A stretch of 64,000 nt of DNA from Streptomyces sp. NBC_00690 (GTDB lineage: Bacteria; Actinomycetota; Actinomycetes; Streptomycetales; Streptomycetaceae), in NCBI RefSeq assembly GCF_036226685.1, contig NZ_CP109009.1:310001-374000 (forward strand), in the 5' to 3' direction. A program made the position numbers and the translations under genes. Below the pieces are notes generated by a model, which worked only from the letters and a program-made list of their open reading frames with translations, was not told where the DNA came from and ran no database searches. Position 1 is the first letter of the stretch; the number at the start of each line of letters is the position of its first letter. Below, one piece after another: positions 1-64,000 of this stretch.

Positions 1-187
1 CTATGCGCTGTTGGAGCCGCTGAAGGAGACCTTCCCCCTGGGAGAGCTCGCCCAGTTGCTGGCCCGCGGCCTCCAGGTCGGGACGCTCTACATCCCGCCG
101 CTGAAGGAGCGGCCGATCAGTAATCCCGACATCCTCTACGACGCGTTCAACGCCGAGCACCTGGAGCGCATCACCGCGGGGTCGTGA
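1..187 (+). CDS. C-terminal end of an unidentified protein (partial)
   Basis: An open frame enters from the left edge (first full codon at base 2) and stops with TGA at 185-187, giving 61 visible residues that end in ERITAGS. Third codon positions are almost all G or C, as in the other genes here, so I take it as real coding sequence. The visible part has an amphipathic Leu-rich stretch followed by TLYIPPLKERP. I do not recognise the family. It runs convergently towards the protease gene at 335. Confidence 0.65.
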   Translation, partial: YALLEPLKETFPLGELAQLLARGLQVGTLYIPPLKERPISNPDILYDAFNAEHLERITAGS

Positions 188-279
188 GCGGGACACCTCG
201 GTCTTGTGAGGGGTGCCTGCCGGACCGTTCCGCGCCTGTCCCCACCTGTCCGCGCGGTCAGGACAGTCAGGGCAGTCAG

Positions 280-320
280 AGCCTGTCGTGCGGGAAGCGT
301 GGTTCTCGTACGACAGGGCT
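280..320. terminator. Candidate hairpin between convergent genes
   Basis: CCTGTCGT at 282-289 pairs perfectly with ACGACAGG at 310-317, and the stem extends by three more pairs past a one-base bulge. The loop is about 20 nt. It lies between two convergent stops (187 and 335), where a two-way terminator is expected. There is no U tract, which is usual in this kind of genome. Confidence 0.45.
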
Positions 321-334
321 CGGCGTGTTCCACG

Positions 335-2206
335 CTATGGGGTGAGATCGGCGAACGGTCTGGACGACGGAAGGACCGGCAGGGGGATGGAGTAGTCGCG
401 CCGCGGAGCGAGCGGGTCGTGGAGAGGCTCGCGGAACCACGAAGGCATCGCGGTGGCCTGTCCCAGTGGTGGCGCCGGAGCGAACGGGGCGGTTGACGGA
501 CGGGGCCAGACGACCTGTCCGGACGGGGCCTCGTAGGTGACGTCGTCCCGTCCCATCCAGATGAAACCGCCCACGGTGGAAGCGACGACAAGGACGGTCA
601 GGGTGACATTGCGAACCCATGGGACGAGCTCTTGCACCGCCTCCGGCAGTTCGGGGGCGACCTTCAACGTCTTGAAGCCGGGGCCGGATTCCGTCGTCTC
701 CTGCTGCCCCGGCCCGGTGGGGCCGTGGAAGCCTTCGACGGGCCTCATCGGATCGACGCCCACGTCTGCCAGATAGAGGGTGAGACGGGAGGACTGACTC
801 GGTTGCACGACAGCTTCCATCACCATCTCCCGGAGGGAGGGGGATCGCGGTCGCTCCCCCAATTGGCGCCTCACCAGGGCGAGCAACGCTTCCCCGAGGA
901 GGTCCAATGGCTCCGCGCCAACTTGCGGCTCCGGCAGGTACGCGGTCAGCGCGCGAGCAAGCGGCATACGGTCTCCCGCCGCCACGAGGTGGAGCACCTG
1001 GTGGAGCGTGATGGGCGTGGCAGTCCGTGAGACCTCCCGGACGGCTTCCAGGAGGGGGGTCACGAGATGGGCACTGCGCTGATCGATCCAGCGACGGAGC
1101 CACGGCTTCCAGGGAAGCGTGGTCGCTCCCTGGTAGGCGGGCAGGAGGCGGGCGATGTCACTGTGGGAAAGGTGCGGGGCGGCTGTCGCACCTGGTCGAA
1201 CGGGGAGGAGCGCGGCTGGTGCTCCGCCCAGGTCCCGTAACCGGTGCATCAGGTCCGGATGCCAGGATCCGAATTCGGTGCGCATGGCGGGTGCGGTGAT
1301 CGCATCGTCACGCAGGGAGGGGATACGGTGCTGGATCTCGGGGTCCGCCGCGGCGTGGGCGAATCCCCGGAAGGGATCTGCTGGGAGCACTCCGCCGGGA
1401 GGCGCCTCCAGAAACACCTGTTGGAACTGTGCCCAGAGCGTTTCGGCCAAGGCTCGTTGGCAAAGGGCCTCGGCGAGGAGGGGTGCGGTGCAGATCGAGG
1501 CAGCCGCCTGATCGGCTTCGAACTCCTGCCTTCTCCGGATGGGTTGGACGAGCCAGCGGAACAGTCGGATGTAGGCGCCGATCAGTAGCTGGGGCAAGCC
1601 CGTGTATCGGGCGACCAGGCCGTTCGCCCTCCCAAAGCGAACCAGGGATTCACGCGCGACCGTCAGACTGACCTCCAGACGGGCGGTGAAGGCTCGGACG
1701 CGATCGTGTCGCAGTGACAGGTGGGCGAGCTCATGTGCGACCACCGCGCGGACCTGGTCCGTTGAGAGAACGGCCAACAGCGGGGCGCCGATCGACAGGA
1801 CCCGGTTTCCCGCCACCAGTCCCAGGAACCGATTGTCCTCGTCCACCAGTTCCGCGGACATCGACGATGTGAGCCGAAGGTGCAGGGGCTCGCTGATGCG
1901 GAACTCGTTGGCCACCTCCTTCACGATGTGGTCGAGCTCCGGGGCCTCGCGGGGAGACAGCCATGTGCCCTCCCCTCCCACCAGGAAGAGCGAGCGGCAT
2001 GTCGCATCGACCAGCGCATAGACCAGTACGGCGGTCCCCGCGCAGAAGAGGAAGCTCGGGACGGGGAACGTGGTCGCCCCATCGAAGCCGGCACTGTAGA
2101 AGATGAGCACTACCAGAGCCAGCCAGCTGAGTACGGCAACGGCCATGACCGCGTAGAAGCTCAAGAGGAGGGCAGCCACGAACACCAGTCGGATTCGATG
2201 GCTCAC
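335..2206 (-). CDS. Membrane M48-family zinc metalloprotease
   Basis: A 623-residue protein. Two or more hydrophobic helices in the first ~75 residues anchor it in the membrane. The zinc motif HELAH sits in AVVAHELAHLSLRHD and the third ligand is the Glu of EFEADQ, as in HtpX/Ste24-type M48 proteases. A further hydrophobic segment (VTLTVLVVASTVGGF) and a Pro-rich tail close the protein. The GTG start at 2206 overlaps the TGA of the upstream sigma-like gene by 4 bp, so translation is probably coupled; the longer frame upstream only shadows that gene. Family knowledge suggests turnover of membrane or exported proteins. The substrate cannot be inferred, but the operon suggests a role with the sigma-like protein next to it. 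Confidence 0.85.
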   Translation of the reverse strand: MSHRIRLVFVAALLLSFYAVMAVAVLSWLALVVLIFYSAGFDGATTFPVPSFLFCAGTAVLVYALVDATCRSLFLVGGEGTWLSPREAPELDHIVKEVANEFRISEPLHLRLTSSMSAELVDEDNRFLGLVAGNRVLSIGAPLLAVLSTDQVRAVVAHELAHLSLRHDRVRAFTARLEVSLTVARESLVRFGRANGLVARYTGLPQLLIGAYIRLFRWLVQPIRRRQEFEADQAAASICTAPLLAEALCQRALAETLWAQFQQVFLEAPPGGVLPADPFRGFAHAAADPEIQHRIPSLRDDAITAPAMRTEFGSWHPDLMHRLRDLGGAPAALLPVRPGATAAPHLSHSDIARLLPAYQGATTLPWKPWLRRWIDQRSAHLVTPLLEAVREVSRTATPITLHQVLHLVAAGDRMPLARALTAYLPEPQVGAEPLDLLGEALLALVRRQLGERPRSPSLREMVMEAVVQPSQSSRLTLYLADVGVDPMRPVEGFHGPTGPGQQETTESGPGFKTLKVAPELPEAVQELVPWVRNVTLTVLVVASTVGGFIWMGRDDVTYEAPSGQVVWPRPSTAPFAPAPPLGQATAMPSWFREPLHDPLAPRRDYSIPLPVLPSSRPFADLTP

Positions 2207-2877
2207 CGGCGCCCCTCCCTTCGTTCGGCCTGGTGTTTCGCTTCCAGGCCCAGATGGAGCCAACCGAGGGCCTTGCGCATGAGGACCAGTACCGGATCGT
2301 CGCGGCGCACCGAGTCCAAGCCATCGCCCAGGGAGACCGGATGTGTCTCCTGGCCCAGGAGGAAGCGCAGTTTCTCCCGTGCCTCGCAGATGATCACGTA
2401 GACGTAGTTGGTGGTGATGCCCAGGAGCTCGGCGATCTCCGCGCGCTCGTACCCGTACACGAGCAGCACCATGACCTGTTGTTCCCGCAGTTTCAGTTGC
2501 CGCAGAGCGACGAATACATCGCGGACCTGGTTCTGTTCGTCGACCGGGCAGTGGAGCGGCAGCGGAATCTCCAGGTCGGCCTGGGAATCCGACAGTCGCC
2601 AGGGGCGCCAGCGCAGCCGATGGCGACGATCGCGGACGATCTTGCGGATCATGGCCTTCTCCGCCCAAGCGTATGGCTGGGCAACCGTGCTCCAGCGGGT
2701 CAGCAGTTCCATGCAGGCGAAAGCCGCGGCGTCCTCGGCCTCCTGCTCGCTGACCCTCAGCATGATCGACCCCCGGAAGGCGAGTTTGGTGAAGTGGGTC
2801 GCGTAGAAGGCATAGGCGGCCTCGGGGATGGGGGCGGCAGCGCGGTCCCCGGGAGGCAGATCGGGCAGATCAGACAC
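2203..2877 (-). CDS. ECF-like RNA polymerase sigma factor
   Basis: About 224 residues from a GTG at 2877, preceded by AGGTGAGG. The first half contains a region-2-like helix set (LLTRWSTVAQPYAWAEKAMI followed by a basic RDRRHRLR). The second half has a region-4 helix-turn-helix (LREQQVMVLLVYGYERAEIAELLGIT...EAREKL), the usual ECF layout. The C-terminal ~45 residues are an extra tail. It overlaps the small membrane protein gene upstream by 8 bp and the M48 protease downstream by 4 bp, so all three genes should be one transcript. The reading frame is open further upstream, so a longer start is possible. The target promoters are unknown. No classical anti-sigma domain is adjacent; the small membrane protein is the only candidate partner. 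Confidence 0.75.
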   Translation of the reverse strand: MSDLPDLPPGDRAAAPIPEAAYAFYATHFTKLAFRGSIMLRVSEQEAEDAAAFACMELLTRWSTVAQPYAWAEKAMIRKIVRDRRHRLRWRPWRLSDSQADLEIPLPLHCPVDEQNQVRDVFVALRQLKLREQQVMVLLVYGYERAEIAELLGITTNYVYVIICEAREKLRFLLGQETHPVSLGDGLDSVRRDDPVLVLMRKALGWLHLGLEAKHQAERREGRR

Positions 2878-3148
2878 GCCCCTCACCTGTCCCTGGTCCA
2901 ACCGAGATCCGGTGGGCGCCGCTGTCATCGGATGCGACGGCTCCCGAGCGGACCGTGAGCACCGCACCGTCGGACCTACGGTCGATGAGCAGGGCATCCG
3001 GGCCGCAGTGCGCCATCAGTCGTACGAGCGTTTCGGTACGCGACTGTTCCGTCATCCGCGCTGTGTACCGCCGCATTCCTTCCCTCACCAGGTGCAGTGC
3101 CGCTACCGCGATGGGCAGCACCGCGATGTACAGGGCTTCTGATGTCAT
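2870..3148 (-). CDS. Small membrane-anchored protein, first gene of the sigma/protease operon
   Basis: 92 residues from an ATG at 3148 with a good ribosome site (AAGGAG, 5 nt spacing). Residues 4-22 are hydrophobic (EALYIAVLPIAVAALHLV) and form one likely membrane segment. A basic stretch follows, then a soluble tail containing DALLIDRRSDGAVLTVRSG. I do not recognise the family. Its position directly before and overlapping the ECF-like gene suggests it senses or restrains that factor, but this is inference from context only. Confidence 0.7.
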   Translation of the reverse strand: MTSEALYIAVLPIAVAALHLVREGMRRYTARMTEQSRTETLVRLMAHCGPDALLIDRRSDGAVLTVRSGAVASDDSGAHRISVGPGTGEGRV

Positions 3149-3395
3149 GCCGGCTCCTTGCTGGGACGGACGCAGCCGGATGCGACGTCCTATCCTTCTA
3201 GGGCACTCAGGAGGCGGATTTCTTAGGCGGGTTCGGGGAATTTCTTCGAAGCGTTCTCCCCGGACGGGCTGGGGAAGAGGTACCTCGGGTGCTTCGCGCC
3301 ACAACGGGCGCCCCCGAGTTGCGCCCCGCGAAGGTGCTGTCGACGGGTGGGAGCCGCCTCGCCGCCCGGCTCCTACCCACCTTCCGGCTTCGCTA

Positions 3396-3422
3396 TGACG
3401 AGCCAAGTCATGGAACTCGTCA
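3396..3422. terminator. Weak hairpin downstream of the deacetylase; rest of 3149-3487 without genes
   Basis: TGACGAG (3396-3402) pairs with CTCGTCA (3416-3422) around a 13-nt loop, about 65 nt past the stop of the minus-strand deacetylase. The stem is short and this is a low-confidence terminator. The remainder of 3149-3487 must carry the promoter of the sigma/protease operon; I see no convincing -35/-10 pair and no other gene. Confidence 0.3.
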
Positions 3423-3487
3423 CCGCCACGATCGCGTGTGAACCCTGTTGCGGGAGTGGGCTGGCAAGTGCGGTGGTGCCGTGCTCC

Positions 3488-4528
3488 CTACGGTTGGGGC
3501 GGGCTCAACAGGTCCTGTGCCGACACAAAGCGGAGGTCCCGTTCCAGGAGCCCTTCGATCACCGTGGGCAGTGCTGCCACGCTCTCCCGACGGTCCCCTC
3601 CCCCGTCGTGCATGAGGATCATCGACCCGGGTTGTGCGTGGTCGAGAACGGTGTTGGCGATCTTTTCCGGACCCTGTCGAGCCCAGTCCCAGGAGTCGAC
3701 GTCCCAGAGGGCGACGGCGGGGCCGTCCGAGATCAGTTCGCCCAGCGCATCCGGCGTGCGAGCACCGTACGGCGGGCGGAAGAGCGTCGGCACCTCACCG
3801 ACGGATTTCTCGAACGCCTCGCTGGTCCGCTCGATCTGGAGTCGGAACTGTGAGCTGGTCAGATCAGGCAGGAAGGGGTGCGACCAGGTGTGGTTGCCGA
3901 GGCTGTGCCCGGCGTCGGTGATGCGTCGCACCTCGTCGGGGAGGGCATTGATGTGCAGGCCGACGCAGAAGAAGGTGGCGCGCACCTGATAGCGGTCCAG
4001 GATCTCCAGTACCTGGCGGGTGAAGAGGGGGTCGGGCCCGTCGTCGAAGGTGAGGGCGACCTCCTGGCGGTCCCGGGGGCCGTGCCGGAAGAAGCGGCCC
4101 GACCGTGTCAGCTCCGCCTCGATCGGAGCACTGCGTTGGATGCCGCCGTGGTAGTCCGAGTCCCGCCCGGTCTGCCCGCCGCCCGCCGCCGTCAGGGGGG
4201 ACAGGGAGGCGAGATTGGTCCTGGCCTGTTCCGCCAGGGCGATCGCCGGGACCGAACCGAACGCGGGGCGCGGGGGCAGGACCCAGGGGTCGGCGCGGTG
4301 GACGTCGAGCCCGGCGGCCGTCAGCAGCCCGTCCACGAGTCCGTTGGTGCTCTCCAGGACGATGGCGCACGGCTGCCCGGACGCACCTCCCAGCGCACCG
4401 AGCCACTCAGTCAACTCGGGTACTCGCTCGGCGCCCCACCGTGCCGCGGGCCTCGTGCGGTTCCCGGTGTCGTCGATGACTTCGACGACATAGCCGTCGG
4501 CGGTCCAGGCGATTCCCGCGTACAACAT
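3488..4528 (-). CDS. NodB-type polysaccharide deacetylase with an IS110-transposase-like N-terminal domain
   Basis: 346 residues. The C-terminal ~190 residues are a complete carbohydrate esterase 4 domain: TFDDGPDP (catalytic Asp and first metal Asp), HTWSHP (metal His pair), RPPYG, DVDSWDW and ILMHDGG carrying the catalytic His. It should remove acetyl groups from a cell-wall or other N-acetylated glycan. There is no signal peptide. The first ~115 residues instead resemble the RNase H-like DEDD domain of IS110-family transposases: GIAWTADGYVVEVID as strand 1, VLESTNGLVDGLLTAAG, then a DPWVLPP segment. The first catalytic Asp position is Ala, and no D-x-x-D pair follows, so transposition activity is not expected. 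It diverges from the NRPS locus. Confidence 0.85.
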   Translation of the reverse strand: MLYAGIAWTADGYVVEVIDDTGNRTRPAARWGAERVPELTEWLGALGGASGQPCAIVLESTNGLVDGLLTAAGLDVHRADPWVLPPRPAFGSVPAIALAEQARTNLASLSPLTAAGGGQTGRDSDYHGGIQRSAPIEAELTRSGRFFRHGPRDRQEVALTFDDGPDPLFTRQVLEILDRYQVRATFFCVGLHINALPDEVRRITDAGHSLGNHTWSHPFLPDLTSSQFRLQIERTSEAFEKSVGEVPTLFRPPYGARTPDALGELISDGPAVALWDVDSWDWARQGPEKIANTVLDHAQPGSMILMHDGGGDRRESVAALPTVIEGLLERDLRFVSAQDLLSPPQP

Positions 4529-5075
4529 GCGTTCTCCCTACTCGCTGGCCTGGGCGGTCGATGCGCCCGTTGGGCCGGATGAGGTTCGTCGGGGTGTGGT
4601 TCGGGGCCGCCCGAGCACCGGACTCTCGGCCCCGGAGCGCGGCAGCCGGGCGGCGCCGTTGGGTGGTGTTGCTGGTACTGAGTCGAGGTGTTTCAGGTCG
4701 TGAACATCATGCGAACGCCTTCGAGAGCTGAGGCTCGCTTGGCCGGCGCCGGTGAGAGGGGCACCGGCAGGCAGCTGAGTGCTCCCCGCGACCACGAGCC
4801 CGTCGAGCGGCCCGCGTTGCCTGCTCCTACCCGCTCTGACGTGGGATGTTGCGAAGGGAGCCGGACTCGGTGGGCGGTGGCCGGTTCACGGGCCCACACC
4901 ACCGATTTCCACGAACTCTCCACTAAGGCGTCACAAGTACGACAGAGGCGCGCTATTGTTCGCGTGCCCCGCCGAATGGTCCAGACCATATCCAAGTGCG
5001 AGGGTTGCGCGCTATGCCCATGCCCGTCTTCAGTACCTCCCCCTTGTAGGCCAACTCCCCAGCCCACAAACGCTC
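4529..5075. other. Divergent intergenic region between the deacetylase and the NRPS locus
   Basis: 547 bp without a convincing gene. It must hold the promoters of the minus-strand deacetylase (start 4528) and of the NRPS locus (start 5076). The one clear regulatory signal is the palindrome at 4976-4989. Open frames across the region are out of phase or lack codon bias. Confidence 0.6.
4976..4989. promoter_or_regulatory. DasR-like (GntR/HutC) operator upstream of the NRPS genes
   Basis: ATGGTCCAGACCAT is a perfect 6-bp inverted repeat around a 2-bp centre. It differs by one base in the core from the TGGTCTAGACCA palindrome bound by DasR, the GlcNAc-responsive Streptomyces repressor. It ends 86 bp before the ATG at 5076. 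DasR is known to control chitin use, development, antibiotics and siderophores, so control of this locus is plausible. Another GntR-family regulator could also recognise the site. Confidence 0.6.
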
Positions 5076-8000
5076 ATGGAGGGCATCATCAACGCATCGT
5101 CAGCTCGGTTGACCGTCCCGGACCTGCTGGATTCGCGAGCTGCGAACCAGCCTGACACCATCGCCATCCAGGTGTGCGGCGGCGGCCTCCTCACCTACGG
5201 CGCCTGGCGTCACCGGGCGATCCAGGCCGCTCGGGGTCTGGCGTCCGCGGGCGTACGACCGGGCGGTGTGGTCGCCCTGCGCTTCATCGATCAGGCGTGG
5301 GACCAGTACGCGGTGGCATACCTGGCCGTTCACTACGCCGGCGCTGTGGCCTTGCCGCTGCGCGCCGACCTCGCCGAACAGGAGGCTGGGCGGCTCGTCG
5401 AACTCTGTGGGGCGACCGCAGTACTGCGCGGCACGGAACTGCCCGGGCTACCCGGCACATCGGATCATGTCCTCGCCCAACCCGCGGACCTCGCCGAACT
5501 CGTCGACCTGGCGGGGAGCGGCCTCGATGACACCGAGCCCCCGTCCCGCCCGGCCCCCGAGGATCCCGCCCAGATCATCGGCACCTCGGGAACCACCGGC
5601 ACAACGAAGGGCGTCCTCGCCTCACACGCCAACCTCACCGCCGGGCAACGTTTGAACCCACGCCCACGCCCCTATGCGCACTCGCGTCACGCGATTCATG
5701 CCTTTCCCATCGGTACCAACGCGGGTCAGATGATGCTGTTGGGCGCCCTCACCGGAGCTCCCACCACCGTGGTCCTGCCGCGCTTCGACGCCGAGGAGTT
5801 CGGTCGGGCCGTGGAGGAACTGCGGATCGGTACCGCCTTCCTCGTGCCGTCGATGGCCATCGAGCTGTTGAACTCCGATGTGCCCTCGCGTCGGGACCTT
5901 TCGAGCGTACTGCTGCTCAGTTCATCCGCCGCCGCACTGCCCGCGCCCGTCGCCCACGCATTGGTCGAGGCGTTGCCGAAGGCGACGGTCGTCAATGTGT
6001 ACACCTCGGCGGAAGCCGTGCCCGCACAGCTCTCCATGGTGGTGGACCTGGCCAGACCCGGTTCGGTGGGCCGCCCGACCGATCCGGGGGACCTACGGAT
6101 CCTCGATGCGGCGGGCAACGAAGTGCCGGTCGAAGGGGTCGGTGACGTCTGGCTGCGGCAGCCGGGCCCCGCACGCAGCTATGTCGGGGCCCCCGCCGGT
6201 GGGGCTGGCGTCTTCCGCGACGGCTGGGTACGGATGGGCGATCTCGGACGCCTGGACGAGGACGGCTATCTGCATCTGGTCGACCGGGAGAGCGATGTCA
6301 TCAAGTCCGGTGCCCTCAAGGTCTCCACCCTGCGGATCGAGGACGCTCTGCACGAGCATCCGGACGTAGCGGACGCGGCGGCGCTCGGCCTGCCGCACCC
6401 CGTGATGGGTGCGGTGCCCGTGGCGCTGGTGGTGCCAGCCACTCACGGCCTTGACCTCGATGCACTGAGGCTTTTCCTCAGTACCCGGCTGAGCCGCCCC
6501 GAACTTCCCGTGCGGGTGCTGATCGCCTCGGACCTACCGCGCAATGCCACCGGAAAGGTGCTCAAACAGCAGTTGCGTCCGCTCTTCGAAGCCGCCGAGG
6601 CATCTCCCACCGACACATCCGCGCGGCCGGGCGCCGAAACGCCCCGCACCGCCACGGAACGGGGGCTCGCAGAGCTCTGGCAGGAGGTGTTGGGACGCCC
6701 GGTGCGCGATGTGGCCGACGAGTTCTTCGCACTCGGCGGTGACTCCTTCCGGGCCGTTCAACTGGCGGCAGCCGTCTCCAACCGATTCGGGGTCGAAGCG
6801 GGTTCCACCTTGGTCTTCGGACGCCCTTCGCTACGGGCGCAAGCGGCGTGGTTGGACGCGACCGCGGCCACGGAGCCGATGGCAAGCGCCGATGAAGGTG
6901 CCGAGACAGCGGTGGTACCCGACTTCCTCCGGGCGTTGCGCACCCAGCCGCATGAGGTTCCCCTGACCAGTCAGCAGGAGAATTTCCTCGACTGGATGGC
7001 CGAGGAGACCGGGCGCGACGTGGGCGCGGTGACCGCGCTCTTCCGAGTGACCGACCGATTGGACCGGGAGTCGCTCGGCGAGGCCCTGACCGACCTCGTT
7101 CGGCGGCATCCGGCCCTGCGCACCCGGTTCGTCCCGGTGCCGGGCGAGGTCCCAGGGCTCGTACGGACCGTGCTCGACGAGGAGCCCAGGGTCCGGATCG
7201 CGCTGGTGGACGCGCCCGACGCCACCGATGCGGAGGTCAACGCCCTCCTCATCGCCGAGCGGGACAGGCTCACCGATCTCGGCGAGGACCCCACGACCCG
7301 ACTGCTGGTGGTCAGCCGTGGCCCCGAGGAGCACATCGTGCTGCTGGCGGTGCATCACATGGTGGCCGACGGCTGGTCGATCGGTGTACTCCTGCATGAG
7401 TTGGGACTCGGCTATGACGCACTGCGACGCGGTCGGGCGCCACGGTTGCCCGACCACGCGATGCCGTATCAGGACCTGGTGCGGTGGACCAACTCCCGTT
7501 GGGCCGCGGGTCGCCGTCATTTCGCCGCAGCGCTCGAAGGTGCTCCGACCGCGCTCGAACCCTTCCCCGGTCGACGCGCCGTCGACCAGGTCCACACGGT
7601 TGCCCATCCCTTCACCATCGACGCCGGAGACGCCGGCCGGTTGCGGGAGCGGGCCGGGTTGCTCGGGGTGACCCCCTTCATGGCGATCGCCGCCTTGTGG
7701 AGCGGGTTGCTGGCGGCCCGTAGCGGTCAAAGCGACCTGGTGTTGATGACTCCCGTGCCCGGGAGGACCAGGCCCGAGGCGCAGAGGGTGGTCGGCTGCC
7801 TGGTGCAGTCCCTGCTGCTGCGGGTGGACTGTTCCGGTGGACCGGGCTTCGCCGAGCTGGCCGAACGAGTCCGGATGGCCGCCACCGGAGCACTCGATCA
7901 CCAGCTCTACCCGTACGCCGAGTTCAAACCGTCGGTGGTGGCGTTCCCCGCCTGGTTGCGATACGAGAACTGGGCCGCCGACGCCCATCTGCCCGGCCTG

Positions 8001-8210
8001 CTCTGCGAGCCGTGGGTGGTGCCGCGCGGCACCACCGTTCCCTGGCCGCTGCCCGGCGGTGACCTGGGAGTTCCCGAGCTGACCGCCGTCGAGCAACCGG
8101 ACGGTGGCCTGAGCTGTTGGATCCAGTTCAACTCACTGGCGTTCGAGCGGGATGACATCGCCGCTCTGGCCGCCGAATTCACGGTCGCGCTGGTCACAGC
8201 CGGCCACTGA
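5076..8210 (+). CDS. NRPS loading protein A-PCP-C, predicted to activate a carboxylic acid
   Basis: 1044 residues in three domains. The adenylation domain (residues ~10-520) shows A3 at 171 (SGTTGTTKG), VNVYTSAEA, MGDLGRLDEDGYL and the A10 Lys in RNATGK. The carrier protein has LGGDS with its phosphopantetheine Ser at 557. The condensation domain (~620-1040) has HHMVADG at 760-766. Where amino-acid-activating domains have the Asp that grips the alpha-amino group, this one reads HAFPIGTNAG, with no Asp. It therefore probably loads an acid (fatty, aryl or keto) rather than an amino acid. The ATG at 5076 has no clear Shine-Dalgarno site, so the start is less certain. A 118-bp gap separates it from the next NRPS gene. 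Confidence 0.85.
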   Translation: MEGIINASSARLTVPDLLDSRAANQPDTIAIQVCGGGLLTYGAWRHRAIQAARGLASAGVRPGGVVALRFIDQAWDQYAVAYLAVHYAGAVALPLRADLAEQEAGRLVELCGATAVLRGTELPGLPGTSDHVLAQPADLAELVDLAGSGLDDTEPPSRPAPEDPAQIIGTSGTTGTTKGVLASHANLTAGQRLNPRPRPYAHSRHAIHAFPIGTNAGQMMLLGALTGAPTTVVLPRFDAEEFGRAVEELRIGTAFLVPSMAIELLNSDVPSRRDLSSVLLLSSSAAALPAPVAHALVEALPKATVVNVYTSAEAVPAQLSMVVDLARPGSVGRPTDPGDLRILDAAGNEVPVEGVGDVWLRQPGPARSYVGAPAGGAGVFRDGWVRMGDLGRLDEDGYLHLVDRESDVIKSGALKVSTLRIEDALHEHPDVADAAALGLPHPVMGAVPVALVVPATHGLDLDALRLFLSTRLSRPELPVRVLIASDLPRNATGKVLKQQLRPLFEAAEASPTDTSARPGAETPRTATERGLAELWQEVLGRPVRDVADEFFALGGDSFRAVQLAAAVSNRFGVEAGSTLVFGRPSLRAQAAWLDATAATEPMASADEGAETAVVPDFLRALRTQPHEVPLTSQQENFLDWMAEETGRDVGAVTALFRVTDRLDRESLGEALTDLVRRHPALRTRFVPVPGEVPGLVRTVLDEEPRVRIALVDAPDATDAEVNALLIAERDRLTDLGEDPTTRLLVVSRGPEEHIVLLAVHHMVADGWSIGVLLHELGLGYDALRRGRAPRLPDHAMPYQDLVRWTNSRWAAGRRHFAAALEGAPTALEPFPGRRAVDQVHTVAHPFTIDAGDAGRLRERAGLLGVTPFMAIAALWSGLLAARSGQSDLVLMTPVPGRTRPEAQRVVGCLVQSLLLRVDCSGGPGFAELAERVRMAATGALDHQLYPYAEFKPSVVAFPAWLRYENWAADAHLPGLLCEPWVVPRGTTVPWPLPGGDLGVPELTAVEQPDGGLSCWIQFNSLAFERDDIAALAAEFTVALVTAGH

Positions 8211-8328
8211 GTGCCGCCACGCTCGGCCCACTGTGCGGGGGCGTCATGTCTCGACGCCCCGGCCCGGCCCTGCGATCCCCCATGTGCTGCCACGCCCGTA
8301 CCGACGCCGGACAGACTGAGGAATCCTT

Positions 8329-11300
8329 GTGATCAGTATCCCCACCGGCCCTGCCCAGCAGGGCATCTGGGTCAATGAGCGGCTCGCTCCGCTCGGTTCC
8401 GTCCACCACATGCCGTTCGCCGTCCACTTCGAGGGCGCCTTGGACGAATCGGCGCTGGCCGCTGCCTGTGCGGACCTCGCCGGCCGGCATCCTGCCCTGG
8501 CGATGACCGTGCAGGAGGAGCACGGACTGCCGGTGCTCACGGCAGGCCCACCACCTGAGCTGACGATGCATCAGTCGACGCCCGAGCGGCTGCCCTCGGA
8601 GCTCGCAAGGCTCAGCGCCGAACCGTTCGACCTCGCGGCGGGGCCCCCGGCCCGCTTCGCCCTTCTGCGCATCGACGAATCCCATGCCACCCTGCTGGTG
8701 GTGGTGCATCACATCGTCTTCGACGGCACTTCGACCGATGTGTTCCTGCACGATCTGGCGGCCTGCTACGCCCACCGCACGGGTACGGGCGCCCCTCTTG
8801 TTCCACTCCCCTCGTTGGACTCGTCCGACCAGGTCGAACCGGGTCCTGATGCGCTCGCCGCGGCCAAGGCCCACTGGTCCGACAGACGACTGCCTGATGG
8901 CGAGGTACTGCTGCCCGGACTGACCGAGCTCCCGGACGGTGTCGGGCCTGGTGCGGCCGTGGCCTTCGACCTACCGACGGAGCTCCGTGCCGAGCTGATC
9001 GTGACCGCCGACAAGCTCGGTGTCACCCTGTTCGAACTGCTGCTGACCGCGGTGCACACCCTGCTGCTGCGCTACGGCAACGAGCACCCGGCGATCGCCG
9101 TCGACCTCGGCACCCGCGGCCCGGAAGAGGCCGAGCGGATCGGCGCGTACGTCAATGAGCTGCCCGTGGTGACCACGCCCCAGCCGGGGATGTCGTTCGA
9201 CGAGTTCGCCCGTGCGGTGCGCACCGAGTTGCGCAGCGGCTATCCACACCGTCGGGTGCCACTGGCCCGTGCCGTCCGCGGACTGCGGCCCGGTGTGTCG
9301 CTCGCACCGGTCTCCTTCACCTATCGCCGACGCATCGCACCGGTCTCGTTCTCGGGGTTGCGCACCACGATCGACTGGGTGCTCTTTCCCGGCACGGCTC
9401 GGGGCGCGCTGCGGGTGCATCTGGTGGATGGGCCGGATCGGCTCGGCGTCCTCCTGATGCATCGGACGGACGCGCTCGCCGCGGACCGGGCCGAGCGGAT
9501 CGGTGCCCATCTGCGACGACTCCTCACCGCGATATCCGTGGCCCCCGGCACCTCGCTCGTGGATCTGCCGGTGTTGGACGAGGCGGAGTCGGCCCCGTTG
9601 CGGGGGGCGGCCCCCGCCTCCGACGCGGCGGGCGCCACCCTGCCCTCGCTGCTGAGGGGCTCCTTCGCGGCGTACCCCGACCAAGTCGCCGTGGTGGCGG
9701 GTGGGCGCACACTGACGTACGCCGAACTGGCGGCGGCTTCACACGGACTGGCGGGTCGTCTGATCGGGGCTGGGGTCGGACCTGGCACGGTGGTCGCCGT
9801 CTGCGCCGAGCGGTCGCCGGAGATGCTGGCAGCCGTACTCGCCGTCACCTTGGCCGGTGGCGTCTATCTGCCCGTCGACCCCTCGTACCCGGCGCAGCGC
9901 ATCGCCCATGTCCTCATGGACGCCAAGGCACCGGTCGCTCTGGCTCAGCGGCGTACGGCTGAGCGAGTCGCAGGAACCGGCCTGACGGTGTTGTTGGACG
10001 ATCTCTTCGACACCGCTCCGACCGCTGCCGACCAGGGTCGTCCGCTCCCGACGGTGGCGCCGGACGATCTCGCGTACCTCATCTACACCTCGGGCTCCAC
10101 CGGTAGGCCCAAGGGCGTCGAGGTACCGCAGGGAGCGCTGGCCCATCTACTACTGGCCTTCCGTGACCAACTGGCGGCGACACCCGAGGCCGTCTGGCTG
10201 GCCGTCACCTCGCTCTCCTTCGATATCTCGGCCCTGGAACTCCTGCTACCACTGGTGAGCGGGGGCCGGGTGGTGATCGCCGACGAATCGCAGGTGAGGG
10301 ATGGCAGGGCCTTGGTCGAACTCGTCGAACGCCAAGCGGTCACTCATGTGCAGGCGACCCCGTCGAGGTGGCGGCTCATGTTGGACGCCGGGCTGACCGC
10401 ACCTGCCCTCACGGCCCTCAGCGGCGGCGAGGCACTGCCCCTGCCGCTGGCCCGCCGCCTTCGTTCGCAGGTGGGACGGCTCTGGAACGTCTACGGTCCG
10501 ACCGAAACCACGATCTGGTCGACCAGCGCGGAGATACCGCCCGCACCGGACGAGGTGAGCATCGGCAGACCGATCGCGGGTACGACGGCGCTGGTCGTCG
10601 GCCCGGACGGCCGTCCCGTACCGCACGGTGTGACCGGCGAACTGGCACTGGGCGGTGCGGGCCTGGCCCGGGGCTACCGGGGACGGCCTGACCTCACCGC
10701 CGCCCGCTTCGTGATCGACCCCGGGTCCGGAGCACGTCACTACCGCACCGGCGACCTGGCCCGGGTGCGCCCGGATGGCGCTCTGGACTGCTTCGGCCGA
10801 CTCGACGACCAGATCAAGTTGCGCGGCCATCGGATCGAACTCGGTGAGATCGAGGCCAGATTGCAGGAGCACCCCGCGGTGGCAACGGCCGCCGTCGCGG
10901 TGCACGGGAGCGCGGACGACCCCGGCGGACAGGTGCTCGTCGGCTATCCGGTGTGGCGCCCCGGGACTGCGGCAGCGGACACCGCCGAGTTGCGGTCCTT
11001 CCTCGCACGCACGCTGCCGGACGTGATGGTGCCAGGCATCTTCCACGTACTCGGCGAACTGCCGCTGACGCCGAACGGCAAGACCGACCGCGGAGCCCTG
11101 CCCGCTCCCGTCCATGAGCAATCGACGACGGGGGTGCAGCAGTCGAGCGAGTCGGGGGACGAACCATGGGACGAGCTGACCTCGGAGGTGGCCGCGATCT
11201 GGTGTGAGGTGTTGGGTCTGTCGTCCATTGGTCGGTACGACGATGTGTTCGATCTGGGCGCCCACTCCCTGACGATTACACAGGTCGCGTCCAGGATCCG

Positions 11301-11406
11301 ACGCAGGCTCGGGGTGGAGGTGCCCCTCCAGGTGTTCTACGAGGAGCCGACCGTGGCCGCCGTGGCCGATGCCGCCGCCCTCGAACTGCTGGCTGAGGGG
11401 CACTGA
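8329..11406 (+). CDS. NRPS module C-A-PCP, glycine predicted
   Basis: 1025 residues from a GTG preceded by GAGGA. The condensation domain spans ~1-420 with HHIVFDG at 127-133. The adenylation domain spans ~440-930 with SGSTGRPKG at 588, NVYGPTETT, YRTGDLARV and NGKTDR. The carrier protein has LGAHS with Ser 980; the motif's second Gly is Ala. My hand alignment to GrsA gives the binding-pocket code D-I-L-Q-L-G-V-I-W-K, one residue from the DILQLGLIWK code known for glycine. The stop and the next start share a base (TGATG), so translation is coupled. Both this protein's N-terminal C domain and the preceding protein's C-terminal C domain look intact, so two C domains meet at this junction. Confidence 0.88.
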   Translation: MISIPTGPAQQGIWVNERLAPLGSVHHMPFAVHFEGALDESALAAACADLAGRHPALAMTVQEEHGLPVLTAGPPPELTMHQSTPERLPSELARLSAEPFDLAAGPPARFALLRIDESHATLLVVVHHIVFDGTSTDVFLHDLAACYAHRTGTGAPLVPLPSLDSSDQVEPGPDALAAAKAHWSDRRLPDGEVLLPGLTELPDGVGPGAAVAFDLPTELRAELIVTADKLGVTLFELLLTAVHTLLLRYGNEHPAIAVDLGTRGPEEAERIGAYVNELPVVTTPQPGMSFDEFARAVRTELRSGYPHRRVPLARAVRGLRPGVSLAPVSFTYRRRIAPVSFSGLRTTIDWVLFPGTARGALRVHLVDGPDRLGVLLMHRTDALAADRAERIGAHLRRLLTAISVAPGTSLVDLPVLDEAESAPLRGAAPASDAAGATLPSLLRGSFAAYPDQVAVVAGGRTLTYAELAAASHGLAGRLIGAGVGPGTVVAVCAERSPEMLAAVLAVTLAGGVYLPVDPSYPAQRIAHVLMDAKAPVALAQRRTAERVAGTGLTVLLDDLFDTAPTAADQGRPLPTVAPDDLAYLIYTSGSTGRPKGVEVPQGALAHLLLAFRDQLAATPEAVWLAVTSLSFDISALELLLPLVSGGRVVIADESQVRDGRALVELVERQAVTHVQATPSRWRLMLDAGLTAPALTALSGGEALPLPLARRLRSQVGRLWNVYGPTETTIWSTSAEIPPAPDEVSIGRPIAGTTALVVGPDGRPVPHGVTGELALGGAGLARGYRGRPDLTAARFVIDPGSGARHYRTGDLARVRPDGALDCFGRLDDQIKLRGHRIELGEIEARLQEHPAVATAAVAVHGSADDPGGQVLVGYPVWRPGTAAADTAELRSFLARTLPDVMVPGIFHVLGELPLTPNGKTDRGALPAPVHEQSTTGVQQSSESGDEPWDELTSEVAAIWCEVLGLSSIGRYDDVFDLGAHSLTITQVASRIRRRLGVEVPLQVFYEEPTVAAVADAAALELLAEGH

Positions 11407-14400
11407 TGGAACGCCTCGACACCAGCCCTCCCGCGTCGGCCGCTCCTGAGGTGCGCCGCCCCCGCCCCGCGCTCAGCGATCAACAGCGGGCGCTGCTCGC
11501 CCGTCGGCTGAGGGAGCGCACCGCGGACCGGCCGCCGATCATCGGGCCCCGCCCGGCGGGAACCCCCGTACCGCTCTCTCTCGCTCAGGAACGCCTCTGG
11601 TTCATCGAGCAGTTGACACCCGGTACCGCCTCCTTCGTCCTGCCGACCGCTGGCCGGCTCCTCGGGCCGCTACGACCCGAGGCGCTGGCCGGGGCCCTGG
11701 ACCGGGTGGCGGCGAGACACGAGACCTTGCGCAGTGCGTTTCCCGTCGACGAGGACGGCGCCCCGCGGGTGCTGATCACTCCGGCCCCCGAGTTCACCGT
11801 GCCCTGGGACGTCCGAGACCTGACCGAACTGCCCACCGACGCCCGGGAGGCCGCCGCTCGTGGTCTGGTCGAAGCAGAGGTCGACCGCGCGTTCGACGTG
11901 GCGGAAGGGCCGTTGTTGCGGGCCCTGCTGATCCGCCTGGATGTTCAGGATCACGTGCTGGTGATCTGCCAGCACCATCTCGTCGGGGACGGCTGGTCCG
12001 CCGGCATACTTCTGGACGAACTACTCAGTGGCCATGAGGAGTTGACTTCCAAAGGGCAGCCCGGATCATCGGGCACGCTCCCTTTGACCTACGGCGACTT
12101 CGCGCACTGGCAGCGCGAGCGCCAGGAGCGCCCGCAGGCCGCCGCCGACCTCCAGTACTGGTGTGATGCTCTGACCGGGGTGCCACCGCTGGAGCTGCCC
12201 ACCGACCGCCCGCGCCCCGCCCTGCCGGGGCCGGGTGGGGCGACCTTCGCCTTCCGGCTCGATCCCGCGACCTACGAAGCGGCCCGGGTGTTGGCGCGCG
12301 CTCAGGGCGTCACCCTCTATATGACCCTGCTGGCCGCATTCCAAGTCGTGCTCGGCCGTTGGTCGGGGCAGCGGGACTTCGCCGTCGGCACCCCGTTCGC
12401 GGGACGCCTGGTGGAGGAGACCGAGCAGCTGATCGGCCTGTTCAGCACCATGTTGCCGCTTCGGGCCGAGCTGAGCGGACCGTCGGGGGCCATGGCGCCC
12501 GACGGTGAGCCGACCACGGCCGACTCACCCGACTTCGCCACCGTGCTGGCTCGGGTCCGTGTGGCGGCACTCGGGGCGCAGCAGCACCAGGAGACCCCGT
12601 TCGAGCGGCTGGTGGAGGCGCTGGACCTCCCGCGCGAAGTCAGCCGTCCGCCGCTCTTCCAGGTCTCCTTCGCATTGCAGAACCACCGCGCGCAGGAGTT
12701 CCGCCCGCGGGAGCTGGAGTGGCGCACCTTCCCCTTCGAGGGCAGCGGCGTCCATCTGGACCTCGGTCTGTACTGCACCGAGACCGACGGCGGTCTGGAC
12801 GCCTTCTTCACCTACCGCACCGATCTGTGGGACGCGGCCACCGTCGCCCGGCTGGCCAGGCACTGGCAGCGGGTGCTCGGTGCGGCTGCCGCCGATCCGC
12901 ACACCCCCATCGACCGGCTGGAACTGCTCACACCCGCAGAGCGCCACCAGGTCCTCAACGAGTGGAACGACCAGGGAACGGCCGTCGCGATCGCGGGCAC
13001 ACTCGCCGAGGCGATCGCCGCACAGACCGCCCGCACGCCGGACGCCACCGCATTGGTGCACCGGGGCGAGAGGCTGTCCTTCGCGGATCTCGACCGGCGC
13101 GCCAACCGTCTGGCGCACCTTCTGCGCTCTGCGGGTGCCGGTCCCGACAAGCTCGTGGGAGTGTGCCTCGACCAAGGGCTGGACCAGGCCGTTTCACTGC
13201 TCGCGGTGCTCAAGTCGGGTGCGGCGTATGTGCCGCTCGATCCAGAGCAGCCGCGTGAGCGACTTCGCCATATGCTGACCGATTCGGCGCCGGTGGTACT
13301 GGTCACCACCGCAGCCCACGGCGGTCTGCTGGCCGGTTCGACCGCCCCCGTACTGCGCCTTGACGAGGTGGCGGCCGAGCTCGCCGCCGTGCCCGACACC
13401 GCACCGGAGGGTGGCGCGGGTCCGGACCATCTGGCGTATGTGATCTACACCTCGGGCTCCACCGGAACGCCCAAGGGCGTGGCCGTGCAGCACCGCCAGG
13501 TCCTCGTCTATCTCGCCGGGGTGCGGCAGCGGTTCGCCGAAGCCGGGCTGCGGGACGGTGCCCGCTACCTCCTGTTGCAGTCGCTGGCCTTCGACTTCGG
13601 TCTGACCACCCTCTATCTCTCGCTCACCACCGGTGGATGTCTGCATCTGCTGGCCGCGCGCACCTCGGGCCCCGAGGTCGCGGCGCACCTCGCGGCCGAG
13701 GGCATCGACTGCGTCAAACTCACCCCGTCACACCTGGCCGCGCTGACTGCCGAGGTGGACGATCCGGCGGCCCTGCTACCGCGTCGACTGTTGATCCTCG
13801 GTGGCGAGGCGTCGAGTTGGGAGTGGAGCCGTCGACTGGCGCAGCTCGGTGCGCGGACCGGCTGTCGGGTGGTCAATCACTACGGTCCCACCGAGGCCAC
13901 CGTCGGTGTGACGACCCTGTTGGTCGATCCCGAGCAGCCCGCCGCGGGTTCCACCACTCCCATCGGGCGTCCGCTCCCCGGGGCCAGGGTCTATCTGCTC
14001 GACGCCCATATGTCGCCGGTGCCCGTCGGAGTGCCCGGCGAGCTCTGGATCGGTGGTGACCGGCTGGCGCGCGGCTACCTCGGCCTGCCGGAACTGACGT
14101 CGGAACGCTTTCGTACCGATCCGTTCGTCGACACCGGGACGGACCGGGCCCGGATGTACCGCACCGGTGATCTGGCCCGGTACCGGGCCGACGGCACCGT
14201 GGAGTTCCTGGGCCGCGGCGACCACCAGGTGAAGATCCGTGGCTATCGGGTCGAACTGGGCGAGGTGGAAGCCCATCTGGTTCGGTTGCCTTCGGTCGCT
14301 CAGGCCGTCGCAGCGGCTCGCGGACCCGTCGGGGAACTCACGCTCGTCGGCTATCTGGTGCCCACGGAGGGCGCCGCGCCACCGCCGGTTGCCGAACTGC

Positions 14401-17063
14401 GCCGGCTGCTGGCCGAGCAGTTGCCTGACTATCTGATCCCGTCCCGCTTCGTCCTCCTGCCCGAGCTGCCCCGACTGGCACACGGCAAGGTCGACCGGCG
14501 CGCCCTGCCGGAGCCGGGGGCGGCCGGTCCATGCTCGGGCACCGAGTACATCGCCCCTCGCAATCCGGTCGAGGAGACGATCGCCGGAGTGTGGGCGGAC
14601 CTGCTCGGGCTGGAACGCGTGGGGGCCGAGGACGACTTCTTCGACCTCGGCGGCCATTCCCTGCTGGCGATCCGTATGGTGGCAGCGTTGCGCAGACTGC
14701 TCGACGGACAGGCGCCGCTCACCTTGATGGACGTCTTCCAGGAGCGTACGGTGGCCGCGCTCGCCACGCTGGCCGGTCGGTCCGAGGAGGAACGCGGCCC
14801 GCGCCGACTGCTCCATGAGCTGACTGCCCGTCAGCCAGCTGAGGCCGTGACGCTGTCGCTGATCTGTCTCCCGTACGGCGGCGGAAGCGCGGTGGTCTAC
14901 CAGCCGCTCGCCGATGCCCTACCGCCCGGAGTGGCTCTACACGCGGTCGCCGTCCCGGGGCACGACCTCGGCATGTCCGAAGAGTCACTGCCGCTGGAGG
15001 AGGTCGCCCGGCGCTGTGCCGAAGAGGTGCTGGCCGGCGTATCGGGCCCGGTGGCCGTCTACGGGCACTGCGGGGTCGGGGCGGCGTTGGCGGTGGAGCT
15101 GGCGCGGCAACTGGCAGCGGCGGAACGTGAACCCGCCGCGGTCTATCTGGGCGGGATCTTCCCGTTCGCGCGCCCGACGGAGGGACTGCTCGGGCTGCTC
15201 GCCCGCTTCTCCGTGCTCGATCGACGGCGTAGCGGAAGGCTCCATCTGAACTGGTTGCGCTCGATGGGCGCCGATCTGGAGGGGTTGGAGCCCGAGCAGT
15301 TGGCGACCATCGTCCACAACGTCCGAGAGGACTCACGGGCGGCAGAGGCGTACTTCACCGAGCGGCTGGCGGAGCCCGCGTGCGGGCTGACGTCACCGGT
15401 GGTTTCGGTGATCGGCTCGGCCGATCCCGGCACCGACTTCCACCGGGAGCGGTTTCGGGAGTGGGGATTCCTCGGTGGCACCACTGCCGTGGCCGTCCTG
15501 GACGAGGGGGGTCACTACTTCCTCAAGCACCGGGCGGCCGAACTCGCCGAGATCGTCACCACGGTCCACCCTGCGGTCATCGACACCGGCGCGGACGAGC
15601 TGACCCGTGAGGAGCGCCCTGAGCGGGCGACCTGGTGGTTGGACGGCGTCCACCGGGAGGCTACGGCCGAGGACGATCCGGTCGAGGCGGCGCCGCGCAC
15701 CCGTCGTGACACCCGACGGTTCGTGGTGGTGGCCGGCTCGCAGCTGATCTCGCAAACGGGATCGGCACTGACCGAGTTCGCCCTGCCGCTCTGGATCTAC
15801 CTCGCGACCGATTCGGTCGCCTGGTTCGGTCTGTTCGCCGTGCTGGGCATCGCACCGGGGCTGCTGGCGGCCCCCGTACTCGGTGGGCTCGTCGACCGGA
15901 TCGATCGGCGGCGGGTGATGCTGTGCTGCACCGTTGTCTGCGGTACGGCCGAGGCGGTGCTCGCCCTCTTGGATGCATTCGGGAATCTACGTCCCTGGCA
16001 CGTCGGGGTGTTGATGGCGATCCTGTCGGTTTCGCTCACGGGCCAGCGCTTGGCCTTCCAGTCGGCGATCCCGCAATTGGTCCCCAAGCGCTACCTCGGC
16101 CATGCCAACGGGATCGTGCAGATCTCGGGCGGCATCGCCCAGGTGGTTGCGCCACTGGCGGCGGTGGGCATGCTGGCCGCGATCGGCCTGAGCGGGGTGC
16201 TCCTGCTGGACGTCGTCAGCTACACCGCTGCGGCGGCGGTGCTGCTGCTGGTGCGCTTCCCGCGCACCTTGCCCTCGCAGCGCCGGGAGACCTTGCGTCA
16301 AGAGATCGCGGCCGGGTTCCGGTTGGTCATTCGGCAGCGCGGATTCCGCGCGATGCTGATCTTCTTCGCCGTGTTGAACCTCTTCCTACCGGTGCTCTTC
16401 CAACTGATTTCGCCGCTCGTCCTCGGATTCTCCAGTCTGGGTTCGGTTGCCGCGGTGTCGCTGGCCGGTGGCGCGGGCGCGGTGGTCGGCGGGTTGGCGA
16501 TGGGCGTGTGGGGCGGCCCGCGAAGGCGCCGGATGCGGGGCATGCTGCTGGTGGTGCCGGTCCTAGCGCTCTTCTGTGTCCTCACCGGGCTGCGCCCTGA
16601 CCTCCTGGTGGTGGGCGCAGGTGTGTTCGGCATGTCGGCGTCCCTCTCCCTGCTCAACGGCATCTATCTGACGATCGTCCAGGTGAAGGTGCCGCAGCGG
16701 TTCCACGGACGGGTGATGGCGCTCAACCAATTGGTCGCCTGGTCCACCCTGCCCATCGGATACTTGCTGATCGCCCCGTTGGGCAGCCAGTTCCTGGAAC
16801 CGCTGATGGTGGAGGGCGGTGGGCTCGCCGACACGGTGGGTGCCTTGTTGGGAACGGGGACGGGCCGTGGCATCGGGCTGCTCTACCTCGTGCTCGGCGC
16901 CGCGATCCTGGTGCTCGGGGCGGTGTCCTTGCGGATCCGGGCGCTGTCCCGGTTCGACCAGGATGTCCCGGACGCACAGGCTGACGACCTGGTCGGTCTC
17001 GCCGCGCTCACGGCCGAACAGAAGGATCGCCCACGGGCCGAAAGCATCGCCGCACGGGAGTGA
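11406..17063 (+). CDS. NRPS C-A-PCP-thioesterase fused to a major-facilitator exporter; aspartate predicted
   Basis: 1885 residues. Condensation: HHLVGDG at 190-196. Adenylation: SGSTGTPKG at 683, pocket Asp at 730, NHYGPTEAT, NRxG-like A8 and HGKVDR. My pocket code is D-F-T-K-I-G-H-V-G-K, close to aspartate codes of the DLTKVGHIGK type. Carrier protein: LGGHS, Ser 1085. Thioesterase (~1115-1400): the nucleophile elbow reads GHCGVG, so the nucleophile is Cys 1222 instead of Ser, with Asp in GSADPG and His in GGHYF completing the triad. From ~1436 to ~1865 lies an MFS transporter with about 12 hydrophobic segments and VLGGLVDRIDRRR as the cytoplasmic 2-3 loop motif. The fusion would put release and export in one membrane-bound protein. 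Confidence 0.88.
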   Translation: MERLDTSPPASAAPEVRRPRPALSDQQRALLARRLRERTADRPPIIGPRPAGTPVPLSLAQERLWFIEQLTPGTASFVLPTAGRLLGPLRPEALAGALDRVAARHETLRSAFPVDEDGAPRVLITPAPEFTVPWDVRDLTELPTDAREAAARGLVEAEVDRAFDVAEGPLLRALLIRLDVQDHVLVICQHHLVGDGWSAGILLDELLSGHEELTSKGQPGSSGTLPLTYGDFAHWQRERQERPQAAADLQYWCDALTGVPPLELPTDRPRPALPGPGGATFAFRLDPATYEAARVLARAQGVTLYMTLLAAFQVVLGRWSGQRDFAVGTPFAGRLVEETEQLIGLFSTMLPLRAELSGPSGAMAPDGEPTTADSPDFATVLARVRVAALGAQQHQETPFERLVEALDLPREVSRPPLFQVSFALQNHRAQEFRPRELEWRTFPFEGSGVHLDLGLYCTETDGGLDAFFTYRTDLWDAATVARLARHWQRVLGAAAADPHTPIDRLELLTPAERHQVLNEWNDQGTAVAIAGTLAEAIAAQTARTPDATALVHRGERLSFADLDRRANRLAHLLRSAGAGPDKLVGVCLDQGLDQAVSLLAVLKSGAAYVPLDPEQPRERLRHMLTDSAPVVLVTTAAHGGLLAGSTAPVLRLDEVAAELAAVPDTAPEGGAGPDHLAYVIYTSGSTGTPKGVAVQHRQVLVYLAGVRQRFAEAGLRDGARYLLLQSLAFDFGLTTLYLSLTTGGCLHLLAARTSGPEVAAHLAAEGIDCVKLTPSHLAALTAEVDDPAALLPRRLLILGGEASSWEWSRRLAQLGARTGCRVVNHYGPTEATVGVTTLLVDPEQPAAGSTTPIGRPLPGARVYLLDAHMSPVPVGVPGELWIGGDRLARGYLGLPELTSERFRTDPFVDTGTDRARMYRTGDLARYRADGTVEFLGRGDHQVKIRGYRVELGEVEAHLVRLPSVAQAVAAARGPVGELTLVGYLVPTEGAAPPPVAELRRLLAEQLPDYLIPSRFVLLPELPRLAHGKVDRRALPEPGAAGPCSGTEYIAPRNPVEETIAGVWADLLGLERVGAEDDFFDLGGHSLLAIRMVAALRRLLDGQAPLTLMDVFQERTVAALATLAGRSEEERGPRRLLHELTARQPAEAVTLSLICLPYGGGSAVVYQPLADALPPGVALHAVAVPGHDLGMSEESLPLEEVARRCAEEVLAGVSGPVAVYGHCGVGAALAVELARQLAAAEREPAAVYLGGIFPFARPTEGLLGLLARFSVLDRRRSGRLHLNWLRSMGADLEGLEPEQLATIVHNVREDSRAAEAYFTERLAEPACGLTSPVVSVIGSADPGTDFHRERFREWGFLGGTTAVAVLDEGGHYFLKHRAAELAEIVTTVHPAVIDTGADELTREERPERATWWLDGVHREATAEDDPVEAAPRTRRDTRRFVVVAGSQLISQTGSALTEFALPLWIYLATDSVAWFGLFAVLGIAPGLLAAPVLGGLVDRIDRRRVMLCCTVVCGTAEAVLALLDAFGNLRPWHVGVLMAILSVSLTGQRLAFQSAIPQLVPKRYLGHANGIVQISGGIAQVVAPLAAVGMLAAIGLSGVLLLDVVSYTAAAAVLLLVRFPRTLPSQRRETLRQEIAAGFRLVIRQRGFRAMLIFFAVLNLFLPVLFQLISPLVLGFSSLGSVAAVSLAGGAGAVVGGLAMGVWGGPRRRRMRGMLLVVPVLALFCVLTGLRPDLLVVGAGVFGMSASLSLLNGIYLTIVQVKVPQRFHGRVMALNQLVAWSTLPIGYLLIAPLGSQFLEPLMVEGGGLADTVGALLGTGTGRGIGLLYLVLGAAILVLGAVSLRIRALSRFDQDVPDAQADDLVGLAALTAEQKDRPRAESIAARE

Positions 17064-17075
17064 GTCAAGCTCGGC

Positions 17076-17113
17076 CCACCATCCGCCCCCGGTTGAACGG
17101 TGGCGGGTGGTGG
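17076..17113 (+). terminator. Terminator of the NRPS operon
   Basis: CCACCATCCGCC (17076-17087) pairs with GGCGGGTGGTGG (17102-17113), a 12-bp GC-rich stem with a single G-T wobble and a 14-nt loop. It starts 13 nt after the NRPS stop codon. Confidence 0.75.
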
Positions 17114-17447
17114 GGATTCCCGGGCGGCTGCGTCGGACGGTCGGTGCACGAGGCATGGTGAGTAGTTCGCGCCGGTGTCGAAAGCTGATACGGGAGCAGG
17201 GCGCACGGCCCTGCGTCCGGCCGGCACCGGTGCTGCGTTCTGGTGCGGTGTGGTGTGACGGGCGGATGTGTTGGTCGTACGCGCGTCGGCATCGGTCGGT
17301 GTGCGTACCTGTGTAGGCCCCGATCGGCATCAGGCGCTGTTACCACAGGCCGGTCGCGCGGCGATGCAACTCGGCCGCGCTCGGCGCTCCGGTTTCACCA
17401 CAGTGCCTTCTCGCGGAACAACGTCCATCACCGAGGCCAGGTCAAGT

Positions 17448-17467
17448 CCCGGTTGCGGTCAACCGGG
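17448..17467. terminator. Hairpin downstream of the P-loop kinase gene
   Basis: CCCGGTTG and CAACCGGG form a perfect 8-bp stem with a 4-nt loop (CGGT), 100 bp past the stop of the minus-strand kinase gene. It is the likely terminator for that gene. The surrounding 17114-17567 contains no other feature I can support. Confidence 0.5.
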
Positions 17468-17567
17468 GTTGTGTCGTCGAGCGATGGACCTCTCTCCAGC
17501 ATCGCCGCCGGCCGCCCGGTGTGACCAGGTCGGCCACTTCACTAGGCAGGGGCTCACAGCGGAGCCG

Positions 17568-18065
17568 CTAGGTCGGCCGGCTCGCAGGAGGCTGGTCGAA
17601 GAGGTTGCGTTCATCCTCGTCCGGGGCTTCGAACTGCTCGGCGTACTCTTCGAGCATCGCGCGGCTGATCAGCGCTGTTCCCCCGGCATCGGCCGCACTC
17701 CGGTGCTCGATGCGTCTGCCCAGTTCGTCGAGTGGGGCCGTGAGGTGGTGCAACTCGACTGCGGCACCGAGCGCACGCGCCGCCAGACGCATTTGGTCAC
17801 GCTCCTCGCGCCCCCAGAAGCCGAACTCCAGGATCACGCTCTGTCCGAGGCCCAGCAGCTCCATGGCATGACTCGACAGAACCTCCTCCAAACGGCCCCG
17901 AGCCTGTTCGTCGAAGAGGTCCAGACCGAGGCCGGTCATCCACTCGTCCGGGCACAGTCGTACGGCGGGCACCCGGTCGGCGAGACGGCGCGCCAGCGTG
18001 GTCTTCCCCGAACCGGGGAGCCCACAGACAAGGATCAGCAGCGGACGGACTGTTGGGGCCACCAT
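17568..18065 (-). CDS. P-loop ATP-binding kinase (AAA_33 / zeta-like fold)
   Basis: 165 residues. LILVCGLPGSGKTTLARRLA near the N-terminus is a Walker A motif. CPDEW at about residue 38 and the later VILEFGFWGREERD segment match the Asp and lid positions of AAA_33 proteins, a group that includes small-molecule kinases, chloramphenicol phosphotransferase-like and zeta-toxin-like enzymes. It should phosphorylate a small molecule in the cytoplasm; the substrate cannot be read from sequence. ATG at 18065 follows GAGAGGGA. It diverges from the toxin gene at 18251. Confidence 0.78.
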   Translation of the reverse strand: MVAPTVRPLLILVCGLPGSGKTTLARRLADRVPAVRLCPDEWMTGLGLDLFDEQARGRLEEVLSSHAMELLGLGQSVILEFGFWGREERDQMRLAARALGAAVELHHLTAPLDELGRRIEHRSAADAGGTALISRAMLEEYAEQFEAPDEDERNLFDQPPASRPT

Positions 18066-18250
18066 GGTCCCTCTCTTCGTGTTCGGCTCGGAAGTCCTGC
18101 CTGGTGATCCTGGTCGATCGAGCGTTCACAACACACCCGCCCCAGGGATGAAATGGGCCGGAAGTAGTCGTAGGCGGTCCACTCCTGAGAGTGAACGGGA
18201 TAGTTTTCGCTGGCTTTCCTGATTGATCGTCAGCACAAGGGGTCCTCTGG

Positions 18251-18922
18251 ATGAATCGCATACGTACCGTACTCGTCACGCTCGGTCTGACCGCCGGTTT
18301 GATGGGCGCTCCCACGGCGAGCGCCGCACCGCAGGAAGTGGACCTGTCGGCGTCGGCCAAGCATCAGCCGTGCACCGGGGAGTTCCGGGGAGACCCGAGG
18401 CTCGGGCCGAAGTGGCTGCCGAAGAAGAGGCAAGCGCCGGTGGGTCCGCTCCTCAAGGGCTACCAGCGCACCGGAAAGCTCTCCCCTTCGGCCTTCCTCA
18501 AGAAGTACTGGGACGGGCCGGCGGACTCAGGCGGTTGGAAGTACCCGCCGAACGACGGCTTCGGCGAGGTCAACGGCGGGATCGACAAGGAGCCCACGAA
18601 GCTGCGCCCGGGCCAGCGGCTCGATCGGTTCGGCTCCGAGTTCGGCAGCTACCTCGCCCCCGCGGGTGACGCCTACGCCGAGCGCGCACTGCCCCCGCAG
18701 AACCTCAACACCCGTGACGCGGCGGTGGCCTGTGACTACCGCGTCTACAAGGTGGCCAAGCCGTTCTGGGTCTGGCAGGGCAGCATCGCCCCGTGGTTCG
18801 AGCAGCCCGGAGGCGGCCAGCAGATCAAACTGGACCCGGTGTTCCTCAACCCGGGCCAGGACCAGCGGCTCAATGTGAAGTGGCTGCTGGACCGTGGCTA
18901 TCTCACATCCGTTGCCCAGTAG
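18251..18922 (+). CDS. Secreted TNT-type NAD+ glycohydrolase toxin
   Basis: 223 residues. Residues 1-26 form a Sec signal peptide ending APTASA-A, so the protein is exported. The rest matches the tuberculosis necrotizing toxin (TNT) domain: GWKYPPNDGF, the LDRFGSEFGSYLAP block, AERALPP, YRVYKV and a closing WFEQPGGGQQIKLDP. The Gln in the GGGxQ motif and the Arg of DRFGS are at the positions used by M. tuberculosis TNT for NAD+ binding and hydrolysis. It is a stand-alone secreted form, not the tail of an RHS or WXG polymorphic toxin. A probable immunity gene follows directly. Confidence 0.85.
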   Translation: MNRIRTVLVTLGLTAGLMGAPTASAAPQEVDLSASAKHQPCTGEFRGDPRLGPKWLPKKRQAPVGPLLKGYQRTGKLSPSAFLKKYWDGPADSGGWKYPPNDGFGEVNGGIDKEPTKLRPGQRLDRFGSEFGSYLAPAGDAYAERALPPQNLNTRDAAVACDYRVYKVAKPFWVWQGSIAPWFEQPGGGQQIKLDPVFLNPGQDQRLNVKWLLDRGYLTSVAQ

Positions 18923-18929
18923 TGCCTTC

Positions 18930-19163
18930 GTGAATCGGCGAGAGGTACGGGACACGCTGGCCGCGGCGGGGGTGGCCGATGGTTCGTACCGCATCGAAGG
19001 CGTTCATGAACCGGTCCCCACCCCGGTCGACTTCCTGTTCCTACGGCAGGGTCGGGACGGGGGGTGGGAAACGGGAGTGTACGAGCGCGGGAGTCACCAG
19101 GTGATCGCCCGTCACAGCACCGAGGCCGGGGCCTGCACCCATCTGGTGTCGCTCGCCATGTGA
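18930..19163 (+). CDS. Small protein after the TNT toxin, candidate immunity protein
   Basis: 77 residues from a GTG at 18930, 7 bp after the toxin stop. An ATG at 18894 in the same frame would overlap the toxin end by 29 bp, and neither start has a good ribosome site. The core DGGWETGVYERGSHQVIARHSTEAGACTH-type pattern (W, ERG, F/H-x-TE-x-AC) is common in small cytoplasmic proteins encoded beside secreted toxins. An immunity or antitoxin role is inferred from position and this pattern only; I do not see a named family. Confidence 0.6.
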   Translation: MNRREVRDTLAAAGVADGSYRIEGVHEPVPTPVDFLFLRQGRDGGWETGVYERGSHQVIARHSTEAGACTHLVSLAM

Positions 19164-19306
19164 CACCGTTTGCCGTGGCACCGGGTGACCCTGATGCGCT
19201 CCGGACGATGTCCCGTCTGCCCGGGTGCGGTCACCCGCCACCGGTTCCGACGCTGCGCACCCTGGCCAGAATCCGGCGCAGCAGGGCACTTTTGCCACTC
19301 CTCGGC

Positions 19307-19337
19307 CCACCCCTCCCCCTCTAGCGTGGAGGGGTGG
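19307..19337 (+). terminator. Terminator after the toxin/immunity pair
   Basis: CCACCCCTCC (19307-19316) pairs perfectly with GGAGGGGTGG (19328-19337) around an 11-nt loop, 143 bp after the immunity gene stop. The right arm also contains a GGAGG that could serve as the ribosome site of the tiny frame starting at 19334. Confidence 0.55.
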
Positions 19338-19420
19338 CCGCCGACCTGGAGGAACGACGTCGGCGCTACCTCCGCGAAGAAGCCCACGCGGAGCGCGCTC
19401 ACCACGGCAACGGGCCGTGA
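19334..19420 (+). CDS. Possible 28-residue basic/acidic peptide (low confidence)
   Basis: GTG at 19334 directly follows GTGGAGGG and opens a 28-codon frame ending TGA at 19420. The product is highly charged and helical in character (AADLEERRRRYLREEAHAERA), and about four fifths of the third positions are G or C. It lies in an otherwise empty 378-bp gap. Its ribosome site is buried in the right arm of the hairpin at 19307-19337, which would make translation depend on that structure. It may be chance. Confidence 0.25.
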   Translation: MAADLEERRRRYLREEAHAERAHHGNGP

Positions 19421-19541
19421 ACCGTCCGGGGACCGCCCCGGTGGCGGCCCGTCCTCCCGTGGTGAACCCCGACCGTCGGCGGGGTGGTTGGCAGGCGCAC
19501 GCCATCCACCCCGCACCACCAGTTGGAAGTCACCAGCACCC

Positions 19542-20045
19542 ATGACGAAGTTCTTGTTGTCCTTGCATGTCATTGCCGCGATCCTGGCGGTGGGACCGGT
19601 CACGGTGGCCGCCAGCATGTTCCCGCCCGTGCTGCGCAAGGCGCAGTCCGCCCCGGATGACGCCGGGGTGGTGGCGACGCTGCGCGTGTTGCATCGCATC
19701 TGCCGCAGCTATGCGGCCGTCGGGATCGCCGTCCCCGTGTTCGGGTTCGCCACCGCCCAGAGCCTGGGCGTGCTCAGCAGCCCCTGGTTGCTGGTCTCCA
19801 TGGTGTTGACGGCCGCCGCCGCGGTGGTCCTCATCGTGGTCGTGCTGCCGCAGCAGGAGAGCGGTTTGGCACAGGTTGAGGCGGGGGGCGGTGAATCCGT
19901 CGGTGCACCCAATGCGCCGACCTCCGTCGGCGCGGATCGACGGACGGGAGCCCGGCTGGCGATGGCCACCGGTGTGTTCAACCTGCTGTGGGTGACCGTG
20001 ACCGTACTGATGATCGTCCGTCCCGGGTCCACCACCGGGGCGTAG
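19542..20045 (+). CDS. DUF2269-like integral membrane protein
   Basis: 167 residues from ATG at 19542. Four hydrophobic segments: LLSLHVIAAILAVGPVTVAA, a middle AVGIAVPVFGFATA, WLLVSMVLTAAAAVVLIVVV, and the C-terminal LLWVTVTVLMIV. This pattern, with LHVIAAILAVGPV at the N-terminus, fits the DUF2269 family of predicted integral membrane proteins. A Gly/Ala-rich variable loop precedes the last helix. Function unknown. It is not clearly in an operon: 79 bp separate it from the regulator downstream. Confidence 0.65.
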   Translation: MTKFLLSLHVIAAILAVGPVTVAASMFPPVLRKAQSAPDDAGVVATLRVLHRICRSYAAVGIAVPVFGFATAQSLGVLSSPWLLVSMVLTAAAAVVLIVVVLPQQESGLAQVEAGGGESVGAPNAPTSVGADRRTGARLAMATGVFNLLWVTVTVLMIVRPGSTTGA

Positions 20046-20124
20046 GTCTGATCCATAGGCGTCGGACAGGCCACGGCGGCTCCCCGCCGATGGCTGTATC
20101 AGCCCTATCCGCTAGGTTCTGGCC

Positions 20125-21111
20125 ATGTCCTTGGTGGTGGTCCTCGCTCTCGACGGTGTCGTTCCCTTTGAGCTGTCCGTGCCCGGTCAGATCTTCGGGA
20201 CGGCCAATGACGCACTCGGACGCGCCCACTACGACGTACGGATCTGTGCGCCGGGCCGGGAGGTGCGTACCGAACCCGACCTGGGGGGATTCCGGCTCAC
20301 GACGGAGTGGGACATGGAGGCCCTGGCCGACGCCGACACCATCGTCGTGCCCGGTCACGCGGGCTGTTTGGACGCTCCGTCGATCGATGTGCTGGACGCC
20401 CTGCGGTCCGCGTACGCGCAAGGTGCCCGGCTCGCATCGGTGTGCGTGGGGGCCTTCACACTGGCCGCCACCGGGCTGCTCGACGGACGGCGGGCCACCA
20501 CGCACTGGATGTTCGCCGCCGAACTCGCCCGGCGGTATCCGGCCGTGGAGGTCGACGACGGCAGCCTCTACATCGACAACGGTCCGAGCATCACCTCCGC
20601 AGGGGTGGCCGCCGCCCTCGATCTCTGTCTCCATCTGGTCCATCGCGATCTGGGCGCGAGCGTCGCCGCCTCCACCGCGCGGCGCACGGTGATGCCGCTC
20701 CAACGCGACGGCGGCCAGAGCCAGTTCATCGAGCAGCCTCATCCGGGTGAACACGACACAGCGCTCCAGGCCACCCTCCAGTGGATGGAGGGCAGATTGC
20801 ACGAACCGCTGTCGCTCGATGACATCGCCCGGCACGCTGCGATGAGCATCCGCAGTCTCAACCGCCACTTCAAGGCGCAGACCGGCACCACCCCGCTCCA
20901 ATGGCTGCTCCGGGCCCGGGTGAACCGGGCCCAGCAGCTCCTGGAGACCACCGCGATGCCGATCGACCGCATCGCCGCAGACACCGGGTTCGGTGCCGCC
21001 TCCACCTTTCGTCAACACTTCACCCGGCACACGGGAGTCCCGCCCCAGGCGTACCGCTCTGCCTTCCGTTCGCCGCAGCAGCTCAGCGGGTCGGGCCGCA
21101 TCCCCTCCTGA
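20125..21111 (+). CDS. GlxA-type AraC regulator (DJ-1/PfpI domain + AraC HTH)
   Basis: 328 residues. Residues ~1-200 are a class I glutamine amidotransferase-like DJ-1/PfpI fold, with the nucleophile-elbow region reading ASVCVGAF (Cys present) and a THWMFAAEL segment. Residues ~215-315 are an AraC double helix-turn-helix with SIRSLNRHFKAQTGTTPLQWLLRARVNRAQ and GFGAASTFRQHF. The architecture matches GlxA-family transcription regulators. The stop is 6 bp from the stop of the convergent siderophore-interacting gene. The target is unknown. Confidence 0.85.
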   Translation: MSLVVVLALDGVVPFELSVPGQIFGTANDALGRAHYDVRICAPGREVRTEPDLGGFRLTTEWDMEALADADTIVVPGHAGCLDAPSIDVLDALRSAYAQGARLASVCVGAFTLAATGLLDGRRATTHWMFAAELARRYPAVEVDDGSLYIDNGPSITSAGVAAALDLCLHLVHRDLGASVAASTARRTVMPLQRDGGQSQFIEQPHPGEHDTALQATLQWMEGRLHEPLSLDDIARHAAMSIRSLNRHFKAQTGTTPLQWLLRARVNRAQQLLETTAMPIDRIAADTGFGAASTFRQHFTRHTGVPPQAYRSAFRSPQQLSGSGRIPS

Positions 21112-21117
21112 GGACGA

Positions 21118-22950
21118 TCACTCGGCCGTCAGCACCCACAGTCGATGGTCCCAGCCGATGTCACGGCAGCTGTGGACGGTCAGACCGGCGCGGGCTGCCA
21201 GTTCGCTCAGTTGGTCCGCCGAGCGCACTCCGGAGCCGAAGGCGCAGGTGAGTCGCAGATGGTGGAGGGTTGCGTCGACATCGTCGGTGTCGGCGGCCGT
21301 GACCTGCTCGACCATGATGAGCTCACCACCTGCCGGCAGTCCCGCAGCGGTCTCGGCGAGGACCACCACGGCGTCGTCGTCGGGCAGTCGATCGAGCAGA
21401 TGGCAGACGAGGACGGTCTGACCGCCGCGCGGCACCTGGTTGCTCTGCGGTACCAGTTCGATGCGTGCGAGCACATCGGTGTCCAGGATCTGCTCCTCCA
21501 GCAGCTTCAGCTGGGAAGGTACGTCCACGATGCGTACCTTGAGCCCGGCGAACTCCTTCGCCAGGGCGTTGACCACCGTCCCCACACCGTCGCCCGCCGC
21601 GGTCAAGGCGGTGACGGAGGACCAGTCGTACGCCGCCGACACACCGGGCGCGACCCAACGCGTCTCCTCCTCGACGGCGGCGCGGGCCGAGGTGCCGAGG
21701 CGGACGTCGTCCCGCATCGCCTCGGCCAAGGTCTGGCCGCCCAGCGTGCGGTAGCCCGCGGCTCCGGTACGAACCGTGTCGAGGAGTCCGGCGATCGACA
21801 GGTCGAACGCGGCCTGAGCCCCGCGGAGGTCGTACTCCTCCGCGGAGTGGTCGTCCTCGACGAGTTCCTCGCTGATGGCGGTGAGACGGTATCCGCGTTC
21901 ATCGGTGGTGAAGACGTCGATCGCCTCCAGGTACGACATCAGCGCGGCGAGCACGGAGGGGTTGGACCCACTGCGACGCGCCAGTTCCTCCAGGTCGCGC
22001 ACTCCGCCGTGGACCAGATCCACCAGACCGAGGGTGACGGCCGTACGGATCGCATAGGCGGGGGCCAGATCGGTGAGGTCATGCAGTCGCTCGTGTGCCT
22101 CGTCCTCCTCGTCCTCCGCGGCAGCGGCGTCCACGCCCGGGGCGTGCGGCGTGTACCGCCAGTAGCCGGTGATGTGGGTCCGATCGCGCGGAACCTTCCG
22201 TTCCGACGCGAGGTGACGGCGGATCCCTTTGAGTGCACCCGCCTCGCCCGCGGCCCAGACGAAGACCTCGCCCGGCAGCCACTCGACGCCACGCAGGGCG
22301 TCTTCCAGCACGGTGGTGGTGCCCGCCGGTGCGCCCTGGCGGGAGAGCCAGGTGATCTCGGCGTCGGCCTCGGTCGGCAGGTCCTGACGGTGGCTGTCCT
22401 CCCCCACCTCGATCAGTACGCGCGCCCGAGTGCCGGCGGGCATCTCGGCGAGCCATCGGCCGATCGCGGGCAGAGCCGTCTCGTCACCGATCACCAGCAG
22501 CCAGTCGACGCCTTCGGGGTGACTGTGGGACATCTTCGGGCCGGCGATCCAGGTGATCTCACCGGGCTCAACCGCCTCGGCCCAGGCGGAGGCGATCCCG
22601 CCCTCATGGCGTACGAAGTCGAAGTCGATCTCACCGGCTTCGGGGTCGAACCTGACGGGCGTGTAGTCCTTGGCGATCGGCCGGGCGTCCGCGGGCCAGT
22701 CGAGGCTGCTCACGTTCTGCCTCGGGAGCACCGGGGCGTCATCGCCTTCGGCGAAGAAGAACTTCACATGGTCGTCGAAGCCGTCCGAGCGCAGCGGAGG
22801 GAGTTCCAGGCCATGGGTCTCGAAGGCGCGCAGTTGCTCGCCGCCCAGGGTGATCCGGCGCATTCCTGGTGTGACGTCCCTGACGCGCAGCACGGTCAGT
22901 TCCCTGAGCACGATGGGAAAGGTGACTACCGAACGGGGACTGCGCGACAT
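21118..22950 (-). CDS. Siderophore-interacting FAD reductase fused to an O-methyltransferase-like domain
   Basis: 610 residues. ATG at 22950 has AAGGAG 8 nt upstream, which fixes the start. Residues ~15-280 are a siderophore-interacting protein: RRITLGGEQL, KDYTPVRFD (flavin binding), WIAGPKMSH, LLVIGDETALPAIGRWL (NAD(P)H side) and HITGYWRYTPH. Such proteins reduce ferric siderophores to release iron. Residues ~300-610 follow plant-type O-methyltransferases: a dimerisation winged helix (LGLVDLVHGGVRDLEELARRSG) and a Rossmann half. The SAM-binding glycine loop is degenerate: where such enzymes have a DxGGGxG run, this reads TAAGDGVG. It is divergent from the two ABC half-transporter genes. Confidence 0.85.
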   Translation of the reverse strand: MSRSPRSVVTFPIVLRELTVLRVRDVTPGMRRITLGGEQLRAFETHGLELPPLRSDGFDDHVKFFFAEGDDAPVLPRQNVSSLDWPADARPIAKDYTPVRFDPEAGEIDFDFVRHEGGIASAWAEAVEPGEITWIAGPKMSHSHPEGVDWLLVIGDETALPAIGRWLAEMPAGTRARVLIEVGEDSHRQDLPTEADAEITWLSRQGAPAGTTTVLEDALRGVEWLPGEVFVWAAGEAGALKGIRRHLASERKVPRDRTHITGYWRYTPHAPGVDAAAAEDEEDEAHERLHDLTDLAPAYAIRTAVTLGLVDLVHGGVRDLEELARRSGSNPSVLAALMSYLEAIDVFTTDERGYRLTAISEELVEDDHSAEEYDLRGAQAAFDLSIAGLLDTVRTGAAGYRTLGGQTLAEAMRDDVRLGTSARAAVEEETRWVAPGVSAAYDWSSVTALTAAGDGVGTVVNALAKEFAGLKVRIVDVPSQLKLLEEQILDTDVLARIELVPQSNQVPRGGQTVLVCHLLDRLPDDDAVVVLAETAAGLPAGGELIMVEQVTAADTDDVDATLHHLRLTCAFGSGVRSADQLSELAARAGLTVHSCRDIGWDHRLWVLTAE

Positions 22951-22980
22951 CGCTACTACTCCTTCATCAGGGGGATCGGT

Positions 22981-22999
22981 CCAGGTTAGGGGCACGGAG
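22981..22999. promoter_or_regulatory. Half iron box in the divergent SIP/ABC promoter region
   Basis: AGGTTAGG at 22983-22990 equals the left half of the actinobacterial IdeR/DmdR1 iron box (TTAGGTTAGGCTAACCTAA), but the right half is poorly matched. It sits 31 bp upstream of the SIP start. The rest of 22951-23278 holds the promoters of both gene sets and no other recognised feature. Confidence 0.3.
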
Positions 23000-23278
23000 C
23001 GGGCCCCGATCCAACCCTCCGACCTCGATGTGGCACTGTGCGCACGATTCCTGGGCGTCCGGGCGGCGAAGAGTGCGCGCATCGCCGTGGAGAGGGTCGA
23101 CAGGCCGAAGGCGCGCCCACGGTCGACGGCGACGCCCCTACCACTTCGATGACTCGCGCTCTGCCTTGGACCGAGCTCGTCGGCCTGCTCCTACGGTGAC
23201 CAGGGTCCGTGGCCCATCACCTCCCGGCCTCGGCACGTCCCCCTGCCCCCGAACCGCCGACGAGGACTGCAGCCACCT

Positions 23279-24973
23279 GTGATAGCGATCGCGTCCACTT
23301 CACCTCGGGTGTTCCGCCCCCTCTCCCCCTCGTCCCAACTGCTGTGGCAGTCCCTGGTGCACGCTCGGGCCTTCGTCCTGCGCGCCGTCATATGGGCGGC
23401 CCTGCGCCAGTGCGCCTTCCTCGCCATGCCGTGGGTGCTCGGCCGGGCGATCGACGCCGGAGTGAAACGGGGGTCGGTCGCGGTCGTCGCCGGCTATGCG
23501 GGGGCATTCGTGCTCATCGCGATCGTCGAGTACATCGGCATCCGCGGCTGGCAGTTGTGGACCACACTGGCCGACGCCCACACCGGGGCCATGCTGCGGA
23601 CGCGGCTGTTGCGGGCCGTCCTTGCGATCGACACCGACACCATGCACCGGCGTGCCGGGAGTTTCGGCGATCTGACCACACGGGCGACCCGTGACACCGA
23701 TGCGATCACGGGGTGGGTGCACGGGTTGACGGCCTGGGTGGTGATCGCTTTGACCGGGGTGGTCCTGGTGCCGGCGATCGGCGGGCTCGATCCGCTTCTG
23801 CTGGTGGTGGCCGCCTTGACGGTGCCCGTCCTGCTGGTGGTCAATCGACTGTTCCCCCCGCTGTTCAGCCGACGGGCGGAGGAACTGTCCACGGCCCACA
23901 GCCGGCGCAGCAGCACCGCGGAGGAGTTGCTGTCGGCGCTGCCTTCCTTGCGCGGGGTCGGAGCGGACCGGTGGATGGTGGAACGACACCACGCCCACAG
24001 CGCCCAGGTCACCGGGCACACCATGCGGCTGGCCTCCGTGAGCTCGGTGTGGGAGGCGACCGCTTCGGTCGTCCCCCTGCTGGCCGTTGCCACGGGACTG
24101 CTGGCGGGCGGCCATGCGGTGATCGACGGTCGGATCACCGTCGGCGCGCTGACCACGTTCGTCCTGTGGATGGGCACGGTGTCACTGGCCGTCAATGTCG
24201 TGATCGCACGGCTCGGTGACCGTACGGAAGCACGGGTGGCGGCCGTTCGTATCGCCGACGTCCTGGCCCTGGCGCCGGAGTCGGGGAGCGGTGCGTCGGT
24301 GGAGGTGCCCCGTGGTGCGCTGCGGGTCGAGGCGTTGACGGTCAACCGACCGGGCCGCTCGCCGATCGGACCACTGGAGTTGACCGCCGTGCCGGGTGAG
24401 TGGGTGGTCCTCACCGGGGCGACAGGCTCGGGCAAAAGCACCCTCCTGCGGGCGATCGCCGGACTCGTCCCGGCCTCGGGCACGGTCAAGATCGCGGATG
24501 TTTCCATGGCCGGGCTCTGTTCCGACGATGTCTTTCGGACCGTCGGTTTCGTACCGGAGGGTCCGCTGTTGCTCCACGGGACGGTGACCGAGAATCTACT
24601 GCTCGGCGGGGATCGGACGGAAGCGGACATCGAGCGCGCCGCGCGGGCCGCCGGGCTGGATCTGGCCCTCGCGGGCTTGACCGACGGCCATGACACCCAG
24701 GTCGGCGAGCGCGGAGGGGCCCTGTCCGGGGGCCAACGACAGTTGGTCACCCTGGCCCGGACGCTGTTGCGCGACTGTCCCGTCCTGCTCCTGGACGATG
24801 TGACCTCCGCATTGGACGCGGGCACCGAAGCACAGGTGTTGGAGCGGTTGCGAGGCGCCACGGCCGACCGCGTGGTCGTGTTTGCCACTCATTCACCGGC
24901 CGTTCGCGCCATGGCCGACCGTGAGGTCGTCCTCCACGACGGCCACATCGACCGGGGGTCGCTCCATGTCTGA
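23279..24973 (+). CDS. ABC half-transporter (permease-ATPase), first of a pair
   Basis: 564 residues from GTG. Residues ~20-325 form a six-helix ABC exporter-type membrane domain. The nucleotide-binding domain follows: Walker A GATGSGKST, signature LSGGQRQ, Walker B VLLLDDVTSALD, and the switch His in ATHSP. The usual catalytic Glu after Walker B is Asp (LDDVTS), so ATP hydrolysis in this half may be weakened, as in asymmetric heterodimers. It overlaps the second half-transporter by 8 bp. With the adjacent siderophore-interacting protein, the layout recalls the importers IrtAB and YbtPQ, which have exporter folds but take up ferric siderophores. Confidence 0.85.
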   Translation: MIAIASTSPRVFRPLSPSSQLLWQSLVHARAFVLRAVIWAALRQCAFLAMPWVLGRAIDAGVKRGSVAVVAGYAGAFVLIAIVEYIGIRGWQLWTTLADAHTGAMLRTRLLRAVLAIDTDTMHRRAGSFGDLTTRATRDTDAITGWVHGLTAWVVIALTGVVLVPAIGGLDPLLLVVAALTVPVLLVVNRLFPPLFSRRAEELSTAHSRRSSTAEELLSALPSLRGVGADRWMVERHHAHSAQVTGHTMRLASVSSVWEATASVVPLLAVATGLLAGGHAVIDGRITVGALTTFVLWMGTVSLAVNVVIARLGDRTEARVAAVRIADVLALAPESGSGASVEVPRGALRVEALTVNRPGRSPIGPLELTAVPGEWVVLTGATGSGKSTLLRAIAGLVPASGTVKIADVSMAGLCSDDVFRTVGFVPEGPLLLHGTVTENLLLGGDRTEADIERAARAAGLDLALAGLTDGHDTQVGERGGALSGGQRQLVTLARTLLRDCPVLLLDDVTSALDAGTEAQVLERLRGATADRVVVFATHSPAVRAMADREVVLHDGHIDRGSLHV

Positions 24974-26678
24974 TCAGCCGATGACGTCCGCATCGCTCGT
25001 CCTGAGCGATCTTCCCGACCAGCGTGCGGTCTTCCGGCGTGCGGCGCCCTTCCTCCGTGGGCACCGCACGGGGCTCGTGGCCGCGGTGCTCCTCACACTC
25101 GCCGGTGCAGGGTTGGCCGTCGCCGTGACCGCTGTGATCGGTCGCCTGGTGGACGCTGCGGGCAACGGGGACCGGCCCGGGCTGCTCCGCTGGGTGCTGG
25201 CGCTGTTCGCCCTGGTCGCGGCGAGCGGAGTGCTGACCTGGCTGTCGCGCTATTGGTTGATACGGGTCGGCGAGTATGTGTTGGCGGGGATGCGTGACCG
25301 CGCGACCGCTTCGGTGGGGTCGGCTCCGTTGCGGTTCGTGGAGTCCCATCGCCGTGGCGAGTTGCTGCGCAGATTGACCGGGGAGATCAACGGCCTGGCG
25401 TCCTTCGTCGGGACCACCCTGCCCGATCTGGCCGCCGCGATCGCGGTGCTCGCCTTCACGGTCATAATGCTGGCCCTGTACTCCTGGCTGCTGACGGTCG
25501 GCCTGCTGGTGGTGTTTGTCCCACTGGCCACAGTGATTGTCCGAGGGTTCCAGGTGCGCGCGGGACCGGCGTACGCGGAGGTGGCCGCGGCCGAGGCGGC
25601 GATGGCTGCCACCTTCTCCGAGTCGCTGCCGGCGCAGGAGCAGTTGCGTATCAGCGGTGCCGTGCCTCGGTGGTTGGCCCGGTTCGGCCATGACAACGAT
25701 CGCTTGCTCAAGGCCCAGACCGTCCAGATACGCACCGAGCTCAGGCTCGACCGGCTCGCTCTGCTCCAAGCGGTCTGCGTGGGCGGGTTGTTGACCGTCA
25801 GCGCGGTGTTGGTGGGGCGGGGGACATTGAGTGTGGGGACGGCCGTGGTGTTCGTGTTGGCGACCCGGGACATCTTCAACCGCTTCGAGAGCGTCGCTGC
25901 GGCCATCGGTGAGGCCCGGGAAGCACATGTGCACCTGGCGCGGCTGCTCGATCTCCTGCGGGCGACCGAACAACCCTCCGAGCCCGCCGATGCGCCCGAA
26001 CTACCGTCGCGGGGTGCGCTCACCCTCGATGCGGTCGGCTTCTCGTACGCACCGGGCAGCGCGGTGCTCGACGGGATGTCGTTGACCGTCGCGAGTGGGG
26101 AGCGGCTGGTGGTGGCCGGGGAGACGGGTTCCGGGAAGTCCACCCTCGGCAAGCTGCTGGCCGGCCTCTACCGACCCGATCGAGGTGTGGTGGCCTTCGC
26201 GGGGCATGACCTGGCCGGGTTGGGTCATGAGCGGCTGCGGACCAGGATCGTTCTGGTGCCCCAGGAGGTGGCGTTGGTGGACGGCACCCTGGTCGAGAAT
26301 CTGGCGTTGGTGTCGGGTCGGCCGGATCGAGCACGGATCGAAGGGGCCGTCGAGCAGTTGGGATTGAGCAACTGGGTGGCCTCCCTGCCGGACGGCCTGG
26401 ACACCCGGGTGGGCACCCGGACGCTGTCGGCGGGAGAGCGGCAGTTGGTGGCGATCACCCGGGCGGTGTTGGCCGATCCCGCGGTGCTGATCCTCGATGA
26501 GGCAACGGCGGGCGTCGACGCGGGAACGGCGGCCACGATCGAGGAGGCGCTGTCGGTGGCGGCCGCCGACCGCACGCTCATCGTGATCGCGCATCGCGCG
26601 GACACCATCGGCCGGGGCCGGCTGCTGCTGTCGATGCCCGAAGGACGGGTGACACCCGTGGTGGATGTGCGCTCCTAG
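24966..26678 (+). CDS. ABC half-transporter (permease-ATPase), second of a pair
   Basis: 570 residues from ATG at 24966, which overlaps the preceding stop by 8 bp; frames upstream of that ATG are shadows. A six-helix membrane domain (~35-330) is followed by an ATPase with Walker A GETGSGKST, signature LSAGERQ, Walker B LILDEATAGVD with an intact catalytic Glu, and the switch His in IAHR. It probably forms a heterodimer with the previous protein in the cytoplasmic membrane. Ferric-siderophore import is the best guess from the neighbouring SIP gene; export of the NRPS product is the alternative. Confidence 0.85.
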   Translation: MSDQPMTSASLVLSDLPDQRAVFRRAAPFLRGHRTGLVAAVLLTLAGAGLAVAVTAVIGRLVDAAGNGDRPGLLRWVLALFALVAASGVLTWLSRYWLIRVGEYVLAGMRDRATASVGSAPLRFVESHRRGELLRRLTGEINGLASFVGTTLPDLAAAIAVLAFTVIMLALYSWLLTVGLLVVFVPLATVIVRGFQVRAGPAYAEVAAAEAAMAATFSESLPAQEQLRISGAVPRWLARFGHDNDRLLKAQTVQIRTELRLDRLALLQAVCVGGLLTVSAVLVGRGTLSVGTAVVFVLATRDIFNRFESVAAAIGEAREAHVHLARLLDLLRATEQPSEPADAPELPSRGALTLDAVGFSYAPGSAVLDGMSLTVASGERLVVAGETGSGKSTLGKLLAGLYRPDRGVVAFAGHDLAGLGHERLRTRIVLVPQEVALVDGTLVENLALVSGRPDRARIEGAVEQLGLSNWVASLPDGLDTRVGTRTLSAGERQLVAITRAVLADPAVLILDEATAGVDAGTAATIEEALSVAAADRTLIVIAHRADTIGRGRLLLSMPEGRVTPVVDVRS

Positions 26679-26687
26679 CGGACCTCG

Positions 26688-26730
26688 ACGAGAAGGCTCC
26701 GGACCGTGTCACGGTCCGGAGCCTTCTCGT
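26688..26730. terminator. Bidirectional terminator between the ABC pair and the siderophore-uptake operon
   Basis: A perfect 19-bp inverted repeat (26688-26706 against 26712-26730, core GAAGGCTCCGGACCG) closes a 5-nt loop. It lies between two convergent stops and is one of the strongest hairpins in the window. Confidence 0.9.
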
Positions 26731-26743
26731 GATGGAGGGGCGG

Positions 26744-27799
26744 CTACTTCCCTGCCACCGCCTTGACCAGGATCGGCGTCAGCTCCTCGACGACCCAGGT
26801 GGCGCTGAGGGCGTCCGGGTAGGCGATGGAGGAGGCCAGGGTGTTGTCCGAGGGGATGACCGCGTAGTTCTTCTTCTTCACCACGTTCAGGGACTGGAAG
26901 AGCTTGTTGGTCTCCAGCTCGGACGCGTTCAGCAGGCCCTCGTCGCCGAACGGGTAGGTGATCAGCAGGAGGTCGGCCTCCAGTTCGTCGAGCTTCTCCA
27001 GGCTGACGCTGTTGTTCTTGGCGCTGTAGTCCTTCGCCTTGGCGGTCTTCTGGAGGCCGAGCTTCTCGAAGATGCCCGCGTCCTGGTCGGCGTAGGACAT
27101 GAACGTGATCTGCTCGGGGTGGACGACGCTGTAGGTGTACCTCTTGCCCTTGAGCTGGGGGTTGGCCGCCGCGGCGTCGGCGATGGCCTTCTCGTTGGCG
27201 GCGATCACCTCATCGGCCTTCGCGCTGAGCCCGAGGGCCTTCGCGGCGCCCTTCAAACGCTCCTGCCAGGGCAGGGTGTCCGCGTGCTTCTTGTCCGTGT
27301 AGGTCACGACGGGGGCAATCGGCTTCAGCTTGGCGTAGGAGCCGTCCATGTCCCAGCTGTTCATGCCCAGGATGAGGTCCGGCGCCTCGGCGGCGATGGC
27401 CTCGAAGTCGATGCCGTCCGCGTCGTCGTACGTCTTCAGCTTGTCGACGTTCAGCTTGTCCATGGCGCGCTGCTTGTACTCGGCGACCTTGTCGCCGTCC
27501 TCGATGTCCGGTGTGATGACCGGGACGAGGCCGAGGGCCAGGGCGATGGAGGTGTCACCGTCGGAGACGGTGGCGACCCGGAGCGGCTTCTTCTCCACGA
27601 CGGTCTTGTCCCATGCGTTGGGCATGGTCAGCGGGTACTGGTCGGAGCCGGCGGCGGCCTTCTTGTCGCCGGTCTTGTCGGAGGAGTCGCTGCTGTCGTT
27701 GGAACCGCAGGCGGTGACGAGGCTCAGGCAGGCGGCGGAGGCCACCAGCACGCGTACCGTGCCGCGACGTGCCGAACGAGGGTGGGTGGTGCGGTTCAT
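26744..27799 (-). CDS. Ferric-siderophore-binding lipoprotein of an ABC importer
   Basis: 351 residues. The signal sequence ends in a lipobox, LVTAC at about residues 27-31, so the protein is tethered to the outer face of the membrane. A Ser/Asp-rich linker follows. The body has the FecB/FepB-type fold pattern: RVATVSDGDTSIALALGL, IDFEAIAAEAPDLILGMN, and WQERLKGAAKALG. It is the last gene of the four-gene import operon, 3 bp after the ATPase. The binding protein lying last in the operon may allow its own level to be set separately. The siderophore bound is not predictable. Confidence 0.88.
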   Translation of the reverse strand: MNRTTHPRSARRGTVRVLVASAACLSLVTACGSNDSSDSSDKTGDKKAAAGSDQYPLTMPNAWDKTVVEKKPLRVATVSDGDTSIALALGLVPVITPDIEDGDKVAEYKQRAMDKLNVDKLKTYDDADGIDFEAIAAEAPDLILGMNSWDMDGSYAKLKPIAPVVTYTDKKHADTLPWQERLKGAAKALGLSAKADEVIAANEKAIADAAAANPQLKGKRYTYSVVHPEQITFMSYADQDAGIFEKLGLQKTAKAKDYSAKNNSVSLEKLDELEADLLLITYPFGDEGLLNASELETNKLFQSLNVVKKKNYAVIPSDNTLASSIAYPDALSATWVVEELTPILVKAVAGK

Positions 27800-27802
27800 T
27801 TC

Positions 27803-28606
27803 CTACTTCTCCTGGGTGAGGTCGCGCCGGCCCAGGGGAAAGATCTGGGGCCGGGCGGTGCGTGGGTGGGGGACGACGATGCACTGCAGTCCGAACACGT
27901 CGGCGACGGTCTGTTCGGTGAGGACTTCGTCGGGGGTGCCCTGGCGGACGATGGAGCCGTCGCGCATGGCGATGATCGAAGAGGCGTACAGCGCGGCCTG
28001 GTTGAGGTCGTGCGAGACGAGGACGATGGTCTTGCCGGTCTGTTCGTTGAGATCGGCGAGCAGGTCCATCACCTCGATCTGGTGGGCGATGTCGAGATAG
28101 GTGGTCGGCTCGTCGAGGAGCAGGGTCGGGGTGTCCTGGGCGAGGGCGAGGGCGATCCACACCCGCTGGCGCTGTCCGCCGGAGAGCTGGTCGACGGGAC
28201 GGTCGACGAGTTCGGCCGTACCCGTGGCCATCAGGGCGTCCACGATGAGGACCTCATCGGCGTCGGTGCGGCGCTGGCCGAACTGCCGATGTGGATGGCG
28301 CCCTCGCCAGACCAGGTCACCCACCGTGATGCTCTCTGGAGCGATCGGTGACTGGGGCAGGATGCCCAGCCGACGTGCGACCTCGCGCGTGGGCATCGAG
28401 TGGATATCGGAGCCTTCGAGCAACACCGAACCGGCGGCGATCGGCAGCAGGCGTGCCATGGACTTCAGCAGGGTGGACTTGCCGCAGGCGTTGGGGCCGA
28501 CCAGCGCGGTGATCTTCCCCGCTTCGATGGCGACGGACAGGTCCTTGCTGATGAGGGACTTGCCGTAGCCGGTGCTGATCTGCCGGGCTTCGAGTTGGTC
28601 GGTCAT
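27803..28606 (-). CDS. ATPase of the ferric-siderophore ABC importer
   Basis: 267 residues, FepC/FhuC type. Walker A is GPNACGKST, the Q-loop reads GILPQSPIAP, the signature is QLSGGQRQRVWIALALAQ, Walker B is LLLDEPTTYLDI and the switch His is in VSHDLNQA. The TYLD after Walker B is characteristic of siderophore/B12 importers. It overlaps the permease gene by 4 bp (ATGA). Confidence 0.92.
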   Translation of the reverse strand: MTDQLEARQISTGYGKSLISKDLSVAIEAGKITALVGPNACGKSTLLKSMARLLPIAAGSVLLEGSDIHSMPTREVARRLGILPQSPIAPESITVGDLVWRGRHPHRQFGQRRTDADEVLIVDALMATGTAELVDRPVDQLSGGQRQRVWIALALAQDTPTLLLDEPTTYLDIAHQIEVMDLLADLNEQTGKTIVLVSHDLNQAALYASSIIAMRDGSIVRQGTPDEVLTEQTVADVFGLQCIVVPHPRTARPQIFPLGRRDLTQEK

Positions 28607-29682
28607 AGCGTGGCCTCCGGCCTGCGCCGAAGGATCAGCCAGACGAAGTAGGGCGCGCCCAGGAGCGCGGTGAGGGCCCCGGTCGGTACCGGGCTGATCA
28701 GTGGTGCGTTCTGGGCGAGGACATCGGCGCCGAGGACGATGGCCGCACCGATGAGGGCGGAGAGCCCCACGGCGCGATCGGCGCCCACCAGGCGTACCGC
28801 GATCGGGCCGCTGATCAGCGAGACGAAGCCGATCGGACCGACGATGCTGGTTGCGAGAGCTGCGGCGGCAGCACCTAGCAGCAGTGCCGCGAGACGCGTC
28901 CGGGGGACGGACGTACCGAGTCCGGTGGCGAGTTCATCGCCCAGGGACATGCTGCCGAGCGAGCGGTTGAGCAGCACGGCACAGATCCCGCAGGCCACCG
29001 TTCCGACGGCGAGCACGGTGACACCGTCCCAGTCGGCGGCGCTGACGCTGCCGATGAGCCAGCGCATGGCGACGGCGAGGCTGTGTTTGTCGGCGACCGT
29101 GAGCAGGTAGTTGGTGTACGCAATGCAGATCGCACTCATGCCGATGCCGATGAGTACCAGTCGATAGGTGTCGACGCCTCCCCTGCGCAGGCTCAGTGCG
29201 TGGATGATCGCGAGCAGGACGAACGATCCGAGGATCGCGGCCACCGGAGCACCGAAGGCGAGGGCGGGTGCGAAGAGGAAGACGGTGGTGGCGCCCGCCC
29301 CGGCGCCCGCGGAGATGCCGATGATGTCGGGGGTGGCGAGGGGGTTGCGGATCAGCCTCTGGTAGATCGCGCCGGAGAGACCGAAGAGGGCACCGGAGAG
29401 CAGGGCGGCGAGGGCGCGCGGAACCCTGATCTGGAAGATCATGTAGTCCGCGAGTCCGGTGCGCAGACCGAAGGCCGCTGGCAGTACGTCAGAGGGGTCG
29501 ACCCTGCCCACGCCGCCGAGGAGCACGGAGGCGACCAGCAGCCCCACCAGCACCGCGGCCAGGGTGGTGACGGTGAGCGCAGTGCGGCGGGTCTTGGCGC
29601 GGTGTGCACTGCGCAGCCGGTCCTTGATGGCGGCACGGGTCGTCGTCTTGTCCGGGACGGTCCGGGTGTCGAGGATCGTCAT
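28603..29682 (-). CDS. FecCD-type permease (second subunit) of the siderophore importer
   Basis: 359 residues. The ATG at 29682 shares its A with the stop of the first permease (TGATG), so the longer upstream frame is rejected. A basic N-terminal tail of ~45 residues precedes about ten hydrophobic helices. FecCD landmarks include RVPRALAALLSGALFGLSGAIYQ, RNPLATPDIIGISAGAGAGA and GPIGFVSLISGP, the last being the loop that contacts the ATPase. It forms a heterodimer with the product of the next gene upstream. Confidence 0.9.
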   Translation of the reverse strand: MTILDTRTVPDKTTTRAAIKDRLRSAHRAKTRRTALTVTTLAAVLVGLLVASVLLGGVGRVDPSDVLPAAFGLRTGLADYMIFQIRVPRALAALLSGALFGLSGAIYQRLIRNPLATPDIIGISAGAGAGATTVFLFAPALAFGAPVAAILGSFVLLAIIHALSLRRGGVDTYRLVLIGIGMSAICIAYTNYLLTVADKHSLAVAMRWLIGSVSAADWDGVTVLAVGTVACGICAVLLNRSLGSMSLGDELATGLGTSVPRTRLAALLLGAAAAALATSIVGPIGFVSLISGPIAVRLVGADRAVGLSALIGAAIVLGADVLAQNAPLISPVPTGALTALLGAPYFVWLILRRRPEATL

Positions 29683-30728
29683 CACATCCGCACCAGGTCC
29701 CCGCGGCGGGCGAGCCACACGAAGAACGGGGTTCCGACCGCGGCGGTCATGACCGCGACTTGGACCTCTCCGTTATCGAGTACGAGTCGTCCGGCGGTGT
29801 CGGCGGCGGTGAGCAGGATCGCACCCAGGGCCATGGAGACGGGGAGCGACCATCGGTGGTCGGCCCCCACCAGCATCCGAGCGCAGTGGGCGGCGACCAG
29901 ACCGACGAAGGCGACGGGCCCGACGGCGGCTGTGGCGGTGGCGCACAGCAGTACGGCGATGGCGGCTGCGGCGAGCCGGGACCGTTCGACGCGAATGCCG
30001 AGCCCCCGGGCGGTCTCATCACCGAGACTGAGAATGTTGAGGGTGCGCCCGAGCGGTAGGGCGAGGAGCAGTCCGACGATGGCGAAGGGGGCGATCTCGC
30101 CCATGATCGAGCCTCTGCCGGTGAGTTGACCCACGGACCAGAAACGCAAGTGGGCGTAGACGGCCTCATCGCGCGCCACGAGCAGGGTGATGAGCGAGGA
30201 CATCACGGCCGCGACGGCGACTCCCGCGAGGACGAGTCCGACGGTGGAACTGCCGGCGTTGGTTCGGATGCCGATCAGATAGACGAGCGCGGCGGTGAAG
30301 CCGGCGCCGATCAGTGCCAGCCAGAAGTAGGCGGTCACGCCGGAGAGGCCGAAGAGGACGATGCCGAGGACGACGAACATGGCCGCCCCCTGCTCGATAC
30401 CGAGGATGCCGGGGTCGGAGAGCGGATTCATGGTCAGGGCCTGCATGATGAGCCCGGAGCCGCCGAGAGCTGCTCCCACGGCGAGGCCGAGGAAGCTGCG
30501 CGGTATGCGCTCCGTCCACAGCACATGGGAGTTGAAGCCGGTGCCGTCCGGGTCCAGCAGGATGCTGATGACTTCGGCGGGCGCGATGGAACGGGCACCG
30601 AGGCCGATGCTGCCGATCAGCACGGCGACCAGGGTGATGAGGCTCAGCACCGCCACCGTCGTACCGCGCGAGGACTTGGTCCTCGCCGGTGGCGGTGGTG
30701 ACGTCGCCAGCGGGGACGTGTCAGTCAT
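29682..30728 (-). CDS. FecCD-type permease (first subunit) of the siderophore importer
   Basis: 348 residues, first gene of the import operon. FecCD landmarks are RIPRSFLGLAVGAALGGSGLIMQ, NPLSDPGILGIEQGAAM and GPVAFVGLVAAH. About ten membrane helices follow a short Pro/Ser-rich cytoplasmic N-terminus. The iron box at 30762-30780 lies 34 bp upstream of the start, so the operon should be repressed when iron is plentiful by a DtxR-type regulator (DmdR1/IdeR). Confidence 0.9.
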   Translation of the reverse strand: MTDTSPLATSPPPPARTKSSRGTTVAVLSLITLVAVLIGSIGLGARSIAPAEVISILLDPDGTGFNSHVLWTERIPRSFLGLAVGAALGGSGLIMQALTMNPLSDPGILGIEQGAAMFVVLGIVLFGLSGVTAYFWLALIGAGFTAALVYLIGIRTNAGSSTVGLVLAGVAVAAVMSSLITLLVARDEAVYAHLRFWSVGQLTGRGSIMGEIAPFAIVGLLLALPLGRTLNILSLGDETARGLGIRVERSRLAAAAIAVLLCATATAAVGPVAFVGLVAAHCARMLVGADHRWSLPVSMALGAILLTAADTAGRLVLDNGEVQVAVMTAAVGTPFFVWLARRGDLVRM

Positions 30729-30744
30729 GGGTCTGCTCTGGGCT

Positions 30745-30771
30745 CCTTACCTGGACAAGCGACAGGTAAGG
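30745..30771. promoter_or_regulatory. Perfect 9-9-9 dyad overlapping the iron box
   Basis: CCTTACCTG (30745-30753) and CAGGTAAGG (30763-30771) are a perfect inverted repeat separated by 9 nt. Its right arm forms the left half of the iron box. It may extend the DtxR-family site into two overlapping sites, or be the operator of the AraC regulator encoded divergently at 30862. Confidence 0.6.
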
Positions 30772-30780
30772 TTACCCTTA
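30762..30780. promoter_or_regulatory. Iron box (IdeR/DmdR1-type) for the siderophore import operon
   Basis: The 19-mer is identical to the TTAGGTTAGGCTAACCTAA iron box at 13 of 19 positions, and at 15 if the A/T-degenerate positions are allowed. The inner GTAAGG-TTAC-CCTTAC is a perfect dyad. It lies between the importer start (30728) and the AraC gene start (30862), so it could control both. Confidence 0.7.
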
Positions 30781-30861
30781 CTGCGATTCCGGGCAGTCCA
30801 AGGCCGGAGTCAGATCGTTCACACTCAGGGGTCAGATTGACCCCGCCGCCTGGAGGTTGTC

Positions 30862-31776
30862 GTGGCCAAGAGCGCCCTGTTGTCCGAGGCCGGGACCACG
30901 GAAGAGTCCCGGACGTTTTCCACTCATCCAGCACCTTCGACCGTTTTGCCCTCCATGGTGACCCCGTCCATGGCGACCGACCTCCCGGTGTCGGACGTCC
31001 TTTCGGTGGGATCCGGGGCACTGGACGGAGCGCCGGCGGCTGCTCTGCCCTCCGTGGATTCCGTGGATGACGACTTCATCGCCGCCGGCGGGCACCCCAC
31101 CCACGTACACGACTTCCACCAGTTCCTGTATGTACCGCTCGGCCGGATCGTCATCACGGCGCTGGGGCGGGACTACGAGTTGTCCCCGTCCGTGGCCCTG
31201 TGGATACCGGCCGGAATCCCGCACAGCGCCCGCTTCGACCTCGACTCCCTGTTCGTCGTCGAGACGTTCACCACCGAGCGCCACCACCTGCCGTACGCGG
31301 AGACGACGGTCGTCAACGTCACGGACACCCAGCGCCGGATGCTGTTGGGGCGGATGCGCTGCTCGGAGTCGCACCACGATGACTCAGCTGTCTTCGCCGC
31401 CCTGTCGAACGGTCATCCGGACTGCCTTCCCCTGCCCCAGCCCACCAGTCACGCGGCCAGCACGGTGGCCAGGGCACTCATCCGGATGCCCAGCGATCCC
31501 CGCACGGCCACCGAGTGGGCGGAGAGCCTCTACACGAACTCGACCAGCCTGCGCCGTGCCTTTCGGGCCGAGACCGGGCTGGCGTTCTCCGAGTGGCGCA
31601 CCCGCCTGCGGCTCAACCACTCGCTCGACCTGCTCGCCCAGGGGCATCTGGTGAGCACGGTGGCGGCGCGGGTCGGATTCGTCAGCACGAACGGCTACAT
31701 CCTCGCCTTCCGCAAGTACTTCGACCAGACGCCCGGCGCCTATGTACGTCGAACGTCCCCCGCGTCGGCGGCTTGA
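30862..31776 (+). CDS. AraC-family regulator divergent from the siderophore importer
   Basis: 304 residues from GTG at 30862 with TGGAGG 6 nt upstream. A ~60-residue Ser/Pro-rich N-terminal stretch is followed by a cupin-like sensing domain (HVHDFHQFLYVPLG, IPAGIPHSARFD). The AraC DNA-binding domain is at ~200-300 (SLYTNSTSLRRAFRAETGLAFSEWRTRLRL, VGFVSTNGYILAFRKYF). AraC proteins beside FecCD importers often sense the ferric siderophore and activate uptake, so that role is likely here. It shares its promoter region with the importer and its iron box. Confidence 0.85.
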   Translation: MAKSALLSEAGTTEESRTFSTHPAPSTVLPSMVTPSMATDLPVSDVLSVGSGALDGAPAAALPSVDSVDDDFIAAGGHPTHVHDFHQFLYVPLGRIVITALGRDYELSPSVALWIPAGIPHSARFDLDSLFVVETFTTERHHLPYAETTVVNVTDTQRRMLLGRMRCSESHHDDSAVFAALSNGHPDCLPLPQPTSHAASTVARALIRMPSDPRTATEWAESLYTNSTSLRRAFRAETGLAFSEWRTRLRLNHSLDLLAQGHLVSTVAARVGFVSTNGYILAFRKYFDQTPGAYVRRTSPASAA

Positions 31777-31825
31777 GGGTCCGTCGCGTGCAGACCTGGA
31801 TGTCCGCCGAGCCGGGCCCGCGGCG

Positions 31826-32275
31826 TCAGCGGGGCAGGTCCAGCTCGGCCCGTACCGTCTTGCCCAGGGGTGCACGATCCAGCACGTCCCATCGATCGGC
31901 GAGCGCGTTCACGATCAGCAGCCCCCGCCCACGGGAGTAGCCGGCCGACGGCCTACCGAGCTCACCGGGCCCGGGCGGGTGCCTGTCCGCCCGGGCGTCC
32001 GACACTTCGATCACCAGCACCTCGCCGGGAACGTGGGTGAGGGTCAATTCGAAGTCCCTCCCGGGCACCCATCCGTGGGTGACGGCGTTGGCCGCCAGTT
32101 CCCCCACGAGTACGAGTGCGTCGTCGGACAGTTCGCTGCGGTGCGGAATGCCCCAGCAACAGAACTGGTGGAGCGCGAGGTGTCGGGCGAACCAGGCACC
32201 GCGGGGAGTACTGCCGAAGCCCTGCCTGAACACACGTACGGTGACGGGTGATTCCTGGGTGGCGCAGAATGTCAT
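31826..32275 (-). CDS. RsbW-like ATP-binding protein (HATPase_c anti-sigma type)
   Basis: 149 residues from ATG at 32275; the ORF is open further upstream but without domain content. GHKL ATPase motifs are present: N-box LVGELAANAVTHG, G1 VIEVSDARAD and G2 GRGLLIVNALADRW. Stand-alone proteins of this kind are numerous in Streptomyces and act as serine kinases on anti-anti-sigma factors or in conserved GTPase/regulator sets. No partner is adjacent, so the target is unknown. It is convergent with the AraC gene (49 bp apart). Confidence 0.82.
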   Translation of the reverse strand: MTFCATQESPVTVRVFRQGFGSTPRGAWFARHLALHQFCCWGIPHRSELSDDALVLVGELAANAVTHGWVPGRDFELTLTHVPGEVLVIEVSDARADRHPPGPGELGRPSAGYSRGRGLLIVNALADRWDVLDRAPLGKTVRAELDLPR

Positions 32276-32774
32276 GGGTCCAATGTGGCGCGCCCTGCGC
32301 GGTTTCACCAGTTCGGCAGGGAGCGCCGGAAAATGGTGGCCGTTGATGCTCAGGCCCCGATATGACTGTGCGTCACTGTCGAGCGTCGCCACGACTCGCT
32401 GCGCAGAGATCGGGTTCCCGCCGAGTATTCGCGTGCCCTGGCAACAAAGTTTCGGCCGCGACGACGTACGCCAGGTGCCGCCTCCGTGTTGGCCGAGCAT
32501 CGCGCCAGCCGGGGTCGAGCACAAACCGTCGCCAACGTGAAGACGAGAATCAGCCAGGTCCAAAAGTCGCTCTAGCTGGGTTCCACACCGAATGATCGAA
32601 TCGGTAACGTCACCCGGGCAGCAGTCTTCGTGGACCGCACCCGCACCGGTCACTTCCCCTTCCGTGCCACACCTCGGATTGCACCACTCGGTAGGAGAGC
32701 GCTCACCACAATGGGCACTCTCCGACCCATGACGTACGGCAATCTCAATTCATCCGCACGATGGAGGCCGCTCA
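32276..32774. other. Divergent intergenic region without a recognised feature
   Basis: 499 bp between the divergent ATP-binding protein and polyprenyl synthase genes. It must contain both promoters. I see no convincing gene, operator or structured RNA; open frames here lack the codon bias of the neighbours. Confidence 0.5.
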
Positions 32775-33761
32775 GTGAGTTCCCTGTCCTACCTGGAGTT
32801 GCATCGGCAAGTCTCTCCGAGCATCGAAGCGGAGATCGACTCCGCACTCGACCGACTCGGACCATCATCGAGTGCCGTCAAGAGCGCCATCACCAAACTG
32901 CTCCACCACCAGAAGTTGAGACACCCGCTTTCCGTACTGCCGCTGCTGGTTCATGCCATTGAGACCGGCACTCCAAGACCGGCCATTCCGCTGTCAGCCG
33001 TTCATGTGCTGTGGTGGACGTCCGCGTGCTATCTCGACGACCTGGCCGACGGTAACGGCGGCACCAAGGTCGAGGACCTCGGCGAGAACGAAGCACTCCT
33101 CGCTTCTCTGATCACGGGCCATATGCTCCCGGTGCAGGTCATCCAATCGCAGGAGGTGCCGGATTCCGTACGCGGGGCGCTGACGGCCGAGATCACCAAC
33201 GGCTGGATCGTCGCCGTCGAAGGGCAACTGGACGATATGCGTGGAGATGTGGGTGGTGCGACACGAAAGTCCGTCATCACGGCCTACCGCGGCAAATCCG
33301 GTGCCCCTTTCGGCATGATCACCGCAATGGCGGCCATCCTCTCCGGCGCCGAGCGCAACGAAATAGAGCGATGGCGCGAGTTCGGCTATGTCTTCGGGAT
33401 TCTCTGGCAGATGTTCAACGACCAGGACGACATTCTGTCCGGTCGCAACGAGGATCTGCTGAACGGCACGGTCACCTATCTCCTGGCATGTGCCATGGAA
33501 GGTGCCACGCCCGAGTCACGGGCGGAGATCCTGGCACTGCATACGGTCGCCCAGGAGTCCGTTCGAGCAAGGAGCGAACTCACGGATCTCCTTCTCGCAC
33601 CCGCGGTACTGCGTCGATATCGACAGGACATCAACGGGTACCGCGATGAGGCATATCGCATCGTCAACGACATGGGCGGCGATCCACATTACGTACCCGT
33701 GTTGCGGCAACTGGTGGACCTTTCGGCCCAGATGCTCCTTCAGCCAAGGACCGGCCGGTAG
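32775..33761 (+). CDS. Polyprenyl (isoprenyl diphosphate) synthase family protein
   Basis: 328 residues from GTG with GGAGG 7 nt upstream. The first Asp-rich motif is DDLAD (in CYLDDLADGNG) and the second is NDQDD (in MFNDQDDILS), so both Mg2+-diphosphate binding sites are intact. The helical body and GKSGAPFGMI resemble trans-isoprenyl diphosphate synthases, with a divergence that also recalls ComQ-like prenyltransferases. It should build a prenyl diphosphate chain or transfer a prenyl group. No terpene cyclase, prenyl-acceptor peptide or carotenoid gene is adjacent, so it is an orphan. G+C is somewhat lower than in the neighbours. Confidence 0.8.
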   Translation: MSSLSYLELHRQVSPSIEAEIDSALDRLGPSSSAVKSAITKLLHHQKLRHPLSVLPLLVHAIETGTPRPAIPLSAVHVLWWTSACYLDDLADGNGGTKVEDLGENEALLASLITGHMLPVQVIQSQEVPDSVRGALTAEITNGWIVAVEGQLDDMRGDVGGATRKSVITAYRGKSGAPFGMITAMAAILSGAERNEIERWREFGYVFGILWQMFNDQDDILSGRNEDLLNGTVTYLLACAMEGATPESRAEILALHTVAQESVRARSELTDLLLAPAVLRRYRQDINGYRDEAYRIVNDMGGDPHYVPVLRQLVDLSAQMLLQPRTGR

Positions 33762-34048
33762 CCGGAAGGCCGCTCAGGGCCGAAAACGTCGCCCCCGTAC
33801 GGAACGAACCGTCACGGGAAGAGTGCGGGTGCCCGGTTCGAGGTCGAGACGGGGTCATTGAACCGGTGCACCTCGTCCAACGGTCCGGCTAGGGACGATC
33901 TTCCAACCCCCGGTTGCGGCACTGAAGTCGAAGGGTGGGGGCTCAAGCCAGTCGGTGCTCAGGCCATCGGTGGGATGAGAGGTCCACAAGAGTTGCTCTG
34001 TGCGCTCGGAGCCCCGAGAAGGGGGCGAGCTGATGCCTCACCACCCGA

Positions 34049-35011
34049 TCACCCCGGACTCTCGGACAGGGGCGGGGGTGTGGTGCGGGCGTGCAGAAAG
34101 ACGGCGGCGGTGGCTACGGCCACCGCCCCGGCAAGGGCGACCAGCGCGGCCACGGTCGCGGTGTCCGGAGAGGTGACGGGCTGGGCGCGGCGGGCCTGCC
34201 AGGTCAAGATGCCCGTGAGCACCAGCAGGGCGGATGCGACGATCCACACCAACACCACTCGGTGGCGCGGCCCGAGGCTTCGAGGACCGAGGGTCAGAAA
34301 CAGACCGAGCAGACAGAGGACCTGGAGGGCGTGGACACCGACGAAGTGAGGAACGCGCAGGTCTCCGGCCGCAGTGCTGAAGTTGGTGATGGGCATGCTC
34401 GGGCCGCCGTCGGGGCGGCCGACGGTGTGGCCGCCGATGATCGGCATCCCCAGGCCCCGGTCTGCGGCTGCCTCCTGTGCTCCCGTGGGAGAGATGACCA
34501 TCGGGACGGCAACAGCCATGCCCACCAGAGCGAGGGCGAGGCCAAGGCTCAGCGCCCAGGCCAGGACGGGTGGCTCGACCCGCTGGAGCAGCAGCAGGAC
34601 GATGGTGGCCAGGCCCAGCAGGGCGGTGATGGAGATGATCACCAACATGGTCACCGCCAGGGTGCTGGTGAAGCGGTCGCTGAAGTTGAAGTGGCTGGTC
34701 GTGCCGAGCGCTGCCGCCCGCACGACCCAGAGCACTTCAAGGACCACAGCGACCGCGGTGACCCAGGAGATGAGGTGGACGAGGCGTTGGCGGCCTCGGA
34801 CGAATGTCAGCAACCACATCAGGGTGACGGCGTAGAGCGCGAAGGAGAACGCGAACCGGGCGGGCTTGGCCCAGGCGCCCTGCCCCGTGATCTCCCTCGG
34901 GTCGACGACCAGCCCCACCAGGGCGGCCAGGCTGATCACCCCCAGCACGACGCCTGCCCCGGTGAGCGGACGGTTGACCGCCCACGCATTGCGCACCAAG
35001 GCCAACGGCAC
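34049..35011 (-). CDS. Multi-pass integral membrane protein of unknown function
   Basis: About 320 residues. I chose GTG at 35011 because GGAGG lies 5 nt upstream; the frame is open for 12 more codons to a TTG. Eight or so hydrophobic segments alternate with short loops, including a KPARFAFSFALYAVTLMWLL helix and, in mid-protein, an exposed loop with GGHTVGRPDGGPSMPITNFST. I do not recognise the family. It stands alone, convergent with the polyprenyl synthase. Confidence 0.6.
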   Translation of the reverse strand: MPLALVRNAWAVNRPLTGAGVVLGVISLAALVGLVVDPREITGQGAWAKPARFAFSFALYAVTLMWLLTFVRGRQRLVHLISWVTAVAVVLEVLWVVRAAALGTTSHFNFSDRFTSTLAVTMLVIISITALLGLATIVLLLLQRVEPPVLAWALSLGLALALVGMAVAVPMVISPTGAQEAAADRGLGMPIIGGHTVGRPDGGPSMPITNFSTAAGDLRVPHFVGVHALQVLCLLGLFLTLGPRSLGPRHRVVLVWIVASALLVLTGILTWQARRAQPVTSPDTATVAALVALAGAVAVATAAVFLHARTTPPPLSESPG

Positions 35012-35250
35012 CGAAACCTCCACCACAACTCCGCCGTCCCTCGGCAACCAGAACTCCCGCCCGATGATCCCGAGGCGAACCCGCCCGGGGCCACGCGCCG
35101 GGCGGCGCGGTCACCCGGCAGGGCCGCGGCCCTGCGCCACCCGGCCCACCTGCCCACCGTCCCCGCCGAACCGCAACCACCTCAATCCGCCGGTCCGCTG
35201 AGGAACCATCCGATGGTGGGCACCCCGACCGGGGGCGTGGACCGGAGGGC

Positions 35251-36915
35251 TCAGGCCGCCGGGATCCGCGTGAACCGCCCGGCGATGTGCAGGTCCGTCT
35301 CGATGCGGGACGCCGCGGTCCGCAGTTCCGGAAGGACGTCCGCCAGGCACTCCGCCACCGTGCGCCGGCTGCTGTGCATCGCGACGTTCACCGCTGCGAC
35401 AACGTGTCCGCCGATGTCCCGCACGGGGACGGAGAGCGAGCGGAGGCCCTCTTCCAGTTCCTCGTCGACGAGCGCGTGACCGTCCTGTTCGGCCTGTTCG
35501 ACGATCGCCACGAGGTCCGACGGTTCGGTGACGGTCCGCGGTGTCAGCGGGCGCACCCCTGCGGCGGTCAGCCGGACCGCGCGTTCCGACGCGGGGAGCC
35601 CTGCTAGCAGCACGCGGCCCATGGAGGTGGCGTAGGCCGGCAGCCTGGTACCGATGCGGATGTCGACACTCATGACCCGACCGGTGGCGACGCGGGCCGT
35701 GTACTCGATCGCTTCGCCGTCGAGCACGGCCAGGGACGCCGAGTCGTGCACCCGGCCCACGAGGGCGGCCAGATGGGGTGTGGCGATCTCGGCGAGCGTG
35801 GTGCGGGACAGCGGGGCGTAGCCCAGTCCGAGCACCCGGGGGGTGAGGGTGAAGGCCCGCCCCTGGGCCTCGGCGTACCCGAGGTGCACCAGAGTGATGA
35901 GGGCACGCCTCGCGGTGGCACGCGCAAGGCCCGTGGCGGTGGCGACTTCGGAGAGGGTGAGCTCGGCTCGGCCGGCAGCGAAGGCGGTGATGACGGTCAG
36001 TCCCCGGGCCAGGGACTCGATGAACTCCGCGCCCGACTCCTGTTTTGATGCTGCGGTCCAGTCGGCGAGACCGTGTGCGGTTTCGGGTCTGGCAGGACCG
36101 GCCGCGCGCAGTCGTCCCTCCATTGCGGCGACCGCTTCGCGTGCGCGGGGGAGCACGAGGTCGCGCAGTGAGTCCGCGCTGTGCCGGCTGGTGTGGCTCA
36201 CGACGCTGACCGCGCACAGGACGTCATCGGCCGGGCCCCGCACGGGCAGGGCGAGGGCGATGAGGCCGGGTTCGATCAGTTGGTCGTCGACCGCCCAGCC
36301 CTGCCGTGCCGCGACGGTTGCCCGCCCCTCGAAGGTGGCCGCCGCAGTGCCCGCGGTGTCCGGGGGAACGGGGTGGAAGTCCCGGCCGTCGGGGTCGGCG
36401 TTCCACCGTGCGCGCCAGTGCGCCCAGGTCGTCTGGTCCCAGTGTGTGGCGAACACCGCTCCCTGGGCGGTGCGTTCGGCTGGGAGCAGGTCTCCGATGC
36501 GGAAGGTGAGGGACATGGCGCGCCGGCGGGTCGTCTGGTGGACGAACCGGATCCCGTCGCCGTCCGGTACGGCCAGGGAGACCGACTCGTCCAGTTCTCG
36601 GGCGAGTTCTTCGGCGAGGGGTCCGAGCGGACCGGGCAGTCCGATCGCGTCGAGGTAGGCGTTGCCCAGTTCCATCAGTGGGGGCGCGAGGACGGCGGTG
36701 TGTCCGTCCAACCGGAGGTAGCCCATGCGGACCAGGGTGGCGGTGATGCGATCGACGGTGGAGCGGGCCAGTCCGGTGGCGCGCACGAGTGCGCCGAGGG
36801 TGCTGCGGCCGTCGGCGTCGCTGATGGTGCGCAGTACGGACAGTCCGCGGATGAGCGGTCCGACCGCTTCGGCGGGTGCCGCCGGCTCCTGATGGGTCCG
36901 GTTCAAGGTGGCCAT
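35251..36915 (-). CDS. pobR: Tandem IclR regulator PobR, control of 4-hydroxybenzoate catabolism
   Basis: 554 residues, about twice the normal IclR length, made of two complete IclR units. Unit 1 has a winged helix at ~20-85 (TGLARSTVDRITATLVRMGYL) and an effector domain to ~270. Unit 2 repeats them from ~300 (TGLARATARRALITLVHLGY). Streptomyces coelicolor PobR, which represses pobA and responds to 4-hydroxybenzoate, has this same tandem design, and pobA lies in the divergent operon here. The two halves should act as an internal pseudo-dimer. The shared 207-bp promoter region contains a likely operator at 37028-37079. Confidence 0.85.
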   Translation of the reverse strand: MATLNRTHQEPAAPAEAVGPLIRGLSVLRTISDADGRSTLGALVRATGLARSTVDRITATLVRMGYLRLDGHTAVLAPPLMELGNAYLDAIGLPGPLGPLAEELARELDESVSLAVPDGDGIRFVHQTTRRRAMSLTFRIGDLLPAERTAQGAVFATHWDQTTWAHWRARWNADPDGRDFHPVPPDTAGTAAATFEGRATVAARQGWAVDDQLIEPGLIALALPVRGPADDVLCAVSVVSHTSRHSADSLRDLVLPRAREAVAAMEGRLRAAGPARPETAHGLADWTAASKQESGAEFIESLARGLTVITAFAAGRAELTLSEVATATGLARATARRALITLVHLGYAEAQGRAFTLTPRVLGLGYAPLSRTTLAEIATPHLAALVGRVHDSASLAVLDGEAIEYTARVATGRVMSVDIRIGTRLPAYATSMGRVLLAGLPASERAVRLTAAGVRPLTPRTVTEPSDLVAIVEQAEQDGHALVDEELEEGLRSLSVPVRDIGGHVVAAVNVAMHSSRRTVAECLADVLPELRTAASRIETDLHIAGRFTRIPAA

Positions 36916-37027
36916 CGGCCCTTCGTGTCGTCCTGACGTCGGTGCTCGGGTGCCGGTGCGATGTGCGGGTGCGGCCGTGGGGCGACGGCCGGGCGGGGTC
37001 CCGTACGGCCGTTGACATTACGTGGTC

Positions 37028-37079
37028 GACGAACGCACACTCGTCCGAGCAGAAATGAACTGTAGTTCATCAGACGAAC
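37028..37079. promoter_or_regulatory. Candidate PobR operator between pobR and the pca operon
   Basis: ATGAACTGTAGTTCAT (37055-37070) is a perfect 6-bp inverted repeat with a TGTA centre. It is flanked by two direct copies of GACGAAC at 37028-37034 and 37073-37079. Combined inverted and direct repeats are known for IclR-type operators of aromatic pathways such as PcaU. A TTGACA hexamer at 37012 lies just upstream, but I see no good -10 partner. Confidence 0.55.
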
Positions 37080-37122
37080 ACTCGCATCTGCGAGGTCGAG
37101 TCGACCTGACAAGGATTCCGCC

Positions 37123-37869
37123 ATGGACAAGGTCCGGACAAGCGCCGCCGAGGCGGTCGGAGACATCGGGGACGGCGCCTCACTGGCCGTGGGCGGCTTC
37201 GGGTTGAGCGGTGTACCGAGCACCCTGATCGCCGCACTGCACGCCCGCGGGACGGGAGGGTTCCATGTGGTGTCCAACAACTGCGGGGTGGACGGCGCGG
37301 GCCTGGGCACCCTGCTCGCCGCGGGCCGGATCGCCCGGGTCACCGGCTCGTACATCGGTGGAAACAAGGAGTTCGCCCGGCAGTACCTCGCCGGCGAGCT
37401 GGAAGTGGAACTCGTCCCCCAGGGCACGCTCGCGGAACGGCTGCGGGCCGGCGGCTGCGGCATACCCGCCTTCTTCACCCCGGCCGGCGTGGGCACCGAG
37501 GTCGCGGAGGGCGGTCTCGCCCGGCGCCACGGCGTGGAACCGGTACTGAGCCCGGCCAAGGAGATCCGGTCCTTCGCGGGCCTCGACCACGTCCTGGAAC
37601 ACGCCATCACCACGGACTTCGCGCTCGTACGAGCCGCCCGGGGGGATCGGCTGGGCAATCTGGTCTTCCGGAAGGCCGCCCGCAACTTCAATCCGCTCGC
37701 CGCCATGGCAGGACGGATCACCATCGCCGAGGTGGAGGAATTGGTGGAGCCTGGCGCGCTGGATCCGGACGCCGTCCACCTGCCCGGGGTGTTCGTCCAA
37801 CGGGTCGTCGCGCTCACTCCCGAGCAGGCGAGGGACAAGCAGATCGAGAACCGGACGGTGCGAGCCTGA
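37123..37869 (+). CDS. pcaI: 3-oxoadipate CoA-transferase, alpha subunit
   Basis: 248 residues. With PcaJ it moves CoA from succinyl-CoA to 3-oxoadipate, the penultimate step of the beta-ketoadipate pathway. The class I CoA-transferase pattern is clear: [16 protein letters not shown] near the N-terminus, then [11 protein letters not shown], a [10 protein letters not shown] segment and [12 protein letters not shown] at 37123 follows AAGGA. The TGA overlaps the pcaJ ATG by one base. First gene of the pcaIJFHGBL-pobA operon. Confidence 0.93.
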
Positions 37870-38495
37870 TGCCCTGGACACGCGAACAGATGGCGGCGCG
37901 CGCCGCGGCCGAGTTGACCGACGGCTCCCACGTCAACCTCGGTATCGGACTGCCGACGCTCATCCCCGGCTTCCTCCCCGACGGCGTGGACGTCGTGCTC
38001 CACTCGGAGAACGGAATTCTCGGGGTCGGCCCCTATCCGAGCGAGCACGAGATCGATGCAGACCTGATCAACGCGGGCAAGGAGACCGTCACGGTTGCGG
38101 CCGGGGCGGCGTTCTTCGACTCTGCGCTCTCCTTCGGCATGATCCGCGGAGGTCACATCGACACCGCCGTCCTGGGTGCGATGCAGGTCTCCGCGGCTGG
38201 CGACCTCGCCAATTGGTCGGTCCCAGGAAAGATGATCAAGGGAATGGGCGGTGCCATGGACCTCGTGCACGGCGTCCGACGGGTGATCGCCCTGACCGAG
38301 CACACCGCCCGGGACGGCTCCCCCAAGATCGTTCAGCAGTGCACCCTCCCGCTCACCGGCCGGGCGTGCGTCCACCGTGTCATCACCGACCTCGCCGTCC
38401 TCGACATCACCGATGACGGACTCGTCCTGGTCGAGACGGCTCCCGGGGTCACGCCCGCGGAGGTGCGGGAACGCACCGCCGCACCCGTCCACTGA
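37869..38495 (+). CDS. pcaJ: 3-oxoadipate CoA-transferase, beta subunit
   Basis: 208 residues. The catalytic Glu lies in the conserved [10 protein letters not shown] motif at about residues 50-59, where the covalent glutamyl-CoA intermediate forms. [12 protein letters not shown] and [23 protein letters not shown] are further family blocks. It partners PcaI in a heteromeric enzyme. Confidence 0.93.
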
Positions 38496-38546
38496 ACGCA
38501 CACCCGCCCCACCGCCCATCGACGCCCCAGCAAGGAGCCCCCTCAG

Positions 38547-39737
38547 ATGACCGACCGTCTCCACGACGTCTATGTCGTCGACGCCGTCCGCACACCGATC
38601 GGCAAGTACGGCGGCGCGCTCAGCGGCGTACGGCCGGACGATCTCGCCGCCGGTGTGCTCCGCTCCCTCCTTGCCCGTACGCCCGGACTCGATCCGGCCC
38701 GCATCGACGACGTCTTCCTCGGCAACGCCAACGGGGCGGGCGAGGACAACCGGGATGTCGCCCGGATGGCTGTCCTCCTCGCCGGACTGCCCGTGAGCGT
38801 GCCCGGCACCACCGTCAACCGGCTCTGTGGATCCGGCCTGGAGGCCGTGGTCCAGGCGGCTCGCGCGATCGCCGTCGGGGACGCCTCGGTGGCCGTCGCG
38901 GGAGGTGTGGAGTCCATGAGCCGCGCCCCCTGGGTGGTGCCCAAGCCGGCCCGCGGCTTCCCCTCCGGCCATCAGGAGATGTACTCCACGACCCTCGGCT
39001 GGCGGATGGTCAACCCCCGGATGCCCACCGAGTGGACCGTTCCGCTGGGTGAGGGAGCCGAACTCGTCGCCGAGCGGTACGGGGTCGGGCGCGAGGCCCA
39101 GGACGCCTTCGCGCTCGACAGCCACCGCAAGGCCGCCGCTGCCTGGGCGGCAGGACTCTACGCCGGGGAGGTCGTCCCGGTCGACGGGGTGGACCTGGAC
39201 CGGGACGAGTGCATCCGCGACGACACTTCCGCCGCTGCCCTCGCCCGGCTGAAGCCTGTCTTCCGCGATGACGGCACCGTCACCGCCGGGAACTCGTCCC
39301 CGCTGAACGACGGCGCCGCGGCCCTACTCCTGACCAACGAGGAGGGACTGCGCGCCTGCGGGCGGGAACCGCTGGCCCGGATCCGGGCCAGCGCAGTCAC
39401 GGGCATCGAACCCCAATTCTTCGGCGCGGGCCCCGTCGAGGCGGTCCAACGCGCGCTGCGCAAGGCCGGCCGCGCTGTGGATGAAGTGCAGATCATGGAG
39501 GTGAACGAGGCGTTCGCGGCCCAGGCGCTGGCCTGCATCGGGCAGTGGACGGGGCTGGATCCGGCCGTGGTCAACCCGCGCGGCGGCGCCATTGCGATCG
39601 GTCACCCGCTGGGAGCGTCCGGGGCACGGATCACCGGTGCCGTGGCCCATCAACTCGCTGCCGCAGGCTCCGGGACGGGCGTCGCCACCCTGTGCATCGG
39701 CGTCGGTCAGGGCATCGCACTGGTCCTGGAGAGGTGA
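38547..39737 (+). CDS. pcaF: Beta-ketoadipyl-CoA thiolase
   Basis: 396 residues; cleaves 3-oxoadipyl-CoA to succinyl-CoA and acetyl-CoA, the last step of the pathway. The acyl-accepting Cys is in NRLCGSGLEA (~residue 90), the His in GHPLGASGARI and the second Cys in TLCIGVGQG. EVNEAFAAQ is also conserved. AAGGAG lies 9 nt before the ATG. The 51-bp gap after pcaJ is the largest within the operon. Confidence 0.93.
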   Translation: MTDRLHDVYVVDAVRTPIGKYGGALSGVRPDDLAAGVLRSLLARTPGLDPARIDDVFLGNANGAGEDNRDVARMAVLLAGLPVSVPGTTVNRLCGSGLEAVVQAARAIAVGDASVAVAGGVESMSRAPWVVPKPARGFPSGHQEMYSTTLGWRMVNPRMPTEWTVPLGEGAELVAERYGVGREAQDAFALDSHRKAAAAWAAGLYAGEVVPVDGVDLDRDECIRDDTSAAALARLKPVFRDDGTVTAGNSSPLNDGAAALLLTNEEGLRACGREPLARIRASAVTGIEPQFFGAGPVEAVQRALRKAGRAVDEVQIMEVNEAFAAQALACIGQWTGLDPAVVNPRGGAIAIGHPLGASGARITGAVAHQLAAAGSGTGVATLCIGVGQGIALVLER

Positions 39738-39741
39738 ACCC

Positions 39742-40539
39742 ATGACAACCATCGACAGCCGGGGCGCGTCCCCGGACCAGGAGCAGATCAGCGCGGAGAT
39801 CGCGGCCGTGCACAGGGCGGCGAGCCGGGCCGCCCCGGCCGGTGGCGGCGAGGCGCCGAACCATCCGGACCGGGGCTTCGCGCCCTACCGCAGCAGTCTG
39901 TTGCGCCATCCGCTCCGCCCCCTGGTGGCGGCGGGCGGCGACCCGGAGGCCGCCGAACTATCCGGGCCGGTCTTCGGCGTCACCGATGTCACCGCGCTCG
40001 ACGCGGATCTGACCCGGCAGCACATCGGTGAACCACTGGGCGAGCGGATCACGGTCAGCGGTCGGGTGCTCGACCGCTCGGGGAGACCGGTACGCGGGCA
40101 ACTCGTCGAGGTGTGGCAGGCGAACGCCTCCGGCCGGTACGCGCACGGGCTCGACCGCCATCCGGCCCCGCTCGACCCCCACTTCACCGGCGCGGGCCGC
40201 TGCCTCACCGACGACGCGGGCCGGTACTCCTTCACCACGGTCAGGCCCGGCGCCTACCCCTGGCGCAACCACATCAACGCGTGGCGCCCCGCGCACATCC
40301 ACTTCTCGCTCTTCGGCACCCGGTTCACCCAGCGGCTGGTGACCCAGATGTACTTCCCCGGCGACCCGCTGTTCGCGTACGACCCGATCCTCCAGTCGGT
40401 CACCGACCCGGCCGCCCGTGCCCGGCTCGTCGCCGACTACCGCCCCGACCTGTCGGTGCCCGAATGGTCGCTCGGCTACCACTGGGACATCGTGCTCGAC
40501 GGCCCCGCCAGGACCCTCCCGGACCCCGAGGAGCACTGA
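39742..40539 (+). CDS. pcaH: Protocatechuate 3,4-dioxygenase, beta subunit
   Basis: 265 residues from ATG at 39742, 4 bp after pcaF. It carries the non-haem Fe(III) site of intradiol dioxygenases: Tyr in SGRYAHG, Tyr in GAYPWRN, and the two His in PAHIHFS. LVEVWQANASGRY is the typical beta-subunit core. With PcaG it opens protocatechuate to 3-carboxy-cis,cis-muconate. Its stop overlaps the pcaG start by one base. Confidence 0.94.
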   Translation: MTTIDSRGASPDQEQISAEIAAVHRAASRAAPAGGGEAPNHPDRGFAPYRSSLLRHPLRPLVAAGGDPEAAELSGPVFGVTDVTALDADLTRQHIGEPLGERITVSGRVLDRSGRPVRGQLVEVWQANASGRYAHGLDRHPAPLDPHFTGAGRCLTDDAGRYSFTTVRPGAYPWRNHINAWRPAHIHFSLFGTRFTQRLVTQMYFPGDPLFAYDPILQSVTDPAARARLVADYRPDLSVPEWSLGYHWDIVLDGPARTLPDPEEH

Positions 40540-41087
40540 TGCCCCGTCCGACCCCTTCCCAGACCGTAGGCCCCTTCTTCGGGTACGCGCTGTCGACCCC
40601 CGGCGGCGGAGATGCGGCACCCGCCGGGCACCCCGACACCCTCACCGTCCATGGGTACGTACGCGACGGGAAGGGCGATCCGGTGCCCGACGCCCTGGTG
40701 GAGACCTGGCAGCGGGTGCCGAAAGCCCTTCCCGGCTCTCTCCGCCGTGACCCCGTGACGGGTGGCTCACCCGGTCGTGACGGGGTGGGCTTCACCGGCT
40801 TCGGGCGGGTCGCGACCGACGCGGACGGCCACTGGGTCATCCGTACGCTCGCCCCTCCCGCCACCGCGCCCTATCTGGCGATAGCCGTGTTCGCGCGGGG
40901 TCTGGCCCACCACCTCCACACCCGGGCCTACCTCGACCCGACCGCATCGGACCGGTTGCTGTCCGCGCTGGCTCCCGAGCGGGCGGCGACCCTGGTAGCC
41001 CAGGAGGAACGGCAGGGAACCCACCGCTTCGACATCCATCTCCAAGGGGAGAAGGAGACGGTCTTCCTTGACTTCCACCACGACTGA
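40539..41087 (+). CDS. pcaG: Protocatechuate 3,4-dioxygenase, alpha subunit
   Basis: 182 residues. SQTVGPFFGYAL at the N-terminus and LVETWQ, GFGRVATDADGHW and FARGLAHHLHTRAYL match the alpha subunit. It lacks the iron ligands, as expected, and shapes the active site with PcaH. It ends in ETVFLDFHHD and its final 20 bp overlap the predicted TTG start of pcaB. Confidence 0.93.
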   Translation: MPRPTPSQTVGPFFGYALSTPGGGDAAPAGHPDTLTVHGYVRDGKGDPVPDALVETWQRVPKALPGSLRRDPVTGGSPGRDGVGFTGFGRVATDADGHWVIRTLAPPATAPYLAIAVFARGLAHHLHTRAYLDPTASDRLLSALAPERAATLVAQEERQGTHRFDIHLQGEKETVFLDFHHD

Positions 41088-42618
41088 CCCGGACGAAACG
41101 GACCTGGACACCGGGCTGTTGGCCCCGGTACGGGCCGGCAGCACGGCCGAGCGCGAAACGGGCGACCGGGCGGTGCTGCAAGCCCTCCTCGACGCCGAGG
41201 CCGCGTTGACCCGCGCCTGGTGCACCACCGGACGGATTCCCGCCGCCGCGGGCCCGGCGGTGACCGCCGCGGCCCGCGCCGACCGGTTCGACGCCCGCTC
41301 CCTCGCGCTGCGGGCCCGCGAGGGCGGCAACCCCGTCATCCCGCTCGTCGCCGATCTCGTCCGCGCAGTCGCGCAGTTCGCACCGGAACACGCCGACCAC
41401 ATCCATCGTGGCGCCACCAGCCAGGACATCCTGGACACGGCCCTGGTCCTGATCGCCCACCGGACGCTGGGCACGATCGCCGCCGATCTGGTGCGGACCG
41501 CCGACGAACTCGCCCGGCTAGCGCGCGCCCACCGGACCACGGCGATGCCGGGTCGGACGCTCACCCAGCACGCCGTGCCCACCACCTTCGGGCTCAAGGC
41601 GGCGGGCTGGCGCTCACTCGTCCTGGACGCCCACGACCGACTCACGCGCGTACGCGGTTCACTGCCCGCCCAACTCGGTGGGGCCGCCGGCACGCTGGCC
41701 GCCTGCCATGTTCGGACGGTCCGGCCGCCCGAACGGGACGCGGTGGAAGGGGCCGGAGACACAGGGGCCGGCGATGATGTGGGACTCGAACTGGTCGCCG
41801 CGTACGCCGCAGAACTCGGTCTCGCAGCCCCCGCCCTGCCCTGGCACACCCTGCGCACACCGGTGGCCGACCTGGCGGGGGCCCTCGCGTTCACGGCCGG
41901 GGCGCTCGGCAAGATCGCGGCCGATGTGCTGGTGCTCTCCCGTACCGAGATCGCGGAAGTCACCGAGGGCACGCGGGGCTCCTCCTCCGCCATGCCGCAC
42001 AAGCAGAACCCGATCAGGGCCACCCTCATCGCGTCCGCCGCCCGTCAGGTCCCTTCGCTGTCGGCCGTGCTGTTCGGCTCGCTGGCCGGTGAGGACGAAC
42101 GACCCGCCGGGGCCTGGCACGCGGAGTGGGCACCACTGCGCGAGGCCCTACGGCTGACAGGCGGGGCCGCCCACCACACCAAGGAACTCTGCGCGGGCCT
42201 GCTGGTCCATCCCGCCCGTATGCGCGCCAACCTGGACCTGACCGACGGCCGGATACTCAGCGAACGGCTGAGCGCCCAACTCGTCACCGAACTGGGCAAG
42301 ACCGAGGCCAGGGAACTCCTCAACCGGGCATCACGGCGGGCCGCCGATGAGCACCTGGAGCTGCTGGACGCACTGCGCCGCGAGGCCCGCAGCCGTGCGC
42401 CCGAACCGCAGCCTTCGGTCGACGACCCGTCCGAACCCGGATCCGGCCCCGATGCGCCCCGGTCTGCGCAGCAAGGGCCCCACCGCCCGCACTCTCCCGC
42501 AGAGCTCGCCGTGACGGCCCTGCCGCCCGACATCGACGATCCGTTGGGATATCTCGGCTCCGCCGCAGCCCTCACCGACCGCGCCCTTGCGCGCCGCCCC
42601 CGTCAGGACCGCACATGA
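41068..42618 (+). CDS. pcaB: 3-carboxy-cis,cis-muconate cycloisomerase
   Basis: 516 residues, longer than the usual ~450. It belongs to the fumarase/aspartase superfamily: HRGATSQDILDTAL carries the GATSQD motif and GSSSAMPHKQNP is the signature loop with the catalytic Ser region. It lactonises 3-carboxymuconate to gamma-carboxymuconolactone. No ATG or GTG is well placed; a TTG at 41068 with GAAGGAG 11 nt upstream gives MTSTTTDP and overlaps pcaG by 20 bp. The extra length is a Pro/Ser/Glu-rich insertion near residues 450-490, probably a disordered linker before the last helix. Confidence 0.9.
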   Translation: MTSTTTDPDETDLDTGLLAPVRAGSTAERETGDRAVLQALLDAEAALTRAWCTTGRIPAAAGPAVTAAARADRFDARSLALRAREGGNPVIPLVADLVRAVAQFAPEHADHIHRGATSQDILDTALVLIAHRTLGTIAADLVRTADELARLARAHRTTAMPGRTLTQHAVPTTFGLKAAGWRSLVLDAHDRLTRVRGSLPAQLGGAAGTLAACHVRTVRPPERDAVEGAGDTGAGDDVGLELVAAYAAELGLAAPALPWHTLRTPVADLAGALAFTAGALGKIAADVLVLSRTEIAEVTEGTRGSSSAMPHKQNPIRATLIASAARQVPSLSAVLFGSLAGEDERPAGAWHAEWAPLREALRLTGGAAHHTKELCAGLLVHPARMRANLDLTDGRILSERLSAQLVTELGKTEARELLNRASRRAADEHLELLDALRREARSRAPEPQPSVDDPSEPGSGPDAPRSAQQGPHRPHSPAELAVTALPPDIDDPLGYLGSAAALTDRALARRPRQDRT

Positions 42619-43784
42619 AACTCCACCATCACGCCGAGGGGCCGCCGGACGCCCCGCCGCTCTATCTCGGTCCCTCCCTCGGCACCTCGCTCGCCCTCTG
42701 GGACCGACAGGCCCCGGCGCTGGCCCGGCACCACCGGGTGATCCGGTGGGACCTGCCCGGCCACGGGGGTTCGCCCGCCCGCCCCTTGCCCGCCACCCTC
42801 GCCGACCTGGGAGAAGCCGTTCTCTCCCTCGCCGACTCGCTGGGCCATGACTCCTTCGCCTACGCGGGCGTCTCACTCGGCGGAGCGGTGGGAACCTGGC
42901 TGGCGGCCCACCATCCGGACCGGATCACCTCACTCGCCCTGCTGTCCACCTCGGCCCGCTTCGGCGAACCGGACCCCTGGCTGGAGCGGGCCGAACGGGT
43001 GCGGGACCGCGGGGTGGGACAACTCGCCGAGGCGGCACGGGAGCGCTGGTTCACCCCCTCCTTCGCCGCATCGGCCGATCCCGCGGTCGACACGCTGACC
43101 GCCGACCACCGGGCCGTCGACCCCCAGGGGTACGCGGCCTGCTGCGAGGTCCTCGCCACGATCGACCTCCGGCCGGAACTGACCCGGATCGTCGCGCCCA
43201 CCGTCATCGTCGTGGGCCGTGACGACGGGCCCACCCCGCCGCCGCACGCACGTGAACTCGCCGACGCTATCCCCGACGCCCACCTCGTGGAACTCCCCCG
43301 AGCGGCCCATCTCGCCAATGTCGAGCAGCCACGGGCCGTGCTCGACGTACTGCTCAACCACCTCGGCCACCAGAAGGCGGCCCGACGGACGGGGCAAAGC
43401 GGACGACAGAACGCAATGACCGTCCGCAGGGAGGTGCTCGGCGACGCACACGTGGACCGGGCCGTCGCCCGCACCACCGCGTTCACCGCCCCCTTCCAGG
43501 ACTTCATCACCCGCTACGCCTGGGGCGAGATCTGGTCGGACGAAACCCTGGACCGACGGACCCGCAGTTGCATCACCCTCACCGCACTCGTCGCGGGGGG
43601 CCATCGAGAAGAGCTCGCGATGCACGTGCGGGCCGCGCTACGCAACGGGCTGACCCCCGATGAGATCGGCGCGGTGCTGCTCCAGGCCGCGGTCTACTGC
43701 GGTGTCCCCGCCGCCAACTCCGCCTTCGCCGTGGCGGACGAGGTCCTACGCGAACACAACATCCCCAGGGGAGAGGAAGTCTGA
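42615..43784 (+). CDS. pcaL: PcaL: fused enol-lactone hydrolase and carboxymuconolactone decarboxylase
   Basis: 389 residues that combine PcaD and PcaC, the fused form common in actinomycetes. Residues ~1-255 are an alpha/beta hydrolase with nucleophile GVSLGG, acid GRDDGPT and His in RAAHLAN; it hydrolyses 3-oxoadipate enol-lactone. Residues ~270-389 are carboxymuconolactone decarboxylase (FITRYAWGEIWSDETLDRRTRS, HVRAALRNGLTPDEI). It starts with ATGA overlapping pcaB and ends one base into pobA. Confidence 0.94.
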   Translation: MKLHHHAEGPPDAPPLYLGPSLGTSLALWDRQAPALARHHRVIRWDLPGHGGSPARPLPATLADLGEAVLSLADSLGHDSFAYAGVSLGGAVGTWLAAHHPDRITSLALLSTSARFGEPDPWLERAERVRDRGVGQLAEAARERWFTPSFAASADPAVDTLTADHRAVDPQGYAACCEVLATIDLRPELTRIVAPTVIVVGRDDGPTPPPHARELADAIPDAHLVELPRAAHLANVEQPRAVLDVLLNHLGHQKAARRTGQSGRQNAMTVRREVLGDAHVDRAVARTTAFTAPFQDFITRYAWGEIWSDETLDRRTRSCITLTALVAGGHREELAMHVRAALRNGLTPDEIGAVLLQAAVYCGVPAANSAFAVADEVLREHNIPRGEEV

Positions 43785-44968
43785 TGCACACCACCGTCGG
43801 CATCATCGGCGGCGGCCCGGCCGGGCTACTGCTCGCCCGGCTGCTGCACAACGCGGGCATCGACACGGTGACGCTCGAATCTCGGGACCGTGCCCACGTC
43901 GAGAATCGTCAGCGCGCCGGAATCCTCGAACAGGGCACGGTCGACGTGCTGCGGTCCGCAGGCGTCGGCGATCGGATGGACCGCGAGGGCCTCGTCCACG
44001 ACGGCATCGAGTTGCGGTTCGACGGGCGCTCCCACCGGGTCGACTTCCCGTCCCTCACGGGCGGGCGAACGGTCATGGTGTACGCGCAGACCGAGGTCGT
44101 GAAGGATCTGATCGCCCTCCGTTCCGAGGACGCCGGACCGCTCCTGTTCGGGGCGCGGGCTCTCGCCGTGGAGGACGCGGACACCGACCGACCGCTCATC
44201 CGCTATCTTCACGAGGGTCGCGAACAGACCCTGAGCTGCGACTACGTCGTCGGTTGCGACGGTTTCCACGGAGTGGCACGCCAAGCGATCCCCACCTCGA
44301 TCCGTACGACGTACGAGCGGACCTACCCGTACTCCTGGCTGGGCATCCTCGCCGAGGCGGCGCCGGTCTACGACGAGCTGATCTACGCCCACTCCCCGCG
44401 CGGCTTCGCGCTCGCCAGTATGCGCACGCCCACGGTGAGCCGGCTCTACCTCCAGGTCGACAACGGCACCGACCCCGCGGACTGGCCCGACGAGCGGATC
44501 TGGGACGAACTCGACGCCCGACTCGCCCTCAGCGGCGACGCCGGAGTGCAGCTGACGCGCGGCGCGGTCTCCGGCAAGGCCGTGCTGCCGATGCGCAGTT
44601 CGGTGACCGAACCGATGCGTTACGGGCGGGTGTTCCTGGCGGGTGACGCCGCGCACATCGTGCCGCCGACGGGCGCCAAGGGGCTCAATCTGGCGGTGTC
44701 CGACGTGACCGTCCTCGCCCGTGCCCTCGTCCAGGCCCACGGCTCCGACTCGGCCGAGCTCCTCGACGCGTACTCCGACACGTGTCTGCGCCGCGTCTGG
44801 CGGGCCGAGCAGTTCTCGTACGAGATGACCACGACCCTGCACCACGATCCGGCGCACTCCCCGTTCGAGACCCGTCTGCAACTCTCCCGGCTGGATCGGC
44901 TGGCAGTCTCCGGGCATGCCGCAGCCGAACTCGCCGAGAACTACACCGGTCTTCCGATCGACTACTGA
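43784..44968 (+). CDS. pobA: 4-hydroxybenzoate 3-monooxygenase
   Basis: 394 residues. Group A flavin monooxygenase: GGGPAGLLLARLL at the N-terminus binds FAD, GCDGFHGVAR is the DG motif, and LAGDAAHIVPPTGAKGLNLA is the GD motif that holds the flavin ribityl. ESRDRAHVENRQRAGILEQGT and SWLGILAEA match p-hydroxybenzoate hydroxylase. It hydroxylates 4-hydroxybenzoate to protocatechuate, feeding the pca enzymes before it. Last gene of the operon; a strong terminator follows. Confidence 0.94.
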   Translation: MHTTVGIIGGGPAGLLLARLLHNAGIDTVTLESRDRAHVENRQRAGILEQGTVDVLRSAGVGDRMDREGLVHDGIELRFDGRSHRVDFPSLTGGRTVMVYAQTEVVKDLIALRSEDAGPLLFGARALAVEDADTDRPLIRYLHEGREQTLSCDYVVGCDGFHGVARQAIPTSIRTTYERTYPYSWLGILAEAAPVYDELIYAHSPRGFALASMRTPTVSRLYLQVDNGTDPADWPDERIWDELDARLALSGDAGVQLTRGAVSGKAVLPMRSSVTEPMRYGRVFLAGDAAHIVPPTGAKGLNLAVSDVTVLARALVQAHGSDSAELLDAYSDTCLRRVWRAEQFSYEMTTTLHHDPAHSPFETRLQLSRLDRLAVSGHAAAELAENYTGLPIDY

Positions 44969-44979
44969 GCCCGCAGGGA

Positions 44980-45027
44980 AACGACCCGGTGCCCGCGGCC
45001 GTGACAGGCCGCGGGCACCGGGTCGTT
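44980..45027. terminator. Bidirectional terminator after pobA
   Basis: A perfect 21-bp inverted repeat (44980-45000 with 45007-45027, core CCCGGTGCCCGCGGCC) around a 6-nt loop. It lies between the convergent stops of pobA and the flavin reductase-regulator gene and separates the two catabolic blocks. Confidence 0.92.
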
Positions 45028-45043
45028 CGGTTCGGATGTGGTG

Positions 45044-46195
45044 TCAGACCCGACCGCCGGCGTTGTGGATGCCCTGGTGTTGGGCCTGCTTGGTGTGTTG
45101 GTTGTGCAGCGTCAGCAGCCGGGCGATCTCGGTCGAGTCACCGGCGGCGAAGGCGTTGATGATCTCGTGGTGCTCGTCGATGGCATGGGCGCTGGGGGTG
45201 CTGCTCCCGCTCAGGGCTGCGGCCATGAAGCCGGGGGTGCTGAGCCTGCGGTAGATCTGGTGCAGGGTGGGGTTGCCGGCGAGCCCGATCAGAAAGTCAT
45301 GGAACTCCTCGATCGCCGTGAGATAGCCGTCGAGATCGGTGATCCGGCCGTCCGCCACGTGCCGCTCGGCGGTAGCGGCGATCTCACGCCAACGGTCGGC
45401 CACGGCCGGGCTCAAGGGCCCGGGAAGAGAGGCTGCCACCCCCAGTTCGATGGCCAGCCGCCCGTCGAACGCCTCGTCCGAAGCCCGGGTGTCCAGGGGC
45501 ACGAGGACATAGCCGCGTTCGGGGTCGCGTCCCACGAGCCCCTCACCGATGAGACGGGTCATGGCGTAGTAGACCGCGGACGGCGGGGTCCGCAGCCGGG
45601 CCGCGAGGTCGTCGACGTCGAGCGTGCCTTCGAGCGGCAGGGTGCGGTTGACGACGAGTTCACGCAACTGTTCGTACGCGGTCGAGTCCTGCGCCAGTTC
45701 GAAGCGGCCGAACTTGCCGCGGAAGTAGCCGAGGGGTGCGCCGTCCCTGGCCCGGGCGCCGACGACTCGGGCGAGGAACACCCGATGGGTGCCGCCGACG
45801 ACGTCCTCGATCACCTCGCACTCCAGGGCGGCGAGGGCGGCCGAGAGCACGGGAACGTTCCCGACACCCCGGTCGCAGTCGACCCCGGCGAACTTGTCGG
45901 CGCGCGGACCGGCGAACTGGGCGGCGAGGTGTTCCTGGTCCTCGCCGAGGACGTTGACGGCGAACACTCCCGCGCGTTTGACGGCGGCATGGGTGGGTGC
46001 CTTGGTGTGGGCGCAGATCAGCAACATCGGCGGATCGAGGGACAGAGAAGACACCGCGCTGGCGGTCATGCCGTGGTCGATGCCGCCCTCATGGGTGGTG
46101 ATGACCGCGACACCGCTCATGAAGTGGCCGATGACATGCCGGAAGAGGGTCTGGTCCAGGGGCTGGGCGAGCGGCTCCGGCCGGTTAGAAGACAC
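45044..46195 (-). CDS. Flavin reductase fused to a GntR/FCD regulator-like domain
   Basis: 383 residues from GTG at 46195 (VSSNRPEP). The frame runs further up through a repeat to 46354, which I read as non-coding. Residues ~15-165 are an HpaC-type flavin reductase (FRHVIGHFMSGVAVITT, GMTASAVSSLSLDPPMLLIC, FAVNVLGEDQEHLA); it would supply FADH2 to the HpaB-type monooxygenase encoded upstream. Residues ~175-245 are a winged helix (LDVDDLAARLRTPPSAVYYAMTRLIGEGLV). From ~250 to the end is an all-helical FCD ligand domain with conserved His and Asp (EFHDFLIGLAGN, LHNQH). The enzyme and regulator parts may sense flavin or substrate state. Last gene of the nine-gene operon. Confidence 0.82.
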   Translation of the reverse strand: MSSNRPEPLAQPLDQTLFRHVIGHFMSGVAVITTHEGGIDHGMTASAVSSLSLDPPMLLICAHTKAPTHAAVKRAGVFAVNVLGEDQEHLAAQFAGPRADKFAGVDCDRGVGNVPVLSAALAALECEVIEDVVGGTHRVFLARVVGARARDGAPLGYFRGKFGRFELAQDSTAYEQLRELVVNRTLPLEGTLDVDDLAARLRTPPSAVYYAMTRLIGEGLVGRDPERGYVLVPLDTRASDEAFDGRLAIELGVAASLPGPLSPAVADRWREIAATAERHVADGRITDLDGYLTAIEEFHDFLIGLAGNPTLHQIYRRLSTPGFMAAALSGSSTPSAHAIDEHHEIINAFAAGDSTEIARLLTLHNQHTKQAQHQGIHNAGGRV

Positions 46196-46215
46196 TGCCC
46201 GATCCGGGACGGGAC

Positions 46216-46284
46216 GGTCTGGTGCGGTACGGTCTGGTGCGGTACGGTCTGGTGCGGTACGGCTCTGGCTCTGGCTCTGGCTCT
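46216..46284. repeat. Minisatellite: three 15-bp and four 6-bp tandem units
   Basis: GGTCTGGTGCGGTAC occurs three times without mismatch at 46216-46260, followed at once by four copies of GGCTCT at 46261-46284. It lies between the hpaB-like stop and the chosen start of the reductase-regulator gene. On the minus strand the units would read as Thr-Ala-Pro-Asp-Arg repeats and a Gln-Ser run if translated. Confidence 0.95.
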
Positions 46285-46323
46285 GGCCCAGCGTTGTGCG
46301 CACGGACGCGTTTCCGGGCCGCT

Positions 46324-47817
46324 TCACGACCGCACCCACGGTCCGCGGGTCCAACCGTCGAGGTCATAGTCGCCCAAGCACTCTTCGACCAGGGAGTCGA
46401 GCCGGGCGGCGAGACCACCGCGTCGGGCGGCGTTGAGTGCGTCGATCCTGACCTGGTCCGCATTGCCGGAGTAGACCCGCTCGTACAGTCCGTGCCGACC
46501 TCCAAACTCGGTTCCGATGGTGTCCCAGACCAACTTGAAGAGCTTGATGCGGCTTTCGGCGGAGGAGTCGGAGCCACGGTAGAAGCGGTCGATCAGCGGG
46601 CGCAGTTCGGGATGGGCCAGATCGCGGTGGTTGGAAGGGACGACCAGGGGTGCACCGCCGAGGTGTGTTTCGAACAGTTCGCGTACCCGTTCCCACGCCT
46701 GCGAGGTGAACATCCGCAGCGCGCCCGCGTGCTCGATGTTGGGTATGACGGTCCCGCCGGGTCCTTCGACCGGGTCCATCGCCATGACCGTGGTCAGCGC
46801 CCAGGCCGTGTTGCGCAGGGTGATGACCTCACCGAGGGCGGCCTGTACCCCGCGGAACCCGTCGGTGCCGTTCGACGAGACCGCGCGGGCGAGCAGCCCG
46901 GCCATCAGGTCGAGTTTGACGGCGAACCGGGTCCCGGCCTGGAGGTGGGAGCGGTGGACGAATCCGGAGCGCGGGAAGAAGGAGTTGGCCCGCTCCACGT
47001 CCCGGTAGATCAGCACGTTCTCCCAGGGGATCAGCGCCTCCTTGAAGATGAGGACCGCGTCGTTCTCGTCGAACCGGGACGACAGGGGGTGGTCGAACGG
47101 GCTCGCGGCACGGGCTTCGTACGAACTGCGGCTGATCAGCACACAGCCGGGGGTGTCCATCGGGGCGATGAAGGCGAGCGCGAAGTTCTCGGCCTTGCCG
47201 GCCTCCAGGCTGACCGCGCTGTTCTGGGCGACGAAGGTGGCGTGGGTCAGCGCCGAGCCGGTCGCCAGCATCTTCGCGCCGCTGACCACGATGCCCTGGT
47301 CGTTGTCGCGCACGACCTGCACATAGACATCGCCGACCTCGTGGACCGGTCGGCTGCGGTCGACGGGCGGGTTGACCAGGACGTGGTTGAGGAAGAGTGC
47401 CTGCGAGGCGTAGCGGCGGTACCAGGCACGGGCGTTGTCGGCGTAGGGCGCATAGAGGTCGGGGTCGCTCGACAGGCTCGCCATGAACGCGGCCTTGTAG
47501 TCGGGGGTGCGCCCCATGAAGCCGTAGCCGAGGCGTGACCAGGCGGCGATGGCGTCCCGCGCCTTGAGCAGTTCGTCCGGGGTGCGCGACGGGGCGAAGA
47601 AGCGGTGGGTCCTGATGCCCTGGTCGTCCTCGAAGGTGAGGGTGTCGCGCAGTTCGGGGTCGTGCAGCGCGTCGTAGAGCCGGGAGATCGAGCGGGCGCT
47701 GTTGCGGAACGCCGGGTGCTCGGTGACGTCCTTGACCTTCTCGCCGTCGATGTAGACGGTACGGCCGTCCCGCAGGCTTTCGAGGTAGGTCTGTCCGTCG
47801 AGGAGTGTGTCAGTCAT
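46324..47817 (-). CDS. HpaB-type FADH2-dependent aromatic monooxygenase
   Basis: 497 residues, the usual length of the 4-hydroxyphenylacetate 3-hydroxylase large component. Family blocks: DGRTVYIDGEKVKDVTEHPAF at the N-terminus, VHEVGDVYVQVVRDNDQGIVVSGAKMLATGSALT, FDENDAVLIFKEALIPWENVLIY and GGAPLVVPSNHRDLAHPELRPLIDRFYRG. It ortho-hydroxylates a phenol using reduced flavin supplied by a separate reductase, here probably the fusion protein encoded next. The actual phenol is not known. An extradiol dioxygenase in the same operon would cleave the resulting catechol. Confidence 0.88.
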   Translation of the reverse strand: MTDTLLDGQTYLESLRDGRTVYIDGEKVKDVTEHPAFRNSARSISRLYDALHDPELRDTLTFEDDQGIRTHRFFAPSRTPDELLKARDAIAAWSRLGYGFMGRTPDYKAAFMASLSSDPDLYAPYADNARAWYRRYASQALFLNHVLVNPPVDRSRPVHEVGDVYVQVVRDNDQGIVVSGAKMLATGSALTHATFVAQNSAVSLEAGKAENFALAFIAPMDTPGCVLISRSSYEARAASPFDHPLSSRFDENDAVLIFKEALIPWENVLIYRDVERANSFFPRSGFVHRSHLQAGTRFAVKLDLMAGLLARAVSSNGTDGFRGVQAALGEVITLRNTAWALTTVMAMDPVEGPGGTVIPNIEHAGALRMFTSQAWERVRELFETHLGGAPLVVPSNHRDLAHPELRPLIDRFYRGSDSSAESRIKLFKLVWDTIGTEFGGRHGLYERVYSGNADQVRIDALNAARRGGLAARLDSLVEECLGDYDLDGWTRGPWVRS

Positions 47818-47856
47818 GGGATCCGTCCATGGGAGTCGGGGCCGATCGCAGCGGGG

Positions 47857-49551
47857 TCAGGAACCCGGGATCGAGACGGGCGGGGTGAAGGGGACGGGCG
47901 TCGGGCCGATCGCATTGACGTCGATCTCGATGACGCAGGGACCGCGGGTGGCGAGGCTCTTGTCGAGCGCGCCGGGGAAGTCATCGGCGGTGGTGACCCG
48001 TTGGAAGGGGAGTCCGTACGCGGCGGCGAGCGCTGCGAAGTCGGGGGTCGCCAGGTCCACTCCGCTGCGCCGGCTGCAATGGACGTCCTGCATGTTGCGG
48101 AGCACGCCGTAGCCGCCGTCGTTGAAGACGCAGAGCACGAGCCAGGGGCGTTCTTGGGCGAGGGTGCCGAGTTCACCGAGGTGTACGGCGAGGCCGCCGT
48201 CCCCTGCGATGACGAGGGTGGGGGCGTCGGGCCTTGCGATGGCGCCGCCGATGCCCATGGCCAGGCCCTGGCCGATGCCGCCACCGAGCGGGAAGAGATT
48301 GGTGGTGGGGTGGTGGATCTCCAACAGCCGATTGCCCCACTGGCTGGAGGCGATGGTGACATCGCGGGCGATCACGGATTGCCGGGGGAACCGGTCCCGG
48401 AGGGTGTCGCAGATCAGTGCGTAGGGGCCGATCGCGGTGCGCAGGGCGGCGCGGGCGCGGGCCGCGGCGGCAGCGCCGCGTTCTCGCCATCCCTCCTCGC
48501 AGGTGTGCTCCCCCAGCAGTTCGAGGAGTGCGGTGAGTACCGGTGCCGCAGCGCCGACCACTCCGGCGGCGGCGGGGAAGACCCGGCCGATCGCCCGTGG
48601 GTCGATGTCGATCTGCACATGCCGTGCGGGGACGGGGATGGAGTAGTCGGCGGTCTCGTTGGAGCGGAAGTGGGTGCCGACGCTGAGCAGCACATCGCAG
48701 TCGGTGAGCAGTTCTCGGCCGGCCGGTGAGGCGGCGAAGTTGCCGACCGCCAGGGGGTGGTCCTCGGGCAGGGCGCCCCGGCCCGCGTTGCTCGACAGTA
48801 CGGGGGCGCCGAGGCGTTCGGCGAGGGTGCGCAGTGCTCCCCCGGCTTCCCGGGCACCGCCGCCCGCCCAGATCAGGGGGCGTCGGGCCGTTGCCAGCAG
48901 CTCTGCCGCGTGGGCGAGTTGGGCGTGATCCGCTTCGGGCGGTGCGGAGACGGGGGCGAGGGGACCTGTCAGGGGCTGCCTCGCGTACTGGAGGTCGATC
49001 GGCCATTCGACGCTGACCGGGCCGCGGGGTGGTGTGCGGGCGCGGCCGGCGGCGTAGCGGAGCAGGGCCCCGGCGTCCGCTCCGGGCCGTACGGTCGTGG
49101 TGTGGTGGGAGACCGCGCGCAGGAGCCCGGTCTGATCGCGGGTCTCGTGGATCACACCGCGGCCGAGGCCGAGGTACTGGCTGTCGATCTGGCCGGTGAT
49201 GTGGAGGACGGACGCGCCACCGGACTGGGCTTCGATCAGCGATCCGGCCGCGTTGCCGCTGCCGGTGCCGGTGCTCGTCAGCGCGACGCCTAGACCGCCC
49301 GTGACGCGGGCGTGGGCGTCGGCCGCATTCACGGCTGCGGCCTCGTGACGCACGGGGACGAACCGCAGTTCGCGGTCGACGGCTTCGACGAGCGGCATGT
49401 TGTGCACGCTCACCACGCCGAAGACCACTTCGGCGCGCTGTTCGCGCAGCACGGTCACCAGCAGATCGCCGCCGTCGCCGTGGTCTTGACGGCGGTCGTG
49501 GCCGTCACGGTCGTCGGGTTTCAGTCCTGCCCCTTCACTGCGGTGCGACAT
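47857..49551 (-). CDS. Thiamine diphosphate-dependent enzyme (acetolactate synthase / benzoylformate decarboxylase family)
   Basis: 564 residues. The catalytic Glu is E70 in PVRHEAAAV. The central domain carries PVLSSNAGRGALPEDHPLAVG. The C-terminal ThDP domain has GIGQGLAMGIGGAIA followed by GDGGLAVHLGEL and a later NDGGYGVL, the GDG...N Mg-ThDP motif. It should decarboxylate a 2-oxoacid or carboligate. In this operon the substrate may be a 2-oxoacid made by hydrolysis of the ring-cleavage product. The N-terminal ~28 residues are Asp/His/Arg-rich and variable. Confidence 0.85.
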   Translation of the reverse strand: MSHRSEGAGLKPDDRDGHDRRQDHGDGGDLLVTVLREQRAEVVFGVVSVHNMPLVEAVDRELRFVPVRHEAAAVNAADAHARVTGGLGVALTSTGTGSGNAAGSLIEAQSGGASVLHITGQIDSQYLGLGRGVIHETRDQTGLLRAVSHHTTTVRPGADAGALLRYAAGRARTPPRGPVSVEWPIDLQYARQPLTGPLAPVSAPPEADHAQLAHAAELLATARRPLIWAGGGAREAGGALRTLAERLGAPVLSSNAGRGALPEDHPLAVGNFAASPAGRELLTDCDVLLSVGTHFRSNETADYSIPVPARHVQIDIDPRAIGRVFPAAAGVVGAAAPVLTALLELLGEHTCEEGWRERGAAAAARARAALRTAIGPYALICDTLRDRFPRQSVIARDVTIASSQWGNRLLEIHHPTTNLFPLGGGIGQGLAMGIGGAIARPDAPTLVIAGDGGLAVHLGELGTLAQERPWLVLCVFNDGGYGVLRNMQDVHCSRRSGVDLATPDFAALAAAYGLPFQRVTTADDFPGALDKSLATRGPCVIEIDVNAIGPTPVPFTPPVSIPGS

Positions 49552-49619
49552 GTGGGGCTCCGTTCTCGATCCGGTGGTCGGGGTGTGGTGTTCGGCGCTT
49601 GGGCCCTAGAGGGTGTGGG

Positions 49620-50396
49620 TCAGACATAGCGGCCCACCCCGCCTCCGACGTCGACCGTGGCTCCGGTGATGTACGCGGACCGCGGGGAGAGCAGGGAGGC
49701 GATGGGGAAGGCGACCTCTTCGGCGGTGCCGAGGCGACCGAGGGGGATGCCCCGGTCGGCGGCGAGTTGTGCGCTCCACTGCTCGTAGTCGAGGGGGCCG
49801 CCAGCGGACTCGTGGCGTCGCCGCCACTGTCCGGTGTCGATGAGGCCCAGACAGACGGAGTTGGCCCGGACGCCTTGCGGCCCGAGGTCGGCGGCCAGGG
49901 TGCGGGTCAGGTTGAGGAGGGCGGCGCGTGCCGCGGAGGTGGCCGCGAGTCGGGGTTCGGGCTGTCGGGCGAGGATCGCGTTGACGTTGACGACGGCCCC
50001 GGCGTCGGATGCCGTCAGCAGGGGCAGTGCGGCTTCGACGGTGTTGAGGACGGAGAAGACCTTCAGTTCGAGTTCGTTGCGCCACTGTTCGCGGGAAGTG
50101 CTCGTCCAGGGGGCCATCAGTGAGCCGCCGGCGTTGTTGACGAGGCCGTCCAGCCGTCCGAACCTGCGGTCCGCCGCGGCGGTGAGCCGGGCGACCGCTT
50201 CCGGGTCGAGGACGTCGGCGGCCACCGTGATGAGCCGGTCGCCGTCGGGGCCGAGGACTTGTGCGAGCCGGTCGCCGTCGCGGGCGCACGCGGCGACGCA
50301 ACAGCCCTCGGCGAGGAGCAGCCGGGCGGTGGCAAGGCCGACTCCCGAACTCGCGCCGGTGACCAGATAGGCCCGTTCCTTCAGTCCGAGGTCCAT
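49620..50396 (-). CDS. Divergent short-chain dehydrogenase/reductase lacking the YxxxK pair
   Basis: 258 residues from ATG at 50396. The Rossmann nucleotide motif TGASSGVG, the DVLD segment and NNAGG are intact. The catalytic region is not: where classical SDRs have Tyr-x-x-x-Lys, this reads LAATSAARAAL, and the usual Ser is replaced in NVNAILARQP. The later PLGRLGTAEEVA and ITGATVDVGGG are normal. It may bind NAD(P) but act by a different mechanism or be a non-redox family member. It overlaps the hydrolase gene by 16 bp. Confidence 0.8.
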   Translation of the reverse strand: MDLGLKERAYLVTGASSGVGLATARLLLAEGCCVAACARDGDRLAQVLGPDGDRLITVAADVLDPEAVARLTAAADRRFGRLDGLVNNAGGSLMAPWTSTSREQWRNELELKVFSVLNTVEAALPLLTASDAGAVVNVNAILARQPEPRLAATSAARAALLNLTRTLAADLGPQGVRANSVCLGLIDTGQWRRRHESAGGPLDYEQWSAQLAADRGIPLGRLGTAEEVAFPIASLLSPRSAYITGATVDVGGGVGRYV

Positions 50397-51283
50397 GGGT
50401 CCTCCTTCGTCGACGGGCCGGGGCCGTCGCCGTGGTGTGCGTCCTCGGTGGTCGCGGGGCCCGGTGCCCCGCCGTCCTGTTCGGCGAGGAAGTCGGCGAC
50501 GAGCGCGGTGAAAAGGTCGGGCCGCTCCTGGTTGGCGAGGTGGCCGGCGCCGGGGATGACGGTGAGTCGGCTGTCGGGAACGAGTCGTTGCACGGTCCGT
50601 GACTCCTCCACTCCGGTGATCTGGTCGTGTTCGCCGACGAGCACGAGCGTGGGGAGCTTCAGTCCGGGCAGGGCCGCGGTGTGATCGGTGTCGGCCATGG
50701 AGGCGGCGGCCTCGGCGTATCCCGGCAGTCGCACGGAGGCCGCCATCACCTCGCGTACGGCGGCGACGGCCGAGGCGGGTGCCCGGTCGGAGAGCAGCCG
50801 GGGCGCTCTGGCGCGGGCGAACTCGTGGACTCCGTCCCGGGTCAGTTCGTGTACGCGTGCGCGCATCGCCGCCGCGCCCTCGGGGGTGCGGCCGGAGCCG
50901 CGGGTCGAGTCCGCGAGGACGAGTGAACGCACCAGACCGGGGTGGCGCAGGGCGAGCCGGGTGGCGATGACCCCGCCCCAGGAGACGCCCACGACATGTG
51001 CGGGGCCGGGTGCGAGGGCGGTCAGCACGGCCGCGGCGGCATCGGCGAAGTCGTCCATGCGGAAGGGGAGTTCCGGGTCGTCGGACCGGGCGTAGCCGGG
51101 GGCGTCCCAGGCCATGACCCGGTGCTGACGGGCGAGTTCGGCGAGTTGGCCGGCGAAGGACACGGCGGACGAACCGATGCCGTGGAGCAGCAGTACCGGT
51201 GAGCCGTGCCGGCCCGCGGTGTCGACGTGGATGCGGGATCCGGAGGCGATGATGTGTTCTCCGCTGACGGCCGGGGTGTTCAT
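50381..51283 (-). CDS. Alpha/beta hydrolase, candidate meta-cleavage product hydrolase
   Basis: 300 residues. HGIGSSAVSF holds the oxyanion HG, the nucleophile elbow is GVSWGG (Ser ~99), the acid is in VGEHDQIT and the His in GAGHLAN. The fold and its place beside an extradiol dioxygenase suggest C-C hydrolysis of a ring-opened product, though ester or lactone hydrolysis is equally compatible. A ~25-residue acidic/Pro-rich tail follows. The start overlaps the previous stop as ATGA. Confidence 0.82.
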   Translation of the reverse strand: MNTPAVSGEHIIASGSRIHVDTAGRHGSPVLLLHGIGSSAVSFAGQLAELARQHRVMAWDAPGYARSDDPELPFRMDDFADAAAAVLTALAPGPAHVVGVSWGGVIATRLALRHPGLVRSLVLADSTRGSGRTPEGAAAMRARVHELTRDGVHEFARARAPRLLSDRAPASAVAAVREVMAASVRLPGYAEAAASMADTDHTAALPGLKLPTLVLVGEHDQITGVEESRTVQRLVPDSRLTVIPGAGHLANQERPDLFTALVADFLAEQDGGAPGPATTEDAHHGDGPGPSTKEDPWTSD

Positions 51284-52068
51284 ACGACGTCTCCCGAGGC
51301 TCCGGTGAACGCGCGGATCGCGCGGAGCACGGCGTACGGCACGATGCCGCTGGTCCGGGGGTTCGACGGCGAGGGCAGGTTGGCGATCTCGAAGCGGTAG
51401 CTGCCGGCGGGGCCGGTGGCTTCGATCTCATGGCGGCTCAAGGTTGCGTCGGGGTCGGCGACGACGACGGCTTCGACGAGGTCCCAGTCACCGACGGCTA
51501 GGGCGACGGACGCCGCGACGTTGCTGGTCGCGGGGAAGGCGCGGGTGACCTTTCGGGCGGGGGCGCGCAGCACTTCGTACGGCACGGTGGTGGTGTGCAG
51601 CCGGGTCGTCTCGGCCTCGGTCATCCAGGGGCGCAGCAAGGAGCCGGGGGCCTTGGAGGTACGGATGGTGACGGTGTCGAAGGGTGCGCGAAGGGTGGCG
51701 GCGGCCAGCAGGTCGAGGCCGCCGACCGCCCCGGCGCAGAGGCTGAGGCGTCCGGGCCCGGCCAGGAGGCGTTGGTGCAGTGCGTCGTCGGCGAGCGCCC
51801 CGGTGGAGAGGGCGAGCAGATGTCGGCCCGCGGCGATGACGGCGGGCCCGGTTTCGCGGAGCGCGGTCTGTCCGGCGCATTCGACGACCAGTTCGGCGCG
51901 GTCGAGCGCGGTGTCGAGGGAGGCGGCCGGGAGCGGTGGGGCGGGTGGTGTGACCGGGTCGACGATCGCCACAAGCCGGGCGCCCGGTACCCGTCCTTCG
52001 TAGAGCGCGCCGGCGATGACGGAACCGATGGCTCCGTGGCCGATGAGGGCCACCGTCAACTCGTTCAT
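51280..52068 (-). CDS. Aspartate dehydrogenase-like NAD(P) enzyme (DUF108 family)
   Basis: 262 residues from ATG at 52068, overlapping the dioxygenase gene as ATGA. N-terminal Rossmann motif IGHGAIGSVIA. ELVVECAGQTALRE, LLALSTGALAD and the C-terminal SNVAASVALA follow L-aspartate dehydrogenases, which also share folds with amine/imine dehydrogenases. In a ring-cleavage operon it could form or remove an amino group from a dicarboxylate-like intermediate. That placement is unusual, and I would not assume aspartate is the substrate. Confidence 0.75.
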   Translation of the reverse strand: MNELTVALIGHGAIGSVIAGALYEGRVPGARLVAIVDPVTPPAPPLPAASLDTALDRAELVVECAGQTALRETGPAVIAAGRHLLALSTGALADDALHQRLLAGPGRLSLCAGAVGGLDLLAAATLRAPFDTVTIRTSKAPGSLLRPWMTEAETTRLHTTTVPYEVLRAPARKVTRAFPATSNVAASVALAVGDWDLVEAVVVADPDATLSRHEIEATGPAGSYRFEIANLPSPSNPRTSGIVPYAVLRAIRAFTGASGDVV

Positions 52069-53087
52069 GCCGGCACGCCGTTCTGTCCGGGGTCGGGGAT
52101 GCCCGCCATGCGGGTGCGGACGTCGGTGGAGGGCGGCCCTGCGGTCCCCCACAGGTCGGACAGGGCGGGGGTGCGCCGCCAGGTGCGGCAGAGCCAGGTG
52201 TCCTCCTGGACCTGGTCGACCTCGGAGGTGTATTCGCAGACCAGTCCGGCCGGGTCGGCGAAGTAGGAGAACGTGTTGTTCCCCGGTCCGTGCCGTCCCG
52301 GCCCCCACAGCGGCAGTCGGTCATGGTGCTTGAGGCGGCCGATGCCGCGCATGAAGTGGTCGATCGAGGTCATCTCGTAGGCCACGTGGTTGAGCGAGGT
52401 CCACTCGGCCTGGTTGAAGGCGATGGCGTGGTGGTCGTTGTTGCACCGCAGGAACGCCATCTGGTGTTCCGACCAGTCGGATATCCGCATGCCGAGGACG
52501 CTGGTGTAGAAGGCGCAGGCGGCGTCGATGTCGATGGTGTTGAGCACCACGTGGGCAAGCTTGCGGGGGATGGCGGCGCGCCCCTCCGGGTCACCGGGGG
52601 TGACCGCCTCGACCTCGCAGGAGAGTTCGACGAGGCGGCCTTCCGGGTCGGCGAACCGCAGTCCGTAGCCGCTGCCGGGCTGGTCCAGCATGCCCGGTCC
52701 GGCCAGCAGGGCCGTCCCGTGCTCGGCGAGCCGCCTGGCCGCGGTGTCGACTTCCCGGCGGTCCCCGACCGAGAAGACGATCTTCCCCAGGGCGTTTCGC
52801 TCCGCCTTGTGGAGTTCGAGGATGTGGTGCTCCTGGCCGGTGCCGCGCAGCCAGGCCGCCCCGTCGCCGCGCTCGACGGGGGTCAGCCCCCACACCTCGC
52901 TGTAGAACTGCACGGACTCGGTGGCGTGCGGGGTGTGGAGGGAGACCGCGCGGAGCGACCGCAGTCGGGCGACGGGTTCCGGTGGGCCGGCGGACCGCTG
53001 CGCGGCGCGGTCGGTTCGGTGCTCCCCCCGGACGACGGGGCCGGCGCCGTCGTCGGTGTGTCCGAGGGGGGTGACAGGATCGTTCAT
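52065..53087 (-). CDS. Two-domain extradiol (type I) ring-cleavage dioxygenase
   Basis: 340 residues from ATG at 53087 with GAGGAG 8 nt upstream. Two vicinal-oxygen-chelate domains (~45-150 and ~170-290), as in catechol 2,3-dioxygenases. The iron ligands are all in the second domain: His in KLAHVVLN, His in LNHVAYE and Glu in VCEYTSE. It should cleave a catechol next to the hydroxyl pair to a coloured semialdehyde. An N-terminal ~40-residue extension and a C-terminal WRRTPALSDLWGT tail are extra. The catechol would come from the HpaB-type enzyme in the same operon. Confidence 0.86.
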   Translation of the reverse strand: MNDPVTPLGHTDDGAGPVVRGEHRTDRAAQRSAGPPEPVARLRSLRAVSLHTPHATESVQFYSEVWGLTPVERGDGAAWLRGTGQEHHILELHKAERNALGKIVFSVGDRREVDTAARRLAEHGTALLAGPGMLDQPGSGYGLRFADPEGRLVELSCEVEAVTPGDPEGRAAIPRKLAHVVLNTIDIDAACAFYTSVLGMRISDWSEHQMAFLRCNNDHHAIAFNQAEWTSLNHVAYEMTSIDHFMRGIGRLKHHDRLPLWGPGRHGPGNNTFSYFADPAGLVCEYTSEVDQVQEDTWLCRTWRRTPALSDLWGTAGPPSTDVRTRMAGIPDPGQNGVPA

Positions 53088-53160
53088 CGGGCGACTCCTC
53101 AAGGGCCGGACGGGACTCGGGGACCGGGCCGGGTGCGGACGGTCGGTGTCGGGAGCGGCG

Positions 53161-53694
53161 TCAGTCCCGGGTGATGCCGTGCATCGCGGAGGTGGGCGGG
53201 TAACTGGGCAGTTGGGGCTTGGCCGCACCGATGACCACGCAGAACAGGGCGTCGGTGGTACCGATGTTGCGCAGGCTGCGGGGCACTCCGGCGGGGACCC
53301 TCACCAGGTCCCGGTAGCCGAGGACACGGCTCGCCGTTCGGGTGCCGTCCTCGGTGTCGTGGACGGTGACCTCCAGTTCTCCTTCGAGGACGAAGAAGAC
53401 CTCTTCGGCGTCGTGGTGGGTGTGCTCGGGGCCGATGGCCCCGGCCGGCAGCCGCATGTTCGAGAAGGTGAAGTGCTCGGCGCCCAGGATGCGGTCGTCC
53501 CCCTCGTGGTTGCCGGTGGCGCCAGATCCGATGTATCGGATCTGGGCCCGGCGGAACTCGTCGCCCGCCTTGGCCTGGAAGCCGAGGGTGTCCCAGTCCT
53601 CGTCCCGGGAGTCACGGCTGGCCACACAGGACTCCAGGAGGGCCTGGAGAGTGGATTCGGTCGACTGGTCGGTGGTGCCGGTGTGCTCGCTCAC
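53161..53694 (-). CDS. Single-domain cupin protein
   Basis: 177 residues from GTG, with GAGAGGA upstream. The cupin metal motif is PEHTHHDAEEVFFVLEGELEV: two His, a Glu and a later His-equivalent. The second cupin motif reads VRVPAGVPRSLRN, where the usual His is Arg/Ser, so the fourth ligand is uncertain. It could be a small dioxygenase, isomerase or binding protein in the catabolic operon. Confidence 0.72.
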   Translation of the reverse strand: MSEHTGTTDQSTESTLQALLESCVASRDSRDEDWDTLGFQAKAGDEFRRAQIRYIGSGATGNHEGDDRILGAEHFTFSNMRLPAGAIGPEHTHHDAEEVFFVLEGELEVTVHDTEDGTRTASRVLGYRDLVRVPAGVPRSLRNIGTTDALFCVVIGAAKPQLPSYPPTSAMHGITRD

Positions 53695-53864
53695 GGTGGG
53701 TCCTCTCAGTGGTGACGGGCTGCTGCCCGCCCGGAATGGGCCGGGGTCGGTGCGCCCGGCCAGGGGAAAAGGTCAGTGGGTGTTGCGGGGGCAGCGCGAT
53801 CGGGTGCCACGGGAGGGGGGTTCGTTCGGAACACCTCCGGCCCGAACTCGCGGTGCCCTGGCGT

Positions 53865-55337
53865 TCAGGTGCCCCAAGCGGACGGTGCCTCGTCAAGTCC
53901 CCAGTACAGGCTCTTCTGCGTCATATAGGCCCGGATGCCCTCCCGGCCCTTCTCACGGCCGATGCCGCTCTCCTTGACACCGCCGAACGGGGTGGAGGCG
54001 GAGAGTTGTTTGTAGGTGTTGATCCAGACCGTGCCCGACTCGATCCGGCGCGCGAGGCGCCAGGCCCTGCGGTAGTCACGCGTCCAGATGCCACAGGCCA
54101 GTCCGTACGGGGTGGAGTCGGCCAGCTCGGTCAGCTCCTCCTCTTCGTCGTACGGGAGGATTGCGAGCACGGGGCCGAAGATCTCCTCCTGGCAGACGCG
54201 TGAGGCGGGGTCGAGACCGGTGATCACGGTCGGCCGGTAGTAGTACCCGCTGTCCAGAGCGGGTCCGGTGGGGCGTTCGCCCCCGGTGCGGACGTGTCCG
54301 CCCTCGTCGAGTGCGAGTTGGACGTACGACTCCACGGCGGCGCGGTGCTCCGCGGAGATCAACGGGCCCATGTGGGTCCCCTTCGCCATCGGGTCGCCGA
54401 TGACCAGGCGTTCGGCAGCTGCCACGATGCGGCCCGTCAGCTCGTCGTGTACGGAGCGATGGACGAAGAGCCGGGAGCCCGCGACGCACGCCTGCCCCTG
54501 CGAGGAGAAGATGCCGAAGACCGCACCCCGAACGGCCTGGTCCAGATCCGCGTCGGGCAGCACGATCACGGGTGATTTGCCGCCCAGTTCGAGGGAGACG
54601 GGCATCAGCTTGTCGGCGGCGATCGAGGCGATCCGTCGGCCGGTGGTGGTTCCGCCGGTGAAGGCGACCTTGCGGACTCCCGGGTGACGCACCAGCGCCT
54701 CACCCACCACTCGGCCGGCCCCGGGTAGCACGCTGACCAGGCCCGGGGGAATGCCGGCGCGCAGCAGCAGATCGCCGAGGCGCAGTGCGGCCAGCGGTGA
54801 CCACTCGGCCGGTTTGATCAGCACCGCGTTCCCGGCGGCGAGTGCCGGCGCGGCCTTCTGGGCCTCGCTGGCGATCGGTGAGTTCCAGGGGGTGATGGCG
54901 GCGACCGGGCCGATCGGCTCGTGCACGCTCATGCTCAGGTACGGGCCGCGCGGGGTGGTGAGCGCCTCGTCCAGGGTTTCGAGGGCCGCGGCGACGTAGC
55001 GAAAGGTCCCGGCGGCACTCGCCACCAGGGCCCGTGTCTCCGAGAGCGGTTTGCCGATGTCCCGACTCTGGAGCCGGGCGAGTTCCTCCGACTCCTCCTC
55101 GATGAGCGCACCGGTCCGGTGGAGCAGTCGGGCGCGCTCATGGGGAAGGAGGTTCCGCCAGGCCGGATCGCGCATGGCTGCGGCACCTGCCGTCACCGCG
55201 TCGTCGACGTCCTCGGCGGTGGCTGTGGTGACCTCGGCGAAGGCGGCGCCGGTCGCCGGGTCGACCGACTCCATGGTCGGGCCGCGCCCCGGTCGGTGCC
55301 GGCCCGCCACGATGATGTCCATGCTTCCACCGGCCAT
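53865..55337 (-). CDS. NAD(P)-dependent aldehyde dehydrogenase
   Basis: 490 residues from ATG at 55337 (GGAGAGAGGGG upstream), first gene of the nine-gene operon. Motifs: TPWNSPI, KPAEWSPLAAL, FTGGTTTGRRI, catalytic Glu in LELGGKSPVIVL and catalytic Cys in SSQGQACVAGSR. EEIFGPVLAI and PFGGVKESGIGREKGREG close the protein. It resembles 2-hydroxymuconic semialdehyde and betaine-aldehyde-type dehydrogenases, and probably oxidises the ring-cleavage semialdehyde. The promoter region to the divergent MarR gene carries a palindrome at 55435. Confidence 0.88.
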   Translation of the reverse strand: MAGGSMDIIVAGRHRPGRGPTMESVDPATGAAFAEVTTATAEDVDDAVTAGAAAMRDPAWRNLLPHERARLLHRTGALIEEESEELARLQSRDIGKPLSETRALVASAAGTFRYVAAALETLDEALTTPRGPYLSMSVHEPIGPVAAITPWNSPIASEAQKAAPALAAGNAVLIKPAEWSPLAALRLGDLLLRAGIPPGLVSVLPGAGRVVGEALVRHPGVRKVAFTGGTTTGRRIASIAADKLMPVSLELGGKSPVIVLPDADLDQAVRGAVFGIFSSQGQACVAGSRLFVHRSVHDELTGRIVAAAERLVIGDPMAKGTHMGPLISAEHRAAVESYVQLALDEGGHVRTGGERPTGPALDSGYYYRPTVITGLDPASRVCQEEIFGPVLAILPYDEEEELTELADSTPYGLACGIWTRDYRRAWRLARRIESGTVWINTYKQLSASTPFGGVKESGIGREKGREGIRAYMTQKSLYWGLDEAPSAWGT

Positions 55338-55434
55338 GACGCCCCTCTCTCCGCTGGTTCGCGAGCGGCTCCGCCGGTGTCCGGGCAGTGCTCTCGCCAC
55401 CGGATCCGTACGCCGGTTTGCTCAGCGGGAGAAA

Positions 55435-55448
55435 ACTTAGATCTAAGT
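55435..55448. promoter_or_regulatory. Perfect palindrome, probable MarR operator
   Basis: ACTTAGATCTAAGT is a perfect 14-bp palindrome in the 188-bp gap between the divergent catabolic operon (start 55337) and marR (start 55526). MarR proteins bind such AT-rich palindromes, so autoregulation and control of the operon are likely. Confidence 0.65.
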
Positions 55449-55525
55449 CTCTTAGAGCGTCAATACATAGTGCTGTTATTCTTCGATCTCAGCCTTTTCA
55501 TGACGACCCGTAGGCAGGCGCACAC

Positions 55526-56110
55526 GTGAGCCATCGACCCGACAGGCGTTCCTCCGCGGCCGATTCCGCATCGGCGGGACTGACGGAGCAGGTCCGGGAG
55601 TCCGCCCGGGAGGGCCGCCCCGACGAGGTGGACCGGATCATCAGCGAGTGGCGGACCGAGCGGCCGGGCCTCGACGCCAGCAGCATCGACGTCGTGGGCC
55701 GCGTCACCCGCTGCGGACTACTGGTCCGCAATCTGTCGAACCGCATGTACGACCGCCACTCCATCAACCAGTCGATCTTCGACGTGCTGGCGAGCCTGCG
55801 CAGGATGGGACCCCCCTACCGCAAGACCGCACGGGAGCTGGCGACCTCATCGCTCCTGACCTCGGGCGGGATGACGATGAGGCTCGACCGGATGGAGCGG
55901 GACGGACTGATCCGCAGGATCCGCTCGGCCGAGGACCGTCGCAGCGTGTACGCGGAGTTGACCCCGGCGGGCTTCGCCCTGATCGACCGCATCATCGACG
56001 AGCACCTGGAACGGGAGCGGGAGATGCTGGAGACGCTCAGCGATGAGGAGCAGCAGCAGCTCGCCGGGCTGTTGAGGAAGCTCGAAACCCGACTGCGCGA
56101 CCTGGACTGA
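55526..56110 (+). CDS. MarR-family regulator of the catabolic block
   Basis: 194 residues. An extended ~70-residue N-terminus precedes the winged helix (YRKTARELATSSLLTSGGMTMRLDRMERDGLIRRIRSAEDRRSVYAELT), followed by the C-terminal dimer helix. The DRR wing is typical. It lies between the nine-gene operon and the M24/ABC genes, and probably represses both sets until an aromatic ligand binds. A strong hairpin lies after the gene. Confidence 0.86.
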   Translation: MSHRPDRRSSAADSASAGLTEQVRESAREGRPDEVDRIISEWRTERPGLDASSIDVVGRVTRCGLLVRNLSNRMYDRHSINQSIFDVLASLRRMGPPYRKTARELATSSLLTSGGMTMRLDRMERDGLIRRIRSAEDRRSVYAELTPAGFALIDRIIDEHLEREREMLETLSDEEQQQLAGLLRKLETRLRDLD

Positions 56111-56140
56111 TCGGCATCCGCGACTCCGCCCGACACTCCC

Positions 56141-56185
56141 CCGGCCTCCGTGGCATGCGGCGATCAGCCGCAACACGGAGGCCGG
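56141..56185 (+). terminator. Terminator after marR
   Basis: CCGGCCTCCGTG (56141-56152) pairs perfectly with CACGGAGGCCGG (56174-56185), with a further GCGGC/GCCGC helix inside and T-rich sequence following (CCCGTTTTGG). It starts 30 nt after the stop. Confidence 0.85.
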
Positions 56186-56213
56186 CCCGTTTTGGGGCTC
56201 AGCCCTCAACCTC

Positions 56214-56238
56214 TTAACTAAAAGCTTCTTTGACCTAA
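56214..56238. promoter_or_regulatory. Imperfect 11-3-11 dyad upstream of the M24 gene
   Basis: TTAACTAAAAG and CTTTGACCTAA match as an inverted repeat at 8 of 11 positions around CTT. It is AT-rich within GC-rich surroundings and shares the CTTA...TAAG ends of the palindrome at 55435, so it may be the second MarR operator. It lies 197 bp upstream of the M24 start. Confidence 0.4.
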
Positions 56239-56435
56239 GCCTTGTGGATTTCGGACGGTGGGGTCTATGGTCTCGGCAACGTAGATCAACCCTCCAGGTC
56301 ACAGGCCCGCAACCGCCGTGCACGACGGCGTCGGCCGACCTGACGGACATCCGACTACGAGGGCTTGAGTCCACGCCCCCGCGGTCCCCGCCGAATGAGC
56401 GGTGACCGTCGAAGGGGCCACGAAGGGAGCCATCC

Positions 56436-57722
56436 GTGCCGACTCCGACCATCTCCGGGGCCACCCAGCAGACCGCACTCGCAACCGGTACCCCGGAGGA
56501 ACCGCACGACGAACGCGCGTTCCGGATGCGCCGCACCCAGGAGTTCATGGACGCCCATGAACTCGACGGTCTGCTCGTCTTCGGGGCCGATCGAAGCGAC
56601 CGCTACGACGCCGGCCAGTACCTCTTCCGCGACCGCCGCTACCAGCACTTCGTCGTACCCCGGCACGGCGAGCCCACGATGGTCGCCTTCGCCGCACAGG
56701 TCGCGGCGCAGCACCAGCTCACCCGGGAGCGCGGCCTTGAGACCTGGATCGAGGACATCCGGGTGGGGTCCGCACCGGAACTCCTGCCGGAGATCGCACG
56801 GGAGAAGCAACTCGGTCGCGGCCGACTCGGTGTGATCGGGGCCGGCTACGGATCGCCGTTCTACCCGGGCGGCTGGGTCTCCCGGTCCGTGTGGGACGCG
56901 ATCAGCGAACGGCTGCCGGAAGCCACGCTCCTCGACGTCACCCGTGACTACGGGCTGGTGATGGCCCGGCGCAGCGACGAGGACCTGGAGCACATCGCCA
57001 CCGCAGCCGCGGCCGGGGACGCGGCCATCGAGGCCATGATGGCCCTGGCCGCACCGGGCCAGGACGAGACGGCGCTGTACGCCGAGGGCGTGGCGACGAT
57101 GATGCGCAAGGGAATGCGCGTCACCTGGATGCTCTTCCAGACGGGTCTCGACAACTACGCTTGGGGGGAACCCACCTGGCTGACCCGCCCGGAGCAGGCC
57201 CGGAAGCTGGAACGCTCCGACATGGTGTGGGCCGAGATCTTCCCCAACTACGCCGAGCTGAACACCCACGTCAACATGAGCTTCACCCTCGGCACCCCGC
57301 CGACCGAGACGCTGCGCTGCGCCGAGGTCGCCCGTGCGTCCTATGAGGCCGGTGTTGCCGCGGTACGGCCCGGCGCGACCTTCGCCGAGGTGTGCGCGGC
57401 GATGGAGGTACCGCTCACCGAGGCCGGGATGTGGCATCTGACCCCGCAGTTCGCCTCGCTGAACCCCTTGCTGTCCGGAGGCGGCTCGGCCCTGGGCATC
57501 CGCGATCACGTCGACTCCTTCGCCGGCGCGTATCCGCAGGCGGACGGGCATGCGGGCCCCTTCTTCGACTTCGAGATCGAGGCCGGCATGACCTTCTCAC
57601 TCCAGCCGGACGCCCGGCTCGGCAGGCGGGGCGCGATCGTTGGCGGGGTGGTGGCCGCGACGGAGTCCGGCTGCCGCGAGTTCAACACGGTCTCCACCCG
57701 GCTCAACTCGGTGGACGTCTAG
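56436..57722 (+). CDS. M24-fold (creatinase-like) hydrolase lacking the metal ligands
   Basis: 428 residues from GTG with AAGGGAG. The N-terminal creatinase/prolidase domain (~25-180) and C-terminal pita-bread domain (~190-428) are recognisable. The metal-site positions of M24 peptidases are changed: the two Asp read as E (VWAEIF) and N (HVNMSF), and the Glu positions read Q (FSLQPDA) and G (IVGGVV). Creatinase itself is a metal-free M24 member that cleaves a C-N bond, so a metal-free C-N hydrolase is a fair guess. It precedes the ABC importer and may process the imported compound. Confidence 0.8.
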   Translation: MPTPTISGATQQTALATGTPEEPHDERAFRMRRTQEFMDAHELDGLLVFGADRSDRYDAGQYLFRDRRYQHFVVPRHGEPTMVAFAAQVAAQHQLTRERGLETWIEDIRVGSAPELLPEIAREKQLGRGRLGVIGAGYGSPFYPGGWVSRSVWDAISERLPEATLLDVTRDYGLVMARRSDEDLEHIATAAAAGDAAIEAMMALAAPGQDETALYAEGVATMMRKGMRVTWMLFQTGLDNYAWGEPTWLTRPEQARKLERSDMVWAEIFPNYAELNTHVNMSFTLGTPPTETLRCAEVARASYEAGVAAVRPGATFAEVCAAMEVPLTEAGMWHLTPQFASLNPLLSGGGSALGIRDHVDSFAGAYPQADGHAGPFFDFEIEAGMTFSLQPDARLGRRGAIVGGVVAATESGCREFNTVSTRLNSVDV

Positions 57723-57739
57723 ACGGTGGACGTCTGGAC
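57710..57739. repeat. 15-bp tandem duplication across the stop codon
   Basis: GGTGGACGTCTAGAC (57710-57724) is followed directly by GGTGGACGTCTGGAC (57725-57739), one mismatch. The first copy contains the stop codon TAG of the M24 gene; in the second the TAG is TGG. Confidence 0.9.
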
Positions 57740-57797
57740 ACCGGCCGGGGGCGGCCGAATCGCTCGGGCAGCGCGCCCATGACGGTTCGCCGCGCGA

Positions 57798-57820
57798 GGC
57801 GCCGGCTCAGGCCCGGCGCC
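57798..57820. terminator. Hairpin between the M24 gene and the ABC importer
   Basis: GGCGCCGG and CCGGCGCC form a perfect 8-bp stem with a 7-nt loop, 75 nt after the stop. A smaller CGGCCG hairpin lies at 57742-57757. The rest of 57723-58160 shows nothing else; the importer promoter must lie there. Confidence 0.5.
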
Positions 57821-58160
57821 CACCCGACCTCGTAGGATCCGGCCTGGTTCAGCCCGTTCCGGTCGGATACGATCCGCTTCGACCGGCCGTACGGTCATCG
57901 CAGCCACCCGCACATGACGCCACGGACGCCGCCGATCCGGCATCCCGGCCCGGCTCCCCCGCACGCCGGCCCGTACGCGCGTTCTTCCGACCGAGTCGCC
58001 CCGGCCGGCCCCGGGCCCTTCCCCGGCACCCGGCGTCTTGGCGACCCGTCCTCCGGTTCCCACAGCCGGACCCCGTACAACCGGGTGACCCCGCGCCCCG
58101 GTCATTCATCCCTTCCCGGCCGGACTGCCCGGCCACCCTCCCGGCAAGGTGGTATTGATC

Positions 58161-59276
58161 ATGACAAAGCGGCCCCCATCGCTCAACCGGCGCTCCCTTC
58201 TGCACGGCATGGCCGCCGTGGGAGCGGGTGGCCTGCTGGCCGCCTGCGGCGACGGCTCCTCCCCCGGTTCAGGTTCCGGTTCCGGTTCCGCCAAGTCCGG
58301 TTCCGGTGGCAATTTGCCCTCCTCCCTCAAGTCGCTCGCCGACAAGGCCACCAAGGAGGGCCAGGTCCGGCTCTTCGTCAGCACCGACTCCCGCACCCCC
58401 GCACACGCCCGGAAGCTCTCCCGAGCCCTGCGGGCCGACACCGGTGCCGACATCGAGATCAAGTTCGTCAGTGGGGAACCGGACCCGGCCTTCGCCAACA
58501 AACTGGTGCAGGAGGCCAAGGCACAGGTCGCACCGTCGATCGATGTGTTCGCGACCACCCCCTTGGTGGTCAAGCAACTCAGCGGTGCCAATCTGGTCCA
58601 GTCGGTCGACTGGGGCTCCATGGATGGCGTGGCCGCGGCCGACGTATGGGCCGACCACCAGGGCATCTACATCGCCGAGATCGCCCGGACGGTCCTCTAC
58701 AACACCAAGGACATCAAGGCGGAAGACGCCCCCAAGTCCTTGGAGGAACTGCTCACCGACAAGTGGCGCGGCAAGATCGTCACTGCCGGACTGCCCGACG
58801 TCTTCAGCCCGCTGGCCGCTGGCCTCGGCGTCGACAAGACGCTGGACTTCGTGCGCCGTCTGCTGGAGAACGGCAGGGTGTCCCTGGCATCGGTGCCGAC
58901 CGCCATCCGCACCCAGGTGAGCAGTGGGGAGTTCCCCATCGGCTACGGAGTCCGCATAGGCGAGCGCCAGCGCGTCTCCAAGGCTCCGGTCGACTACGCC
59001 CCCATCAAGGTGCCCGTGGTGCCGCGCGCCGGACTCGTCGTCAAGGGGGCCAAGAACCCCTCCGCTTCGCAACTCTTCCTCTACTGGCTCAATGCGACCG
59101 AGCAAGGCCGCAAGCAGGCGTACGAGGTCCTGGACTGGCCCCGCTACACCACTCCCGGCACGGATCTGCACGTGCTGGCCGAGAAGGCGGGCGGGGTGAT
59201 GACCGCGGACACGGACTGGTGGATGAACGAGTACGAGAAGGTCAACAAGCAGGTCGCGCAATTGCTGAGGAAGTAG
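58161..59276 (+). CDS. Substrate-binding lipoprotein of an ABC importer (Fe3+/polyamine/phosphonate-type fold)
   Basis: 371 residues from ATG at 58161. The signal has a twin-arginine-like NRRSLLHG and a lipobox LLAAC at about residues 24-28, followed by a Gly/Ser linker. The body resembles class II periplasmic proteins of the AfuA/PotD type: TGADIEIKFVSGEPDP, IDVFATTPLVV, PKSLEELLTDKWRGKIV. The substrate is not readable. Given the neighbours it may carry an aromatic conjugate instead of iron. Confidence 0.82.
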   Translation: MTKRPPSLNRRSLLHGMAAVGAGGLLAACGDGSSPGSGSGSGSAKSGSGGNLPSSLKSLADKATKEGQVRLFVSTDSRTPAHARKLSRALRADTGADIEIKFVSGEPDPAFANKLVQEAKAQVAPSIDVFATTPLVVKQLSGANLVQSVDWGSMDGVAAADVWADHQGIYIAEIARTVLYNTKDIKAEDAPKSLEELLTDKWRGKIVTAGLPDVFSPLAAGLGVDKTLDFVRRLLENGRVSLASVPTAIRTQVSSGEFPIGYGVRIGERQRVSKAPVDYAPIKVPVVPRAGLVVKGAKNPSASQLFLYWLNATEQGRKQAYEVLDWPRYTTPGTDLHVLAEKAGGVMTADTDWWMNEYEKVNKQVAQLLRK

Positions 59277-59278
59277 CG

Positions 59279-61081
59279 ATGGGGTCGGACAAGGTGTCTG
59301 AACTGACCACCTCGCGCCCCGCCCCCGAGGGCCGGCGCACCGAGGAGAAGGGAGCCCCCTCGCCGGGGGCTCCCCCGTCGGCTCGCGCCGGACGGCGAGG
59401 GGTCGACGTTCCACTGATCGTGGTCCGGGTGATGATCGCGCTGCTGTGCGCGGTGCTCATCGTCCCGATGGCCGGGCTGGTCTGGGCCGCCTTCGGCCCC
59501 GGAGAGGGCTTCGGCGGCGGCGAGTTGTCCTTGGACAACTTCCGTACGGTGCTCGGCTCCAGCGGGCTGGGGGGAACACTGCTGCGCACCCTCGTTCTCG
59601 GGGTGGGCAGTGTGGTGGTGATGCTGCTCGTCGCGGTCCCGCTGGCCTGGCTCTACACCAGGACGGATCTGCGCGGCAAGAGCGTCATCCTCTTCCTGGC
59701 CGCCGCGAAGATGGCGATCCCCGGCTTCCTCGTCGCCCTGGGCTACATCTTCATGTTCAACCCGAGCAACGGGATCATCAACACCTGGTGGGGGGAGTTG
59801 GGCGGCAGCGGCCCGCTGACGGATGTCTACAGCCTGAAGTGGATCATCCTGCTCCAGGGGTTGGACTTCGCCGGCCCCGCCTTCTTCATGCTCGTGCCCA
59901 CCCTGAGGGTCATCGACGTGAACGTCGAGGAGGCCGCTGCCGTCCATGGCATCCCCCGCTGGCGGGCAGCCCTTCAACTGCTGCTGCCGATTGCGGCACC
60001 GGCGATCGCCGGGGTGTCCATCTTCTTCTTCATCGTCGCCGTCGAGGTCTTCGACTATGCGGGGATGCTCGGGATGCCGGCCCGGATCACGGTGTTGTCC
60101 ACCCTGATCTACCAGTACACCCAGGGCACCACCGGCTCCCCCGAGTACGGCAACGCCGCGGCCGTCGGACTCGGCATGGCGTTCGCGATCGGCCTGATCA
60201 TGCTCGCCTACTACCGGGCGATGCGGCGGGCGGGGCAGATGGCCACGGTCACCGGAAAACGCGCCGCCCGCGAACCGATCAGACTCACCCGCCGGGGCCG
60301 CATCGCCGGGTACGGCTTCATCAGCCTGTACGCACTCGTCGGTGTGGTGCTGCCGGTACTGACCCTCGTCTGGGCCTCGCTGGTGCCCTATCTACGGCCG
60401 CCGTCAGCGGAGGCGTTCGGCGAGTTGTCCTTCGCCGCCTACACGGACGCCGCCTACGACCTGGGCGAAGTGCTGCCGACGACGCTGCTCCTGGTGGCCG
60501 TGGTGCCGACGGTCGCCGTGGCGTTCGCCGCGTGCGCCGGGTGGTTGGTCACCCGCACCACCGTACGGGGCCGACGCGGACTCGACGCGCTCATCATGAT
60601 GACGCTGGCGATCCCGTCGATCGTCATGGCGGTCTCCTTCGTGTACATGGGGCTCTCCACCTACCGATGGCTACCGCTCTACGGAACCGCGGCCTTCCTC
60701 GCGCTCGTGGTGGCCTGCCGGTTCGTGGCGACGGCGTACCGCACGCTGCACGGAACGATGCTCCAGGTCCACGGCGAACTGGAGGAGGCTGCGGCGGTCT
60801 CCGGAATCCGTCGGGGCCGGGCGTTCGTCTCGGTCATCCTGCCCGTGGTGCGCGGCAGTCTGACCTACGCCTGGTTCTGGATCGCCCTGCTGACCATCCG
60901 CGAACTCACCATCACCCTCATCCTCTCCAGCGACGGCACCGACGTGATGTCCACACGGATCTTCGGCTACAGCTCGGCGGGCGAGACCGGGTTGTCCGCC
61001 GCCCTCGGTGTGATCCAGCTCGGGCTGATCACGATCCTGCTCATCGCCTTCTGCCGCGTCGCCCGCCGTCAGTCCCTCTAG
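59279..61081 (+). CDS. Double permease of the ABC importer (two fused BPD domains)
   Basis: 600 residues from ATG at 59279, 2 bp after the binding-protein stop, with GAGGAAG upstream. After a ~45-residue basic cytoplasmic tail come two sets of about six helices. Each set has the EAA loop that docks the ATPase: EEAAAVHGIPRWRAALQLLLP and EEAAAVSGIRRGRAFVSVILP. A single protein thus forms both membrane halves, as in FbpB-type transporters. Confidence 0.9.
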   Translation: MGSDKVSELTTSRPAPEGRRTEEKGAPSPGAPPSARAGRRGVDVPLIVVRVMIALLCAVLIVPMAGLVWAAFGPGEGFGGGELSLDNFRTVLGSSGLGGTLLRTLVLGVGSVVVMLLVAVPLAWLYTRTDLRGKSVILFLAAAKMAIPGFLVALGYIFMFNPSNGIINTWWGELGGSGPLTDVYSLKWIILLQGLDFAGPAFFMLVPTLRVIDVNVEEAAAVHGIPRWRAALQLLLPIAAPAIAGVSIFFFIVAVEVFDYAGMLGMPARITVLSTLIYQYTQGTTGSPEYGNAAAVGLGMAFAIGLIMLAYYRAMRRAGQMATVTGKRAAREPIRLTRRGRIAGYGFISLYALVGVVLPVLTLVWASLVPYLRPPSAEAFGELSFAAYTDAAYDLGEVLPTTLLLVAVVPTVAVAFAACAGWLVTRTTVRGRRGLDALIMMTLAIPSIVMAVSFVYMGLSTYRWLPLYGTAAFLALVVACRFVATAYRTLHGTMLQVHGELEEAAAVSGIRRGRAFVSVILPVVRGSLTYAWFWIALLTIRELTITLILSSDGTDVMSTRIFGYSSAGETGLSAALGVIQLGLITILLIAFCRVARRQSL

Positions 61082-61091
61082 GAGTCAGACC

Positions 61092-62201
61092 ATGATCGTC
61101 CTCGAAGGTGTCTCGAAGTCCTTCACCCAGGACCGCGACCGGGTACCGGCCCTGCGCGATGTCTCCCTCTCGATATCCGAGGGCGAGTTCTACGTACTGC
61201 TCGGTGCGTCCGGCTGCGGAAAGACGACCACCCTGCGCATCGTGGCCGGACTGGAGCGCCCCGACGACGGCACCGTGTCGATCGACGGCCGGCAGGTCTC
61301 GGGCCGCACTCCCCCGGTTTGGGTGGGCCCCGAGGAGAGACCACAGGCGATGGTCTTCCAGTCGTACGCCCTATGGCCTCATATGACGATCCGTCAGAAC
61401 ATTGCCTTCCCGCTCCGTCGTGGGGTGCGACGCCCGGACCGGAAGGAGGCGGCGGACCGGGTGGAAGAGGCGCTGGAGATGTTCCGGCTGACCGAGCAGG
61501 CGGATCGGAAGGTGACCCAACTCTCGGGCGGCCAGCAGCAGCGGGTTGCGCTGGCTCGGGCACTCGCGCTGCGCCCCAAGGTGCTGCTGATGGACGAACC
61601 GCTCTCCAACCTGGACGCAAGGCTCCGGATGGACCTCCGGATGGAGCTGAAAGAACTGTCGCGGCGTACGGGCATCACCTGTCTGCTGGTCACCCACGAC
61701 CAGGAGGAGGCGATGATGCTCGCGGACCGGGTCGGCATCATGCAGGGCGGTGGGATCGTTCAGGAGGGGCCGCCGGACGAGTTGTACACCGCACCGGCGA
61801 CGGAGTTCGTCGCCAACTTCCTCGACCACATGAACCTCATCCGATCCGCCTCGGTCGCCTCTTCGGACCCACACGGCCTGGAGGTCACGGCGGGCGGCCA
61901 GCGGCTGCGCACCGGTCCGGGCGACCATGCCGTGGGCACCGGGCTCACCGTCGGCATCCGCCCCGACGACATCGTGTTCGTCCTCGCCGAGGGCGATTCC
62001 GCCACCGGGCCCAACCTGGTGACCGGCACTCCCGTCGACCACCACTATCTGGGCGGGCACTTCCTCCATCGGGTGGAAACACCGCTGGGTCTGCTCACCG
62101 TCCGTTCAGCCGCGGGTCCGGACGCTTTCACGTCAGGCACGGTACGTCTGCGTCTGCCGGCCGAAAAGCTGATCACCATGGCGTCCGTGGCCGGGGAGTA
62201 G
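61092..62201 (+). CDS. ATPase of the ABC importer
   Basis: 369 residues. Walker A GASGCGKTT, Q-loop MVFQSYALWPHM, signature LSGGQQQRVALARAL, Walker B VLLMDEPLSNLDARLR and switch His in VTHDQEEAM. A C-terminal TOBE domain (~260-369, GIRPDDIVFV) is typical of Pot/Fbp/Mal-type importers. GGAG lies upstream of the ATG. Last gene of the block. Confidence 0.93.
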   Translation: MIVLEGVSKSFTQDRDRVPALRDVSLSISEGEFYVLLGASGCGKTTTLRIVAGLERPDDGTVSIDGRQVSGRTPPVWVGPEERPQAMVFQSYALWPHMTIRQNIAFPLRRGVRRPDRKEAADRVEEALEMFRLTEQADRKVTQLSGGQQQRVALARALALRPKVLLMDEPLSNLDARLRMDLRMELKELSRRTGITCLLVTHDQEEAMMLADRVGIMQGGGIVQEGPPDELYTAPATEFVANFLDHMNLIRSASVASSDPHGLEVTAGGQRLRTGPGDHAVGTGLTVGIRPDDIVFVLAEGDSATGPNLVTGTPVDHHYLGGHFLHRVETPLGLLTVRSAAGPDAFTSGTVRLRLPAEKLITMASVAGE

Positions 62202-62307
62202 GGCCCGGGTGCCCGTGGGCCGAAACCCAGGTCGACCGTCGGAACCTGCCACCGTCTGCGAGCCGGACGACCGTACACGTCGGAGATGGCGCCGGAACCG
62301 CGGGAGC

Positions 62308-63183
62308 CTACTCCCCCATTCCGGCGGTGTGGGCCAGGAGCGCCGGGACCACAGTGTCCCACTCCTCGCGCGGAAAGACCTCGTGTCCCGTCCCCGCCAG
62401 GGCAATGAAGTGGGCGTTCGGGATCTCCGCCGCCAGGGCGACCCCGTGCTCGATCGGGAAGAGCGGGTCCTCGACTCCGTGGAGAACGAGGGTCGGCGCG
62501 GCGATCCGACCGAGCCGGTGTCGCCAGGGTTCGCCGGCGTCGAGGAGGTAGGGATTGGTGGACTGGGCTGCAATGTCGTGGGACCGGTCGACCGTGCGCA
62601 CCGCGAGAAGCCGCACGCCCTCCGCGTCGAAGGGTCGCGACTCGGCCGCGAACGGGCGTTCCCCCTCGACGAGCGCCTCGATGGCGGCGGTTCGATCGGA
62701 CCAGTCGACCTGCCCGTCCGCCTGGGTGAAGAAGGCCGCGAGACGGTCGGACATCGGAGGTAGGTCGGGGTGGTCGTGTCCGGGGCCGCCGGGGGTCGAG
62801 GAGGCGAGCGTGAGCGTGGCGACCCGCCCAGGATGATCGAGCGCCAGGAGTTGACCGATCGCGGCACCTTGGGACATGCCGACGACATGGACCGGGACCG
62901 GACCCAACGCCGCGATCAGCGCAGCCGCATCGGCGACCAGATCGCGCAGGTCGTACGGCGGGGCACCCACCGGGTAGGTCGTGGACCGACCCGCGTCACG
63001 GCTGTCGTAGCGGACGACGTACCGTCCGCCGGTGGCCAGTCGCTCGACGAAGTCGTCGGGCCAGTTGACCAGGGAGTGACCCGCGCCGTGCAGCAGCAGC
63101 ACTGCGGGGTCGTCGGGGTTTCCGAAGAACTCCGTGCTCAGCTCTTGGCCGTTGACCTCGATCAGGCGCGCGTTGGTGGTCAT
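62308..63183 (-). CDS. Alpha/beta hydrolase under MarR control
   Basis: 291 residues. HGAGHSLVNW (oxyanion), nucleophile GMSQGA (Ser ~103), Asp in HGVEDPLFP and His in GTGHEVFP. The RYDSRDAGRSTTYPVG block is typical of the esterase/haloperoxidase-like group. The MarR-family gene and two operator copies lie divergently, so this is probably the regulated detoxifying hydrolase. The substrate is unknown. Confidence 0.85.
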   Translation of the reverse strand: MTTNARLIEVNGQELSTEFFGNPDDPAVLLLHGAGHSLVNWPDDFVERLATGGRYVVRYDSRDAGRSTTYPVGAPPYDLRDLVADAAALIAALGPVPVHVVGMSQGAAIGQLLALDHPGRVATLTLASSTPGGPGHDHPDLPPMSDRLAAFFTQADGQVDWSDRTAAIEALVEGERPFAAESRPFDAEGVRLLAVRTVDRSHDIAAQSTNPYLLDAGEPWRHRLGRIAAPTLVLHGVEDPLFPIEHGVALAAEIPNAHFIALAGTGHEVFPREEWDTVVPALLAHTAGMGE

Positions 63184-63202
63184 GAAACAACCTTCCCGAT
63201 TG

Positions 63203-63220
63203 TTCGTTACGTGTAACGAA
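63203..63220. promoter_or_regulatory. MarR operator, copy 1 (perfect)
   Basis: TTCGTTACGTGTAACGAA is an 8-bp perfect inverted repeat with a 2-bp centre. It starts 20 bp upstream of the hydrolase start, in the divergent promoter region. Confidence 0.85.
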
Positions 63221-63235
63221 TACAGTAGGGCAAGG

Positions 63236-63253
63236 TTCGTTACATGTCACGAG
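63236..63253. promoter_or_regulatory. MarR operator, copy 2 (imperfect)
   Basis: TTCGTTACATGTCACGAG repeats copy 1 with changes mostly in the right arm. Its centre is 33 bp from that of copy 1, about three helical turns, so two dimers could bind the same face. It lies 12 bp upstream of the MarR start. Confidence 0.75.
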
Positions 63254-63265
63254 TACACTGAGGTG

Positions 63266-63733
63266 ATGACGTCACCACGAGCCGCGGCAGAGCAGGAAGC
63301 CTGGGCCGCCTACCGCCGTCTTCAACTGCGCGTGGACACACTGATCGCACGCGACCTGGAGCGGGAATCCGGTCTGTCGATGGCCGACTACGACGTGCTG
63401 GCCGCACTGGTGGCCCTGTTCGACCCCGACCACTGCATCAGGGTGGGCCAGTTGACCGCTCGGATGGACTGGGCCCACAGCCGACTGTCCCGTCAGCTCG
63501 GCAGGATGGAGCGGCGGGGGCTGATCAGCCGCGAGGCGTGCGAACTCGACGGCAGGGGCGACGACGTCGTTCTCACCGCGGCCGGGCGGCGGGCCCATGA
63601 CGAAGCCACGCCCGCCCACCTCGCATCAGTGCACCGCCACTTCGCCCGGCCGCTCTCCCGGGACCAACTGCTGGCGCTGACGGGCATCGAACAGTCCGTA
63701 CGCCGGGAGCGGGACGGCGACCCGCCGCACTGA
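63266..63733 (+). CDS. MarR-family regulator, divergent from an alpha/beta hydrolase
   Basis: 155 residues from ATG at 63266, with GAGG just upstream. Winged-helix region: SMADYDVLAALVA, IRVGQLTARMDWAHSRLSRQLGRMERRGLI and the GRGDDVVLTAAGRR wing. Likely autorepressor and repressor of the hydrolase through the two operators. Confidence 0.88.
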   Translation: MTSPRAAAEQEAWAAYRRLQLRVDTLIARDLERESGLSMADYDVLAALVALFDPDHCIRVGQLTARMDWAHSRLSRQLGRMERRGLISREACELDGRGDDVVLTAAGRRAHDEATPAHLASVHRHFARPLSRDQLLALTGIEQSVRRERDGDPPH

Positions 63734-63868
63734 TACGCGACGGATGGACCGTCCCGCCCCCTGCGACGGGGAGCCGGTGCGGACCGCTACGGCCCGTACC
63801 GTCGAACGGACTGCTGCTTGAACGGTACGTCGACCGCCACCGACTCCCGCCCACCCGGGATTCCGGGT

Positions 63869-63906
63869 CTACGCGGGCAGTTCGGCTCTCTACGCGGGCA
63901 GTTCGG
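63869..63906. repeat. 21-bp tandem duplication covering a stop codon
   Basis: CTACGCGGGCAGTTCGG occurs at 63869-63885 and again at 63890-63906, a 21-bp spacing. On the minus strand both copies read GAA CTG CCC GCG TAG, the last codons and stop of the partial gene; the second, downstream copy is untranslated. Confidence 0.9.
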
Positions 63907-64000
63907 TCAACAGCCGACGATAGACACGCGCATAGGCGCCCAACTGCGCCAACGACATTTCATCGCAACGCGGATCGTCGGCGGCCGGCCGCATTTGCGG
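63890..64000 (-). CDS. C-terminal end of an unidentified protein (partial)
   Basis: An open frame enters from the right edge on the minus strand and stops at 63890-63892. The visible residues (DPRCDEMSLAQLGAYARVYRRLL, ending in TELPA) look coding and form a helix-rich tail. I do not recognise the family. The 156 bp between it and the MarR stop hold no gene. Confidence 0.55.
   Translation of the reverse strand, partial: PQMRPAADDPRCDEMSLAQLGAYARVYRRLLTELPA

What the first reader, a model, noticed from the sequence alone, without database searches (positions are those of the whole stretch)
11406..17063. NRPS with a cysteine thioesterase and a built-in MFS exporter
One polypeptide carries C-A-PCP-TE and then a whole MFS transporter. 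The TE nucleophile elbow is GHCGVG, so the nucleophile is Cys 1222 in place of Ser. Cys-type thioesterases are known where strained rings are made (obafluorin beta-lactone, sulfazecin beta-lactam). Coupling release to export in one protein suggests a product that is reactive or toxic to the producer.
Basis: partly seen in the sequence, partly recalled or inferred. Interest (0 to 1): 0.85.

Follow-up and report, generated by a model that had tools for sequence, protein, structure and literature searches.

The report
Peptide synthetase fused to its exporter
One Streptomyces protein carries the last building station of a peptide assembly line, a cysteine-based release enzyme and a whole membrane exporter; the same fusion recurs across many actinobacteria, and its chemical product is unknown.

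Summary
ORF 11406-17063 (1885 aa) is C-A-PCP-TE-MFS, with Cys1222 at the nucleophile elbow. It is no artefact: the 120 listed of 1264 homologues all carry TE and MFS, and 80 of 80 kept named-genome loci read through both in one frame.

The TE resembles ObiF1/SulM/RifR: Cys1222/Asp1340/His1370 align with ObiF1's tested triad, Asp at the unusual position II. Its elbow has one residue more than GxCxG.

Strained-ring release is only partly supported. In 81 fusions the last adenylation code reads Asp-like (38, window included), Ser (30), Cys-like (8) or an unassigned DTED code (5); exactly those five have Ser as nucleophile, one origin nested among Cys enzymes. Unmodified Asp cannot give a beta-lactone, and no recurrent beta-hydroxylase or sulfotransferase was seen nearby.

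The window cluster is acyl-ligase-T-C, C-A(Gly)-T, C-A(Asp)-T-TE-MFS. Best reading: a small N-acyl peptide is released through a Cys acyl-enzyme and exported by the tethered MFS. Product and transport are inferred. Sequence databases already name the fusion; seven literature searches found no study of it.

The parts
4779..8210 (+). NRPS gene 1 (1143 aa as called; true start uncertain, ATG at 5076 possible): acyl-CoA-ligase-like AMP-binding domain, carrier domain, condensation domain (AL-T-C)
   Evidence: Pfam; best NCBIfam models are acyl-CoA ligases; active-site HHMVADG; start-codon candidates
8329..11406 (+). NRPS gene 2 (1025 aa): C-A-T, ten-letter code without last position DILQLGVIW, Gly-like
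   Evidence: Pfam; code letters; DILQLGMIWK listed as a Gly code in PMC12283262
11406..17063 (+). NRPS gene 3 (1885 aa): C-A-PCP-TE-MFS fusion; overlaps gene 2 by one base
11568..12953 (+). Condensation domain, residues 55-516, active-site HHLVGDG at 190
13020..14489 (+). Adenylation domain, residues 539-1028, code DFTKIGHVGK (Asp-like)
   Evidence: related code DLTKVGHVGK is Asp/Asn in PMC12283262
14577..14768 (+). Carrier domain, residues 1058-1121, GGHSL at 1082
14859..15554 (+). Thioesterase domain, residues 1152-1383, ObiF1/SulM/RifR-like
   Evidence: Pfam; phmmer 6n8e E 1.1e-29; Foldseek
15069..15071 (+). Codon of Cys1222, nucleophile, in elbow GHCGVG
   Evidence: model places it between strand 76-80 and helix 83-98
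15423..15425 (+). Codon of Asp1340, aligned with ObiF1 Asp1254 (position II)
15513..15515 (+). Codon of His1370, aligned with ObiF1 His1284
15555..15710 (+). Linker between TE and MFS, partly disordered in the model; equivalent stretch 25-116 residues in 97 fusions, 53 here
15711..16964 (+). MFS domain, residues about 1436-1853, about 12 transmembrane helices, DHA1 drug-exporter-like fold

Best explanation
The three genes are a small assembly line that makes an N-acyl dipeptide-like product. Gene 1 activates a carboxylic acid and loads it on a carrier; gene 2 adds glycine; gene 3 adds an aspartate-like residue. The chain moves from the last carrier to Cys1222, activated by His1370 and Asp1340, as in ObiF1. 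The acyl-Cys thioester resists water and is resolved by an intramolecular nucleophile, so that a cyclic, possibly reactive product leaves. The TE is tethered by a flexible linker to the cytosolic face of an MFS drug-exporter-like domain, which carries the product out as it is released. Shown by sequence: domain order, triad alignment, conservation of the fusion. Inferred: residue identities, cyclisation, export, direct hand-over from TE to MFS.
For: Pfam domain order. ObiF1 is the best solved relative (E 1.1e-29), and spacing of Cys1222/Asp1340/His1370 and small residue Gly1250 matches ObiF1 Cys1146/Asp1254/His1284/Gly1173. Triad kept in 81 of 81 fusions if Ser counts as nucleophile (76 CDH, 5 SDH), residue 1250 always G or A. 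In ObiF1 the Cys-to-Ser mutant gave only the hydrolysed acid and in SulM Cys-to-Ser hydrolysed its product, so keeping Cys fits non-hydrolytic release. Cys-nucleophile fusions load Asp-, Ser- or Cys-like residues (76 of 76), while the only clade that loads the DTED residue has Ser (5 of 5; same pairing in P0057; one origin, support 100). MFS model matches SotB, VMAT, NorA, MdfA. Close orthologues keep only these three genes: none of the other window genes tested was found beside them in S. inusitatus (L066) or G572 (L163), apart from a weak 39% ABC match.
Against: No product or transport data. Asp has no beta-nucleophile other than its carboxylate, so four-membered ring closure is not possible for the window enzyme unless the residue is modified. 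The Cys/Ser switch happened once on the tree, so it is a single event. Cys also occurs in 6 of 13 unfused relatives of unknown product. Elbow spacing differs from ObiF1. Outgroup fusions load other residues, including an Orn-like code. The residue calls rest on signature letters, not on assays.
Confidence: 0.5

Rival explanations
1. The Cys TE is an ordinary hydrolase or macrocyclase descended from RifR-like type II enzymes; Cys is a lineage habit, and the product is a linear N-acyl peptide or a larger ring (for example a six-membered N-acyl diketopiperazine closed by the Gly amide nitrogen).
For: Relatives with position-II Asp occur unfused with Ser (7 of 13) or Cys (6 of 13). RifR and BorB, type II editing enzymes, are among the next sequence matches. 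No beta-hydroxylase or sulfotransferase recurs near Asp-type loci. The window residue is Asp-like.
Against: Cys conserved in 119 of 120 and 76 of 81 fusions across several families; loss of Cys coincides with a change of the loaded residue; in ObiF1 and SulM Cys suppresses hydrolysis.
Confidence: 0.35
2. The fusion is a sequencing or assembly artefact that joined an NRPS gene with a neighbouring transporter gene.
For: Fusions of this kind are unusual; separate MFS genes lie near many NRPS clusters (general knowledge).
Against: 120 of 120 listed homologues, 80 of 80 kept loci in one frame, independent genomes in several families.
Confidence: 0.01
3. The MFS domain is not an exporter of the product but a membrane anchor, or an importer of a precursor or a metal chelate.
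For: Transport was not tested; an iron-siderophore uptake locus lies 4-14 kb downstream, so a siderophore role is conceivable.
Against: Best structural matches are drug:proton antiporters and vesicular exporters; motif-A residues of the TM2-TM3 loop are invariant in 32 aligned fusions, which fits an active transporter; the siderophore genes were not found beside the cluster in two close orthologues.
Confidence: 0.14

Closest known systems
ObiF1 (obafluorin synthetase), TE domain, PDB 6n8e
   Same: C-A-PCP-TE order, Cys nucleophile, Asp at position II, small residue at position I, His before Cys
   Different: GXCXG elbow without insertion; carries an MbtH-like domain and no transporter; loads a beta-hydroxy amino acid made by dedicated enzymes, whereas the window reads Asp-like
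SulM (sulfazecin synthetase), TE domain, PDB 8w2c/8w2d
   Same: Cys nucleophile and position-II Asp in a terminal NRPS TE; second NRPS TE in the fold search
   Different: Gln-Cys-Asn motif, Dap residue and sulfotransferase define it (PMC11298585 passages); none seen here; no transporter
RifR / RedJ / BorB type II editing thioesterases
   Same: Fold and position-II Asp; among the closest sequences and folds
   Different: Free-standing, Ser nucleophile (recalled), editing rather than product release
DHA1 drug:H+ antiporters (SotB, MdfA, NorA) and VMAT
   Different: Stand-alone transporters; 12% identity; substrates unrelated as far as known
Database entries named 'non-ribosomal peptide synthetase/MFS transporter'
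   Same: Same architecture and family, listed among the 120 hits
   Different: Automatic names; no function, product or study attached in the listing
Epsilon-poly-L-lysine synthetase Pls (recalled, not tested)
   Same: An NRPS carrying transmembrane segments in the same polypeptide
   Different: Recalled as six helices and no TE or MFS; makes a polymer

Membership tests
ObiF1-type beta-lactone-forming thioesterase | Cys nucleophile | tested here: met
   Cys1222 at the elbow, C in 119 of 120 and 76 of 81 fusions; catalysis itself not assayed
ObiF1-type beta-lactone-forming thioesterase | Asp at position II with small residue at position I | tested here: met
   Asp1340 and Gly1250 align with ObiF1 Asp1254 and Gly1173; D in 120 of 120, A or G in 120 of 120
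ObiF1-type beta-lactone-forming thioesterase | GXCXG elbow spacing | tested here: not met
   GHCGVG has one extra residue
ObiF1-type beta-lactone-forming thioesterase | Terminal residue with beta-hydroxyl | tested here: inconclusive
   Window code is Asp-like; Ser code in 30 of 81 fusions of the family; no modifying enzyme recurrent near Asp-type loci (25 of 64 families shown)
ObiF1-type beta-lactone-forming thioesterase | Beta-lactone product | not testable with these tools
   needs in vitro reconstitution or product isolation
SulM-type beta-lactam-forming thioesterase | Gln-Cys-Asn motif | tested here: not met
   His-Cys-Gly here; criterion from PMC11298585 passages
SulM-type beta-lactam-forming thioesterase | Sulfotransferase gene in the cluster | tested here: not met
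   none among the window and upstream ORFs given to Pfam; those calls cover chosen ORFs of the region, not the whole genome
NRPS termination module | C-A-PCP-TE with intact core motifs | tested here: met
   Pfam; HHLVGDG and GGHSL
MFS exporter (DHA1-like) | MFS fold | tested here: met
MFS exporter (DHA1-like) | Export activity | not testable with these tools
   needs transport or secretion assay

The most novel reading that the evidence does not exclude
This is a widespread actinobacterial family of release-and-export terminal modules in which a Cys thioesterase closes the last residue's own beta side chain on its thioester: serine to beta-lactone, cysteine to beta-thiolactone, and an aspartate-derived residue to another reactive ring. 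The product is passed straight into the fused MFS so that the producer is never exposed to it. The clade with Ser in place of Cys, which loads a different residue, has gone back to ordinary release.
Probability: 0.18. Interest if true: 0.9.

Novelty: new variant of a known kind. Interest (0 to 1): 0.62.

Why it matters
If TE and MFS cooperate, one polypeptide both releases and exports a natural product, a design that could be tested and borrowed in pathway engineering. The family is a mining handle: fusions occur in several actinobacterial families, often in several copies per Streptosporangiaceae genome, with a natural series of terminal residues (Asp-, Ser-, Cys-like, DTED) and a natural Cys-to-Ser replacement. 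That series makes the open question 'does a Cys nucleophile with position-II Asp mean strained-ring release?' directly testable beyond ObiF1 and SulM.

Tried and rejected
Artefact: rejected. Siderophore role because of the iron-uptake genes at 21-31 kb: kept only as a weak rival, since those genes were not found beside the cluster in L066 or L163. Beta-lactone from beta-hydroxy-Asp: looked for a recurrent hydroxylase; 56 of 60 selected neighbour proteins of Asp-type loci were scanned; 64 families matched and the 25 most frequent were shown, none of them a TauD-type or Asp hydroxylase or a sulfotransferase; a family hit by a single protein could be hidden. Two of 56 match DUF4246, of unknown function. 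Free-standing MFS relatives in two small genomes (G304, G045): no TE found by tblastn in the 6.5 and 19.5 kb held. PHROGs gave nothing for the TE. The MFS alone gave no sequence match in the PDB up to E 1. Meaning of DTEDIGTIIK: no paper found by string and absent from the passages of PMC12283262; acidic letters suggest a basic side chain (inference). My second code reader misplaces position 278 (it gave H instead of K for the window), so its fourth letter was not used; the N2 code was re-read. The elbow insertion is not strictly confined to one group: 3 of 120 hits lack it, as do 8 of 54 genome-search loci (two of the 54, L021 and L036, are one gene). Fungal papers PMC9495618 and PMC11057048 (passages) list domain strings with TE-MFS for polyketide or hybrid enzymes or clusters; unrelated to this family as far as seen and not pursued. 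Searches of papers bearing on the fusion; their result lists were seen as listings only, except the papers named above. Papers used as passages: PMC6668435, PMC11298585, PMC12283262.

Full report
1. The object. Window ORF 11406-17063 (+) encodes 1885 aa. Pfam gives Condensation, AMP-binding, PP-binding, Thioesterase and MFS_1 in that order. NCBIfam gives only general NRPS, ligase and 'H+ antiporter' models, none above its cut-off except the generic adenylation-domain model (best 25 of 111 families shown). Two NRPS genes precede it: 4779-8210, an acyl-CoA-ligase-like domain, carrier and C domain, and 8329-11406, C-A-T. Gene 2 and gene 3 overlap by one base. The three genes occur together in S. 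inusitatus (L066) and in an unnamed same-genus genome (L163); of the other 12 window genes tested none matched there except one weak ABC hit at 39%. I take these three genes as the core cluster.

2. Not an artefact, and not rare. 1264 homologues of the TE-MFS part reach E <= 1e-3 and the 120 listed all have TE and MFS domains. At E <= 1e-100, 23 of 392 genomes of the genus and 21 of 394 of the class match, the window's genome included in both; only two candidates per genome were scored, so these are lower bounds. All 80 read through TE and MFS in one frame. With the TE alone, 32 of 394 class genomes match at E <= 1e-18, and five of them hold five matches each.

3. The thioesterase. ObiF1 is the best solved match (E 1.1e-29), followed by BorB, RifR and SulM. 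ObiF1's tested residues Cys1146, Asp1254, His1284 and Gly1173 (PMC6668435, passages) fall on Cys1222, Asp1340, His1370 and Gly1250; the spacing from the Cys (108 to Asp, 138 to His) agrees with the chain positions. In 81 fusions the triad reads CDH in 76 and SDH in 5, with G or A at 1250. PMC11298585 (passages) says that among the NRPS TEs it compared only ObiF1 and SulM have Asp at position II. The AlphaFold model (mean pLDDT 81, 32 sequences) puts Cys1222 between a strand and a helix, Asp1340 after the strand at model residues 192-197 and His1370 after that at 219-225. Foldseek ranks ObiF1 first, SulM and RifR within the first 13. The elbow is GHCxxG, one residue longer than GXCXG. In some searches the longer form is found in 46 of 54 and 80 of 80 loci; distant fusions have GHCxG.

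4. What is loaded. The A-domain letters at the ten recalled specificity positions read DFTKIGHVGK in the window. PMC12283262 (passages) lists DLTKVGHVGK for Asp and Asn, DVWHLSLVDK for Ser, DLYNLSLIWK and DLYNMSLIWK for Cys, DILQLGMIWK for Gly. So the window's last residue is Asp-like (two letters from the listed code) and gene 2 reads Gly-like (DILQLGVIW). In 81 fusions: Asp-like 38, Ser 30, Cys-like 8, DTED 5. In the 120 protein hits: Asp-like 47, Ser 69, and one each of Cys-like, DTED, another code and no data. Every Ser-nucleophile fusion seen with a readable code has DTED: 5 of 5, P0057, and the 4, of which 3 are the same sequences as. On a quick maximum-likelihood tree of 97 rows these nine rows form one group (support 100) among Cys enzymes. 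It is one event. The tree is drawn with midpoint root, has 17 open forks and warns of long branches.

5. Origin of the fusion. Of 17 more distant TE places fetched, 4 are fused and 13 show no MFS within the 9-11 kb held (tblastn E 1e-4). In 12 of these 13 the ORF ends within 12 residues of the TE. Their nucleophile is Ser in 7 and Cys in 6, with Asp at position II. Three further weak places (G919, G023, G963) were not fetched. So an MFS was joined to a Cys TE of an older Ser/Cys lineage (inference).

6. Neighbours. Within the held flanks of the 80 loci, an acyl-ligase gene was called in 27 and two or more branched-chain ketoacid dehydrogenase subunits in 21 (Pfam of cluster representatives). 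Acyl-ligase: 18 of 37 Asp-type, 5 of 5 DTED-type, 3 of 30 Ser-type, 1 of 8 Cys-type. Gene calling was a simple GC3 method and flanks are cut at 10 kb, so these are minimum counts. The dehydrogenase suggests a branched acyl starter in part of the family (inference); the window has no such gene in the ORFs annotated.

8. Mechanism. Steps shown by sequence: domain order, triad, conservation. Steps inferred: loading of an acid, Gly and Asp; transfer to Cys1222; intramolecular release; export. Beta-lactone or beta-thiolactone formation fits Ser- and Cys-type relatives. For the window it would need a modified Asp; otherwise the Asp carboxylate or the Gly amide nitrogen must be the nucleophile, or the product is linear. 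I therefore put cyclising Cys release plus export at 0.5 and ordinary release at 0.35.

9. Known or new. The architecture is present in sequence databases under the automatic name 'non-ribosomal peptide synthetase/MFS transporter'. Seven full-text searches of the held open-access library gave no paper that I could recognise as describing it (listings, with passages of two fungal papers). Subscription papers are largely missing from that library, so a published study may exist. I rate it a new variant of a known kind.

Noticed in passing
window 21118-23082 (-): One ORF of 654 aa joins a siderophore-interacting protein (FAD_binding_9, SIP) with an O-methyltransferase (Dimerisation, Methyltransf_2).
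   Followed up: no
window 18251-18922 (+): Small protein with a C-terminal TNT domain (PF14021, 1e-32) of the NADase toxin kind, followed by an unassigned 89-aa ORF.
   Followed up: no
window 23279-30728: Iron-siderophore uptake locus: two ABC half-transporters, periplasmic binding protein, ATPase and two FecCD permeases, with AraC-type regulators at 20125 and 30862.
   Followed up: partly
L074, L076, L078, L082, L073: Fusions with Ser instead of Cys at the nucleophile and the DTEDIGT[IV]IK adenylation code; a natural Cys-to-Ser replacement.
   Followed up: partly
L074:12391-20677 and similar loci (L078, L082, L107, L143): Clusters with free-standing acyl ligase, C-T, C, C-T and A-T genes beside the fusion: more condensation domains than adenylation domains.
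   Followed up: partly
G948, G1002, G1026, G1034, G1096: Five matches to the TE per genome, nearly all in long NRPS-sized frames: the family has multiplied in Streptosporangiaceae.
   Followed up: no
L158: Distant fusion whose last adenylation code DVGEAGSIDK resembles an Orn code (recalled), with canonical GHCxG elbow.
   Followed up: no
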